Shown here in pieces: positions 1 to 64,000 of a DNA stretch of 64,000 bases (position 1 is the stretch's first letter; the number at the start of each line of letters is the position of its first letter). The position numbers were made by a program, and so were the translations under genes. A model generated the notes under the pieces. It had not been told where the DNA came from. It searched no databases and saw nothing but the letters and a program-made list of their open reading frames with translations. This DNA is from Sphagnum magellanicum (lineage: Eukaryota; Streptophyta; Sphagnopsida; Sphagnales; Sphagnaceae), in contig CM038915.1 in NCBI GenBank assembly GCA_021904315.1, forward strand, positions 14,012,001-14,076,000, written 5' to 3'.

Positions 1-28
1 TCTCAAACTTAACCAAATGCTTCCATAA

Positions 29-901
29 TGTCGCAACCTTAGCTTTGGGCTCGCAACCAAGGCAAAGGGGTTACAAGATTGAGGGCCAAGAGGAAGCTCG
101 GGAGTCAAGGCAAAGAGGTCGCAAGGGCACGGGCCAAAAAGAAGCCCGGGAATCACATCACATATTCCAGGGAATGTAAGAAAGTGTGAGGGAGTATGAG
201 GGAGTGAACCCTCACACTCCCAAGGCAACTCCCACTTTGGGAGATGGAGTCCCGATGGACTCCCAAAACTTCAAAGAGCGATTTTCAGGGGGTCAAAACT
301 CAATGGCTCGTGGCGCTCTTTATATCATTGGAAAGCTCTTGGAACACAGATGTCTAAAATGGGCTCCCATTGTTCATTTAGGCATCTAAAGCACAAGTTA
401 TGGCCAAAAGAAGGGCCGGGAGTCAAATTGCCAATTTGACTCCCGATCAAAAAAAGTCGGGAATCGACCCGAAATGTGCTCAAAATGTTATGGGGCTCCA
501 AAGTCGCGGGAGTCCCAACTGGCGCAATTTCGGGAGTCCCAAGAGAGAAAAGCCATTTGGATGTGGGCTCCGTGGCTAGCCACAGAGTATACTATAAGGG
601 GGAAGGTGGTGGCTTCCCCCAAGTCCGGGCCATGGTGAATCTAGTGTGTCCGTGCTGCCTGTGGCTCGTCTTAGCACCAAAGGTGCTCCAACTATGCACT
701 AACCACTTTGTGTGGGTTGTGTGCAGGCCCGTGTGAGTGAGTGAAGCTTGTCAACTCTTCCTAGTCCCATCCCGAAGCTCCGACACGCCCCTCTACCCCT
801 CAAAGTGCTGTGAACTAAAGAACATGCCCCAACTCCTCCCTCTTCCGTTGTCTTCTACTTGGACTCACATTTGAGTCCTTCAAGGAGTTGGGAATGCATC
901 A
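29..901 (+). repeat. Solo LTR (873 bp) nested in copy 1
   Basis: The segment begins TGTCGCAACC and ends GAATGCATCA, so it has the TG...CA termini of an LTR. It is flanked on both sides by the 5-bp direct repeat cataa (24-28 and 902-906). Copy 2 at ~20863 reads straight through the uninterrupted site. A TATA-like stretch (actataagg) lies near 592-600. No PBS, PPT or coding sequence adjoins it, which fits a solo LTR left by LTR-LTR recombination. The superfamily cannot be told. Confidence 0.8.
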
Positions 902-952
902 CATAATATATTAGAATCATTTTTGTACAAATGCACCAAACTTTTTTAACAT

Positions 953-3900
953 TCATTTGACGTAGTAATTTAAGATGTGAAAAATTAAGTATTGGTTACA
1001 TTTTGAATGGGTCCTTTTATTGTGTTTGGACCCATCCATCACAGTTGACAATGAAACCCTAGCATAATTGGACCTCCAATTGCTTGAAGGCCAAAAGCCC
1101 TCCAAAAAAATGGTACTTTGAGGGGGTAACGGTCTTGACAAATGCAACAAGATATCTTCCCAATACTCCACATATGGTTTCATCTTCATTTCATATGTGG
1201 AACTTTGCACAATGCCCACCTTCCAAAAATCCACGTATTTGGATAGTCTAGAACTTATAAACTTTTTTCTCTCCACTGACCTCAATGCATCATTGCCCCA
1301 CATTAGGCAATATAGAACAAGACTTGGGACCCTAGCATGCAACTTTGGTGAACCATTTGGATTAACTTTCCACGATCTAATCGGTGGCCCATCTATTGGA
1401 CTCCTATTAGGATCTATGGGGGAAACTCTATATTGCATCATAGGCCAACCTAACAAATTAATAATAAATCTAAAAAGATGCATATCAATATGCCCTACCA
1501 ACATTTCAAGGCCATTCTTCAAACAACCTAAGACCCAAGATTTAAAATCTGGAATCTCTTGAACCAATTGAGGAATGAATGGTTTTTGCTGTGAGATTGC
1601 GAAAGCTTTCATCAAATCTACTAAAATGTAATTGTTTTACTCCCTTAACTTTTTTGACAAATAACCAAAGCATCCATCTATATCCTCATGTGTATGGCCA
1701 ACTATAAGAATCCCAATTTGACCTCCTCAAACACATCCCTCGTCTTCAACAATGATAGAAACATTAACAAATGTTGATTCTTATTGCCTTTCACGCAATT
1801 ACCCATTTGAAGCAACAAAATTTTCGACAAAGGTTTTGCACCAATAGTTTGATTCGGGGTGTGTAATTGACATATGCAACACAGTTTCCTTTGCAAAAGA
1901 TGTGCAAATAATGAATTCTACAGGGGGTGTTCAAACAATAATTTCAACTCTAAAATAAAAACCGCCTCCAAAGTCCGCAAAAGCTGCAAGAAGGACCCAA
2001 TCGTGAAATTGGGATCATTTGGCCACAACTCATTAGAATATTGTGCATATCTCTCATCCCCATGACCATGTTATCATACCCGTGAGGGTAATGGGTAGTT
2101 GTCTAAGCCTAGATATCATTTTGTTTCACACTTGCAACCTTGCAAGTGCAATTTTTGCATGGTCGATCTTGTCATGAATAATGTAAAGGAACTCATCCTT
2201 CGATCGCATTAATTTTGTCTTCCAAATATGGTATTTTTTTTACATTATTCTTGGTATAAGATATGTTTTCTTAACTTCACTTCATACTATAGAGCTTCAT
2301 TACTATTTTTCTTAATTTGGATATCAAGTCCTTGAGAGATTCACAACTAGTGCATTTCGCAAAAACAGAGCCATGTGTTCGCACATCGACATTCAAATGA
2401 TGTCTTTTCCTCAACCTACTCGTAGTAGATTGAGAAATACCTCTAATACATAATTCTTTGCTTATTTGCCAACCCACAAAAAAGAAAACAAAAAAATATT
2501 AGTTATTCGACAACAAATGTATTTTGCCAAATATACATTCAATAAGCAATTTCAATTTTTGGAAAAATAGATTTGCACGAAAGACACATGCTGGCTTTTA
2601 GACGTTTATCGCTAGATAAACACTAAAAGTTCCAATTATTCACTACAATTCACTTGATCACTATATTCATGCAGACTTTTCTCAGGCAAAAGATGTTGCA
2701 CATCTTGTCTACCATTTGAAATTACTTTCATTTAACACAGCATCGTATCTATAAACAATTCAATCAATGACTAAACATTTGACTTCGCCTATTGGGTTGA
2801 CATATGTAATTCATGTGTAGGGTGAAAGCACTCTAAAGTGGAATACTTTCTAGCATATGTGGAGTCCATGCTAATGTTAAGATAAAAGTCCATTTTACAC
2901 TATGGCAAAATATATTATATTACATAAGTCATATGGCAAGGCTAAATTATTATTATTTTATTTATGGACTTTATCAATTGTAGATAATTATATCAAAAAT
3001 TTATATTTAACAAATGAAAACTTGAATTATTAATTCAAATGAATGAAAGACTTTATTAAAAAATTCATATTTCATTGAATATCTCAATTTATGGTTTTCA
3101 AAATCTTCCCAAATTGTATTCCTTTGTATCAACGGCATCACATTATTTTTTATGTAAAAAAAAATCACTCAGCTAAGCATAATGAATCCAAAATCATATG
3201 AGATGAACTGTGGCATAGGGTTTTTGGCATTTCAAAAGTCCAACATGTTATGGTAACTCAAAATTTATTCATGAAATACATACAATGTGATCATATCACA
3301 TGTAATTTATTTTTTAAGTCTTATTCACAATTATTCATTCATATTTTGTTCCATGGCCCATGATTGATAATCCAACAAATTGTGACATGATTATGTACTC
3401 CACCTTAAAGTGCTTTCACCCTGTACCTTTGTTCCCATGTGGTAGAAATTGACAATTTCATTTACTATTTGATTTGTACAACATGTCTGTCAACCTTGAG
3501 AGACCAACGATCCGGTACCAAGCAGTTTCATAGATGTTTAAACCTTGAATAATGATAAATTTTTATCGCCTTCTGTCTCCCCTCATATATAACCTTTTTG
3601 GAATATCTAAACCATACGGTCTTCAAAAAATGAACTCCCAAATCCTTGTGGATACATTCATAAAATAAAGAACCAAGGGTGCACCTTTAATAAGGACTTT
3701 GGTGACTACTTATTCTAAAAGATTCTTAATATATACTAGGAATATTCCATTTGTAAATTGGGAAAAGTCACAAGAAAGTCCTTTTGACTAAAAAAATATG
3801 TTACATTGTACTCTTATGTGAATATGTGTTTTAAAAGTCTCTCCAAAATTATGTAATTTTCAAGTCCTTTAAAAGTCATTTATGAGTTTTTTTAAGTAGT

Positions 3901-4705
3901 AAAAACATTGTAAAACACTAGTTACAACGACTAATCAATGTTTTTGAGAATTCACATTTCATTATATTCATTTCAAATTATTGCACATGTTTCCACAATA
4001 TATCAAGAACATTATCATTAAAACATATTTTTAAAATGTGCAATATTAATGTAATTTTTGACATGAAAACATGAAAAACAAAGCACTAGTGATAATTTTT
4101 ATGGCTCTTATCTTTGTGAATGTACCCTTGTTTCAACAACAAGGTCTTTTCATGAGGAAAATGTTGACAGCAATTCATGGCACAACACATGGCCACAAAC
4201 ACATTGTGCACAAACTCCTTAGACAACACCTTTTCAATTCTAGAAATTAAACCTTCAAAGTCAGCTACACTTCGCTTCTTCTTATGAAAGGAATTTTTTT
4301 TTCTTCACACCAATTGCTCCCACATCATTGACATTTGGTATGTGGCCATGGGTTCCATTGATTGTTAAGATGTTCTCCTAGGGATACCCATCAATAATCA
4401 TTTGAGACAATAGCCATTTCCAAATGGTCATCAATGCTAACACAATTGTAGGACAATACAAGATGCAAAACCCAACATGGTCCTCCGCAAGCCAATTATC
4501 AAAAAATTGCTTCTTATGGGTCACATATTACAACCACATGACCTTTTGCAATGAACACCTCGCCATCATTTACAAAATTGCAATTAGCTCCTTGCCACTC
4601 AAACCTACGTCTTCCCACTAAATTTGAATTTGTTCCTCTCACACCATTGCCATATATTGCATCATCATTCCCATGCGCATTCATTAGAATTTTTTTGAAA
4701 ATCAA
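953..4705 (-). pseudogene. DUF7869-like transposase remnant, copy 1
   Basis: Mirror image of the copy 3 remnant (33147-36899), with the same frames and the same lesions. The C-terminal part is the 220-residue open frame 953-1615. The segment with the NCVKGNKN motif lies at 1702-1896. A frameshift just beyond it brings in the VGHTHEDID motif read in another frame. A cysteine-bearing segment (AKCTSCESL) lies at 2277-2477 and an N-terminal piece at 4514-4705. The MITE at 2820-3421 splits the frame. It cannot encode a functional protein. The family name rests on remembered motifs and is moderately secure. Confidence 0.6.
2820..3421 (-). mobile_element. MITE with GGGTGAAAGCAC terminal inverted repeats (copy 1)
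   Basis: Counterpart of 34431-35032. The ends are ~27-bp imperfect inverted repeats (GGGTGAAAGCACTCTAAAGT at one end, GGGTGAAAGCACTTTAAGGT at the other). They are flanked by TACA on one side and its complement on the other. There are no open frames inside. It interrupts the transposase remnant. Confidence 0.65.
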
Positions 4706-5049
4706 TAACTAAATTTATGACTCATTGGTAATTCTAATGGACACATGTGACCAAAAATAACTTAGTTGCCTTGGAGAAGTGCCATAAAACAATTAGTTGC
4801 AAAAGACATGACATGGCCATGAAGTTGAAAATGTAGTCGCAAACTTTACAACTAGGCTAAAATTTCTCATCCATTGCCATGGATGATCCTTAGTATGATG
4901 TGGAACCCCAATTTGCAACTACATTTGGGATAGTCACATGTTATGAAATGTGCCATTGATGGGTGGTTAGGATTTAACCATGTGGTAATTTAAAAAGCCA
5001 ATGGCCATAAAACATGTGGAAATTTTCCATTTGTTCAAAAAAGATATAT

Positions 5050-6560
5050 TATAATTATAGTAATTAATTATAATCTATCTTAGGCTAGACCATAATAGGT
5101 AATCTATTATAGGCTAGCTTAGGGTAAAATAGGTCACTTAGCATAAGCTAAGTAAGTAGGTAGGATCCTATTTATTTTGTTGGGGTCGAGCCTTTTGATT
5201 GGCTCATCCCAAATGACACATGCACTATGTTTATAATGCATACCATGAATCCAATCGATTCCTTTACCTATTTATATATTTTACAAGTTTGAAGTTGTAG
5301 ACAAAGGGTATGGGATAATTCTAATGAAAGGGAAACATTACAACATTACAACACTATCACATATCCACACATTAAAATATTTACTATTTTCACTAACTAT
5401 TTATTACCTATTTTACTTACTACCTACTACCTACAAATTAACTTAACTACTTACTACCTTTTATTTATCCTATTTACTACATATTATCTAAGCTACATAC
5501 GTACTATCTATTACCTAAGCTACGTAATTTATTATTATCATGATTATTATTATTATTATTAAATCATATATCCACATAATAAAGTATTTACAATTTAACC
5601 TACCTATTACTACTACCTATCCTACTTATCACATACAACCTATGGTACATATTTATTATTTACTACCTAGCCTACATTTAATAAATTATTTTTTTAACAT
5701 AGCTAGTTAATTAATCAATTAATACAAAAAATTACAACATATCCACAAAGTAAAATACCTCTTGCTTAACTTATAACCCACCTACCTACTACCTAATAGT
5801 AGCTATCCTACTTATTACATACGACTTAGGTTACATACCTTCTATCTATTACCTAGCCTACCTAATAAATTCATTACCTAGCTTGCATTTAATAAATTAT
5901 TTTTTTAACATAGGTAATTAATTAATCAATTAATACAAAAAAATCATGACATGTCCATAAAATAAAATACCTTTTACTTAGCTTACCTACCTACCTACTA
6001 CCTACTAGTACCTATCCTATTTATTACATACTACCTAGGTTACATACCTACTATCTATTACCTAACCTACCTAATAAATTAATTACCTACCCTACGTTAA
6101 AAAAAATAAATTCTTAACATAACTAATTATTCTATTAGTTAATACAAAAAAGTATGACATATCCACAAAATAAAATACCTTTTGCTTAGCTTACCTACCT
6201 ACCTACCTACTACCTATTAATACCTATCCTACTTATTAGATACTACCTAGCCTAACTAATTAATTGATTACGTACCTAACCTAATTAATTAATGAATTAA
6301 TTAATTAATATGAAAACATGATCACATTATCACACAATAAATTAATTAACCTACCTACTACCTATGTTACTTACTACCTACTACCTAATTAGTTTACCAA
6401 TTAATTAATAACCTAGCCTATTGTTACTTGTAGATAACTTAGGCCAATTAACTAAGTATGCAAGCTAAGTTAAACTACCAATGTACGTAGGTCTACTTAG
6501 TTTAACATAACCTATTAAACTTACCTAGCTTAGTTTACCAACGAGGTTATGATAGCCTTT
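5050..6560. repeat. CCTA/TAGG array with a ~200-bp higher-order unit (copy 1)
   Basis: Long AT-rich tract dominated by cctacctac and ttaattaatt. From about 5690 to 6250 a longer unit recurs at least three times. Each unit runs through a taataaattatttttt block, a run like aattaatcaattaatacaaa, a 'catatccacaaaataaaata' type block and then a string of ctacctac. It is non-coding. Confidence 0.75.
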
Positions 6561-7350
6561 TCTAGCAAACTATTGGCTATTAGATATTATATCATGGAAA
6601 ACCCATGGATAATTGCAAAGAAGACCCATGGATAGGTACGATGAAGGGATAATAGTCCAATTGAAATAACAAACTTTGCCATGTGTGCGTGGTCTATGTT
6701 TCTTTATTCACGTGGTAGAATATACTATTGTAGTTACAAAAACAACTACATATCATCCATTAATGAATACAATCAAAATTTGATGACGTTCATTTTTCAT
6801 CTACATTTTCAATGAAAATCGTATTGGTCATAAATTGTAGTTGCATTTACAACTACAATTTGGTTCAACCCTTCCTATAGTTACATATGCGACTACAAGA
6901 AGTTGCAACTACATGGACACGTAGGACTAACACACTACTAGTCATAAAATTAGTTGGTTTGGACATTAGTCACACAGTGGTTGCAAAAATATGGTCAGAA
7001 TGGACAACATTTCTTCTAGTGATTCCCTTGGTAATCATCCTCTTCATTTCACTAATAGAAAACATGTATTTTTCGACTTGTCTTTGTCGACTAATATAGT
7101 TCAAAAAGTGTCATTTCAACTTAAATAATTAGAAATGAAACATCTTTCAATTATATTAGTTGACAAATACAAGTTGAAAAACACATGTTTTTCTACTAGT
7201 GTTTCATTTTAGATTTTCCTCGGCACCAACCTCTTCATCACATTCCACAATATCCTTTTCACCTTTTTCCTCGTTCAGGGAATTAGACCTAGACTCCCCA
7301 TTAGAGCCTTCCACACCATCCTTAGATATATAACTATTTTTTCCATGCAA

Positions 7351-7593
7351 TTATTCATTACATTTATCCTCAACTATATTACCCATATTCTTAAAACCAT
7401 CAATGTTTTTAGTTTCGAAGCTCTCTAGCAAGGAATTGTCCTTGCATGAAACTTGTTTCTTCGCGAGATTATTCACCCCATCCATTGTTAAATGGCCCTG
7501 CACTATCATCATGTCAACCACTTCATCATTCATCAACAAATCCTTACACGGCCAAAACACTACAATTCCAACCGCTAACTTGTAGTATCTCAC
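7351..7593 (-). other. Unrecognised 80-codon frame inside copy 1
   Basis: An 80-codon frame, identical to 30259-30501 in copy 3. Copy 2 lacks this stretch through a deletion of about 0.7 kb. No family is recognised. It may be a piece of an accessory protein of the transposon or chance. It has no membrane segment or cysteine cluster. Confidence 0.25.
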
Positions 7594-7689
7594 AATTGCA
7601 ACTAGACAGAATAGCTTTCACTATTCACAATCCTCATGCATAATTTTAATCAAAACCACGATGCAATTCTCTAATCATTATTAGAATTT

Positions 7690-8010
7690 TTGGTTTTTCA
7701 AATGGTCCAAGTTAACTAATTGGTCTTTTTTTACTAATGAACATGTACATTTTGACTAGAGGCTAAAGGCTTGAATGACATGTGTATCTTTTAACTAGTC
7801 AACTTGGTTGAAATGACTTATTTGACTATTTGTTAATTTGGACATCTAGTCAAATTGGACAAAAACTTGACCACCTTGGTCAAAATGGCCAATGACATTT
7901 AGTCAATTGGAACATTTAGTCAAGTTGGACATAAACAAATGACACTTTTGGTCAAAATGGCCAATGGGGTTTTAGTTAAGTTGAACATTTAGTCAAGATG
8001 GCCAATATTA
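7690..8010. repeat. Degenerate short repeat built on 'ttggtcaaaatggcc/tagtcaa' (copy 1)
   Basis: A tract of loosely repeated words (agtcaagttggac, ttggtcaaaatggccaatg, tagtcaaattggac). The mirror tract is at ~29840-30160, and a related block appears at 22850-23130 outside the copies. It contains no gene. Confidence 0.5.
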
Positions 8011-8019
8011 TTATAATCA

Positions 8020-8700
8020 AATGGGGCATCCTACCTACCTATCTACCATATTCTACAACCTTCTTACCTACCTACCTATTACAACTTGTACCAACTTATT
8101 TACCAACCTATTACAACTTATCGACCTACTTACCTACTTATTATAACCTATTCACCTACCACCCACTCACCTACCTATTATAACCTATTCACCTACCCAT
8201 CCATTCACCTACTTACTAGTTTATTGACCAACCCACCCACCCACCCGCCTCCCTACCTACTTATTTACCTACTGGCCACTTGCCTATCGGCTTACCCACC
8301 CACCCACGATACCTATTAATTACGTACGTACGTACCTACTTACTTAGCTATCCACCCACCCACCTACCTCCTACAACATACCTACCTACATACTTCATGG
8401 TCTCGTAATGATGTGTCAAAATAAACATGTGAAATAAAAAATTTGACAAAAGTTGAACATCTTTTGATGGTGTGGTCCATTGGTTAAAGATTTGGTTTAT
8501 GCATTAGGGAGGTCAAGGGTTCAATTTCTAATACTCGTAATCTATGTATATGCTTAAGGGGTTAAGGTAGGTAGTTAAACTAGATTAAGTAAGTTAAATA
8601 GGTTGTACGAAGTTAGGTTAAAGTAGGTAGGTTAGGTTAGGGTAGGTTACCACCTACCTACCTACATTTTTACGACCTACCCACCTACCTACAAAATTAT
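8020..8700. repeat. CCTA/CCCA microsatellite block with an embedded tRNA-like stretch (copy 1)
   Basis: Runs of ctacctacctatc and cccacccaccc occupy 8028-8390 and 8570-8695. Threonine/proline/tyrosine-rich open frames here (repeating TYLPTYLPT) are artefacts of the four-base repeat. Between the two runs, 8468-8540 has a box-A-like tggtccattggtta and a box-B-like gggttcaatttc about 40 bp apart, as in a tRNA-derived SINE head. Confidence 0.65.
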
Positions 8701-9279
8701 TTTTTATAATGATATTAAAATAAATTATTTAAATCATTTGACCAATCAAATGGTCCAATATTCATAAATCAAAATGCTTAGTCAAATGATCCTTATTCTA
8801 TGAGTCAAAAAGACCACCCTAGTCACAATTGACATGTTAAAATTGAGTTGTCCAAAATGGCAAGGGGTTTTTCTACCCCCCCCAATTTGGTTTTTTTGAC
8901 CAAAATTCTCGGTTTGAAAAACCAAGAATTCTAATAACAAATCCACAAGGTCCATATATTGGAACTACTAACAAACGTCTACACATGTTCATACCATTTT
9001 TCACTGGGCTTTCATTTTCATGAGCATCCCAAATGCTAACAAAGTTCCCAAACATGAGTCCCTCAACAATATCTTGCCAAGTCAAGAACAATCTGTCCTT
9101 CTGAAAAGGCTCATGCTGATATTTACAGAACTCTTATCTTTTATATTCTCTTTGCAGGATGAACCATTTATTTTTGAGCAAAGAATTCTGCACAGAATTG
9201 CTGGTGGTCTGAAGCTTGAATTTCATGCAAGCTTTACACAAACACTGCAGAAGACTCCAGGGAGTGCTCTTCTATCAAA

Positions 9280-11144
9280 ATGATACCAGGCCTCAAACAG
9301 AGGCTGCTGGGGGTGGCAGGCCAAGCAAATAGTGATGATGTTCAACAAAACAGCGCTTCCTTGAGTTTACATCATCATGCTGGAAATGATGGACACCACC
9401 AGCACCTGACCCAAGAAGTTTCACTCTCTGAGGATGAGATCTGTAAGTAAACCTGGTTGACCTTTTCATGCAAACACAATGTCAACCACTGGGTCAAAGA
9501 ACAAGAGGGTTGTTGGGACAAAGCTATCAAGATATCCTTAATTAGATTACATAGTTTTTTAATCGGCTTAGGTTGTGCTCCCAACTCGAGCTGCTCCAGC
9601 CTCCTGTATCAGCAAACTCCCAATTGCTCTGAACAAGCAAGTCCATAAGAGCAGCACCACTGGTGCTCAGTATGTGGCTCTGCAAAAGAAAATTGGACAA
9701 ACAAAAGTCAAAAGATGCCAGTTTGGCTTTGCAACACATGGTTTTGGCCCAGCATTTTTGCACAGGATGCTGAGGCCGGTAAAAGGCACAGCAAAGCCTA
9801 ACATTTGTCGTGATTTTCCAGATAGTTTGATTGGTCCAGGTGGGTTGCTATTAGTAGCCTCCCACCTATTTGCAGTCCCACTTTTAGTTTTATGGGTGGG
9901 GTTGGAAAAAAGTAAATAATGATACTTGGATGTGAGAAATATGCCTGTGGGGTCACATACTGCGCACTGCTGGAGATACTCTAAGCCTCTTAACACATGG
10001 CTAATACAAGTATGTGTGTGGCAGTGAGGCGGTTATCAGGAAAACGTGCAGGAGGAAATCCTCGTCTTAAGCGGAGTTTTCTCCTGAAGCTTGCTGTCGC
10101 TCTCCACTCATATGGGAGCTCAGCATCACGAACTGAGTATCTCATTGACAGAGCTGCTGAGTGTCTGAATGTTGAGACCAGCATAGCTGTGTTCCCTTCT
10201 CTGATCCTTCTCTCATTCCCCATGAGTGATGATCATGACCCAACCAGGTACCAGATACTTCTTTAGAGTGGGGCTCAGTTTCTCTGCTGTTATTATACTG
10301 AGAGAAGACTGATAAGAAGCCTTCATGCAAAATGGATAGAGGCCTTCAATTCTTCTCACTGTACATGTACCATCCAGCTAAATGATTTTGAGGTGTAGAT
10401 GTGATTTCTCTTCGGACAATATGGCAACAGGGACAGGAAAGACATTCATGTGCTGACAGTGGATAGCCAACTTGATGTGGATAAGTTGGGGCGGACTGAT
10501 CAACTTGCAAATAGAGTGGGCAAAGAAGGAGCCCCTGTGCTATTGGCATACTGGCGCCTGAAGGCCATAGCTAAATCACCCCCTGCATTTGGGATATGGT
10601 GGCGACTTTTCTGCTTTTCGTTATCTTCAGCCATGGCCTCTCTGCTCTTTTTCGATTGTACTCACACATGTTAAACAAGGATATACAGAATAAAATCACT
10701 AAAGTTTTTTTCTTATCCTGCAATATGGTTGTAACCTGCTGGCATTATATGTAATTTTTTCTAACAGCCAGATAGAACAGGTAGCCCATGCCGGTAGCTT
10801 CTTGTTAAGCTACATAACTCGCCCAATGTTTTCTCTGCCAAGCTCAGAGGAGTGGCTGCACTTGGTCATCTGGGTTCATTGCTTTGGTGGCAGGGGGCCT
10901 GTGGGATGGTGCCTTCTCCTTCCTTCTTGGATGTGCTGTTGGGATTCTTGAACTGATTTCATCAAGGTCTCCCCTCTTTGCAAATGTTTTGGAGTTCAGC
11001 TCTGCATGTGTAGTCTCCTTTTTAGCAAGGGTACTTTCTGTGTATCTCAAAGACAAATTCAATGTTTGTTACTTCTCGATGGCACTATCAGCAGTTGTGC
11101 AGCTGCTCCCAGGATTGCTGATTCTGAGTTTCTCACCTAATTGA
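9280..11144 (+). pseudogene. ThrE/Prm10-type (DUF1212) transporter-like gene, four exons, 3' truncated
   Basis: I infer exons 9280-9442, 10025-10247, 10431-10657 and 10894-11144. Donors are gtaagt, gtacca and gtactc; acceptors are ggcag, aacag and ggcag. The phases fit at every junction and give ~287 residues. Exon 2 carries the signature start of the family (FLLKLAVALHSYGSSASRTE, then AVFPSLILLSF). Exon 3 has DVDKLGRTDQLANRV and a first hydrophobic segment. Exon 4 has LWDGAFSFLLGCAVGILEL and ALSAVVQLLPGLLIL, typical membrane helices. Bacterial ThrE exports threonine and serine; Prm10 is the fungal relative. The frame ends (SFSPN, stop) about halfway through the usual protein, and I found no further exons before the Copia fragment at 11702. 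The start codon is a guess: an in-frame stop at 9217 lies upstream, and the inverted-repeat breakpoint is only 187 bp away. It is either a 3'-truncated gene or one with an unrecognised continuation. Confidence 0.65.
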
Positions 11145-11701
11145 GCTTTTCCATGCTGCTTCACTTTACTGATCTACATTACTGAGTATCACTACTGCTT
11201 ACAAATGTTTCAAGTAGATGTATCTTATGCCAATCCAATGTCCCAAAATTTTTGGCTACCTCTCAGTCATGAACTCTCTTGTCACGTGCAGCAAACTGTT
11301 ACTACAGAGTCACCAACCTTAGAAGTATCAAAACTGTAATCCAAATTGCTGATGATGACAGAGATGTGTGATTGTCACACTTGACTGGAGGAAGTCCCCA
11401 AGAAGCAGCTCCTGGAATGGCTTCCTCAACAGCGTCGAGCACTAGGACGCCAATCACATTAAGAAAGCTCTAGAAGCAGTCATTGTTGGCTACATTGGTG
11501 GCTAGCTCATGTTCCACAAAGGGCTCGGAACTTTGAACATCCTTGAGCTTGTAGATAAACATCCTTGAACAATGTAGATAAACGTACTTGAACTTGTGGG
11601 TAATGTAGATGCTATCTTCCTCGATCGATTTCTTGCTCTTACTGACAACTTTTACTCGGGCATGGTACGTCGTCCCATCGCCATCATGCTAAATTGGTGC
11701 C
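11145..11701. other. Non-repetitive stretch downstream of the ThrE-like gene, no feature recognised
   Basis: Base composition is closer to genic DNA than to the flanking transposons. No frame over ~40 codons with recognisable content was found and no downstream ThrE exons were seen. It could be an ancient intron or 3' remnant. A short direct repeat of 'atccttgagcttgtagataa' type occurs near 11540-11590. Confidence 0.4.
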
Positions 11702-12816
11702 AATAAAGTGGTGCTAAATTTCTATGTGTTTGGACTTTGAATGAAAGATTGGATTATTCCATAGTTTTATACTACTCTAATTATCACACAATAATGTGAT
11801 AGGTTGTTCTTGTTTTAGGGTGCAATCATGATACAAGGAACCAAGACTATGTTCAGTGTAGTAAAAACTTACACCCTCCTAACTTTCAAAAATCATTGAA
11901 AAAGTTCTAATGATTGGAATATAATGAAATCAAGTTCATGCTATTTTTATATTTTTGAATTTGCATTTTAATGTTCTTAACGTAATTTTAAGATGTTTCA
12001 TTGGTTATAAAACGAATTGTAAGCAATGCACAATCAAATGTTGAATGGGAACTGAAACTTTAAACGTCCTTTATCTTATGTAAATTTAAACCATTAATTT
12101 TAAATTTATATTGATGGCCATATATTAATGATTATGAAAGTTTAGTAGTGATAAAATTTTGAATATACCTTCTAATATAATATGGTTATCCACTATAGTT
12201 TTTTTAAAATATTTGAACATGCTTTTGATCACTAAAACTACATAATTTGAAAGACTTCTTCCAAGACAAAATATGTTTTGTCATGTAAGCAAAGGCTAGG
12301 GCAAGGGTGCATTTCCATGAAAATTGGATGTGTTTTATGGGATTATCTGTTTTTTTGGTGAATATGAATTGTTATATTTAAAATAATGTTGGAGAAAGTC
12401 ATTATTGATAAACTTGATGTATAATATATCATTAAGGGTTTTAAACACAAATATGTATTTTTAATGTTGAGATTTAAGAAACCAAGTTCTAACATCAAAA
12501 ATGAAGACACATAGACTTCTCTTTTGATCCTTCAAAGAGTGCCTCGTATTCAATTTTAGTCAATGAAGTTGCAATAAAAGATTGTCTTTTTGCACTACAA
12601 GATATTGGTGATGAACCTAGGTGAAAGACAAATCCTAACATTGACCTTCAATGATCACCATCTCCTACCCAATCAAAGTCTACATGTACCTTCTAAGTGT
12701 GCAATCTCCTACCCTTTGGAGACATAAGCCATAATTCATTATCCTCTTGACATACCGAAGGATTTGGTTTGTAAGAGCCATATTATGGGCCTCTTGTGGT
12801 GGACTCAAGAATCTAT
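11702..12816 (-). mobile_element. Fragment of the Copia element seen intact at 43679-54387 (RNase H end)
   Basis: Nearly identical to 44180-45281, offset 32478 at the start. It includes the decayed RNase H stretch (LGFVFHLGSS on the minus strand) and the same internal AT-rich insertion. The match starts abruptly at aataaagtgg and ends at caagaatctat, exactly where transposon copy 2 begins. It therefore looks like the target of that insertion. No LTR is attached. Confidence 0.8.
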
Positions 12817-13129
12817 AATTGCATTATTTCCATCTGATTAATAAATCTTAATATATGTAATGGCCTCTCTAACAACAATTGTGTTTCCAACCTATTTGCA
12901 ATACCAATGAATATGAAACATGCATAATATATTTTGGGTGGTCGATATTTTCTATTCGCATATGTAGAGAATCAATGTAGTATATATTATTGCCTAAAAG
13001 CAAGAAGAATGTAAACAAAAATCATATCATGCACAATGCTTTAATTAAGGAAGAGTAGAGTATTAGCATAAACCAAGCATTTTTGGCCATGGATAATGGT
13101 GAGAAAAACACATTGACATTTCTAGGTAT

Positions 13130-13600
13130 TTATGGCAGCAAAAGTTGATGAAAAAAATGCTTAGTGGCCATTAGGTGTTTCTACCCAAACATGTTGGTTG
13201 GAAAAATGCCAAGATGCTGCCAAAGGTTTATTTTCAAACATGTACCTTGGTCACAACGTACTTTTGACCCTAATTTCTACTTTCGTAATGGACAGGTTGG
13301 AAAACAAATGTTCTAGCCAATATTTTGTTCATTGATCTAATGTTTTATTTTGATTGTTCTTGACTTGGCAAGATATTGTTGAAGGATTCATGTTTGGGAA
13401 CTTTGTTAACATTTGGGATGCTCATGAAAATGAAAGCCCAATGAAAAATGATATCAAAATGTGTAGGCATCTATTAGTAGTTCCAATATATGGACCTTGT
13501 GGATTTATTACTAGAATTTTTGGTTTTTCAAACCGAGAATTTTGGTCAAAAAAACCAAATTGGGGGGGGGCACAAAGACCCCTTGCCATTTTGGACAACT
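13130..13600 (+). other. Conserved coding-like remnant near the left end of copy 2
   Basis: Matches 28530-28980 in copy 3. Pieces read TWQDIVEGFMFGNFVNIWDA and VPIYGPCGFITRIFGFSNRE, and the frame is conserved between copies except for substitutions. No family is recognised. It may be a first exon of the element's protein or a captured fragment. Confidence 0.3.
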
Positions 13601-13754
13601 CAATTTTAACATGTCAATTGTGACTGGGGTGGTCTTTTTGACTCATAGAATAAGGATGATTTGATTAATCATTTTCATTGATGAATATTAGACCATTTGA
13701 TTGGTCAAACAATTTAAATAATTTATTTTAATATCATTATAAAAAATAATTTTG

Positions 13755-14460
13755 TAGGTAGGTAGGTAGGTCATAAAAATGTAGGTAGGTAGGTGGTAAC
13801 ATGCCTTAACCTAACCTACTTACTTTAACCTAATTTAGTACAACCTACTTAATCTAGTTTAACTACCCACCTTAACCCCTTAAGCATATACATAGATTAC
13901 AAGGATTAGAAATTGAACCCTTGACCTCCTTAATGATAAACCAAATCTTTCACCAATGGACCACACCATCAAAAGGTGTTCAACTTTTGTCAAATTTTTT
14001 ATTTCACATGTTTATTTTGACACATCATTACGAGATCATGAAGTATATAGGTAGGTATGTTGTAGGAGGTAGGTGGGTGGGTGGATAGCTATGTAAGTAG
14101 GTAGGTAGATAGGTAATTAATAGGTACAGTGGGTGGATAAGCCGATAAGCAGGTGGCCAGTAGGTAAATAACTAGGTAGGGAGGTGGGTGGGTGGGTAGT
14201 TAAGTAAATAGGTAGGTAATAATGAATAGGTGGGTGGGTGGGTGGGCTGGTCAATAAACTAGTAAGTAGGTGAATGGATGGGTAGGTAAGTGGGTGGTAG
14301 GTGAATAAGTTATAATAAGTAGGTAAGTAGGTCGATAAGTTCTAATAAGTTGGTATATAAGTAGGTACAAGTTGTAGTAGGTAGGTAAATACAAAAGTAG
14401 GTACAAGCTATAGTAGGTAGGTAAGTAAGTAAGTTATAATAGGTTGATAGGTAGGTTGAT
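13755..14460. repeat. TAGG/GTGG microsatellite block (copy 2)
   Basis: Runs of taggtaggtagg at 13755-13800 and of ggtgggtgggtgg and taggtaggtaa at 14040-14460. A tRNA-like stretch lies between them (minus strand, about 13905-13972). Counterpart of 29155-29830. Proline/tyrosine-rich reverse-strand frames here come from the repeat. Confidence 0.7.
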
Positions 14461-15234
14461 AGTAATATCTCTAAGGATGGTCTGGAAGGCTCTAATGGGG
14501 AGTCTAGGTCTAATTCCCTTAACGAGGAAAGAGGTGAAAAGGATATTGTAGAATGTGATGAAGAGGTTGGTGCCGAGGAAAATCTAGAATGAAACACTAG
14601 TAGAAAAACATGTGTTTTTCAACTTGTATTTATCAACTAATATAATTGAAAGATGTTTTATTTCTAATTATTTAAGTTGAAATGACATTTTTTGAACTAT
14701 ATTAGTCGACAAAGACAAGTCAAAAAATACATGTTTTCTATTAGTGAAATGAAGAGGATGATTACCAAGGGAATCACTAGAAGAAATGTTGTCCATTCTG
14801 ACCATATTTTTGCAACCACTATGTGACTAATGTCCAAACCAACTAATTTTATGACTAGTAGTGTGTTAGTCCTACGTGTCCATGTAGTTGCAACTTCTTG
14901 TAGTCGCATATGCAACTATAGGAAGGGTTGAACCAAATTGTAGTTGTAAATGCAACTACAATTTATGACCAATATGATTTTCATTGAAAATGTAGATGAA
15001 AAATGAACGTCATCAAATTTTGATTGTATTCATTAATGGATGATATGTAGTTGTTTTTGTAACTACAATAGTATATTCTACCACGTGAATAAAAAAACAT
15101 AGACCACGCACACATGGCAAAGTTTGTTATTTCAATTGGACTATTATCCCTTCATCGTACCTATCCATGGGTCTTCTTTGCAATTATCCATGGGTTTTCC
15201 ATGATATAATATCTAATAGCTAATAGTTTGCTAG

Positions 15235-16790
15235 AAAAGGCTATCATAACCTCGTTGGTAAACTAAGCTAGGTAAGTTTAATAGGTTATGGTAAACTAAG
15301 TAGACCTATGTACATTGGTAGCTTAGCTTAGCTTGCATACTTAGTTAATTGGCCTAAGTTATCTATAGGTAACAATAGGCTAGGTCATTAATGAATTGGT
15401 AAACTAACTAAGTAGTAGGTAGTAAGTAACATAGGTAGTAGGTAGGTTAATTAATTTATTGTGTGATAATGTGATCATGTTTTCATGTTAATTAATTAAT
15501 TAATTAAGTTAAGTACTTAATCAATTAATTAGTTAGGCTAGGTAGTGTTTAATAAGTAGGATAGGTATTAATAGGGAGTAGGAAAGTAGGTAGGTAAGCT
15601 AAGCAAAAGGTATTTTATTTTGAGGATATGTCACACTTTTTTGTACTATCTAATAGAATAATTAGTTATGTTAAAAAATTAATTTATTAAATGTAGGGTA
15701 GGTAATTAATTTATTAGGTAGGTTAGGTCATAGATAGTAGGTATGTAACCTAGGTAGTATGTAATAAATAGGATAGGTACTAGTAGGTAGTAGGTAGGTA
15801 GGTAATCTAAGTAAAAGGTATTTTATTTTATGGATATGTCATTTTTTTGTATTAATTGATTAATTAATTACCTATGTTAAAAAAATAATTTATTAAATGT
15901 AGGTTAGGTAGTTAATTTATTAGGTAGGCTAGGTAATAGATAGTAGGTATGTAACCTAAGTAGTATGTAATAAGTAGGATAGCTACTATTAGGTAATAGG
16001 TAGGTAGGTTATAAGTTAAGCAAGACGTATTTTACATTTTGGATATGTTGAAATGTTTTTGTTTTAATTGATCAATTAATTAGCTATTTAAAAATAAAAT
16101 TTATTAAATGTAGGCTAGGTAATTAATGTATTAGGTAGGCTAGGTAGTAAATAATAAATATGTACCCTAGGTTGTATGTGATAAGTAGGATAGGTAGTAG
16201 TAATAGGCAGTTAAATTGTAAATATTTTATTATGTGGATATATGATTTAATAATAATAATATTTAAAAAATTACCTAGGTTAGGTAATTAATTTATTAAA
16301 TGTAGGTGAGGTAATAGATAGTATGTATGTAGCTTAAATAATATGTAGTAAATGGGATAAAAAAAAGGTAGTAACTACTTAAATTAATTTGTAACTAGTA
16401 GGTAGTAAGTAAAATAGGTAATAAATAGTTAGTGAAAATAGTAAATATTTTAATGTGTGGATATGTGATAATCTTTTTATATGGGACGAAGGATGTGATA
16501 GTGTTGTAATGTTGTAGTGTTTCCCTTTCATTAAAATTGTCCCATACCCTTTGTTTACAACTTCAAACTTGTAAAGTATATAAGTAAGTGCAGGAATGGA
16601 TTGGATTCATGGTATGCATTATAAACATAATGCATGTGTCATTTGGGATGAGCCAATCAAAAGGCTCGACCCCAACAAAATAAATAGGATCCTACCTACT
16701 TACTTAGCTTATGCTAAGTGACCTATTTTACCCTAAGCTAGCCTATAATAGATTACCTATTATGGTCTAGCCTAAGATAGATTATAATTA
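15235..16790. repeat. TAGG array with ~200-bp higher-order unit (copy 2)
   Basis: Counterpart of 31290-32800. Units of gtaggtaggtag, ataggtaata and aattaattaatt alternate with 'ggtattttattttgtggatatgtc' type blocks. Unit number and sequence differ from copies 1 and 3, as expected for a slipping array. Confidence 0.7.
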
Positions 16791-17149
16791 ATTACTATAA
16801 TTATAATATATCTTTTTTGAACAAATGGACAAATTCCACATGTTTTATGGCCACTGGCTCTTTAAATTACCACGTGGTTAAATCCTAACCATCCATCAAT
16901 GGCACATTTCATAACATGTGAGTATCCCAAATGTAGTTGCAAATTGGGGTTCCACATCATACTAAGGATCATCCATGGCAATGGATGAGAAATTTTTGCC
17001 TAGTTGTACGGTTTGCGACTACATTTTCAACTTCATGGCCATGTCATGTCTTTTGCAACTAATTGTTTAATGGCACTTGTCCAAGGCAACTAAACTATTT
17101 TTGGTCACATGTGTCCATTACAATTACCAATGAGTCATAAATTTAATTA

Positions 17150-20100
17150 TTGGTTTTCAAAAAAATTCTAATGAATGCGCATGGGAATGATGATGCAATA
17201 TATGGCAATGGTGTGAGAGGAACAAATTCAAATTTAGTGGGAAGATGTAGGTTTGAATGGCAAGGAGCTAATTGTGATTTTGTAAATGATGGCGAGGTCT
17301 TCATTGCAAAAGGTCGTGTGGTTGTAATTTGTGACCCATAAGAAGCAATTTTTTGATAATTGGCTTGCGGAGGACCATCTTGGGCTTTGCATCTTGTATT
17401 GTCCTACAACTGTGCTAGCATTGATGACCATTTGGAAATGGCTATTGTCTCAAATGATTATTGATGGGTATCCCCTAGGAGAACATCTTAACATTCAATG
17501 AAACCCATGGCCACATACCAAATGTCGATGATGTGGGAGCAATTGGTGTGAAGAAAAAAAATATTCCTTTTATAAGAAGAAGTGAAATGTAGTTGACTTT
17601 GAAGGTTTAATTTCTAGAATTGAAAAGGCGTTGTTTAAGGAGTTTGTGCACAATGCGTTTGTGACAATGTGTTGTGCCATGAATTGCTGTCAACATTTTC
17701 CTCATGAAAAGACCTTGTTGTTGAAACAAGGGTACATTCACAAAGATAAGAGCCATAAAATTGTCACTAGTGCTTTGTTTTTCATGTTTTCATGTCAAAA
17801 ATTACATTAATATTGCACATTTTAAAAATATGTTTTAATTTTCTTGATATATTGTGGAAACATGTGCAATAATTTGAAATGAATATAATGAAATTTGAAT
17901 TCTCAAAAACATTGATTAATCATTGTAACTAGTATTTTACAATGCTTTTACTACTTAGAAAAACTCATAAATGATTTTTAAAAGACTTGAAAATTACATA
18001 ATTTTGGAGAGACTTTTAAAACACATATTCACATAAGAGTATAATGTAAAATATTTTAGTCAAAAGGACTTTCTTATGACTTTTCACAACTTACAAATGG
18101 AATATTCCTAATATATATTAAGAATCTTTTAGAATAAGCATTCACCAAAGTCCTTATTAAAAGTGCACCCTTGATTCTTTATTTTATGAATGTATCCACA
18201 AGAATTTTTGAGTTCATTCTTTGAAGACTATATGGTTTGGATATTCCAAAAAGGTTGTATATGAGGGGAGAAAGAAGGCGATAAAAATTTATCATTATTC
18301 AAGGTTTAGACATCTATGAAACTGCTTGGTACCAGATCATTGGTCTCTCAAGGTTGACATACATGTTGTAAAAATCAAATAGTAAATGAAATTGTCAATT
18401 TCTACCACATGGGAATAAAGGTACAGGGTGAAAGCACATTAAGGTCGAGTACATAATCATGTCACAATTTGTTGGATTATCAATCATGGGCCATGGAACA
18501 AAATATGAATGAATAATTGTGAATAAGACTTAAAAAATAAATTACATGTGATATGATCACATTGTATGTATTTCATGAATAAATTTTGAGTTACCATAAC
18601 ATGTTGGACTTTTGAAGTGCCAAAAACCCTGTGCCACAGTTCATATCATATGATTTTGGATTCATTATGCTTAGCTGAATGATTTTTTTTGACATAGAAA
18701 ATAGTGTGATGCCGTTGATACAAAGGAATACAATTTGGGAAGATTTTGAAAACCATAAGTTGAGATATTCAATGAAATATGAATTTTTTAATAAAGTCTT
18801 TCATTCATTTGAATTAATAATTCAAGTTTTCATTTTTTAAATGTAAATTTTTGATATAATTATCTACAGTTGATAAAGTCTATAAGTAAAATAATAATAA
18901 GTTAGCCTTGCCATATGACTTATGTAATATAATATATTTTGCCACCTTAGAGTGTTTTCACCCTACACATAAATTACATATGTCAACCCAGTAGGCGAAG
19001 TCAAATGTTTAGTCATTGATTGACTTGTTTATAGATACGATGTTGTGTCAAATGAAAGTAATTGGAAATGGTAAACAAGATGTGCAACATCTTTTGCCTG
19101 AGAAAAGTCTAAATGAATGCAGTGATCAAGTGAATTGTGGTGAATAATTGGAACTTTTAGTGTCTATCTAGCAAGAAACATCTAATAGCCAACATGTGTC
19201 TTTCATGCAAATCTATTTTTCCAGAAATTGAAATTGCTTCTTGAGTGTATATTTGGCTAAATACATTTGTTTTTTGTTTTCATTTTTGTGGGTTGGCAAA
19301 AATAAGCAAATAATTAAGTATTGGAGGTATTTCTCAATCTACTACGAGTAGGTTGAAGAAAAGACGTCATTTGAATGTCAATGTGCAAAAACAGGGGTCT
19401 GTTTTTGTGAAATGCATTAGTTGTGAATCTCTCGAGGACTTGATATCCAAATTAGGAAAAATAGTAATGAGGCTCTATAGTATGAAACGAAGTTAAGAAA
19501 ACATATCTTACACCAAGAATAATGTAAAAAATTATACCATATTTGGAAGACAAAATTAGTGCGATCGAAGGATGAGTTCCTTTGCATTATTCATGACAAG
19601 ATCGACCACGCAAAAATTGCACTTCCAAGGTTGCAAATGTGAAACAAAATGATATCTAGCTTAGACAATTGCCCATTACCCTCACGGGTATGATAGCATG
19701 GTCGTGGGGATGAGAGATATGCACAATATTCTAATGGGTTGTGGCCAAATGATCCCAATTTCATGATTGGGCCCTTACTGCAGCTTTTGCGGACTTTGGA
19801 GGTGGTTTCTATTTTAGAGTTGAAATTATTGTTTGAACACCCCCTATAGAATTCATTATTTACACATCTTTTGCAAAGGAAATTGTGTTGCATATGTGAA
19901 TTACACACCCCGGATCAAACTATTGGTGCAAAACCTTTGTCAAAAAATTTGTTGCTTCAAATGGGTAATTGCGTGAAAGGCAATAAGAATCAACATTTGT
20001 TAATGTTTCTATCATTGTTGAAAACGAGGGATGTGTTTGAGGAGGTCAAATTGGGATTCTATAGTTTGCCATACACATGAGGATATAGATGGATGCTTTG

Positions 20101-21680
20101 GTTATTTGTCAAAAAAGTTAAGGGAGTAAAACAATTACATTTTAGTAGATTTGATGAATGTTTTCATAATCTCAAAGCAAAAACCATTCATTCTTCAATT
20201 GGTTCAAGAGATTTTAGATGTTAACTCTTGGGTCTTAGGTTGTTTGAAGAATGGCCTTGAAATGTTGGTAGGGCATATTGACATGCATCTTTTTAGATGT
20301 ATTATTAATTTGTTAGGTTGGCCTATGATGCAATATAAAGTTTCCCCCATAGATCCTAATAGGAGTCCAATAGATGGGCCACCGATTAGATTGTGGAAAG
20401 TTAATCCAAATGGTTCACCAAAGTTGCATGATAGTGTGCCAAGTCTTGTTCTATACTGCCCAATTTGGGGCAATGATGCATCGAGGTTAGTGGAGAGAAA
20501 AAAGTTTATAAGTTCTAGACTATCCAAATACGTGGATTTCTAGAAGGTGGGCATTGTGCAAAGTTCCACATATGAAATGAAGATGAAACCATATGTGGAG
20601 TATTGGGAAGATATCTTGTTGCATTTGTCAAGACCGTTACCCCCTCAAAGTACAATTTTTTTGGAGGGCTTCTGGCCTTCAAGCAATTGGAGGTCCAATT
20701 ATGCTAAGGTTTCATTGTCAACTGTGATGGATGGGTCCAAACACAATAAAAGGGCCCATTCAAAATGTAACCACTACTTAATTTTTCACATTTTAAACTA
20801 CTACATCAAATGAATGTTAAAAAAGTTTGGTGCATTTGTACAAAAATGATTTTAATATATTATGGAAGCATTTGGTTAAATGTGAAATGAATTCAATGAA
20901 CATAGAATACCCAAAAACATTTTTAAAGCAGTGTAACAAGTGTTTTTACTATGCAAAGGACTCTTAAAAATCTTCATAACTATTTGAATATGACATATTT
21001 ATGGGAAAAAATTACATACTCTTTTAAAGAATAGTAAACTACACCATCCTATTAGGTCAATTTTTTTAAAAAAAAACTTATAAAAAATGATTTTAAGAAT
21101 ATTCTCTATGATGAAACCAATCTAGTTTTCCCACATCACCTTGACTAGCTAACCCATTGATTTTAAGCAAAGCACCAAGGAGTTGGGTGTGGGTCTTTTT
21201 ATTGCATTTTCATTTAGATGTTGTTGACCTAGAAGATTGAATTTGAATTCTTTATTGTGGGCCAAAGAACATGAAACCTTTCACTACATACACCCCATTT
21301 AGAGATCTAAATGTTGGAGATTTTGTGTTCATGAGACCACATATTCTTAATCTTGTTCTTCTTTGGATGGGAGGAACAAAGGGTGATGTTGTCAATGATG
21401 AAAATAATGAATATTTTAGAATGCTAAGAGTTCAATGTTCGGTTCCTATGAAGAAATGATCAAATTTGGATGAATGTAATTTGTATGAAGATTGCTAGAA
21501 AGGCAAGTGGAAATGTAATGTAGCAAATCCAAACCAATGGTTTGACATTTTAACTCTTTTTTTTTCTTTTCCTGCTCGAAAAAATACAACAAACAAAAAT
21601 CAAATTAATATCCCTTCTACTTATGCTAGTAAAGCTAAAGTTAATCTCGATGCTACTAATGCCTTAAGCAATTTGTGAAG
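17150..21680 (+). pseudogene. DUF7869-like transposase remnant, copy 2 (most complete C-terminus)
   Basis: Pieces in order: 17150-17341 (EWQGANCDFVNDGEVF); ~17640-17720, a cysteine-rich CCAMNCCQHFPHEKTLLL block; ~19290-19490 with MHxLxCESL-like remains; ~19570-19870 read in shifting frames with GHGDERYAQYS-like and LWPNDPNF-like blocks; 19871-20080 with NCVKGNKN; then a HTHEDID block in another frame; 20151-20543 and 20547-20813 separated by a stop; and 21235-21680, a C-terminal block with DLNVGDFVFMRP, LYEDC and GKWKCNVANPNQW. An AT-rich insertion of ~0.4 kb (20820-21230) separates the last piece. In the intact family as I recall it, the NC motif is preceded by D and followed by an acidic residue before NKN; here both positions are G. 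The protein is dead many times over. Confidence 0.6.
18426..18963 (+). mobile_element. MITE with GGGTGAAAGCAC terminal inverted repeats (copy 2)
   Basis: Counterpart of 34431-35032, shorter because ~65 bp are missing near its right end. The ends read GGGTGAAAGCACATTAAGG and, on the opposite strand, GGGTGAAAACACTCTAAGG. Flanking taca is present on both sides. No open frame. Confidence 0.65.
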
Positions 21681-21754
21681 GATGTGGGTGACATTGATGA
21701 AATTATATTTGCAATTTTGGGATGTCTTTTGTATTAATGTATTGATTGAATTGT

Positions 21755-21756
21755 AG

Positions 21757-21821
<65 letters not shown>

Positions 21822-21825
21822 TTTT
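21755..21825. repeat. Poly-T followed by (AT)n microsatellite
   Basis: About 26 consecutive T and then about 14 AT dinucleotides, followed by another T run. Simple sequence, no gene. Confidence 0.9.
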
Positions 21826-21839
21826 ACAATTTTTTTGTT

Positions 21840-24800
21840 GTATGATTTAATAAATTTATTCTTTGCTAAAATTTATCCATGTACATTCTTGAAAATTAAT
21901 AATTAATAATCTATTTTGTTCCACCTTAACCCTAGTATCTGGTGGCCATCGACCATCAACTTTCTTTCTTACATGGTATGTAAAACCCCAATAATAATGG
22001 ATTTGTTATAACATGAATAATAAATTTCCATGTATAAACATTGTTGCCATTGGTATAGTGTGCCTTGTTTGTATTTTAGAAAATTGAATTTATATTTATA
22101 TTTAATGGGAGCATTTACTTTCGATTTTCTTATTTGATAATCTACTATGTACTATCATTTGTTAAGCATTAGGTGAAATGCTACATTAATTATATATGGA
22201 ATTTGAAATGTAATAAATTTGTTATTGTATAATTAACATGGATGGATCAAGTTGCCATTGTTCAAAAATTAGCATGTTGTCAATCAATGTATTAAATTCC
22301 AAAGATTGAATTTATTTTTCTCATTTTAAATGGGAGTTGTGTCATTTGGTTCTCATAACTTATAATTTATTATGTTTCACCTAGTGTCCAAGTGTTCAAT
22401 TTTATTTAAAATTTTTTATGGTGTATATATATTTGAAAAATACTAGTAAAATTTGTGTGATAGTATGATGTTGTAATTTTGCCAATTTCGCCTTTCTTCT
22501 TACTTCAAATTCAAAAGGTTGAATCTTTTAATGTCATCGATGGGAGCACTAACATTTGGCTTTCAATCATTCATGAAAATTCATAGTCTTGTTTTAGAAT
22601 TGATATCAATTTTTTACACAATGTGTACATGGATGTTATCTTTTTATAATTTTTGGTTACAAAGTTGTTCGTATTTGGAAATAACGTAATTATAAAAAAA
22701 TGATATTCACATCAAAAATGATCATTAATTTGTTAAATCTATTGGCCATTAGGTGGAGTTCAATCCATCCACCAAGTCGTATAAAGTCTTAAATTAAAAT
22801 TTTAGTTTTAAATTAATTAAATATGAGCACTACAAGAAAATGTGACTTTTCATAAGGTTCAACTTGGCTGAAATGTTCACATTGACCAAGGGGGATTGTT
22901 GTTTTGACTAAAGGCTTGGGGCATGAAAGACACAAGTTATTTTTTATTAACACATTTGATTAAAATGACATTTTTGACCATGTGACAAACCAAACATTTG
23001 GTCAAAAAGGCCAAAGGTCCACCAAGATGACGAAGGCTAATCAAATTGACCATACTTAATGGCCATTGTGATTTACAATTAATCAAATTGGTTATTTTGA
23101 TTTGACATTTAGTCAAATCAACCATATTAATTTGGTTATTTAACTTATAAATTTATTTTGCATAGGGTACATACCAAACCGAAGTTCATAGTTAATAAAC
23201 CTTGGGTTAAGCATATTACACCTAGTAGCTACTTATAATCTTTATTAAGATACTTACATGCTACCTTTAAGCACATATAAGTACTTAAATTTAGTACATT
23301 TATTAATTAATATTTATTAATTGATAGTTAATATTCAATAATTAACCATTTATATTGTATAATTATTAATTAATAGTAAATAATCATTAAATAATATTTT
23401 ATTTTACCTTTACTTGCTAACTTTACTATTACTATTTCAGTAACCATAAAATGTTCATGCAAGGAGAAAAAAATATGATAAGGTCTGTTCTTTGAAAACA
23501 AACCTACCTTCCAACCTATAGGTTATAAAGAAAAAATGAACTATCAACAATACGCAAATAGAATATTAGAAAACTAGAAGGTAACTACCTTCTAGAGGTT
23601 TACAATAATTGCAACACTTTAGAACAAAGTCAAGTGGGGTTTGTAGGCCTTCCACAACTACTATCCTTCCTTCATTTTGCCTGCAACATATGAAATGAAG
23701 ATGAAGTTATATGTTGAGTATTGGGAGGATATCAATGTTGTTTAATCAATTTATTCATGGTACAAAATTATTCATGTATATTCTTGAACACTAATGATCA
23801 ATAATCTTTTATGTTGCATTTAACCTTAATCCCTAATGGCCAACAAACATCCTTTTTTTTCATTCTTGGCATAAAAGCCCCAAATTAATTAATGATTGTG
23901 TTATGTTTTTGTGTTTGATGAAGTGTATTGTTTAATCAATTTGTTCCTCATAGAAAAATTCATGTACATTTTTGGCTAGTCATAATCAATGATCTTTGAT
24001 GTTGCACCTTAACCCTAAATTTTAATGGGCACTATGCATGTTTTTCTCCCTTTTGTGGCATTGAATCTAAATGTATTATGAATGTTTTTATTTTTGGGTT
24101 CTTTTGTGTTTGATGTGGCATTGTCACCAAAAAGGAGGGTACTAAAACCACACAGACAGACTGGATGACCTGAGTCGCCTGAACTCAGGTGAATGCTTCA
24201 TTATTCCCAAACTAGAAAGCTCCTCTGGCATCTTTATCAAGCATTCTCCTGTGCACTCACTGATCATTTACAGACATTGATTTCGATCACACAAATCTGG
24301 CAGAGTTGATTTCATGCTTCAAAACTTTATTTACAGACGCAATACAAACCTACTACGTTCCTAGTTATATCATGTCCATCAGAAGACAAACTCCTCACAC
24401 GGTTGAGTCCTATCGATCAGAATTCATGGTATGCAACTAATTCCATGAAATGTCTGACCTTCGTCACCATAGACTACAACAACGCCACCGTGTCACATAA
24501 TGCCTTTGCTGATCATTCTCGATTGCAGGATACTCAGGCATGCCCAAGTCAGAAAACTTTTCTCCTGAAGCAACACGATTTCAAGATTTTCCAATGCCGC
24601 TCAATGGCCTGATCTCTCTCTCCTTGCTACTCATTCCAACAGTCCCATCAAGAAGCAGACAACTAGCTGGCTTACAGACGCAGCGGAAAATTCAGTAGCC
24701 AACCAAGATCCTCCTCCCGACCCAGACTCTCCTCTTCTCTACTCATCTCTCTCTGCCGTTCTCTGTTCTTTTCTCTCACACCACTACACATTCCGCAAAA

Positions 24801-25330
24801 TCCCCGGATTTTTTCCCTAGCTCTCCCCTTTCCCCGTCTGATTTCCAAGCTTCCTGCACAAGCTACCCCTGCACCGTTGCCATCCTCACCTCCCCAAAAG
24901 CATAAAACCAGCCGCCATCATTAAACCAATTTTCGGCGGGCTTAACCCTTCAGCCCTTAAAGCAAAATTGGCCTTCACATCACAGAAACCACAAACAGTT
25001 TTCCCGTTCGGTCACCCCCTTTCCAGTCACAGCATATTTTTAAACAATGTTTCGATCACCAAAAATTATATGTGTATATCTTTAGATAGTCATGGTCGAT
25101 GATCTTTTTTGTTTTACCTTAACCTTGACCTTGGTGGCCACTAATTGTCTATTTTTTCTTTCATGGCATAAAGTCCAAAAATAATTAAGGAATTTGATTA
25201 TGGCAAAAAAAAATTGTGTATATTCTCGGATACTCATTATCAATTTTTATTTTTTTTGGCCTTAACCCTAATCCTTGGTGGCCACTAGGTGTCTACTTTT
25301 GTAGCTTTATAAACATAATGCTATTTATTT
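21840..25330. repeat. Degenerate long tandem repeat (~180-200 bp unit), interrupted
   Basis: The block 'ttcatgtacattcttga ... aataatc ... ccttaaccctaat ... ggtggccac' recurs near 21870-21960, 23770-23850, 23955-24040, 25065-25150 and 25210-25300, with spacing of ~180-200 bp where adjacent. Copies are diverged and AT-rich. An island of different composition (24130-25030) splits the array. From 22010 to 23735 I see nothing beyond AT-rich DNA and a 'gtcaaattgacca' style block at 22850-23130. Confidence 0.55.
24130..25030. other. GC-richer unidentified insertion within the tandem repeat
   Basis: Starts abruptly after gtggcattg and ends before ttcgatcacc, where the tandem-repeat sequence resumes. 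It has a pyrimidine-rich tract at 24720-24850 (ctcctcttctctactcatct and on) and cytosine-rich segments. I could find neither a clean target duplication nor long open frames; the longest is 69 codons. It could be a solo LTR, a processed gene leader or another insertion. Confidence 0.4.
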
Positions 25331-25951
25331 TTTTAACTTCATAAACACAATGTTATGATTAGATCTATTTAAACACAACACCTTCCCATAAAGATGCAAC
25401 CCACTTTTGTTCAAAGATGATGAATAATAACTTGATCAATACTAACATGCTTATTGATCAATTGGATAATAATCTAAAAGGAAAAGAATGAAAACAAGTC
25501 AAATATTAAAAATAAACTATTTTTTGATTTTCAAAATCCAACACCCTAATGGACTTGTACAATCTTGGGAATGCACATGAAATCTAGTACTAATACTTTT
25601 GCATTTACAAAGCCCATTATGCTAAACCATGGCAAGTATGTTTAGACTTATGACTAGATTCGTAGTTATAAATGCCATGCATGACTATTTGATTAGTGGA
25701 CAACTTGTTTATCCACTAGACATATTTTTTTCTTTAGTCATCTTTAGTTATCAAATCCATTCGTGATCATGATTTTAAACATATACACCAAATTTTTTTA
25801 ACAATTAATAAGGTGCAACAAATAGGAAAATGCCATGTGGAAATTGATTTTTATTCTTAAAAATGATTTAAAATATTTTAAATAGTATTTTTTAATTTAA
25901 AAATATAATGAGAATGTAATTCAAGTTATAATTTCAATTATTTTTAAATTT

Positions 25952-26100
25952 CCAAACCCCAAACCCTAAATCCCAAAGCCCAAATCCTAAACCCTAAAGC
26001 CCAAAAATTAATCCCTAAACCCCTAACCTTATAACTCAAAGACCAAAGCCCAAACCTTGAACCCTAAAGCCCAAAGCCCAAACCCTAAACCTTAAATGCC
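25952..26100. repeat. Degenerate interstitial telomere-like tract (CCCTAAA)
   Basis: Repeated words aaaccctaaa, cccaaagccc, atcctaaaccctaaa and ccctaaacccctaa fill about 150 bp. The Arabidopsis-type plant telomere repeat is CCCTAAA on this strand. Many units are mutated to CCCAAAG. Confidence 0.7.
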
Positions 26101-28219
26101 ACTTCAAAGCCGAAATGTTACACAATTAAACCTCTAACATGTCCTTCAACCAAAACCCTTAAAACTAAACTTTAAATACAAATAAGTTAATAAGATATAT
26201 GATAATTAAATCATAACTCACCGTCAATGTTTTATTCTCTAAATTGCATTTAAATACTTAAATATATATTAAGTAATAATTTATTATGAAATATTTATTA
26301 GTCATTCAGGAATTTAAAGGTATGTCCCTAAAACTAATTTGGTATAATTGAATAAGATCATTATTCATAAATAATAATACAAACCTAAAATGTCAATTAT
26401 TTCATAGGTAATAATTTACCAATGATAAATTTACTAGTTTTCGTTATTTTAAACAATTTATATCCTTACCAATGGTTACCTTTTTTTCTTAAAAAAAATG
26501 ACATTCAAAATTCAAAAGCTAAAAATCAAATAATTATGCAAGTTTGCAATATCAAAGACATATAATCTATTTTTTTTTTCATTCGATTTCATTGAAACCA
26601 AATATAATGAAAGATGATTACAAGCTTTTTAATCCAAATTTAGTTGTTAATTATAGGCTATAAGTTTTTTGTTATCAATATAAAAAAAACCAATAGTTTA
26701 AATATGAAATATTAACTATGAGTTCCAAGTATTAGGACTTAAAGTATCTTCATACACACTGTAAAGATGGGTTTCAAAGATACTCATCGATCATTACTCC
26801 CAAAGTGGAGGCCCCACTCTTTGCATGAATAGTTATGAGAGAAGTGAGAGTCCTGACCACAAAACATTCTTGAGTGTCTCCTCACAATGACGATGTTCAT
26901 GAAACGAAAAATGGGAAATTGCATTGAATTAATGAGTTTTTCTTCTAGCTAGATGAACCTCATGTAGAAGTTTTTAGAAAAGAAGGGCAGTGGCCATTTG
27001 GAACTTCACAAAAAACACCAAAGATGACACCAAGGAACGTTTTAGTGGTTTGCGTTTTTAGGTTTGCACCTGACTAACAAACCAGCAAATAGATCTTAAG
27101 ACTTACAGTTCAACAGTTGAGAAACACCATTATCACCAATTGTGTAATCACTATTCAAGTTCCACAATTTATCTCACTCTATTTAGAATCATTTCTTTTT
27201 TTTCTCATTGTGTAGAGTTGATTTCTCTTTCTTTCTTCCTTCCTTCCATGCTTACTTTATTCATGGTCTCCCTCGTTAATGCAAATGAGGACATGTTTCC
27301 ATCACATTGACCTTTTCATTTATCTTGCTCACGATGAAGACCCTCTTTAACTTTCAAGTCACACAATGCCTAAAAACCAACATTGGAGAGATGCCAAGCA
27401 AACTGCCAATCCTCCTCGACACCTCCTATTGTTGTTTGATCTCTTCATCTTCATTCGGGAATTTTACAACAATCCACTAAAGGAATATTTTTAAACGGTA
27501 TGTCATTTTATAAATTCATCATTCCAAATTTTGAAAGTCACACAATTTAAAACCTTCTACACACAACTCTCATTAATTAAGGCTTCCTGCATGTCCCCAA
27601 TAATTTTTGAAATATTCACATGAGCACATCTTGAATTAAGGTATTTATGTCATTACAAAATGCTATGGACAATTCGTCAATTTTCTACTAGGGACAAAGA
27701 ACATTAGAATCTAAGATGTGTAAAGGCTTGGAATATTGTTCCTTCGAACTTACATCTAATTTCTTCACAATATGCCGAATGTAGTTTCCTCATGATATTT
27801 AGTAGTTTGTGAACTCAAGTTTTGACCAAAAAGTTGTGGAACCAACCAAACACCATGGACTAAACACATCTTATGATTACATGATCAAATTCTAATCCAT
27901 ACAAGCTACATAGGGCTTGAAGCATTCGGAATCAATAGGTTGCTTGTAGTAGAAATTAAACAAGCATAGTGCAAACATCCATTTGTGCACGTTTTCATTT
28001 GTGGAGCTTATATGCCAATGCTTAATTGTTAGGTAAAAGGCCCAAATATTTTATAATCTACCAGAACATCATATCATCTTAAATACGGGAAACAAGTTTG
28101 CTTTGTGTTGTTGAAATATTTGCTTTCAAGATAGTAACCTTTCCCTCTTCCCATGAAGTAGACTATAATTCCTTTTTAAAAACTACTCGATTGAGTTGCT
28201 TGCTAGTTTCATATGCTTT
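26101..28219. other. AT-rich intergenic DNA, nothing recognised
   Basis: No frame of notable length or content, no inverted ends and no strong simple repeats apart from short T runs. It lies between the telomere-like tract and the left end of transposon copy 3. Confidence 0.6.
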
Positions 28220-28538
28220 CTATAATTGCATTATTTCCATTTAATTAATAAATCTTAATATATGTAATGGCCTCTCTAACAACAATTGTGTTCCCAACCT
28301 ATTTGCAACACCAATGAATATGAAACATGCATCATATATTTTGGGCGGTCGATATTTTCTATTCGCATATGTAGAGAATCAATGTAGTATATATTATTGC
28401 CTAAAACCAAGAAGAATGTAAACAAGAATCATATCATGCACAATGCTTTAATTAAGGAAGAGTAGAATATGAACTAAAACCAAGCATTTCTGGCCATGGA
28501 TAATGGTGAGAGAAACACAATGACATTTCTAGGTATTT

Positions 28539-28979
28539 ATGGCCGCAAAAGTTGATGAAAAAAATGCCTGGTGGCCGTTAGGTGTTCCTATCCGAGCATG
28601 TTGGTTGGAAAAATGCCAAGACGTCCCCAAAGGTTTATTTTCAAGCATGTACCTAGGTCACAACGTACTTTTGACCGTAATTTCTACTTTCGTAATGGAT
28701 GGGTTGGAAAACAAATGTTTTGGCCAATATTTTGTTCATTGATCTAATGTTTTATTTTGATTGTTCTTGACTTGGCAAGATATTGTTGAGGGACTCATGT
28801 TTGGGAACTTTGTTAGCATTTGGGATGCTCATGAAAATGAAAGCCCAGTGAAAAATGGTATGAACATGTGTAGACGTTTGTTAGTATTTCCAATATATGG
28901 ACCTTGTGGATTTGTTATTAGAATTCTTGGTTTTTCAAACCGAGAATTTTGGTCAAAAAAACCAAATTGGGGGGGTTAG
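28539..28979 (+). other. Conserved coding-like remnant near the left end of copy 3
   Basis: Two frames, 28539-28742 and 28761-28979, separated by a stop; both recur in copy 2, and the second also in copy 1. Readable pieces include NAWWPLGVP, LENKCFGQYFVH and TWQDIVEGLMFGNFVSIWDA. Preservation of reading frame suggests it was once protein-coding. No family is recognised. Confidence 0.3.
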
Positions 28980-29154
28980 AAAAACCCCTTGCCATTTTGG
29001 ACAACTCAATTTTAACATGTCAATTGTGACTAGGGTGGTCTTTTTGACTCATAGAATAAGGATCATTTGACTAAGCATTTTGATTTATGAATATTGGACC
29101 ATTTGATTGGTCAAATGATTTAAATAATTTATTTTAATATCATTATAAAAAATA

Positions 29155-29830
29155 ATTTTGTAGGTAGGTGGGTAGGTCGTAAAAATGTAGGTAGGTAGGT
29201 GGTAACCTACCCTAACCTAACCTACCTACTTTAACCTAACTTCGTACAACCTATTTAACTTACTTAATCTAGTTTAACTACCTACCTTAACCCCTTAAGC
29301 ATATACATAGATTACGAGTATTAGAAATTGAACCCTTGACCTCCCTAATGCATAAACCAAATCTTTAACCAATGGACCACACCATCAAAAGATGTTCAAC
29401 TTTTGTCAAATTTTTTATTTCACATGTTTATTTTGACACATCATTACGAGACCATGAAGTATGTAGGTAGGTATGTTGTAGGAGGTAGGTGGGTGGGTGG
29501 ATAGCTAAGTAAGTAGGTACGTACGTACGTAATTAATAGGTATCGTGGGTGGGTGGGTAAGCCGATAGGCAAGTGGCCAGTAGGTAAATAAGTAGGTAGG
29601 GAGGCGGGTGGGTGGGTGGGTTGGTCAATAAACTAGTAAGTAGGTGAATGGATGGGTAGGTGAATAGGTTATAATAGGTAGGTGAGTGGGTGGTAGGTGA
29701 ATAGGTTATAATAAGTAGGTAAGTAGGTCGATAAGTTGTAATAGGTTGGTAAATAAGTTGGTACAAGTTGTAATAGGTAGGTAGGTAAGAAGGTTGTAGA
29801 ATATGGTAGATAGGTAGGTAGGATGCCCCA
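29155..29830. repeat. TAGG/GTGG microsatellite block with tRNA-like stretch (copy 3)
   Basis: Mirror of 8022-8697. Runs of gtaggtaggtgg and gggtgggtggg. The tRNA-like stretch is at 29312-29384 on the minus strand. Reverse-strand open frames in this block are repeat artefacts. Confidence 0.7.
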
Positions 29831-31289
29831 TTTGATTATAATAATATTGGCCATCTTGACTAAATGTTCAACTTAACTAAAACCCCATTGGCCATTTTGA
29901 CCAAAAGTGTCATTTGTTTATGTCCAACTTGACTAAATGTTCCAATTGACTAAATGTCATTGGCCATTTTGACCAAGGTGGTCAAGTTTTTGTCCAATTT
30001 GACTAGATGTCCAAATTAACAAATAGTCAAATAAGTCATTTCAACCAAGTTGACTAGTTAAAAGATACACATGTCATTCAAGCCTTTAGCCTCTAGTCAA
30101 AATGTACATGTTCATTAGTAAAAAAAGACCAATTAGTTAACTTGGACCATTTGAAAAACCAAAAATTCTAATAATGATTAGAGAATTGCATCGTGGTTTT
30201 GATTAAAATTATGCATGAGGATTGTGAATAGTGAAAGCTATTCTGTCTAGTTGCAATTGTGAGATACTACAAGTTAGCGGTTGGAATTGTAGTGTTTTGG
30301 CCGTGTAAGGATTTGTTGATGAATGATGAAGTGGTTGACATGATGATAGTGCAGGGCCATTTAACAATGGATGGGGTGAATAATCTCGCGAAGAAACAAG
30401 TTTCATGCAAGGACAATTCCTTGCTAGAGAGCTTCGAAACTAAAAACATTGATGGTTTTAAGAATATGGGTAATATAGTTGAGGATAAATGTAATGAATA
30501 ATTGCATGGAAAAAATAGTTATATATCTAAGGATGGTGTGGAAGGCTCTAATGGGGAGTCTAGGTCTAATTCCCTGAACGAGGAAAAAGGTGAAAAGGAT
30601 ATTGTGGAATGTGATGAAGAGGTTGGTGCCGAGGAAAATCTAAAATGAAACACTAGTAGAAAAACATGTGTTTTTCAACTTGTATTTGTCAACTAATATA
30701 ATTGAAAGATGTTTCATTTCTAATTATTTAAGTTGAAATGACACTTTTTGAACTATATTAGTCGACAAAGACAAGTCGAAAAATACATGTTTTCTATTAG
30801 TGAAATGAAGAGGATGATTACCAAGGGAATCACTAGAAGAAATGTTGTCCATTCTGACCATATTTTTGCAACCACTGTGTGACTAATGTCCAAACCAACT
30901 AATTTTATGACTAGTAGTGTGTTAGTCCTACGTGTCCATGTAGTTGCAACTTCTTGTAGTCGCATATGTAACTATAGGAAGGGTTGAACCAAATTGTAGT
31001 TGTAAATGCAACTACAATTTATGACCAATACGATTTTCATTGAAAATGTAGATGAAAAATGAACGTCATCAAATTTTGATTGTATTCATTAATGGATGAT
31101 ATGTAGTTGTTTTTGTAACTACAATAGTATATTCTACCACGTGAATAAAGAAACATAGACCACGCACACATGGCAAAGTTTGTTATTTCAATTGGACTAT
31201 TATCCCTTCATCGTACCTATCCATGGGTCTTCTTTGCAATTATCCATGGGTTTTCCATGATATAATATCTAATAGCCAATAGTTTGCTA

Positions 31290-32800
31290 GAAAAGGCTAT
31301 CATAACCTCGTTGGTAAACTAAGCTAGGTAAGTTTAATAGGTTATGTTAAACTAAGTAGACCTACGTACATTGGTAGTTTAACTTAGCTTGCATACTTAG
31401 TTAATTGGCCTAAGTTATCTACAAGTAACAATAGGCTAGGTTATTAATTAATTGGTAAACTAATTAGGTAGTAGGTAGTAAGTAACATAGGTAGTAGGTA
31501 GGTTAATTAATTTATTGTGTGATAATGTGATCATGTTTTCATATTAATTAATTAATTCATTAATTAATTAGGTTAGGTACGTAATCAATTAATTAGTTAG
31601 GCTAGGTAGTATCTAATAAGTAGGATAGGTATTAATAGGTAGTAGGTAGGTAGGTAGGTAAGCTAAGCAAAAGGTATTTTATTTTGTGGATATGTCATAC
31701 TTTTTTGTATTAACTAATAGAATAATTAGTTATGTTAAGAATTTATTTTTTTTAACGTAGGGTAGGTAATTAATTTATTAGGTAGGTTAGGTAATAGATA
31801 GTAGGTATGTAACCTAGGTAGTATGTAATAAATAGGATAGGTACTAGTAGGTAGTAGGTAGGTAGGTAAGCTAAGTAAAAGGTATTTTATTTTATGGACA
31901 TGTCATGATTTTTTTGTATTAATTGATTAATTAATTACCTATGTTAAAAAAATAATTTATTAAATGCAAGCTAGGTAATGAATTTATTAGGTAGGCTAGG
32001 TAATAGATAGAAGGTATGTAACCTAAGTCGTATGTAATAAGTAGGATAGCTACTATTAGGTAGTAGGTAGGTGGGTTATAAGTTAAGCAAGAGGTATTTT
32101 ACTTTGTGGATATGTTGTAATTTTTTGTATTAATTGATTAATTAACTAGCTATGTTAAAAAAATAATTTATTAAATGTAGGCTAGGTAGTAAATAATAAA
32201 TATGTACCATAGGTTGTATGTGATAAGTAGGATAGGTAGTAGTAATAGGTAGGTTAAATTGTAAATACTTTATTATGTGGATATATGATTTAATAATAAT
32301 AATAATAATCATGATAATAATAAATTACGTAGCTTAGGTAATAGATAGTACGTATGTAGCTTAGATAATATGTAGTAAATAGGATAAATAAAAGGTAGTA
32401 AGTAGTTAAGTTAATTTGTAGGTAGTAGGTAGTAAGTAAAATAGGTAATAAATAGTTAGTGAAAATAGTAAATATTTTAATGTGTGGATATGTGATAGTG
32501 TTGTAATGTTGTAATGTTTCCCTTTCATTAGAATTATCCCATACCCTTTGTCTACAACTTCAAACTTGTAAAATATATAAATAGGTAAAGGAATCGATTG
32601 GATTCATGGTATGCATTATAAACATAGTGCATGTGTCATTTGGGATGAACCAATCAAAAGGCTCGACCCCAACAAAATAAATAGGATCCTACCTACTTAC
32701 TTAGCTTATGCTAAGTGACCTATTTTACCCTAAGCTAGCCTATAATAGATTACCTATTATGGTCTAGCCTAAGATAGATTATAATTAATTACTATAATTA
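31290..32800. repeat. TAGG array with ~200-bp higher-order unit (copy 3)
   Basis: Mirror of 5050-6560. It includes gtaggtaggtaggtaggtaa (31637-31660 region) and repeated blocks 'ggtattttattttgtggata' spaced ~200 bp apart between 31670 and 32280. Confidence 0.75.
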
Positions 32801-33146
32801 TAATATATCTTTTTTGAACAAATGGAAAATTTCCACATGTTTTATGGCCATTGGCTTTTTAAATTACCACATGGTTAAATCCTAACCACCCATCAATGGC
32901 ACATTTCATAACATGTGACTATCCCAAATGTAGTTGCAAATTGGGGTTCCACATCATACTAAGGATCATCCATGGCAATGGATGAGAAATTTTAGCCTAG
33001 TTGTAAAGTTTGCGACTACATTTTCAACTTCATGGCCATGTCATGTCTTTTGCAACTAATTGTTTTATGGCACTTCTCCAAGGCAACTAAGTTATTTTTG
33101 GTCACATGTGTCCATTAGAATTACCAATGAGTCATAAATTTAGTTA

Positions 33147-36100
33147 TTGATTTTCAAAAAAATTCTAATGAATGCGCATGGGAATGATGATGCAATATAT
33201 GGCAATGGTGTGAGAGGAACAAATTCAAATTTAGTGGGAAGACGTAGGTTTGAGTGGCAAGGAGCTAATTGCAATTTTGTAAATGATGGCGAGGTGTTCA
33301 TTGCAAAAGGTCATGTGGTTGTAATATGTGACCCATAAGAAGCAATTTTTTGATAATTGGCTTGCGGAGGACCATGTTGGGTTTTGCATCTTGTATTGTC
33401 CTACAATTGTGTTAGCATTGATGACCATTTGGAAATGGCTATTGTCTCAAATGATTATTGATGGGTATCCCTAGGAGAACATCTTAACAATCAATGGAAC
33501 CCATGGCCACATACCAAATGTCAATGATGTGGGAGCAATTGGTGTGAAGAAAAAAAAATTCCTTTCATAAGAAGAAGCGAAGTGTAGCTGACTTTGAAGG
33601 TTTAATTTCTAGAATTGAAAAGGTGTTGTCTAAGGAGTTTGTGCACAATGTGTTTGTGGCCATGTGTTGTGCCATGAATTGCTGTCAACATTTTCCTCAT
33701 GAAAAGACCTTGTTGTTGAAACAAGGGTACATTCACAAAGATAAGAGCCATAAAAATTATCACTAGTGCTTTGTTTTTCATGTTTTCATGTCAAAAATTA
33801 CATTAATATTGCACATTTTAAAAATATGTTTTAATGATAATGTTCTTGATATATTGTGGAAACATGTGCAATAATTTGAAATGAATATAATGAAATGTGA
33901 ATTCTCAAAAACATTGATTAGTCGTTGTAACTAGTGTTTTACAATGTTTTTACTACTTAAAAAAACTCATAAATGACTTTTAAAGGACTTGAAAATTACA
34001 TAATTTTGGAGAGACTTTTAAAACACATATTCACATAAGAGTACAATGTAACATATTTTTTTAGTCAAAAGGACTTTCTTGTGACTTTTCCCAATTTACA
34101 AATGGAATATTCCTAGTATATATTAAGAATCTTTTAGAATAAGTAGTCACCAAAGTCCTTATTAAAGGTGCACCCTTGGTTCTTTATTTTATGAATGTAT
34201 CCACAAGGATTTGGGAGTTCATTTTTTGAAGACCGTATGGTTTAGATATTCCAAAAAGGTTATATATGAGGGGAGACAGAAGGCGATAAAAATTTATCAT
34301 TATTCAAGGTTTAAACATCTATGAAACTGCTTGGTACCGGATCGTTGGTCTCTCAAGGTTGACAGACATGTTGTACAAATCAAATAGTAAATGAAATTGT
34401 CAATTTCTACCACATGGGAACAAAGGTACAGGGTGAAAGCACTTTAAGGTGGAGTACATAATCATGTCACAATTTGTTGGATTATCAATCATGGGCCATG
34501 GAACAAAATATGAATGAATAATTGTGAATAAGACTTAAAAAATAAATTACATGTGATATGATCACATTGTATGTATTTCATGAATAAATTTTGAGTTACC
34601 ATAACATGTTGGACTTTTGAAATGCCAAAAACCCTATGCCACAGTTCATCTCATATGATTTTGGATTCATTATGCTTAGCTGAGTGATTTTTTTTTACAT
34701 AAAAAATAATGTGATGCCGTTGATACAAAGGAATACAATTTGGGAAGATTTTGAAAACCATAAATTGAGATATTCAATGAAATATGAATTTTTTAATAAA
34801 GTCTTTCATTCATTTGAATTAATAATTCAAGTTTTCATTTGTTAAATATAAATTTTTGATATAATTATCTACAATTGATAAAGTCCATAAATAAAATAAT
34901 AATAATTTAGCCTTGCCATATGACTTATGTAATATAATATATTTTGCCATAGTGTAAAATGGACTTTTATCTTAACATTAGCATGGACTCCACATATGCT
35001 AGAAAGTATTCCACTTTAGAGTGCTTTCACCCTACACATGAATTACATATGTCAACCCAATAGGCGAAGTCAAATGTTTAGTCATTGATTGAATTGTTTA
35101 TAGATACGATGCTGTGTTAAATGAAAGTAATTTCAAATGGTAGACAAGATGTGCAACATCTTTTGCCTGAGAAAAGTCTGCATGAATATAGTGATCAAGT
35201 GAATTGTAGTGAATAATTGGAACTTTTAGTGTTTATCTAGCGATAAACGTCTAAAAGCCAGCATGTGTCTTTCGTGCAAATCTATTTTTCCAAAAATTGA
35301 AATTGCTTATTGAATGTATATTTGGCAAAATACATTTGTTGTCGAATAACTAATATTTTTTTGTTTTCTTTTTTGTGGGTTGGCAAATAAGCAAAGAATT
35401 ATGTATTAGAGGTATTTCTCAATCTACTACGAGTAGGTTGAGGAAAAGACATCATTTGAATGTCGATGTGCGAACACATGGCTCTGTTTTTGCGAAATGC
35501 ACTAGTTGTGAATCTCTCAAGGACTTGATATCCAAATTAAGAAAAATAGTAATGAAGCTCTATAGTATGAAGTGAAGTTAAGAAAACATATCTTATACCA
35601 AGAATAATGTAAAAAAAATACCATATTTGGAAGACAAAATTAATGCGATCGAAGGATGAGTTCCTTTACATTATTCATGACAAGATCGACCATGCAAAAA
35701 TTGCACTTGCAAGGTTGCAAGTGTGAAACAAAATGATATCTAGGCTTAGACAACTACCCATTACCCTCACGGGTATGATAACATGGTCATGGGGATGAGA
35801 GATATGCACAATATTCTAATGAGTTGTGGCCAAATGATCCCAATTTCACGATTGGGTCCTTCTTGCAGCTTTTGCGGACTTTGGAGGCGGTTTTTATTTT
35901 AGAGTTGAAATTATTGTTTGAACACCCCCTGTAGAATTCATTATTTGCACATCTTTTGCAAAGGAAACTGTGTTGCATATGTCAATTACACACCCCGAAT
36001 CAAACTATTGGTGCAAAACCTTTGTCGAAAATTTTGTTGCTTCAAATGGGTAATTGCGTGAAAGGCAATAAGAATCAACATTTGTTAATGTTTCTATCAT

Positions 36101-36899
36101 TGTTGAAGACGAGGGATGTGTTTGAGGAGGTCAAATTGGGATTCTTATAGTTGGCCATACACATGAGGATATAGATGGATGCTTTGGTTATTTGTCAAAA
36201 AAGTTAAGGGAGTAAAACAATTACATTTTAGTAGATTTGATGAAAGCTTTCGCAATCTCACAGCAAAAACCATTCATTCCTCAATTGGTTCAAGAGATTC
36301 CAGATTTTAAATCTTGGGTCTTAGGTTGTTTGAAGAATGGCCTTGAAATGTTGGTAGGGCATATTGATATGCATCTTTTTAGATTTATTATTAATTTGTT
36401 AGGTTGGCCTATGATGCAATATAGAGTTTCCCCCATAGATCCTAATAGGAGTCCAATAGATGGGCCACCGATTAGATCGTGGAAAGTTAATCCAAATGGT
36501 TCACCAAAGTTGCATGCTAGGGTCCCAAGTCTTGTTCTATATTGCCTAATGTGGGGCAATGATGCATTGAGGTCAGTGGAGAGAAAAAAGTTTATAAGTT
36601 CTAGACTATCCAAATACGTGGATTTTTGGAAGGTGGGCATTGTGCAAAGTTCCACATATGAAATGAAGATGAAACCATATGTGGAGTATTGGGAAGATAT
36701 CTTGTTGCATTTGTCAAGACCGTTACCCCCTCAAAGTACCATTTTTTTGGAGGGCTTTTGGCCTTCAAGCAATTGGAGGTCCAATTATGCTAGGGTTTCA
36801 TTGTCAACTGTGATGGATGGGTCCAAACACAATAAAAGGACCCATTCAAAATGTAACCAATACTTAATTTTTCACATCTTAAATTACTACGTCAAATGA
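33147..36899 (+). pseudogene. DUF7869-like transposase remnant, copy 3
   Basis: Pieces in order: 33147-33338 (EWQGANCNFVNDGEVF); ~33610-33760 with CCAMNCCQHFPHEKTLLLKQ; the MITE insertion; 35375-35575 with FAKCTSCESLKDLISKL; ~35655-35950, frameshifted, with GHGDERYAQYS-like and WPNDPNF-like words; 35956-36150 with LLLQMGNCVKGNKNQ and FEEVKLGF; a +1 shift into VGHTHEDIDGCFGYLSKKL; then the 220-residue frame 36237-36899 (LGWPMMQYRVSPIDP, SSNWRSN). The order QxDNCxxxNKN...VGHTHEDID is what I associate with DUF7869-type proteins of transposon origin. The expected D before NC is G here. At least two frameshifts and several stops are visible. The family call is from memory and needs a profile search. 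Confidence 0.6.
34431..35032 (+). mobile_element. MITE with GGGTGAAAGCAC terminal inverted repeats (copy 3)
   Basis: 602 bp. The left end reads GGGTGAAAGCACTTTAAGGT; the right end read on the minus strand is GGGTGAAAGCACTCTAAAGT. TACA lies on both sides (34427-34430 and 35033-35036), a plausible short target duplication. There is no coding capacity. The same element sits at the same place in all three copies, so it inserted before they diverged. Confidence 0.7.
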
Positions 36900-36950
36900 A
36901 TGTTAAAAAAGTTTGGTGCATTTGTACAAAAATGATTCTAATATATTATG

Positions 36951-37823
36951 TGATGCATTCCCAACTCCTTGAAGGACTCAAATGTGAGTCCAAGTAGAAG
37001 ACAACGGAAGAGGGAGGAGTTGGGGCATGTTCTTTAGTTCACAGCACTTTGAGGGGTAGAGGGGCGTGTCGGAGCTTCGGGATGGGACTAGGAAGAGTTG
37101 ACAAGCTTCACTCACTCACACGGGCCTGCACACAACCCACACAAAGTGGTTAGTGCATAGTTGGAGCACCTTTGGTGCTAAGACGAGCCACAGGCAGCAC
37201 GGACACACTAGATTCACCATGGCCCGGACTTGGGGGAAGCCACCACCTTCCCCCTTATAGTATACTCTGTGGCTAGCCACGGAGCCCACATCCAAATGGC
37301 TTTTCTCTCTTGGGACTCCCGAAATTGCGCCAGTTGGGACTCCCGCGACTTTGGAGCCCCATAACATTTTGAGCACATTTCGGGTCGATTCCCGACTTTT
37401 TTTGATCGGGAGTCAAATTGGCAATTTGACTCCCGGCCCTTCTTTTGGCCATAACTTGTGCTTTAGATGCCTAAATGAACAATGGGAGCCCATTTTAGAC
37501 ATCTGTGTTCCAAGAGCTTTCCAATGATATAAAGAGCGCCACGAGCCATTGAGTTTTGACCCCCTGAAAATCGCTCTTTGAAGTTTTGGGAGTCCATCGG
37601 GACTCCATCTCCCAAAGTGGGAGTTGCCTTGGGAGTGTGAGGGTTCACTCCCTCATACTCCCTCACACTTTCTTACATTCCCTGGAATATGTGATGTGAT
37701 TCCCGGGCTTCTTTTTGGCCCGTGCCCTTGCGACCTCTTTGCCTTGACTCCCGAGCTTCCTCTTGGCCCTCAATCTTGTAACCCCTTTGCCTTGGTTGCG
37801 AGCCCAAAGCTAAGGTTGCGACA
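36951..37823 (-). repeat. Solo LTR (873 bp) nested in copy 3
   Basis: Mirror of 29-901. On this strand it begins TGATGCATTC and ends TTGCGACA, with the 5-bp duplication ttatg at 36946-36950 and 37824-37828. Copy 2 shows the uninterrupted site (atatattatggaagcattt). Frames inside it (for example 37116-37376 minus) have no recognisable content. Confidence 0.8.
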
Positions 37824-38269
37824 TTATGGAAGCATTTGGTTAAGTTTGAGATGAATTCAATGAACATAAAATACCTAAAAACATTTTAAAAGCAATTTCA
37901 CTTGTGTTTTTGCTATGCAAAAGACTTTCTAAAATGTGAAATTTTAAAACTTTGAAAATTCAAGGTGTGTACATTTGAAAATTCATAATTTCAAAACTTA
38001 AAGAGTGTTTGACCACATATAAATGGGGTATAATGTACATGATGTATTAAACAAAGTTGTAGTTTGTATTAGATTAAATTCAACTTTAAAAAATTAAGAT
38101 TGTTTTGTATGATTTCAAATTGTCATCATTTTTCAAAATGAAACATAGAAACTACAAGGATTCTATACATTTTTACAAATTAATTTTACTCAAATGATTT
38201 TTTTTTGGACTTCTTACAACAATTGTAATCATTTTTCATAACGAGTTGCAAAAAAAATCATTCAAAATT

Positions 38270-38628
38270 TCATTTGTATGAAAAAGTTCTTTTGGGGAAA
38301 AAGACATGCAAGACTAATGTAAAGTAACGCTTGTGGCTCCTTTGATGTTGTTTTGACCCTTTTGGCCAATTTCTACTAATGAGAACATGTGCATTAAACC
38401 ACACTTTCTTGTGCTCTTCATAAATTTGTTTTGTGATAAGATTCCTATCCAATCTTTCTTCAACCCATTCTTTAAGATGCTTGGAAATGCATGGAGCTTG
38501 GAATGGCATACATGAAATTCAATCCAAATCAAATGCTCCATGGTTGATGTGCCATCCTCACAAGTGTGTTCCATGTGGTACCATGCAACTTTTGTAGCAT
38601 CTAGATATCTCAAAAACCTTTTCACCAA
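38270..38628 (-). pseudogene. Unidentified coding remnant with one frameshift
   Basis: Two overlapping minus-strand frames (38314-38628, 38270-38509) read as one protein if a frameshift is assumed near 38500. N-terminal words are RFLRYLDATKVAWYHMEHTC; the second frame has ISKHLKEWVEERLDRNL and QIYEEHKKVWFNAHVL, rich in charged helical residues. It resembles a transposase or domesticated-element N-terminus in style, but I do not recognise the family. The surroundings are AT-rich and non-coding. Confidence 0.35.
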
Positions 38629-38629
38629 A

Positions 38630-39975
38630 AACTTTGCAATGTAATCATATTTGTTTGATTTCTAATGCACTGGATCATGGTGGTAGTCTTTTGGACCAAA
38701 GTTGCATTGGTACCCACAAACACACTAAAAAGGTTAAACATTCACTTCATAAATTGAATGCACCTTCAATTAATGCGGAATAATATGCTAATACTTATCA
38801 AGTATGACCCATATGACCACGAATATTTGGCCTTTACTTCTTTTCTAGTGGATCAAATCACCATATGACTCATTGGCAAGGTGCATCATTGTTGTTCTTG
38901 ATTTTGTCAATGTACTCATTCACACTTGCCCATGGTATCCAAGTAGTTATGACATCCACCATGTGCCAAAATGTGCAGCACCTAAACACCAAATCAACAA
39001 TTTCCAAATTAGAACATAATATCCAATATCTATATATATATATATATCTCACAATCTTTTTGGTTTTTATATGCATTACCAAGGATTGTGTTTTTATAAA
39101 GATTACAATATTTTTGTTATCATTATAATATATATTACAATAAGCAAATTGCAAATGTCATGTAATACCTTTATGGACCTCCTTTTGTTTTGTTTAAAAG
39201 TAAATTTAAAAATGAAGGAAAAAGATCTAATGTTATTCAAAAGTTTGGCTCTCCAATTCAAATGTCTTACTTTAAAATGAGGGCTCCGCTCCCTTAGAAC
39301 CCAAAACCTTCAACCCTAACCATCTCTCCTTCTTTATCGTTGTAATCTAAAACATTTAACGACCCTATACACTTTCATGTAAGTGCACCATTAAAAGAAA
39401 ATGACTCACAATGCCATGGGTGTTGGAGGGACAACTATTAAAAGGAAGGGAAAATAATTTTGGACATGGTTCCATAAAGAGAGGATCCAAATTACAAAGA
39501 GGACAAGGTTCCATAAAGAAAGGATCCAAAACCAACAATAATGGTAACAAAAAAACAAATAGTGGGAGGCGACCTTTCCCCTTTACTCTAAAGGGGTAGG
39601 GAGCTTCATCCACTTGCCTCCATCCACCATGGATGGAATGGTGGATGGAAGCAAATGGAGGTAGCTTCTCAACACGATGGTCAATTAGGCCCAGCCCATG
39701 CATTGGTGGGTGTGGAAATTTGGATTGATACCTTAGTGCCTTGGCCAATTCAACGCTAATTATGTTATTTTCAGAAATGTTGAAATTTTCAAAAATTATT
39801 TTTTTCAAATCAAAAAATATTGTGGAAGAAAATAGTGAATATTTAAGAACATTCCATTTGTTGAAATGAATGTTCCAAAATTAACCAATTATTCGACGGA
39901 CATCTATTATTCAATTATGATCAACCATTCTTTTATTATTATTATTATCTCAGCCCAACCAAACCGCAACTATTC
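38630..39975. other. Intergenic stretch with (AT)n, no secure gene
   Basis: A short (ta)n run lies at 39030-39050. The 147-codon minus-strand frame at 39365-39808 contains an internal near-duplication (pieces reading DPFFMEPCP and DPLFMEPCP) and has low-complexity flanks. I do not consider it a gene. Confidence 0.4.
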
Positions 39976-40045
39976 TTTTAGTACGACAAATGCTCTAAGA
40001 AAGGAGCTCCATGTACTCTTTGGACACCATAAACAATGGGCCCTC
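39976..40045 (+). repeat. Left 70-bp inverted repeat flanking the CVNH gene
   Basis: Begins TTTTAGTACGACAAATGCTC and ends CAATGGGCCCTC. It matches the reverse complement of 43135-43204 at 67 of 70 positions by eye. The outer ends (ttttagtac / gtactaaaa) face away from the gene, the geometry of transposon terminal inverted repeats. Confidence 0.8.
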
Positions 40046-40388
40046 TTATAATGCGCATGGACAAATTGTTTTCAAACTTTTGGGAAATCCACCAAATGAT
40101 GTCAACACACAGCCGCGGCAGATAAAGACCATTCGGCTCTTCCGATACATCACTGCCAGTCAATGCCTATTCTTGGTTTCTATCCATTTTGAGACTCTGG
40201 CGGTTTTGGCACCGGTGAAACTGTGGCGAACAAAGAAAAACCGAGATCCTGCGGGATGATTCAACTCAACATTGGCAGCCTTTTGAGACTGTCAGGAAAA
40301 ATAAAGTATTTTGACATCCCAAACCGCAATTTGAAGTGGGAAAAAGAAGTATATTTGTGGGCCTCTTCCTATCTTTAATTTATTTTAA

Positions 40389-40396
40389 TGACGTCA
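40389..40396 (+). promoter_or_regulatory. TGACGTCA motif upstream of CVNH
   Basis: Palindromic TGACGTCA followed by TGAC, about 290 bp upstream of the TATA box. Plant TGA-type bZIP factors bind such as-1/CRE-like sites, often in stress- or salicylate-responsive promoters. Its role here is inference from motif and position. Confidence 0.35.
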
Positions 40397-40679
40397 TGAC
40401 TTAACTGCGTTCCTCGCAACTCTGAATGCAGTTTCGCAAGCCTTAATTATTTTAAAAGTTCTTTTCAACTCCGTGCAAATTTGGGGGGACCACAGAAGTC
40501 TCGCGCCCTAGATTTTCTCAGCAAAGTATTGTCGAAGTTACTAATGTAACCCACTTTTTCCCCCGCACACACCCCACCGCGTGGAGTTCACGCGACATCC
40601 GCCCGCACGCGCGTATAGTCCTCCGTCACACTCTACCAGCCAGTCGTCCAGGGGTAAGAGGCGATTGAGCTCTGGTACC

Positions 40680-40687
40680 TATATAAG
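40680..40687 (+). promoter_or_regulatory. TATA box of the CVNH gene
   Basis: TATATAAG in a GC-richer setting, 138 bp before the start codon. A transcription start near 40710-40720 would leave a leader of ~100 nt without upstream ATGs in good context. The only strong TATA in the region. Confidence 0.6.
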
Positions 40688-40817
40688 CAGATGGGATCGA
40701 GCTGGGAGTATCATTCATCTGAAGCATTCCCAACTCATCTACTCCTCCAGCTTTCTTTCAATACCATCCGCAGCCCACCATACTCAGCCGCTCAATTTCA
40801 GTCTTGATCAGATCGTC

Positions 40818-41820
40818 ATGGCTTCGCAGAAGATGGCGCTTCTAGCTGTGGCTGCAGGGCTTCTCTGCATGTCGGCATTACTCAACGGAGCTGAAGCCCA
40901 GGTGAGTGCCGGCCACCAACAGCAGTTGGAAATTGATACCAGTGTTCATAGTTATTGAGCTAGCTAGACGGCCATATCTAAATATAATTCCTTCTTGTAC
41001 GCTCTGGATGCCTGATTTGCGCTTGTTCCATGATGTCGTGATTCTCCAATGCTCTTGATTATCACTGTTCCACGGCTCCTGCTTGTAACCGCTCCTTCCG
41101 TTCCGGCCTAATGCTTGAGAAATGTGATTCTTCATCGGCCGTGTTCATGATCTCCAGTTCTCTTCATCTCTTGGAGTGCACTGGATTCTGGATCCATACC
41201 AATTGCGGGTGGATTTGACAAGTCTCATGTGTAGTATAGTGCTGTCCTGGGGACGTCTTGTTGGACACTTAAAGGCGTCCAGCTCGATCTATTTGGACGA
41301 GCTAGTTCCCGCCCAGTACGTAGCCATAGACTGCATGTGGTGCCCGAATGAACATGCCTCATGAAATATGCATCGTCTTCGTATTGTTTGTTTCTTGAAT
41401 ATGCATGTAACACAGCTCCACTAGTTTCCGCCGGACGAAGATACAGATCATGACTACTAGTTCGTGGGATGGGTATGTTGATGTGGCATCCATCACCAGT
41501 GTGGCGGTTTCACAGCATCTTGCCAAGCACCATTCTCAGTCACGGGAAGCGTCGTATCCGCCAACTGCGCAAACGACGCCGGAGTTTTCGCCTCCTCAAG
41601 TTTAGATCTCAATCCCTTTATAAGCAACGACAACGGGAACTTGGTGCAGGGAAGCGACTACATTGCGACGTGTACGCCAGAAGGATTTGGCCTAGTTGGA
41701 TCGCCGTTCTTCATTTTTGCTAATTGCCCACAGGACGACGGCACTGTTGTTCGCACGTCTTTCGACATAAATAACAACGTCTCCAACGACAACGGGGTTC
41801 TGGCCTGGAACAGTTGTTAA
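40818..41820 (+). CDS. Secreted cyanovirin-N homologue (CVNH), two exons
   Basis: Exons 40818-40901 and 41500-41820, joined in phase 0 across a 598-bp intron (donor CAG|gtgagt, acceptor caccag|TGT), encode 134 residues. Residues 1-28 form a signal peptide (hydrophobic core MALLAVAAGLLCMSALL, then GAEAQ), so exon 1 is essentially the secretion signal. The 106-residue mature part matches the CV-N fold length (101 in the cyanobacterial protein). It is an internal duplication: SSLDLNPFISNDNGNL (61-76) parallels TSFDINNNVSNDNGVL (114-129). The canonical disulfide cysteines appear as C36/C51 and C86/C104. C29 and C134 at the two ends are extra. CVNH proteins are mannose-binding lectins; a secreted plant member would plausibly bind glycans of microbes or cell walls. 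An in-frame TGA at 41483 rules out reading through the intron. No lesion is seen, so the gene is probably functional. Confidence 0.88.
40902..41499 (+). other. Intron of the CVNH gene
   Basis: 598 bp with a strong donor (CAG|GTGAGT) and acceptor (CACCAG|T). It sits exactly between signal peptide and mature domain. Open frames inside it on either strand have no recognisable content. Confidence 0.8.
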
Positions 41821-43134
41821 AATTGCTTGCTGCCCGACGAGGATGTTGCAGTCGGTGACAAGCAGGAAGTTGGTCGTCAGTCGTCGATCAGGGGAACTTT
41901 TCTAGTCTTGCTTGTTCCCCAGTTCGAGGAGGAAAATAATATAGCCAGTAGTATGATGCGGGCATGCATGCCGGTGTGTCATTAACATGCATTAGTATGC
42001 TTGTGCATTCGTACATAGCGGCTGTAGATTGCTGTTGTGGAACATTCTTTCTGAACAAATTAGAGCCAGCTGTTCAGTATGTAATATAAATTTGCGATCC
42101 ATAATTTCTATTGCAACCGGAATTTATAAATTCATGCGTTTCCTCATTTCGTATGCTTTTGTATGACTAAGTTGGAGCTCTGGGAGTGATCAGCTGGCCA
42201 TTTTTTTCTCAGACTCGCTTTATGAGTGTGGCGGTCCTTTCAGATGACCTTGGGGAGCGGGGATGCGGGGAGCAGCACTGGAATGGTACGAGACACAGAA
42301 ATTTGTCCTGAATTGCTCCATGTATTTGGAGTCAGTCAAGTATTTGGTGTGGATCTGCTTGGATGCAGAGTGACTGTTGAAAGGTCTAAATGTAAATGAA
42401 ATCCGGAAAGCTTGGAACCTGGGAAGTAGGACCCATAATCAACATGTGTAGTACAACCCTTAATCAAGTCCTTGAAAAGACTCCATTCTTGGCCTGATCG
42501 GATCGCCTGCCTTCAAACTTGACTGGAACATGTTCACTGACAGCCATGACTTGAAATGCACATTTTCTCTCCTTTCAGAAATCAAAAGGTACACAAACGG
42601 CTTGTACCGACCTTCCTCAAAAAGCTTTCTTGTATTTTGAAGTCTACTGTCTCAATGTCTGCACGATGTAAGAGGCATAGACATTCCTGAAACAAGGACA
42701 AGAAGGATAAAACTATGTAGATGTATGTCTGCAAGATCAGATATTCACATGTTTAAAAAACAAAAAGATCATTTCAAACAAAAAACGGTAATGTTAACAA
42801 GATATCATGTACGTCTGAAATTTTTATAAGTGTTAACACGGTTGAGATCTGTGAACGTTACACTATTACACCCTCCATACTTTTACAAGTATTAAAACTT
42901 GTGTTTTTGTAAGCATTAGCAAGACACACTTTTTAAAATGTCAAACTGACAATTTTTTAAACATTAGCTAGACACACTTATAAATGTAAATTTTGGTTAC
43001 ATACATTGTACAAGTGATAAACATTTCAATATTTGAAATTCCATTCCAAGTTATAACTCCCCAAAATGCCAAATACAGGGTAGACCGCATGGTGTTCGAA
43101 CACTTAAGCTACAATTTGCTCGTCGTTTTTGTAG
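41821..43134. other. 3' region of the CVNH gene and unassigned sequence
   Basis: Possible polyadenylation signals are aaaataat near 41933-41940 and aatataaa at 42082-42089. Beyond ~42150 the sequence is moderate GC with no recognisable frame. An AT-rich part at 42770-43020 has the words tttttaaacattagctagacacac and ttttgtaagcattagcaagacacac, a degenerate ~60-bp repeat. Confidence 0.4.
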
Positions 43135-43204
43135 GAGGGCCCATTGTTTATGGTGTCCAAAGAGTAGGTGGAGCTCCTTTCTTAGAGCATTTCTCGTACT
43201 AAAA
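43135..43204 (-). repeat. Right 70-bp inverted repeat flanking the CVNH gene
   Basis: Partner of 39976-40045 in inverted orientation, ending with gtactaaaa. The three differences by eye are one at arm position 12 and two near position 37. No convincing target-site duplication adjoins the outer ends (left tattc, right atcga). Confidence 0.8.
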
Positions 43205-43678
43205 ATCGACAAAAATGGATGAGAGGTGAAAAAATTACATCCCCAAGAGTGGGGAAGGGTTGTTTCTACAAAAACTTATTCTCAATCGAACAATTCGTGT
43301 AGCTTATTGTTGAACCTTTTGAAAATTTCTTAAATATTATTCTATTTCTTTTAGAGTTATGAGATGATTTGTAGAGCTTGACAAGGCATTCTTATAACAT
43401 TTTAAATCACTCAAAATGGAAAAAAAAAAAAAAAAGATTTGCCAAAATGTTCAATGATTGGCTAATGCTTGATGATGGGTTGGTCTATCCCAACAACATC
43501 ATTAAAATTAAAGTACAACAAAACATGGGTGCATTCCCTGATGCAATTTTATTAAATTGTCATTCTAATGAAGATAATAATATGGTCCATGTCACAGGAG
43601 CACAACACATGTGTATTGTCCCATCACACATGTGTTTCACATCTCACTATTTTTGACACACATCTATTACATGCAATG

Positions 43679-43959
43679 TGTTCGATTCATAGAAATAAAA
43701 GATACATACATTGGAAAGAAAACCTCTATATGTAGAAGAATAATCTAGCTAATCTATATTTAATCTACATATAATGTATTCTTGATCTACAACATATGTA
43801 TGGTGAAACACAGTGCCACGCCATGATCCTAATTCAGGATAACATATGAGTGAACTACGTGAAAGATAACATTGATAAGTCTAACAATTCCTATGTAACA
43901 TTTAATTTAATATATAAAGATAACTTTTTTTCTAATGTTAAGGGTGTCATATGTCAACA
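43679..43959 (-). repeat. 3' LTR of the Copia element (281 bp)
   Basis: On the + strand it starts TGTTCGATTCATAG and ends ATATGTCAACA, so it has TG...CA ends. It shares gtgaaacacagtgccacgcc with the other LTR. Next to it at 43960-43975 is a purine tract when read on the minus strand (the PPT). Confidence 0.82.
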
Positions 43960-43975
43960 CCCTCTCTCGCTCCTA
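43960..43975 (-). other. Polypurine tract of the Copia element
   Basis: On the minus strand this reads aggagcgagagaggg immediately before the LTR start TGTTGACATA. This is the position and composition of the plus-strand primer. Confidence 0.65.
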
Positions 43976-43984
43976 ACATACTCT

Positions 43985-45456
43985 AAGGCTTTAGCCCATG
44001 GTGTTTTGTGACAGAGAATATTTTTTATTCCTTAGATAGGTCATCTATACATATTACACCAATAGCTTATCCAAGAGTTTCAAATCTTGTTCTATCTAAA
44101 GGTTTAATGAATATGTCACCTAGTTGTGGAGATGTAGGAATGTATTCAGCATTGATGGATCCATCTTCTACTTTTTTCTAATAAAGTGGTGCTAAATTTC
44201 TATGTGTTTGGACTTTGAATGAAAGATTGGATTATTCCATAGTTTTATACTACTCCAATTATCACACAATAATGTGATAGGTTGTTCTTGTTTTAGGGTG
44301 CAATCATGATACAAGGAACCAAGACTATGTTCAGTGTAGTAAAAACTTACACCCTCCTAACTTTCAAAAATCATTGAAAAAGTTCTAATGATTGGAATAT
44401 AATGAAATCAAGTTCATGCTATTTTTATATTTTTGAATTTGCATTTTAATGTTCTTAATGTAATTTTAAGATGTTTCATTGGTTATAAAACGAATTGTAA
44501 GCAATGCACAATCAAATGTTGAATGGGAACTGAAACTTTAAACGTCCTTTATCTTATGTAAATTTAAACCATTAATTTTAAATTTCTATTGATGGCCATA
44601 TATTAATGATTATGAAAGTTAGTAGTGATAAAATTTTGAATATACCTTCTAATATAATATGGTTATCCACTATAGTTTTTTTTAAATATTTGAACGTGCT
44701 TTTGATCAACTAAACTACATAATTTGAAAGACTTTTTCGAAGACAAAATACGTTTTGTCATGTAAGCAAAGGCAAGGGCAAGGGTGCATTTCCATGAAAA
44801 TTGGATGTGTTTTGTGGGATTATTTGTTTTTTTTTGTTATATTTAAAATAATGTTGGAGAAAGTCATTATTGATAAACTTGATGTATAATATATCATTAA
44901 GGGTTTTAAACACAAATATATATTTTTAATGTTGAGATTTAAGAAACCAAGTTCTAACATCAAAAATGAAAACACATAGACTTCTCTTTTGATCCTTCAA
45001 AGAGTGCCTCGTATTCAATTTTAGTCAATGAAGTTGCAATAAAAGATTGTCTTTTTGCACTACAAGATATTGATGATGAACCTAGGTGAAAGACAAATCC
45101 TAACATTGACCTTCAATGATCACCATCTCCTACCCAATCAAAGTCTACATGTACCTTCTAAGTGTGCAATCTCCTACCCTTTGGAGACATAAGCCATAAT
45201 TGATTATCCTCTTGACATACCGAAGGATTTGGTTTGTAAGAGCCATATTATGGGCCTTTTGTGGTGGACTCAAGAATCTATTAGTGATACTAACTACTAC
45301 AGAAATATTTGGTCTAATGTGGGTTAAGTAAATAAGCTTTCTAACTTTCCTTTTATACAAAGTTTCATTAATGAATAAGCTTTTCATGTCTCCAATTAGT
45401 TTGAAATTATGGTGCATGGGAACATTGCATGGCTTATTCCATGCCAAACTCAACAA
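43985..45456 (-). pseudogene. Copia RNase H region, interrupted
   Basis: 45145-45456 reads the connection domain between RT and RNase H (KLIYLTHIRPNIS, then QILRYVKRIINYGLCL). The RNase H start follows at ~45145-44990 (DFDWVGDGDH, FVFHLGSSSISCSAKRQSF, then TKIEYEALFEG), where the usual DSDWAGD has become DFDWVGD and a stop sits before RSM. The C-terminal part is at ~44335-43990 (LLCDNWSSIKL, SKHIEI, FIKPLDRTRFE). Between them lies a ~0.65-kb AT-rich insertion, also present in the 11702-12816 fragment. Non-functional. Confidence 0.75.
44340..44985. repeat. AT-rich insertion in the Copia RNase H region
   Basis: It separates the coding pieces TKIEYEALFEG and LLCDNWSSIKL, which are nearly adjacent in Copia RNase H. 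The same block is at ~11860-12510 in the other Copia fragment, so it predates their divergence. The exact ends and any target duplication could not be fixed by eye. Confidence 0.5.
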
Positions 45457-45599
45457 GCATATCTAAAATGTACCCTTTCTAAGTCAAGAATATGCAACAA
45501 GGTAGTTATACAAATTATATTCCTAAGTAGAATACAACTTTGCTTAAGTTTGTCATCTCAAATGTTGCCAACAGTTGTTCCTTCAACTATTGGATCTTT

Positions 45600-46264
45600 T
45601 CATCAAAATTTCCTATAAGAAAGAGATCATCAACATATAACAACAAAATTAAAATGCTTCCATTTTTAATATTGTAGTACATGTTATGTTCATGATCATT
45701 TTTCATAAGACCTTGGTCCTTAAAAAAATTATCAATCTTTTGATACCACACTTTAGGAGACTATTTCAAGCCGTACAAGGCCTTCTTCAATTTGCAAAAT
45801 AAATGTTCCTTCCAAGGTTTTATAAAACCTTTTAGTTGATGCCTGAATATTTGTTCATGCAACTCTCCATGTAAGAACATGGTCTTGACATCCAAATGGT
45901 TGATGTTCCAATCGCATTGTGATGCAAGCATACACATTAGTCGTATTGTGCTCCACTTTATTATTGGGGCAAAAGTTTCCATAGAATCCAAACCATTCAA
46001 TTGCTCAAAACCTTTATCAATTATCCTGGCTTTTAATTTCTTCACCTTCCTTTTAGCATTGTATTTTTTCTTATACACCCATTTTGAAGATATAGGTCTC
46101 TTTCCATCAGGTAGAAGCTGAAATGTCCAAGTATTATTTTTATGGATAGAGTTCATTTCCTGTTGCATCACATCATTGCAACCTTCATGTTGAAGAGCTT
46201 CTGCCATAGTCTTAGGTTCATGAATCGTGATTAATGCACTTACATAATCTTTCATTATAATCAA
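45600..46264 (-). pseudogene. Copia reverse transcriptase (RVT_2) remnant
   Basis: The frame 45761-46264 holds the start of the domain: NTWTFQLLPDGKRPISSKWV, then NHLDVKTMFLHGELHEQIF containing the first catalytic aspartate, then KKALYGLK. After a frame break the YVDD box follows at 45626-45637 (ILLLYVDDLFLIGN). Copy DNA synthesis would need both motifs and both are preserved, but stops and frameshifts around them make it inactive. It continues towards the connection domain at 45456. Confidence 0.85.
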
Positions 46265-46311
46265 AGCTCCTCGTAATCAAATAGGCCTCCTAATGCTTGT
46301 ACAACTTGGTG

Positions 46312-47053
46312 AGGTGAAAGCATGGTAAAGTATACCAATTGGTGATCCCTACCAACAAATAAAAGTAATTTTGATTCTTTTGCATTTTAAGCACTTCAAT
46401 CATGCCATAAATTTTTGGTGTATTTATCATATTAAATAAACCATGTATGATTCTTTTTAATGTATATTATTACTCTCACTAATTTATTTATTTATTAAAA
46501 GTTTATGACTCTAAATAATATCGCATATTTTCCAAATCAAATAACTCAAATGATGTGTTACTAATGTTTGAGCCATTATGCACCTTGATACACATTTTTT
46601 GGAATTTGAATTTTTGGATTATGACAATGTGAAGCTCTTTAAAAATAAGTTTTCCATAAACTCAAATTTGGCATCCAAAACATGTTTTTTGATATGATAC
46701 TAAAGTGCATTGCATGTGCTTGATTCATTAAACCATGCCCCAAACCCTTTCAAAATGCAACATATGAGTGAAATTTTCAAATAAATTTTTTTTGACCTAC
46801 TTTCAATCTATTTTTTCACAAGAGGACAAATTGGCAAATTTTGCAAAGTAGATTGAAAGTAGGTTTTAAAAAAGGTTGATACAACTTTTGAAACTTTCAA
46901 AAACTTCAGCATATCACATTTGATGCCTTCATGTAGTCCAAAAGGACAATATCTTAAGGCATCACCTACTTTCTAATCTACTTGTCACAAATTTGACGTG
47001 TTTTCGTACTTGAAAAGATTACTTTTTTGGTATACTTTAGCATCTTTTCACCT
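46312..47053. mobile_element. MITE nested in the Copia element, AGGTGAAAGCATG inverted ends
   Basis: 742 bp. The left end is AGGTGAAAGCATGGTAAAGTATACCAA-like; the right end on the opposite strand starts AGGTGAAAAGATGCTAAAGT and also runs to ATACCAA. That makes inverted repeats of ~27 bp with three or four mismatches. tggtg occurs just outside both ends. The terminus matches that of the MITE in the DUF7869-like copies, so they are one family. There is no coding capacity. Internally there is a short hairpin around 46790-46865 (attttttttgacctactttcaatc and its complement). Confidence 0.7.
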
Positions 47054-47544
47054 GGTGGTCCTCTTGAGAAGTTCATACATCAACAGTGGAAGCAAAAATT
47101 GAATTATGAGAATCAAAAGATGTTAAAGTCTCTGAATTCTTCTGGTTCTCACAAACAAAATTTTATTTTTCAAGTTCTTTGGACCTAGGACCGATGTAAT
47201 CTTTCTTACAAGTGAAGTTTCTTTAACAGGTGAATCGCTACTTGTTTTAAATATGTTATCTAGTTGAACATGGATATTCTTATCTAAAGATGTTATTTCA
47301 AATTAGACTACAATTTTAGAGTTATTTTCAATAGGATAAGGTTGTAACAATGGATAGCCTCGTTCTAATTCGTCAAACTTGACATCCTTGGATATTATCA
47401 CTTTTTTTTGGTGATAAGTTCAAAACATCTATAAACTTTGCTATGCATATCATAGCCTACAAAGACACAACAAATTGACTTTGCATCAATTTTTTTTCAA
47501 TTCTCTTTTGGTACATGTACTTAAGCAACACAACCAAAAAAAAT

Positions 47545-48245
47545 TTAAATGCGTAAGTTAGGTTGTTTACCCAAAAATGTTTCTTTTAGTGTAGCATTCG
47601 GATTTGCCTTTGTCAAACTATGGTTGAGTAAAAATGCCATAATATTTATAACTTTTGTCCAGAGATAAAAAGGCAACCAATTTTCCAAAGCAATATTCTT
47701 GGCCCTTTCAGTTAGCAACCTATTTTTCCTTTTAGTAACCCCATTTTGATGTGTGTGGGATTGTGTCAATTGACAACCAATCCCATGTTGTTTGCAAAAT
47801 TCATTGCATGTTCCCAAAGTAAATTCACCTCCTCTATTTATTCGCAAACAACTAATTCTTGCATTGGTTTTTGTTTCCACAACGTGCTTAAAATACTTGA
47901 ATTTGCTAAAGGTTTCATTTTTCTTCTTCATGAAAAAAACTCACACTTTCCTTGAAAAATCATCTGTGAAAATAACAAAATGTTCAAAGTCACTTAATGA
48001 TGCATGTTGCAATGGGCCACACATATCTAAATGAACAACTATAAGACTTTGGTTGACCAATTGGTGCTCTTTCATGGGATTTTTTCTTTCTACTACTTTC
48101 TAAGTAAATAGGCTTGACAAATGCGATTAAAATTGATACTTGAGCTTGGGTGTCCCATTTGTTAATCTTTTAACAATCAAATGATGCAAACTCTAGTAGT
48201 TCAAATGACAAAGTCTTTTATGCCACAACTCTACAAAGTCTAGTT
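47545..48245 (-). pseudogene. Copia GAG-pre-integrase and integrase remnant
   Basis: From about 48245 down: ELWHKRLCHLNY (pre-integrase zinc-binding motif), then VVHLDMCGPLQ and FVIFTDDFSRKV, the integrase core start with its first catalytic aspartate region. The frame 47545-47931 follows with RINRGGEFTLGTCNEFCKQH (second aspartate position changed: the usual SDNGGEF reads INRGGEF) and QNGVTKRKNRLLTERAK carrying the glutamate-region helix. WLPFYLWTKVINIMAFLLN matches the integrase C-terminal half. Several stops. The protein would insert cDNA into the genome; this copy is inactive. Confidence 0.85.
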
Positions 48246-48269
48246 CAACAAGGTTTGCTTTGAACTATC

Positions 48270-51200
48270 ACTATGAAGAATCACGTCTGTCGAAACCACA
48301 CTACCCTACAACTAGAGCTCAAAAAACAACTCATATATAACTATTGTGCAACTATCCTTGGGTATTACAACTACTATGCAACTATCCCCCTTAGAAATAT
48401 AGGGAATTAATGAAAACATTGTCATGTCAAAAAATTAGTTAGTTGTAATATAGTTGCAAGTGAGTTGAAAATGAATTTTCTATACAATAATTTATATGCA
48501 CCATACATACATTCATAGTCAACCATGTTTGATTTTTAAGTAATTCCATGTGACAACTATTTTAGAATTATTGTAAATGTGCCATTAACACAACAACTAT
48601 GTTGCAACTAATTTTCAACTATGATTCCCATTGATACAACTAATAGAGCCATTGGTATGCCACTATTGAATTATTAATGTTCAACTATGTTGTGACTATT
48701 GTGCAACAACTTATAATTTAATAAGGATACAAATTCACATGTAATATTTTATAAATAATTATTGGTTCAATAATTTGACAATTAAATATTGGGCATATTC
48801 ACACTCAGGGTACCACTTTTTGACCACTAAACTCAAGGATTTTGTTTTTGCTATCTTCCAAATATAAAATCTAAATGGAATAAATTTAAGTGAGAGATAT
48901 TGAATAACTCAAATTATGATCATCTTCATGGTGGTGGTGATTTTTCACATGTATATGTAATTATGCATAAATATTTTGATAGAAAACTAGAAATGTAGAA
49001 AATAGTTGTATAGGTTTTTATATACAACTTAACATGTTTTTTTGCATCAAAATTTTCTGCACATTTTATCGACATGGCCACAAATTCTAAGCCTAGTGAA
49101 TACAACAAATCAAACAAATGGGGGAAAAAAAAATCATTTTCTTTAATGCCTTTTTAGAATGGAGTCTCCAGACTTCAAGATTATTATATCATATATTATT
49201 TAATCAAATGCATTATATGAACATTGCTAAACATAGATGTATGAATTATTTATCCATGAAAGAAAATTGAAGTCAATTACATTGTTTAATACATTCCTTT
49301 TGATTCCTTTAAGATGAAAATTGTAGTTTAGACAAAGATTCAAATTACTTAAAAGGACTCAAAAGGATCTATATTATATCTAATTTATTCTTAAATTTTC
49401 TTAATAAATTTACACGACATCATTCTAATTATAATCATATACCAATCCCCTATAATCATGAAATAATAAATGTAATAAAAATCCAAAATAGTCCTTTACA
49501 ATCCTTTTTCCGTTAAACCATCCTTTTGGGTACCCTAATTATCAATATGCCATATTAATTGTGCTTAATACACTTAATTATTATGAATTTATTAATTATA
49601 ATACGTAATTGAATATTAATTTGAATAAATAAATGTAATTTATATAATTGGTTTAAAATTAACTACCTAACTAATTATGTTCATTTGATTGAATAATATG
49701 GATGTGTAAGAACAATAATTATTCATCAAATAATAATTATATGAATATTTATATAAATTGGGAATACATAATAAAAAATTAGAAAAATTAATCAAAATAA
49801 TAATTATTTCATCAATAATTACTAGATCATTAATTATTTAAATTCATTAAAAAAAATAATTATCTACATACATATCATTAATTGAGATGTGAAATTAAAA
49901 ACAATGTGTATATTACATTAAAAATTCAATGTGGGTCTACATATGGATATGTTTATTTATACCTTGATGTTTTTTACCCAAATTCTTTTTTAAAATTTTT
50001 TTTGGTAATTAATTATTTTTCAATAAAATATTAAATATTAAATATTAATAAGATGTAATTTAATTACTTATTATGAACTAATTACTTAAACTGAATAATT
50101 AACTATGAATATGAATTGTAAATCAATTTGATTCAAATAATTTTTTTTTAAAATTCAATAATAAATGACTAATTATATGAATTTAGATTATTAATCATTG
50201 GATAATTGATTATTTTAAAACAAATAATTTTTTATTTAGTTAATTACAATAACTAATTATCTGATATTAATGATCTAAATTTATTAGCTAATTAATTATT
50301 TGATTTAGATTAATTAATTTAGATAACTATTTAATTAATTAATTAATTAAAATAATCAATCCAAATAATTAGTTTCCAAATATTTAATTCAAAAATTTAG
50401 TTTTCAGATAAATTATTTTGATAATCAATTTTAAAATAAAATAAATAATTTTAAATAATTATTTCATATAGTTAAATATTAAATAATTAATTCACATATA
50501 TAAATATCAAATAATTATTAATTTAATTGTATGATTTTACATAATGAAAAACAAACACAAAGCATGTGGGAAATGTTTTTTGTAATTACAACTCAAATTA
50601 CAACTTAAAAATAACTAAAATATTAACCCATCCAAATTATAACTAAAAAACAATTAAAAAGTTTAACACATCTAAGTTGCAATTAGAAAACAACTAAAAA
50701 AATTAACCCATCTAAGTTGCAATTGAAAGATTTTTCACATATGTTTTGTCTTTGAATCCAATGTCGCAAACTACATAAGGAAAATGTCTTCTCTTATGTT
50801 TTCACATTAAAATACACATGCCACTTTGGGATGAGCTCAAAAAAGCTTAACCCCAGAGGCAAAGCATAAAATAAAATATATATTTACATAATTATTATTT
50901 AATTCACCTGGTCTTGTATTTTCCTACCTATTTACCTACCTACATAAGTAAATAGGTCCTATTTTTCTACCTACCTACGTATAGTTATGTAATGACCTAC
51001 CTAGCTATTAAAATAGGTTTTTTTCTTTTAAATTCAATTAATATGCCATATTGTACCATCACTAACAATCATAATAGACGATTGAGATCAATGTTTCAAA
51101 AATCATTTAAATCCAAAAAATTTCATGATGCCACGTGTTAAATTTTAATGGATGGATGAAAATTAGTAATGTCAGCATGACAGCATGGTTGTAGTTGTGA

Positions 51201-52376
51201 AGTTGCATACTAGTTGAAAATTAGTTGTTTTGACAAAGTTGCAATTGAGTTGTAATGAATTACATCGTATATACGATGAATTGCAACTTTTACAACTCAT
51301 GTGACTTGTTTGATAATATTCACAGTGTTAAAATACAATGAATCGCAAGTGGTCATTACAACTCAAAAATTAAGTTGCAAGGCCAATTACAAAACACCTT
51401 TTTTTCATAATGTATGATTTCTTCTACCTCAAACTTGTGGGTGAAAGCATGGTTAAGTGGCTCAAATGTGGTGTTTGAAAGTTCATAATCTAACATTAAT
51501 GAATTGTTCTTACAATTTTATCAATTATCAAACCATAAATCCTGTCATTATCCCCTATGCTTTAATCATAAATATTTATAAACCAATTTATGAATATCCC
51601 TAAACATGTGATTAATCAAAAAATTCATGCAAAAGATTAAATTTTTTAATGTGAAATGGATTCTCAAAGATAAAAATTTATAACAATCATGTCATTTAAA
51701 ACTTTTAAAAATTAAAAATATGCACATTAGGAAAATTTCAATGCATTTCACTAATAAACCCAAGGGGACACTAGTAAAAAAAATTAAAAAATACGTGCGT
51801 AAAAATATAGGGTGCAATATATTGGTTGTTGGGTAAAAATTATAAGTTAATTAGTTTTTAAATAAGGTAAATTTTATTCAAATAATCAATTTAATTATAA
51901 TATAGGGTATGTAATAATCTGAAATAATGGATTTTGATTAATATAAGGTGGCTTTAATATCATGTATATATTTTAAAATTAAATAATAATAGGTTGGACA
52001 ATTATTTAATACCCCCCCTAAAAATAATCATTTGACACAAATAGATCCCAAACTTTACACTAAGTGTCCCCCCTGGGCTAATAATTTTTTCATTTGATGA
52101 TTTTATTTTTTTTAAATTAGTTTGACATTGCTTTGACATATTTTTTGAATCCACATTTTTCATTTTTTTCTATGCATGATAGACATAATGTTGTCATTTG
52201 AAAAGTCCATTACAAGTCCATAATCTTTTTAGAATTCATCCAAGAATTTTATGATGATTCCCATTAAAGTCTATAACAACATGAATAATTAAAAACTTGA
52301 CAATGTTAATTTGGAATATGGCTTTAAATTTTACATTTGTATGTAATCTAGAAAAAATTACAAGTGTGTTGGTCTA
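48270..52376. mobile_element. 4.1-kb AT-rich insertion in the Copia element
   Basis: It splits the Copia frame between the protease/pre-integrase piece ending near 52380 and the pre-integrase piece starting near 48245. aactatc lies at both borders (48263-48269 and 52377-52383), a 7-bp target duplication. No long open frame. At 50810-51420 it shares the succession of words seen in the DUF7869-like copies (a 'gggatgagc...aagcttaacccc' block, ctacctac runs, 'ccacgtgttaaat...aatggatgg', then 'tagttg' and 'gcaact' rich DNA). It is probably a non-autonomous relative. At 48320-48720 the words caactat and aactattgtgcaacta recur. Confidence 0.6.
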
Positions 52377-53724
52377 AACTATCTTTCTATGCATGCTTTC
52401 ACCCTTATACAAGCCATTTGTACTATCTCTCATTGCTTTTGCTATTATTTTTTTGGGCTCATTCGAATCCAAAATCAAACACTTTGAGGCATCAAAGATT
52501 ACAATGTTTCCTTTATCGATGATGGAACCTACTAAAAGGAAATTTTTAGTGAGACTAGGCACATAAAGGACATTGGTTACATTTTTTATTTCCCCCATGT
52601 CTAATTGAAAAGATACATCCCCTTTCCCTTCAACCAAATGTGCATGTCTTCTTGTTGATCTAAGAAAGATTGGGCCATTGTGACAATCTAGAAACTTAAA
52701 ACAACCTTTATTTCTAATTACATGTTTTGATGCACTTGAATCTATGAACCGTTCTTGTTTCCTCTCCAATTCTAGGCTTAAAACTAGTAATGCATCAATA
52801 GACATTTCAATTACATTGGCAAGGGTTTTCTCCATTAGAATACCATCTTCATCTTGCTCTTATTCAACAAGATGAACAACAAGACTTGCTTGTTTTCTAT
52901 TCTTCTCAAGGTTCACCTTATGATTGTTCACATCTCTTTGTTTCTTCGGCTTCTTGCATTGTTTGGCAAAGTGACCAATCTCACTAGAATTGTAGCATTC
53001 AAAACTTTTGTCCTCCAATGTCTTGTTCTTGTAGTGTGCCTTGGTCTTCAACAAGAGAATTTCATTAGTTCATGTTGAGGCTTTGAGCATCGTTATTTCT
53101 TCTTCATGTCGCAACTTGCTTACAATTTGTTCAAAAGTAGGAAGAGTTGCTAATGTGGAAAGTCCTTGCACAAAACTTTCATAACTTTCTAGGAATCCAT
53201 TCAGTAAGATTTGAACAAGTTATTCATTTTCAATTTTCACACCAACACCAGCAAGTTGTGAACATAGTTCCTTGAATTCTTGCAAATATGAGTTTAATGA
53301 CCCAACATCATCATCCATTCTCAGCTGATACAACTTACTTCGGAGAAAAAAATTTCTTGTCATGTTTTTAGGTTCATACATTTGTTGGAATAATGTCCAA
53401 CAAACTTTTGGATCATCAACATCCAGTAGGTACAGGATCACTTAATCCATAACAAACATGATCAAAATTGTCAATGCCTTACTTTTGCATTGCTCAATAT
53501 CAAATAAAGACAATGAAATTGCCAAAAAATGTTGTATTTGGAATAGTAATTGTAGATGGTGCCATTGTTGCTCCACCTCTTGCCAAAGATCCTGAGGACA
53601 ACACAACACCACTTGGAGCAGCAACAGTGTTCGCCACTCCACCTCCCACCAAAGATCGTGAGGATGATGTAACACCATTAGTACCTTGAATATTATTTCC
53701 ATCATTTGAAACTAGCAACCACAA
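52374..53724 (-). pseudogene. Copia gag and protease remnant
   Basis: Read downwards: 53220-53441 (VCWTLFQQMYEPKNMTRNFF, then KLYQLRMDDDVGSLNSYLQE) is the Copia capsid domain (UBN2-type). 52860-53054 has a zinc knuckle ECYNSSEIGHFAKQC in which the second cysteine of CX2C is serine. 52374-52835 has the protease start, RFIDSSASKHVI for the usual DSGASxH, followed by ILDSNEPKKIIAKAMRD and GLYKGES (pre-integrase start). Stops separate the pieces. Upstream, 53500-53724 may be the gag N-terminus but is low-complexity. Gag packages the element RNA and the protease matures the polyprotein; neither can be made here. Confidence 0.82.
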
Positions 53725-54089
53725 TCCTTCCTTCTTTAGTAAGTGTTTTATTCAAAACTTCCACAAGCTATATAATTAAAAGTGCCCTCCAACAAGTTGC
53801 AACTTTGGTGATGTTCATGTCAAGTTGATTCATGTGAAGTGCAAAATTGTTATTTATGATAGATTCACTTAGAGCTATGCTCACAACTATATAATGAGAC
53901 CTTCACTAAGGTCTATTAAGAATAACACTCACTAATCTCTCAAGAGTATTGGAGCTATGTTCACAACTTTGTTGATCTCCATTTTAAAGGACAACACTCA
54001 TCGTCATCTCTAGGAGTGTGTTGGAGTTGAGGTCACAACTCTATTGATCTTTATTAAAAGATAACATTCATCATCATCCTTAGGACCAC

Positions 54090-54105
54090 ATGTGTTCTAA
54101 TACCA
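54090..54105 (-). other. Primer-binding site of the Copia element
   Basis: Immediately inside the 5' LTR the minus strand reads TGGTATTAGAACAC. The usual Copia PBS, complementary to initiator methionine tRNA, is TGGTATCAGAGC; two transitions separate them. Confidence 0.75.
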
Positions 54106-54385
54106 TGTTGTATTCATAGAAGTAGAAGATACATACACTGGAAGAGAACCTACATATATAGAAGAATAATCTAACTAAGTTATATTTAATCTGCACATGA
54201 TCTATTTTTGTTCTATAGCATATATATGGTGAAACACAGTGCCACGCCATGATCTTGGTTTAGGATAACACAAGAATGAACTACATAAAAAATAACATTG
54301 ATAAGTTTGACAGTTCCTACATAAGTTCGCTTAATTTAATATCTAAAGATTACTTTTTTTTTAATGTTAGGAATGTTTTTGCTAA
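54106..54385 (-). repeat. 5' LTR of the Copia element (~280 bp)
   Basis: Starts TGTTGTATTCATAGAAG on the + strand and shares atggtgaaacacagtgccac with the 3' LTR. The outer end (tttttgctaa) is degenerate compared with the intact ATGTCAACA end of its partner. Flank atgcaatg follows. Confidence 0.78.
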
Positions 54386-54392
54386 TGCAATG

Positions 54393-54945
54393 AATGACAA
54401 TGATTTCATTCCAAATATGTTACAATTGTTACATGACCTTTAAATATGCAAATAACACCTTTATTCATTGTTCAAAGCAAAATTATAATACTTTAAGATC
54501 ATAAATTCTAATTATTGAAAGCCTTCATAATCTTCTTGAGAATAATTAAGATTATTAATAACCTTGTTAAATTTAATTATTCATTTAATTTTAATTTTCA
54601 ATATTGAATATTTCACAATAAACCTATATCAAAGTTTTTATGAAAGCCTTGAACTTCATATTGAATTGAAGCACCTTTAGAATATTGTATATCAATTCAA
54701 GCTAAAACATTTTGCAAAGAAATATTAAATTTGATTGTGAAACATAGTTGACTTTCAAAAAAAAAATTCTTCAAAATGGTTTATTAACATTTGTAATAAA
54801 TCTTGGTAAAATTTTCAAGATCATGTTCTAATTTGCTTCATTTGAGATATGAGAAAGAAAAATCAAGTCATTAAAGTTTGAATTTCCAACCAAATTCAAA
54901 CAAAAAATGTTAAATAGGACTATTGACCATCTAACATTAAAATGT
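54393..54945. other. AT-rich flank of the Copia element, nothing recognised
   Basis: No open frame, repeat or motif that I can support. Confidence 0.5.
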
Positions 54946-54949
54946 TGCA

Positions 54950-55075
54950 TGTGGTTCAGTGGCTAAGATGTTCACCAAATGCCCACAGTTTTGTGACTTC
55001 AAATGTTGAGTGAAGACTACCTAATGCAACTGTCTCTGAATGTGGTGTTGTTATGTAATTGTATGGAATAAGTAG
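54950..55075 (+). repeat. tRNA-derived SINE candidate
   Basis: gtggttcagtggctaagatg (54951-54970) resembles a pol III box A. gtgacttcaaatg (54992-55004) resembles box B ~35 bp later, the spacing in tRNA-derived SINEs. An unrelated body follows to about 55075. No clear poly-A/T tail or target duplication was seen. Confidence 0.4.
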
Positions 55076-55887
55076 ACATTTTTTTTCTAAATACACACAT
55101 TTATATGTCCAAATTTCTTTTCATAATAATTATCTGTTCAAAATATTTTAGTTGATTTTTGATAAATTGAAATTGAAATTATTATTATAATATTTTTTAA
55201 ACTGCAAATTTTTTATTTTCTAACTTTTTTTATTTTTATTAAGATACTGTAAAAAAAAAATCAATTTGATAAGTATAATGTTAATAAATGAAAATTAAAA
55301 ATCCAGATGTGAGTTATAGTGTACATGTGTACAAGCCATGTACTTCATTTGGTCAATAACACTGGTCCTAGTTCACTCAATGTTCATTCATTGTTCACAT
55401 TTTCAATTATGTGTTCATTTTACTGAATTTTTATGAAATTCATTACAAAATGAGTGGAATGTTAAGTGAATTGGAGGCATAAAATTCCTTGTAGGAAGAG
55501 GCTCACAATGACTTTGGATGTTGCCAACTTCAAATTGCAACTTGCAATAATGGAATATTTGTTTTTGCCACACAGTTTAAAAAGGTTCCCAATTTTCAAT
55601 TTCATCCCACAAAATAATTTTAATTAAATTTTCTTTCTTGCTACAATTTTTACAAGTTCCAAACCTAGAGATTAAAAATGACAAAACACCAACCAAGAGT
55701 AGTCATCATGTTGTCATTGACTGGCGGTGATCCCATATCCATTAGATGAGCCTATTACTCTATCTAGTGGGATCATGTATTGATTGTTGACATCATTTGA
55801 TGGAATTCTCAAAAGTTTGAAAACAATTTGTCAATACTCATCATCATCTGTCAATACTAGTATCACAATTCAACACCTATTGTGGAG

Positions 55888-56005
55888 CTTTAAGTTACCC
55901 TAGTGGCTGAGGAGGGTTCCCTGTCAAGTTGGGGGTTTGGAATTCAAGTACATAGCTGAGGGTTTCCCTGTGAAGCTGGAGGTTGGGAGTTCAAACCCCA
56001 ACTGG
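55888..56005 (+). repeat. Dimeric tRNA-like SINE head candidate
   Basis: Two similar halves: tagtggctgaggagggttcc ... ggaattcaag (55901-55948) and atagctgagggtttccctgt ... gggagttcaaacccc (55952-55999). Each pairs a box-A-like and a box-B-like word. The second box B (gttcaaacccc) is close to consensus. Confidence 0.4.
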
Positions 56006-56149
56006 ACCACTTTTCTTCAATCATTGTCCTATGAACTACCCTTATGGTTAGGTGTGTAAGCCTCTGGCCAAAGGTTACCAAAATAAAAACCTATTCTCTT
56101 AAATATCAAGTTAATATTATTGTCTTTTGATTTTTCTTTTCTAGTTTCC

Positions 56150-57245
56150 CTTGCCCACAATGTAAGTATCATTTTATTTTATTTTTCATTTTTCTTTTTT
56201 CCTTGTCCTGAACGTTAATTAGTATCCTTTGTCTTTTCTTTTCTTTTCTTTGTTTCTCATTTTCTCCTCCCCTTTCCTTATCCCCAAGATAAATATCATT
56301 TTTTCTTCTATTAAATTTTGTTTTTTTAATGTTGTGCCATTGTTCCCACTACCAGTCTCCATCATGAATACACTCCACGTATACTCTGACTCCTTCTATT
56401 TGTTCCACTAGTCTCCTACCTACTTACCTACAACATGGTTTTCACTCCTTATATGCTTTGCGTTCCTACTGTTGTTTCCTCTAGTTGGGAGAACTTTGCT
56501 TCTGAAAAACTTTGGCAAATATCAATAAATTTTTCTTTTTTCTTTTGCACGAAACATTTTGAAAATTATTTTGTGTTGAAGTAAGTGTGTGCAGTAAGTA
56601 TTTGAATAGGTTAATTTTAATTTCATTATTTACACCTCTATAATCTAAGCGTAGATTAAATCAGGAATTTTGAGTTGAAATCTAACATTTTTTGGGCTTA
56701 ATATGGCCACTAGGAAGCTACACTCAAAAAGATGACAATACCAACATGTGTGTGTGCTACTTTACAAAATGGCTCTTTGGAAATGGCGGTAGAAAAGTGA
56801 CCATAGACCACTCTTGAAACTTGTTCAACTTACTGGCTTTGCAATCACCTTATAATGCCACTTTAGTGGCCTATAATCACTTAGGCCTCTCAAAGGTCTA
56901 CAAATCCAAAGAGTTGCAAATTCATTGTTGTCTTGGCCTGTTTTACACCCAATCACTTGCCTAGGGCTTTTTTTTCACAACCAAGCACATGTTAGAGAAC
57001 ATGTTGGGAACTTGGGTTTTTTCAGTAAATGTTGGAGTTGGGTGTGGTGTTGGTGAGTTTATTTTCATTATTTCTAGCCCTTTCTCCTTTCTCATGCCTA
57101 AGGGAAAGCATCACTTTTTTTTTTCATTTTTTTTTTCCATTACCCCCAATGGAAGTATCATTTTTAATTTTTTTTTCCCCTTTTCTCTTCATGTTTCCTT
57201 ACCCCCCCCCCCCAAGATAAGTATCATTTAATTTTATGTTTTCTT
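56150..57245. repeat. Pyrimidine-rich minisatellite-like tracts
   Basis: At 56155-56320 and again at 57085-57235 units of ~60-70 bp run: cccaa(t/g)...aagtatcattt followed by T/C-rich filler. The second tract includes a run of 13-14 C at 57201-57214. Open frames here are phenylalanine/serine/proline-rich repeat artefacts. 56330-57000 has nothing recognisable. Confidence 0.5.
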
Positions 57246-57589
57246 TTTGGTTTGTGGGATCTTCATCCCACACTAGTGGCAAAAAAGTTCTCAAGTTTTT
57301 GTTGTTTAAACATTATTTTGCATAATAAAGTTGACATCATTTTTGGTAAGGTGAACATTAAAGATAATGATTGTTTGATTTCAATTATTCACAAAGGATC
57401 ACAAACCCTAATTTCTAATAATCAAAAACGTGAAACACCTTCACTTGTGAATGGGGCCCTTGATTGTTTTTTAATTGAAGAACCAAGGGGAAAGGTTGGT
57501 GCAAAGCACCTTCTAGAAATGAACATATTTGTTTGGATTTCTCCTTGTGTTATGATAAATATTGGAATCCTAATCATGCAAGAGAGAAT

Positions 57590-58433
57590 TTGAAACTCAT
57601 GTAATGATAAAATCATCTTGACATTTCCAACACACCAAGGTTTCTGACTAGTTTATGAACAATTTTCTTAAGGTTATCATAAGAAAGGTAGCACAACTTC
57701 TTTGGCTTCAAGATTTCTAACTAGGTGTTGAAGGGTATTTTTAAGGTTTTTTTGAAGTTACTATTAGAAAGGTGGGATAACTCTTTTGTTTTCAAGATTT
57801 AGATTAGCTATAATAAAATATGCAAACATTCATATTTTATATTTCCCACTTCCATTCAACAAGTGGGGTGGAAGTTGTGATAAATCACCAACTAGTAGAA
57901 CTAAAATAAAATTGAAAAAGTCAACATCATTTTGAAAACATTATTTTAAATATAGTTCAATCATGCATAAAATATTTTTTTTTATCATGGACATTTCATC
58001 AAGCACATTAAATTTGCTTGTATCTTTAATGTTGACCTTGGTTCTATGATTATAGTTCTAAGATATCTTTTTACCAATATTCTAAACATTGAGTGTATTG
58101 TTCATGCATGTGGTTATAACTATAATGCAACCACTCATATTGTTATAGTTAAAAGTAGTATTTTTTTGCCTTCTAGTTAAAAGTGATGTTCAGATATTTC
58201 ACATTAAAAAAATTCCCACTTCCAAGGGGACCTTGAAACATATGGAAACCTATATTGGTAGAAGTTAATAATGCAGAAATGTGTTTTTGTTCCTCATTTA
58301 ATGTTGGTGTTTCAAATATATGAAAAGAAAAATTAATAGGAGAATGTTGATTTTCAAAATTCAAGATAATAAACCTTGATGGATTTGGAGGTTGGTTACA
58401 TTTTAGATTTAAATATGGGTGCAATTCTAACAT
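57590..58433 (-). pseudogene. Pif1-type DNA helicase remnant (Helitron-like or host-derived)
   Basis: The frame 58173-58433 ends with LNEEQKHISALL and FQGPLGSGNFFNVKYL, the Pif1 motif I region (usual GPGGTGKT; the lysine is replaced by asparagine). About 150 bp on, read in other frames, come VLDEMSMIKKNILC (Walker B, usual IIDEISM, near 57985-58010) and LVGDLSQLPP (near 57867-57893). The order and spacing fit the N-terminal half of Pif1, an ATP-dependent 5'-3' helicase. In plant repeats such pieces usually come from Helitron RepHel proteins. Below 57800 a short tandem duplication (aagatttctaactag / aagatttagattagc) occurs. Broken by stops and frameshifts. Confidence 0.6.
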
Positions 58434-58689
58434 GTTATTAAAATTTAATTGTGTTTGTTTTTCATTTCCAAATAGATTTCATGTTGCATATTGATGAAAA
58501 AACCTCAAATTTGGCATTCATATACATAAGATCAATGGATACTATTCTTCGAAATCAAAATGAAAAGATATCTTTTGTAATAACACATTGTAAGAAAACC
58601 TTCACTAAATTGTGAAAATCTATGAATGATGTAGTTTAGAAATGCCCCAGCATAATAAAGGTCAATCCGTCATCTTCCATCGATGTTGG

Positions 58690-59600
58690 AATTGACTTTC
58701 AACACTATTGTCAATTCTATGGTAATGAAAATGGTGGATCACCTAATGGTTGCACATGTTTCTCCAATGTCTTCATGACAAGCTATGTTTTCCCATACAT
58801 GGGCCTTTTCTATCAAATTCCCTTAATGCCACCAAGACTACCTCAACCATGTGGATAAAATTTGCACAAGAGTCCCAAAAGACATCACTTCGCACATTTC
58901 ATCGAACTTCAACCTTCTTTGATACGGTGCCCCTTCGATGCAAGGTCCATAAAAAGTTGATAAATACTAATCAATATGGGTCTACAATGTTTTCTCAATA
59001 GCTTCCCACACATTAACCAATCTATCAACCATGATAAAATTTGTGGTAAATTGTGTTTCTACAAGGCGTGACAAGTTAAAGGTTGGCTCATACAGACAAT
59101 AAATGGCAAGAGGCATGTGATGTGTCCGAATGAATGAAACAATTGTCTTTGCATGGCTCACAAGATAGTCCACACCCATATTTTGAATGTATTCCACCAA
59201 GGCATTGCATATGTATTATGCATCCTTTCGATCCTCTATTGTGTTGATGGTTTTTAAGAACAAATTTCTGTTTGGGTAAATAAGTATGATGTTTAACAAA
59301 GGGCAACTATTAATGTTGTCCGACTCATTCGAACAAATAATCGCCCCATACATGTGGATTGAGTTCTTAATCTTGTTGGTCACAAGTCTTGACAAATCTT
59401 TTTTGGAACTTTTTAACAGTTATAATCAAATTATATGATATAACGATAGTTTGTAAAGTATTTTGCAATCAGAGATAGACTTGACAATATCAATGAAGGT
59501 CAGATGGTAGGCTACATTGAATGGATTGTTTGCCTCATAAAAGAAGGTTGTTCACTTCTTGTCAAAATTTTGTTTTGTGGTTGAATTCATTCCCTTTTAT
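58690..59600 (-). pseudogene. hAT-type transposase remnant (DUF659 region)
   Basis: From ~59580 downwards, in shifting frames: FYEANNPFNVAYHLTFIDIV (the FF..NGIPFNV-type block of plant hAT transposases), KDLSRLVTNKIKNSI, MYGAIICSNESDNINSCPLL (usual TLVSDGWSD...RPLIN), NRNLFLKTINTIEDRKDA, ICNALVEYIQNMGVDYLV. Then 58982-59200 carries SHAKTIVSFIRTHHMPLAIY, and SRLVETQFTTNFIMVDRL corresponds to the ...GETRFATHFIMIDRL stretch. The catalytic-region sequence between VDYLV and SHAKTI, where a VTDNA-type motif and a cysteine motif belong, is deleted. Inactive. Confidence 0.75.
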
Positions 59601-61165
59601 AAGGTCATTAGTTGCATTTGTCGAGGGGGAAGGTTTGGCATATGAATGGGATCATCCATGCTAGCCCTAGACATTGGAAGACATTGTGTGCCATCTACTT
59701 GGGGGCCCACAACAGAAGAGTCATCAAAGGAACCCAATGACCTATCATTGACAAGATTAGGCACATGTATGTATATTAGGGAGGGATATTGATTAAGCCC
59801 TAAATTGAAAAGTTTGATGAACCATCCATCAAGTGCCGATGCTTTGGTAAACTATTGATATGTTTCCCATGAACTAAATTAATTATAGTTAATTATTAAT
59901 GATTACAACTAATTATGCTTCCTTCTTATTAATAATGTTAAGATTCAAAGGTCTAGCCTCTTCATCCTTTGCAATGACAACAATATCATTTACTTGAATA
60001 ACAAACAAGATTGTGGGTGGCATGTTCACAACATCACTTGTTAAAGCAAAAACACAATGTAACACAAGATACATACATAAAAACCAATTCAACAAAAAAC
60101 ACAAATGTCCTGGCTACGTCATATAAATACATGATAGTTAATTCACTTGCACTAGACACAAGAGAAACAAAGAAAAGGGTGATTCCAAGCCAAAAAAATT
60201 CTCTATTTGCTTAAATTCCTTTTATCACTTGATGTACACAAGACCAAACCCTACCAAAAACTTTCCATCCAACAACTAGGAATGTAGTTGTGCAAGCATA
60301 CCTATTTCTAAAACTCCCAACCTCAAAATTGCAAATTTGAACCAAACCCTAAAACATCATTATTTGAGATGCATTCCTATGATGCCATTATCATGCCATG
60401 ATACCCTTTACCATGTCAATCCAAAACACACTACAAATTTCCACACAATCCGATGTTGCTTCAAGTGTTCACCATTTTTTTGCCATCTTTTACATCGCTA
60501 AAAGATGTCAGAAGCATTGTTGGATGCAAAGATGGCAGCTGCAAAGGCTATAGCTCAGAAAGAAAAAGACTTCACGCTCCACATGTAGGGATTCCCAACA
60601 ACTTTGTTTGTAAGACCTATTGTACTACCAGGTCAACATCAATTACATTATTTTCACAGATCTTCAAATTTTCAGAATTTGCTTTTAACAAATACATTTG
60701 GGAAGGGAAATAAAAAAATCTGATGAGACATTTCAGAATATTCAGGCCATCATATCCACAATCACACTAATCAACAAACCCAAAAAAAAACTGAAACTTT
60801 ATGCTACTGAACATCGAAAATATTAGTCCCTTCTATGATTTCCTCTTACTTCACTTAACATAAGTTTTTCTAAAAGTTTGATCACCAAATCAACAATTTC
60901 ATAGGCCAACACTTTTTTGAAGCATACTTGCACACAAGCCTATTCAACAACCTCTAATATTTATTAGTATATTAATGTTATAACCCTTGTCCAAAACATG
61001 GTAAAAAATCACACCTACTGCCTAATTCAGCACCAAAATGAAAGTGAGCCGACTAGCATTGGCTGAAGGGCATAGCACCTCGTTCAGGGTGGGATCATTT
61101 GTCAATCTCTTTAATAGAACTTGCAAAAGGTACAATTCTCACAATGTGCATTAGATGCCATTCCA
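59600..61165. other. Intergenic stretch, no secure gene
   Basis: AT-rich to ~61000, then composition rises. Frames of up to 86 codons (60453-60713) show no recognisable content. Nothing further supported. Confidence 0.4.
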
Positions 61166-61167
61166 TC

Positions 61168-61478
61168 CAGTGCGGGGACCTGTTCCAGAAAGTAAAGCAC
61201 TGCCTAGATTTTTCCTTTGTATTTTCAGCTCCCTTACCTACCTGAAGAAACCTGTTTTCAACAAGCGGATCTTTTGCAATGGAAGGTACCAGCCGGCCTG
61301 TCACTATTCCTAAAAAGGGGAAAAAACCCGAGCTCTTCTTTATGGAGGAAAAGGACCTGAGTACAAGCCCGTCATGATTTTCGACCTGTTCCCTCGGCCT
61401 ACTGGCCTCGAGCACAGATCTCAAATCACAGGAAGGGCCTGTATTCAGGCCCTTCTCCTATACATATATTCTCCTACC
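61168..61478 (+). repeat. Direct repeat A (first copy, ~310 bp)
   Basis: From ~ccagaaagtaaagcactgcc to ttctcctataca. It shares long stretches with 62268-62598: ttttcagctcccttacct, cagcc..cctgtcacta, gattttcgacctgtt, cagatctcaaatca and caggcccttctcctataca. Both copies end in CTATACA, and both have gaagggcctgta...caggcccttc hairpins near the end. Confidence 0.65.
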
Positions 61479-62267
61479 AATGTTCCCCACTGTGGATTCA
61501 CCACACTACAATGTTCCCCACGGTCGATTTGCATCCCAAGTGGAAGTAGCAGAGCCACAAGTGGAGCCGGCAGAAGACCACTATCCCGCCTAATCAGAAA
61601 CTGAAAATAGTACCTAACTATCAGTAAACAGTTTTGGTGTGTGTTGCTGGCGTTTTGTGAAGCTTTTCCCCAGTGGGACGGGCAGCCATCTGCTGGTTCC
61701 ACATTTGGTGTGGTCTGATTCATTTGTAATGTGAATGCATGATGGAGAACACACTTGACATGTGAGTCAAAGGTGGGGAAACTGGGTTTGGAACAGGCCC
61801 TGGTAGTAACCTGTTACCACCTAATTGAAGGCAGCTCACCCTACCAGATCCACCATGTTCCTCGAGGGAGTAGAATGCACCTGTTCCATAATACATAGAG
61901 CATAGTTGGGCCTCATTAAACAATTTTCCTTGTAAGAGGAGGCTCCTTCACTAATGCACAAAAGCACAATCTTTAATTTGTTTGCTCAACATCAAGAGGT
62001 TAGATAGCAGGGCCCTTTGTCTAGGGTAAGGACTGAGAATGGGGCTGTTCTTGGCATGAGGGCCTGGCACAAGGCCTGGGATCCAAGATGGGATGCAAAT
62101 TTCTAGAACCACCCCCATCCAAGGTCCTTACCCAGCGTTGTTAAGATCTGGCAGAAATTTAAACGGCTGTAATTTTGCTTAAGAAGGAGAGGACATTATT
62201 TCAGGAATGCCCTTATTTCATTTTATTTTTATTTTTTATATTTGGGTCTGTGGTACCTGGCAGGTTG
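61479..62267. other. Region between the two direct repeats
   Basis: About 0.8 kb of moderate GC without recognisable frame. If the flanking repeats are LTRs this would be the internal part of a small non-autonomous element, but I see no PBS next to either repeat. Confidence 0.35.
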
Positions 62268-62598
62268 GAAAGTTTCAGAAAACTTAAAAGCACTGCCTGG
62301 ATTTTTCCTTCGTGTTTTCAGCTCCCTTACCTGCCTGAAGAAACCTGTTTTGCTCAGCGGGATCTTCTGCATTGGAAGGTATCAGCCAAGCTGTACTGGG
62401 ATCTTCTGACCAGCGGAAGATACCAGCCAGCCTGTCACTATTTCTAAAAAGTGAAAAAATCCCAGCTCTGCTTTACTTAGGAAAAGGACCTGGGTAAAGG
62501 CCCTTCCGTGATTTTCGACCTGTTACTTTGGCCTACCACCCTGGGGGACAGATCTCAAATCATGGAAGGGCCTGTACTCAGGCCCTTCTCCTATACAA
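62268..62598 (+). repeat. Direct repeat A (second copy, ~330 bp)
   Basis: Counterpart of 61168-61478 with a partial internal duplication: gggatcttctg...ggaaggtatcagccaagctg is followed by a second gggatcttctga...gcggaagataccagccagcc. It ends ttctcctataca. Confidence 0.65.
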
Positions 62599-62599
62599 A

Positions 62600-63590
62600 A
62601 GTTCCTCACAAAGGTGGGAACTTTTCATTTTTGGAAATGGCAACACCCATACAAACAATCACGTTAAATTTAGGAATCGACCAGAAAGAGAAACAAAAAA
62701 CAACAACATTCTTCCTCAACAAACAGAATAAACCTTCACTGAAGCCTCCTGTTTTTATTCTTATGTATTCTTTTGTCTTATGTATAGCCCACTGATTTGA
62801 AAGACACAATTAACCATGTGCTAACATCATCGGAATATTCCTTTCACAATCTCACTCAATATGAAAAAACCAAATTTAAATAAATAATGGGCATGTGGTT
62901 AATAATCTGAGCTTTTTTTTTCCCTCTTCGATTATGCAAGCGTGGCAGACTCTAGCTATTTAAAAAAACACAACATGCACACACTAGAAAAAAAACACAC
63001 ATGTTTTCCAAATTTCTCTCTTGATTTTTAAAAATTAAGAAAGCAAAACATTCACCACCAAAATTCACTGGTTGTGATGCCTAAGAGCATCTCGACCCCA
63101 AAACTGTATACAACTCCTTCATATTAGAATAGAAGACCATTTAATGATCACTGTCCCAACTCACAAACGTCAAAAAAGTCCCTTTAAACACTCAAAGACC
63201 ATTTATGTCTTTACATCTAGACGAGTGTTAGTCACTGTCCAAATCCATAGTACAAAAAAGCTTGTAACGGGGTTTAAATGACCACTGCAAAATGGACCAT
63301 CGATACCGAGATTTGCGCTATCCTGCTGCATGATTCAATGAAAAGGGGTGTTTGCAGGTGAGGGTGGAGATGCCCTTATAGTGACGCATAAAAAGACCCT
63401 GGATAAGGACTGAGCATCTCCTCATATCGATCATAGATGAGCGTCCCCGCCTTGTGATCATGTTTTGAGTTTGATGGACATCTCAGCTGTTCATTAAGCT
63501 GGAACGAGACTGGGGCAGGCATATGGCTTCCAATACCCTTTCACTAATATAGTGAGACCCACTGGAACAGTATTATTTTCACGTACAAGT
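62600..63590. other. Intergenic stretch before the right-edge gene, nothing recognised
   Basis: AT-rich to ~63060; then GC rises with words such as gtgacgcataaaaagaccct near 63380 that could be promoter-like. No recognisable coding sequence. Confidence 0.4.
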
Positions 63591-63596
63591 CTTTCT

Positions 63597-63998
63597 TCAT
63601 TGCGTGCAGCAAGTTTTGGAAGTTAATTTCCAGACCGCCACTAAAGAACCGACAAGTGCAGCAACTACGTACTGACGAATTTTTATCCGGATAATGGGTT
63701 TCTTGTTGCCTAGATCACAGATTTCTTGCAGATGATTATTGTAGGTAGTACATTGACGTACTTCGATGCAGAGTCTCCTGCATGCATTGGTCCATCTGGT
63801 GCCAAGTGGAGGCGTATGAAGTTTGTAAAATCTCACATAATTTTCCAGATGACAAAGGCACCGGCATTTGATGCTCACAGTATAAATCTGTGAGCTCCCC
63901 AGTTTATTTCCATCACCAGCTCGACTTCGATCTGTTGCTATGCTACCTGGGTGGAGTGTGAGACGGACCTTGACATCCGTAGCTTGCAGATCCGGCCA
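63597..63998 (-). CDS. Unrecognised cysteine-rich open frame running off the right edge
   Basis: The minus-strand frame is open from the window edge to a stop at 63597-63599, 133 codons with no stop. It includes SIKCRCLCHLENYVRFYKLH, RWTNACRRLCIEVRQC and a hydrophobic stretch VVAALVGSLVAVW before the end KTCCTQ. Nine cysteines lie in the last 93 residues. I do not recognise a family. The same DNA could instead be the 5' end of a + strand gene (see the TATA-like site at 63881), so this call is uncertain. Confidence 0.3.
   Translation of the reverse strand, partial: WPDLQATDVKVRLTLHPGSIATDRSRAGDGNKLGSSQIYTVSIKCRCLCHLENYVRFYKLHTPPLGTRWTNACRRLCIEVRQCTTYNNHLQEICDLGNKKPIIRIKIRQYVVAALVGSLVAVWKLTSKTCCTQ
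63881..63887 (+). promoter_or_regulatory. TATA-like box of a possible gene at the right edge
   Basis: TATAAAT, 59 bp upstream of an ATG at 63940 whose frame (MLPGWSVRRTLTSVACRSGH) is open to the window end. The layout resembles the CVNH gene's TATA-leader-ATG arrangement. Competes with the minus-strand frame. Confidence 0.35.
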
Positions 63999-64000
63999 CA

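What the first reader, a model, noticed from the sequence alone, without database searches (positions are those of the whole stretch)
40818..41820. A secreted cyanovirin-N homologue in a plant genome, with the signal peptide on its own exon
The sequence shows a 28-codon signal-peptide exon spliced in phase 0 to a 321-bp exon encoding a complete, internally duplicated CVNH domain without lesions. It is not found as a single open frame because exon 2 has no start codon. CVNH lectins are sparsely distributed (cyanobacteria, filamentous fungi, a fern), so a plant gene with its own secretion exon is notable.
Basis: partly seen in the sequence, partly recalled or inferred. Interest (0 to 1): 0.85.

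Follow-up and report, generated by a model that had tools for sequence, protein, structure and literature searches.

The report
Mirror-image lectin gene pairs in moss
The window carries a real, probably secreted, sugar-binding (cyanovirin-type) protein gene of what is probably a moss; such genes are already known from mosses, but this one sits on one arm of a DNA palindrome with an identical twin on the other arm, and the same mirror-image pairing recurs across the genome and looks maintained by copying between the arms.

Summary
Exons 40818-40901 and 41500-41820 join in phase 0 into a 134-aa protein: signal-peptide-like start plus one complete CVNH domain (Pfam PF08881, 53.9 bits against a cut-off of 24.5; AlphaFold2 pLDDT 94.7). 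The novelty claim fails: cyanovirin lectins are reported from bryophytes, lycophytes and ferns (2019). The genome is probably Sphagnum divinum (size match only).

The gene lies on the 16.5-kb arm of a palindrome (99.9% identical arms) whose twin gene lies about 3 kb outside the window. Fourteen of 23 CVNH matches form seven divergent inverted pairs on five contigs. In 7 of 7 pairs the lectin exon is identical, although these loci differ by 4-23% in protein. Shared flanks, bounded substitution-free tracts and a flipped spacer point to gene conversion and crossover between arms. Between loci, a few lectin sites show excess amino-acid change (LRT 22.4; at most 5.7 in 60 null simulations). Germin-like cupins share the habit (33 of 36 equal-score neighbours inverted); four of six other families do not. 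Splicing, expression, sugar binding and read-level support were not testable.

The parts
40818..40901 (+). Exon 1 of the CVNH gene: 28 codons, signal-peptide-like, ends ...AEAQ
   Evidence: hydropathy; identical in the twin
40902..41499 (+). Phase-0 intron, 598 nt
   Evidence: GT donor in 19 of 21 copies of the family; no transcript evidence
41500..41820 (+). Exon 2: complete CVNH domain (106 codons) and stop
40680..40686 (+). TATATAA, possible TATA box 138 nt before the ATG
   Evidence: string search; function inferred
28759..45281 (+). Right arm of the palindrome holding the gene; partner arm is C9:14004572-14021093
   Evidence: 99.903% over 16525 columns, 11 mismatches, 2 gap openings
1..9093 (-). 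Inner part of the left arm; it continues 7.4 kb to the left of the window and holds the twin gene at C9:14008036-14009035
9094..28758 (.). Spacer of the palindrome; holds a flank-A piece (11702-12815) and diverged flank-B pieces (about 12812-20872) of the CVNH locus
26996..40051 (-). Sequence homologous to flank B of the C12 palindrome (starting with the outer 76 nt of the lost second arm at 39976-40051)
43129..43204 (+). Outer 76 nt of the ancestral arm, 3' side of the gene; inverted match of 93% at 39976-40051
43205..55608 (+). Flank A, shared in blocks with the C9b, C9c and C12 CVNH loci at about 93-96%; the outer part lies beyond the C9a arm
41587..41589 (+). Codon 30 of exon 2, a site with posterior above 0.8 for omega above 1 (others: codons 32, 69, 82, 83)

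Best explanation
A probably secreted CVNH lectin gene of a (probably Sphagnum) moss, carried as an identical inverted pair on a palindrome. An ancestral divergent pair (flank A - gene minus - spacer - gene plus - flank B) was copied as a segment to several places. In each place the two arms keep exchanging sequence, so the two lectin copies stay identical while the loci drift apart; crossover between arms can flip the spacer. The window's own palindrome is a secondary one: a locus in which spacer and second gene were largely lost (flank A - gene - remnant - flank B) was mirrored as a 16.5-kb unit. Between loci the mature lectin shows an excess of amino-acid changes at a few sites while the signal exon changes little. 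The likely role is an extracellular glycan-binding protein under pressure to vary, most plausibly in defence against microbes. Shown: gene structure in the DNA, fold family, palindromes in the assembly, bounded identity tracts, shared flanks, one flipped spacer, codon-model excess. Inferred: splicing, secretion, sugar binding, defence role, conversion as the cause, the organism.
For: Fold and family. Seven of seven equal-score neighbour pairs divergent. Exon 2 identical in 7 of 7 pairs, while in C5b intron, upstream and downstream differ by 2.3, 4.9 and 3.8% and in C17c/d intron and upstream differ by about 6%. Substitution-free runs of 538 nt (C5b, 75 substitutions elsewhere) and 884 nt (C17c/d, 58 elsewhere), 0 of 20000 uniform draws as long. 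C12 and C9c share flank A on the left copy, flank B on the right copy and the arm end at +2384 to +2387, yet arms are 99.0-99.5% alike within and about 95-96% between loci. C17d groups with C17b in its 5' part (support 100) and with C17c in its 3' part (95). Spacer of C9c inverted relative to C12 and C9b while the left flanks are collinear. Flank A (1201 nt): the near-full matches among the 40 scored candidates are all at CVNH loci. Site models: LRT 22.3 and 24.3 on two trees; 10.6 to 26.1 when C9d, C12x, both or C7 are left out; maximum 5.7 in 60 null simulations.
Against: For C9a (the window) both copies carry flank A and for C7 the flanks do not match those of the others, so these two pairs alone could be fresh inverted duplications. 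M0 omega 1.49 is not significantly above 1 (p 0.15), and several close locus pairs have dN/dS below 1. Without C12x the LRT falls to 10.6. Conversion between loci was not modelled. Only 3 of 13 domain A and 5 of 15 domain B pocket positions, recalled from the CV-N literature, are identical, so mannose binding is uncertain. No read-level check of the assembly was possible.
Confidence: 0.7

Rival explanations
1. Each pair is a recent, independent inverted duplication; no gene conversion is needed.
For: Fits C7 (99.97% arms, flanks unlike the other loci) and the 16.5-kb palindrome of the window, where both copies carry flank A.
Against: C12 and C9c share distinct flanks A and B, spacer and arm ends, so the pair predates the split of these loci. 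In C5b and C17c/d identity is confined to tracts over exon 2, and C17d is a mosaic.
Confidence: 0.15
2. The identical arms are an assembly or polishing artefact of the long-read genome.
For: The Sphagnum divinum assembly, if this is it, used noisy PacBio CLR reads assembled with MECAT and polished with ARROW on the long reads (passages of PMC9946827); reads from one arm can be placed on the other.
Against: Arms differ at their ends: 8 of the 11 substitutions of the C9a arms lie in the outer 600 or inner 220 nt. C5b and C17c/d keep 58-75 substitutions beside perfect tracts. Flanks differ on the two sides in C12, C9c and C5b. The source was described as a haploid genotype, so haplotype duplication is unlikely. 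Families with no equal-score pairs exist in the same assembly.
Confidence: 0.08
3. The CVNH pair is the cargo of a transposable element with long terminal inverted repeats.
For: The arms end at a common outer sequence of 76 nt in C9b, C9c and C12, and copies are scattered over five contigs.
Against: Kilobases of flank travel with the pairs; no target-site duplication was seen by eye at the arm ends; no transposase in the 8 window ORFs scanned, which gave only copia-type matches in 2.
Confidence: 0.07
4. The excess of amino-acid change in exon 2 is relaxed constraint or decay, not diversifying selection.
For: M0 omega is not significantly above 1; one paralogue is broken; C9d is 53% different in the 300 nt upstream.
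Against: M2a holds without C9d, without C12x and without both (p 2e-6, 0.005, 0.003). Amino-acid change exceeds silent change in exon 2, for instance 28.5 to 2.5 between the window copy and C7, which decay alone does not give. Six cysteines are invariant in 12 of 12 aligned copies.
Confidence: 0.4

Closest known systems
Cyanovirin-N homology (CVNH) lectins; fern CrCVNH (2JZJ) and CtCVNH
   Same: Pfam CVNH match, single two-repeat domain, same fold (Foldseek E 7.9e-9 to 2JZJ); CtCVNH also has a predicted signal peptide.
   Different: An extra cysteine pair at the two ends of the domain (C1, C106), few recalled pocket residues kept, expansion as palindromic pairs.
Bryophyte and fern cyanovirin family of Van Holle & Van Damme 2019
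   Same: Same family, reported in bryophytes, lycophytes and ferns.
   Different: In the sections and passages read there is nothing on palindromic arrangement, conversion or selection.
Palindromic gene pairs under arm-to-arm gene conversion (primate sex-chromosome palindromes, Drosophila hsp70 inverted pair; both recalled)
   Same: Inverted, nearly identical arms with genes, arms diverging at their ends, inversion of the spacer.
   Different: Here several palindromes of one lectin family on five contigs of a probable moss. Whether any contig is a sex chromosome was not tested.

Membership tests
CVNH (PF08881) | Profile match above the curated cut-off | tested here: met
   53.9 bits against 24.5
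CVNH (PF08881) | Cyanovirin fold made of two sequence repeats | tested here: met
   Model pLDDT 94.7, pTM 0.83, with the same order of elements in both halves; 25 Foldseek matches at E 0.001 or better, cyanovirin-type (microvirin 2Y1S counted as such from recall)
CVNH (PF08881) | Cysteines equivalent to C8-C22 and C58-C73 | tested here: met
   All four align; the bonds themselves were not tested
CVNH (PF08881) | Mannose-binding pocket residues | tested here: inconclusive
   3 of 13 domain A and 5 of 15 domain B positions identical to CV-N; the list of positions is recalled
CVNH (PF08881) | Glycan binding | not testable with these tools
   Needs a glycan array
Palindrome under arm-to-arm gene conversion | Inverted arms nearly identical, differences at the ends | tested here: met
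   Five pairs with arms of 98.96-99.97%; end-loaded differences in C9a, C12 and, at one end, C9c
Palindrome under arm-to-arm gene conversion | Arms more alike within than between loci although the pair is older than the locus split | tested here: met
   C12 and C9c. Not decidable for C9a and C7
Palindrome under arm-to-arm gene conversion | Bounded tracts or mosaics | tested here: met
   C5b and C17c/d tracts, C17d mosaic
TIR transposon | Moves without its flanks, with target-site duplication | tested here: not met
   Flanks A and B are shared by the loci; no duplication seen by eye
TIR transposon | Transposase | tested here: inconclusive
   None in the 8 window ORFs scanned; non-autonomous elements lack one

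The most novel reading that the evidence does not exclude
In this haploid moss, near-identical neighbouring copies of some gene families survive mainly as inverted pairs: direct copies are lost by recombination, inverted ones are only flipped and re-copied. Palindromes then act as conversion machines outside sex chromosomes that let a favourable change in a secreted, defence-type protein (CVNH lectins, germin-like cupins) reach both copies at once and drive fast divergence between loci.
Probability: 0.3. Interest if true: 0.78.

Novelty: new variant of a known kind. Interest (0 to 1): 0.58.

Why it matters
A moss CVNH gene by itself is ordinary. What would interest a specialist is a natural series of palindromes of one gene family in one genome, with shared flanks that place the pairing before the copying, bounded tracts over the coding exon, and a sign of selection on the mature lectin. 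That makes conversion between inverted repeats directly testable in a haploid plant and raises the question why identical direct copies are scarce in the same families. The 18 gene copies at 91% or more (17 over nearly the whole 1321-nt query, one over 255-1321) may also be hard for annotation because the coding exon has no ATG.

Tried and rejected
Prokaryote relatives for a phylogeny: two scans of genome contigs, with exon 2 and with the 12-row alignment, confirmed none, so no tree of origin was made and horizontal transfer stays untested. Further CVNH copies inside the window: none besides this gene. Rfam families and tRNAs in the window: none. Papers: ten searches, seen as listings unless said otherwise. 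The listings (moss, palindrome, inverted repeat, gene conversion, Sphagnum; 14 papers; 2 papers) show, by title, nothing on nuclear palindromes in moss. The Sphagnum genome paper PMC9946827 has no 'palindrom', 'gene conversion', 'lectin' or 'cyanovirin' in its main text (term search; passages seen, not the whole text). Four moss papers asked for by DOI are not held, so earlier reports of inverted gene pairs in Physcomitrella cannot be ruled out. Only passages were seen of PMC5485960, PMC5028893, PMC7010833, PMC13120521 and PMC11333200.

Idea that palindromic pairs are peculiar to CVNH: rejected by the cupin control. Idea that they are everywhere: rejected by light-harvesting, HSP20, LTP_2 and thaumatin. 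The peroxidase list (202 matches, 150 of 240 candidates scored, list cut) was read by eye. Equal bit score is a proxy for identity. The pooled test printed is not used, because it mixes families of unlike depth.

Full report
WHAT WAS CLAIMED AND WHAT IS THERE. The window reads as described: exon 1 40818-40901, intron 40902-41499, exon 2 41500-41820, phase 0. The 134-aa product matches one Pfam family up to E 1, CVNH, E 3.4e-14, 53.9 bits against a cut-off of 24.5, and PDB cyanovirins by sequence. An AlphaFold2 model of exon 2, made with 12 copies of this genome, has mean pLDDT 94.7 and pTM 0.83. Foldseek against the PDB gives 25 matches at E 0.001 or better, all cyanovirin-type (microvirin counted as such from recall), the fern CrCVNH among them. 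Exon 1 has a hydrophobic core and ends in AEAQ at the splice; no signal-peptide predictor was at hand.

WHERE IT IS. The window is C9:14012001-14076000 of a genome of 438,994,042 bases in 31 contigs. The published Sphagnum divinum assembly is 439 Mb (passages of PMC9946827; table row in PMC13120521). The species is inferred from size alone.

IS A PLANT CVNH NEW? No. Van Holle and Van Damme 2019 report the family in bryophytes, lycophytes and ferns, and a fern gene with a predicted signal peptide was expressed in 2013.

THE PALINDROME. The gene lies on an inverted repeat: C9:14004572-14021093 and 14040759-14057281 match at 99.903% over 16525 columns, with 11 mismatches and 2 gap openings. Of the 11 substitutions 6 lie in the outer 600 nt and 2 in the inner 220 nt. 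The twin gene encodes identical exons and lies left of the window at C9:14008036-14009035.

THE FAMILY. Pfam CVNH gives 23 matches in the genome, 29 candidates scored. Fourteen form seven neighbour pairs of equal score within 50 kb, 7 of 7 in the order minus, plus; three further neighbour relations within 50 kb have unequal scores. The pairs lie on C5, C7, C9 (three), C12 and C17. A 1321-nt DNA search finds 18 copies at 91% or more, 17 over nearly the whole query and one over 255-1321, and several fragments. Five pairs were read in full: arms C9a 16.5 kb 99.90%, C9b 5.5 kb 99.71%, C9c 3.1 kb 99.49%, C12 2.8 kb 98.96%, C7 2.9 kb 99.97%. The other two, C5b and C17c/d, were read over 3.3 kb a copy. 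Exon 2 protein identity to the window copy is 96, 92, 94, 94, 77, 88, 87, 87, 81, 53 and 45% for C9b, C9c, C12, C5b, C7, C17a, C17b, C9d, C12x, C1x and C5x. C1y, with an in-frame stop, was left out.

WHY CONVERSION. First, C12, C9c, C9b and C9a share flanks and spacer in long blocks, mostly at 91-97%. In C12 and C9c the left copy continues into flank A and the right copy into flank B, and the arms end at +2384 to +2387 in both; C5b also has one copy with A and one with B, over the 110 nt available. The pair therefore existed before these loci split, yet arms are 99.0-99.5% alike within a locus and about 95-96% between. Second, identity is bounded. In C5b, 75 substitutions over -320 to +2300 leave a run of 538 nt without any, over exon 2. 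In C17c/d, 58 substitutions leave 884 nt without any, from just before exon 2 to the end of the compared stretch. Neither run was reached in 20000 uniform draws. Third, C17d groups with C17b by its 5' part (support 100) and with C17c by its 3' part (support 95). Fourth, the spacer of C9c is inverted relative to C12 and C9b while the flanks are collinear, as a crossover between arms would do. In C9b, 2.5 kb of flank-B sequence lies inside the left arm beside a 532-nt duplicate. In C9a both copies carry flank A, and the sequence just upstream of each gene is a short piece of spacer, then the outer 76 nt of a second arm, then flank B. I read this as a locus that lost spacer and second gene and was then mirrored; this palindrome could be a fresh duplication. 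C7 is likewise ambiguous.

SELECTION. Between loci, amino-acid change in exon 2 often exceeds silent change: window copy against C7 28.5 to 2.5 (dN 0.126, dS 0.036, intron 0.064), against C12x 24.2 to 2.8, against C9d 16 to 2. Against C17a and C17b dN and dS are about equal, and several pairs, such as C9c-C12, C12-C5b and C17a-C17b, lie below one. My own codon-model code on ten loci gives M0 omega 1.49, not different from 1 (p 0.15), and M1a against M2a LRT 22.3 on the exon tree and 24.3 on the intron tree. Leaving out C9d, C12x, both, or C7 gives LRT 26.1, 10.6, 11.4 and 11.2; 60 simulations under M1a reached at most 5.7. Sites with posterior above 0.8 are F30, S32, P69, T82 and V83. Aligned to CV-N they fall at Y29, T31, S67, Q79 and F80; from recall of the CV-N repeat, 29 and 80 are matching places in the two halves. 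In the site models branch lengths were fixed up to a scale, and conversion between loci was not modelled. I put diversifying selection at about 0.6 against 0.4 for relaxed constraint.

PROTEIN DETAILS. The four CV-N cysteines align. C1 and C106 are extra and invariant in 12 of 12 copies; a third bond tying the ends is inferred. The CV-N hinge residue, proline 51, is glycine here. Of the pocket positions I recall, 3 of 13 and 5 of 15 are identical, so sugar specificity is open.

CONTROLS. Cupin_1 (137 matches, 150 of 153 candidates scored): of 36 equal-score consecutive neighbours within 50 kb, 33 are inverted (19 divergent, 14 convergent) and 3 direct; of 38 with unequal scores, 18 inverted and 20 direct; Fisher p 3.9e-5. 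One cupin pair read directly has an inverted match of 920 nt at 99.89%, cut by the end of the stretch. Legume lectins (32 matches) have 1 equal-score neighbour pair, inverted. Light-harvesting (48) has 1, direct; HSP20 (28) has 2, direct; LTP_2 (40) and thaumatin (18) have none. Peroxidases (202 matches, list cut) show by eye two inverted pairs (one by exon 1 only) and one direct pair of equal-score exons within 50 kb. So the habit is strong in CVNH and cupins, slight in two families and absent from four. That direct copies are removed by recombination is my inference.

TRANSPOSON? A common 76-nt sequence ends the arms, but kilobases of flank travel with the pairs and no transposase was seen among the 8 window ORFs scanned. 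Flank A, searched with 1201 nt, has its near-full matches at CVNH loci; shorter parts are dispersed repeats, and one 596-nt match on C11 has no known CVNH beside it; 40 of 1038 candidates were scored.

VERDICT. Gene: real, a new member of a known family. Arrangement: a new variant of a known kind, palindromic gene pairs under concerted evolution, here as several loci of a probably secreted lectin.

Noticed in passing
Own genome; L040 (C4:5254700-5258700) is one example: Germin-like cupin genes show the same habit: 33 of 36 equal-score neighbours within 50 kb are inverted, against 18 of 38 with unequal scores.
   Followed up: partly
C17:9426998-9770972 (own genome, outside the window): A cluster of 13 legume-lectin-domain matches, 12 of 13 in one orientation, 5 of 13 with a TAA inside the match.
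   Followed up: no
window 45761-46273 (-) and 52374-52856 (-): Copia-type remnants in flank A: reverse transcriptase RVT_2 (E 4.7e-35) and Pol_BBD (E 5.4e-14).
   Followed up: no
C9:14201605-14207634 (L021): Left arm of the C9b palindrome: 2.5 kb of flank-B-type sequence inserted next to a 532-nt duplicate of the arm end, as if copied from the other arm.
   Followed up: partly
C17:421543-423746, C14:12578256, C3:17050739, C7:19681105, C19:4600740 and 4611712: Fragments related to the CVNH gene, 69-87% identical, probably decayed copies.
   Followed up: no
C9:14326372-14329672 (L039): A single CVNH copy (C9d) whose 300 nt upstream of the ATG differ by 53% from the others while its intron differs by 1-5%, as if it lost the usual promoter.
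   Followed up: no
window 41500-41820: The domain has an extra cysteine at each end, invariant in 12 of 12 aligned copies, and glycine at the CV-N hinge position 51.
   Followed up: partly
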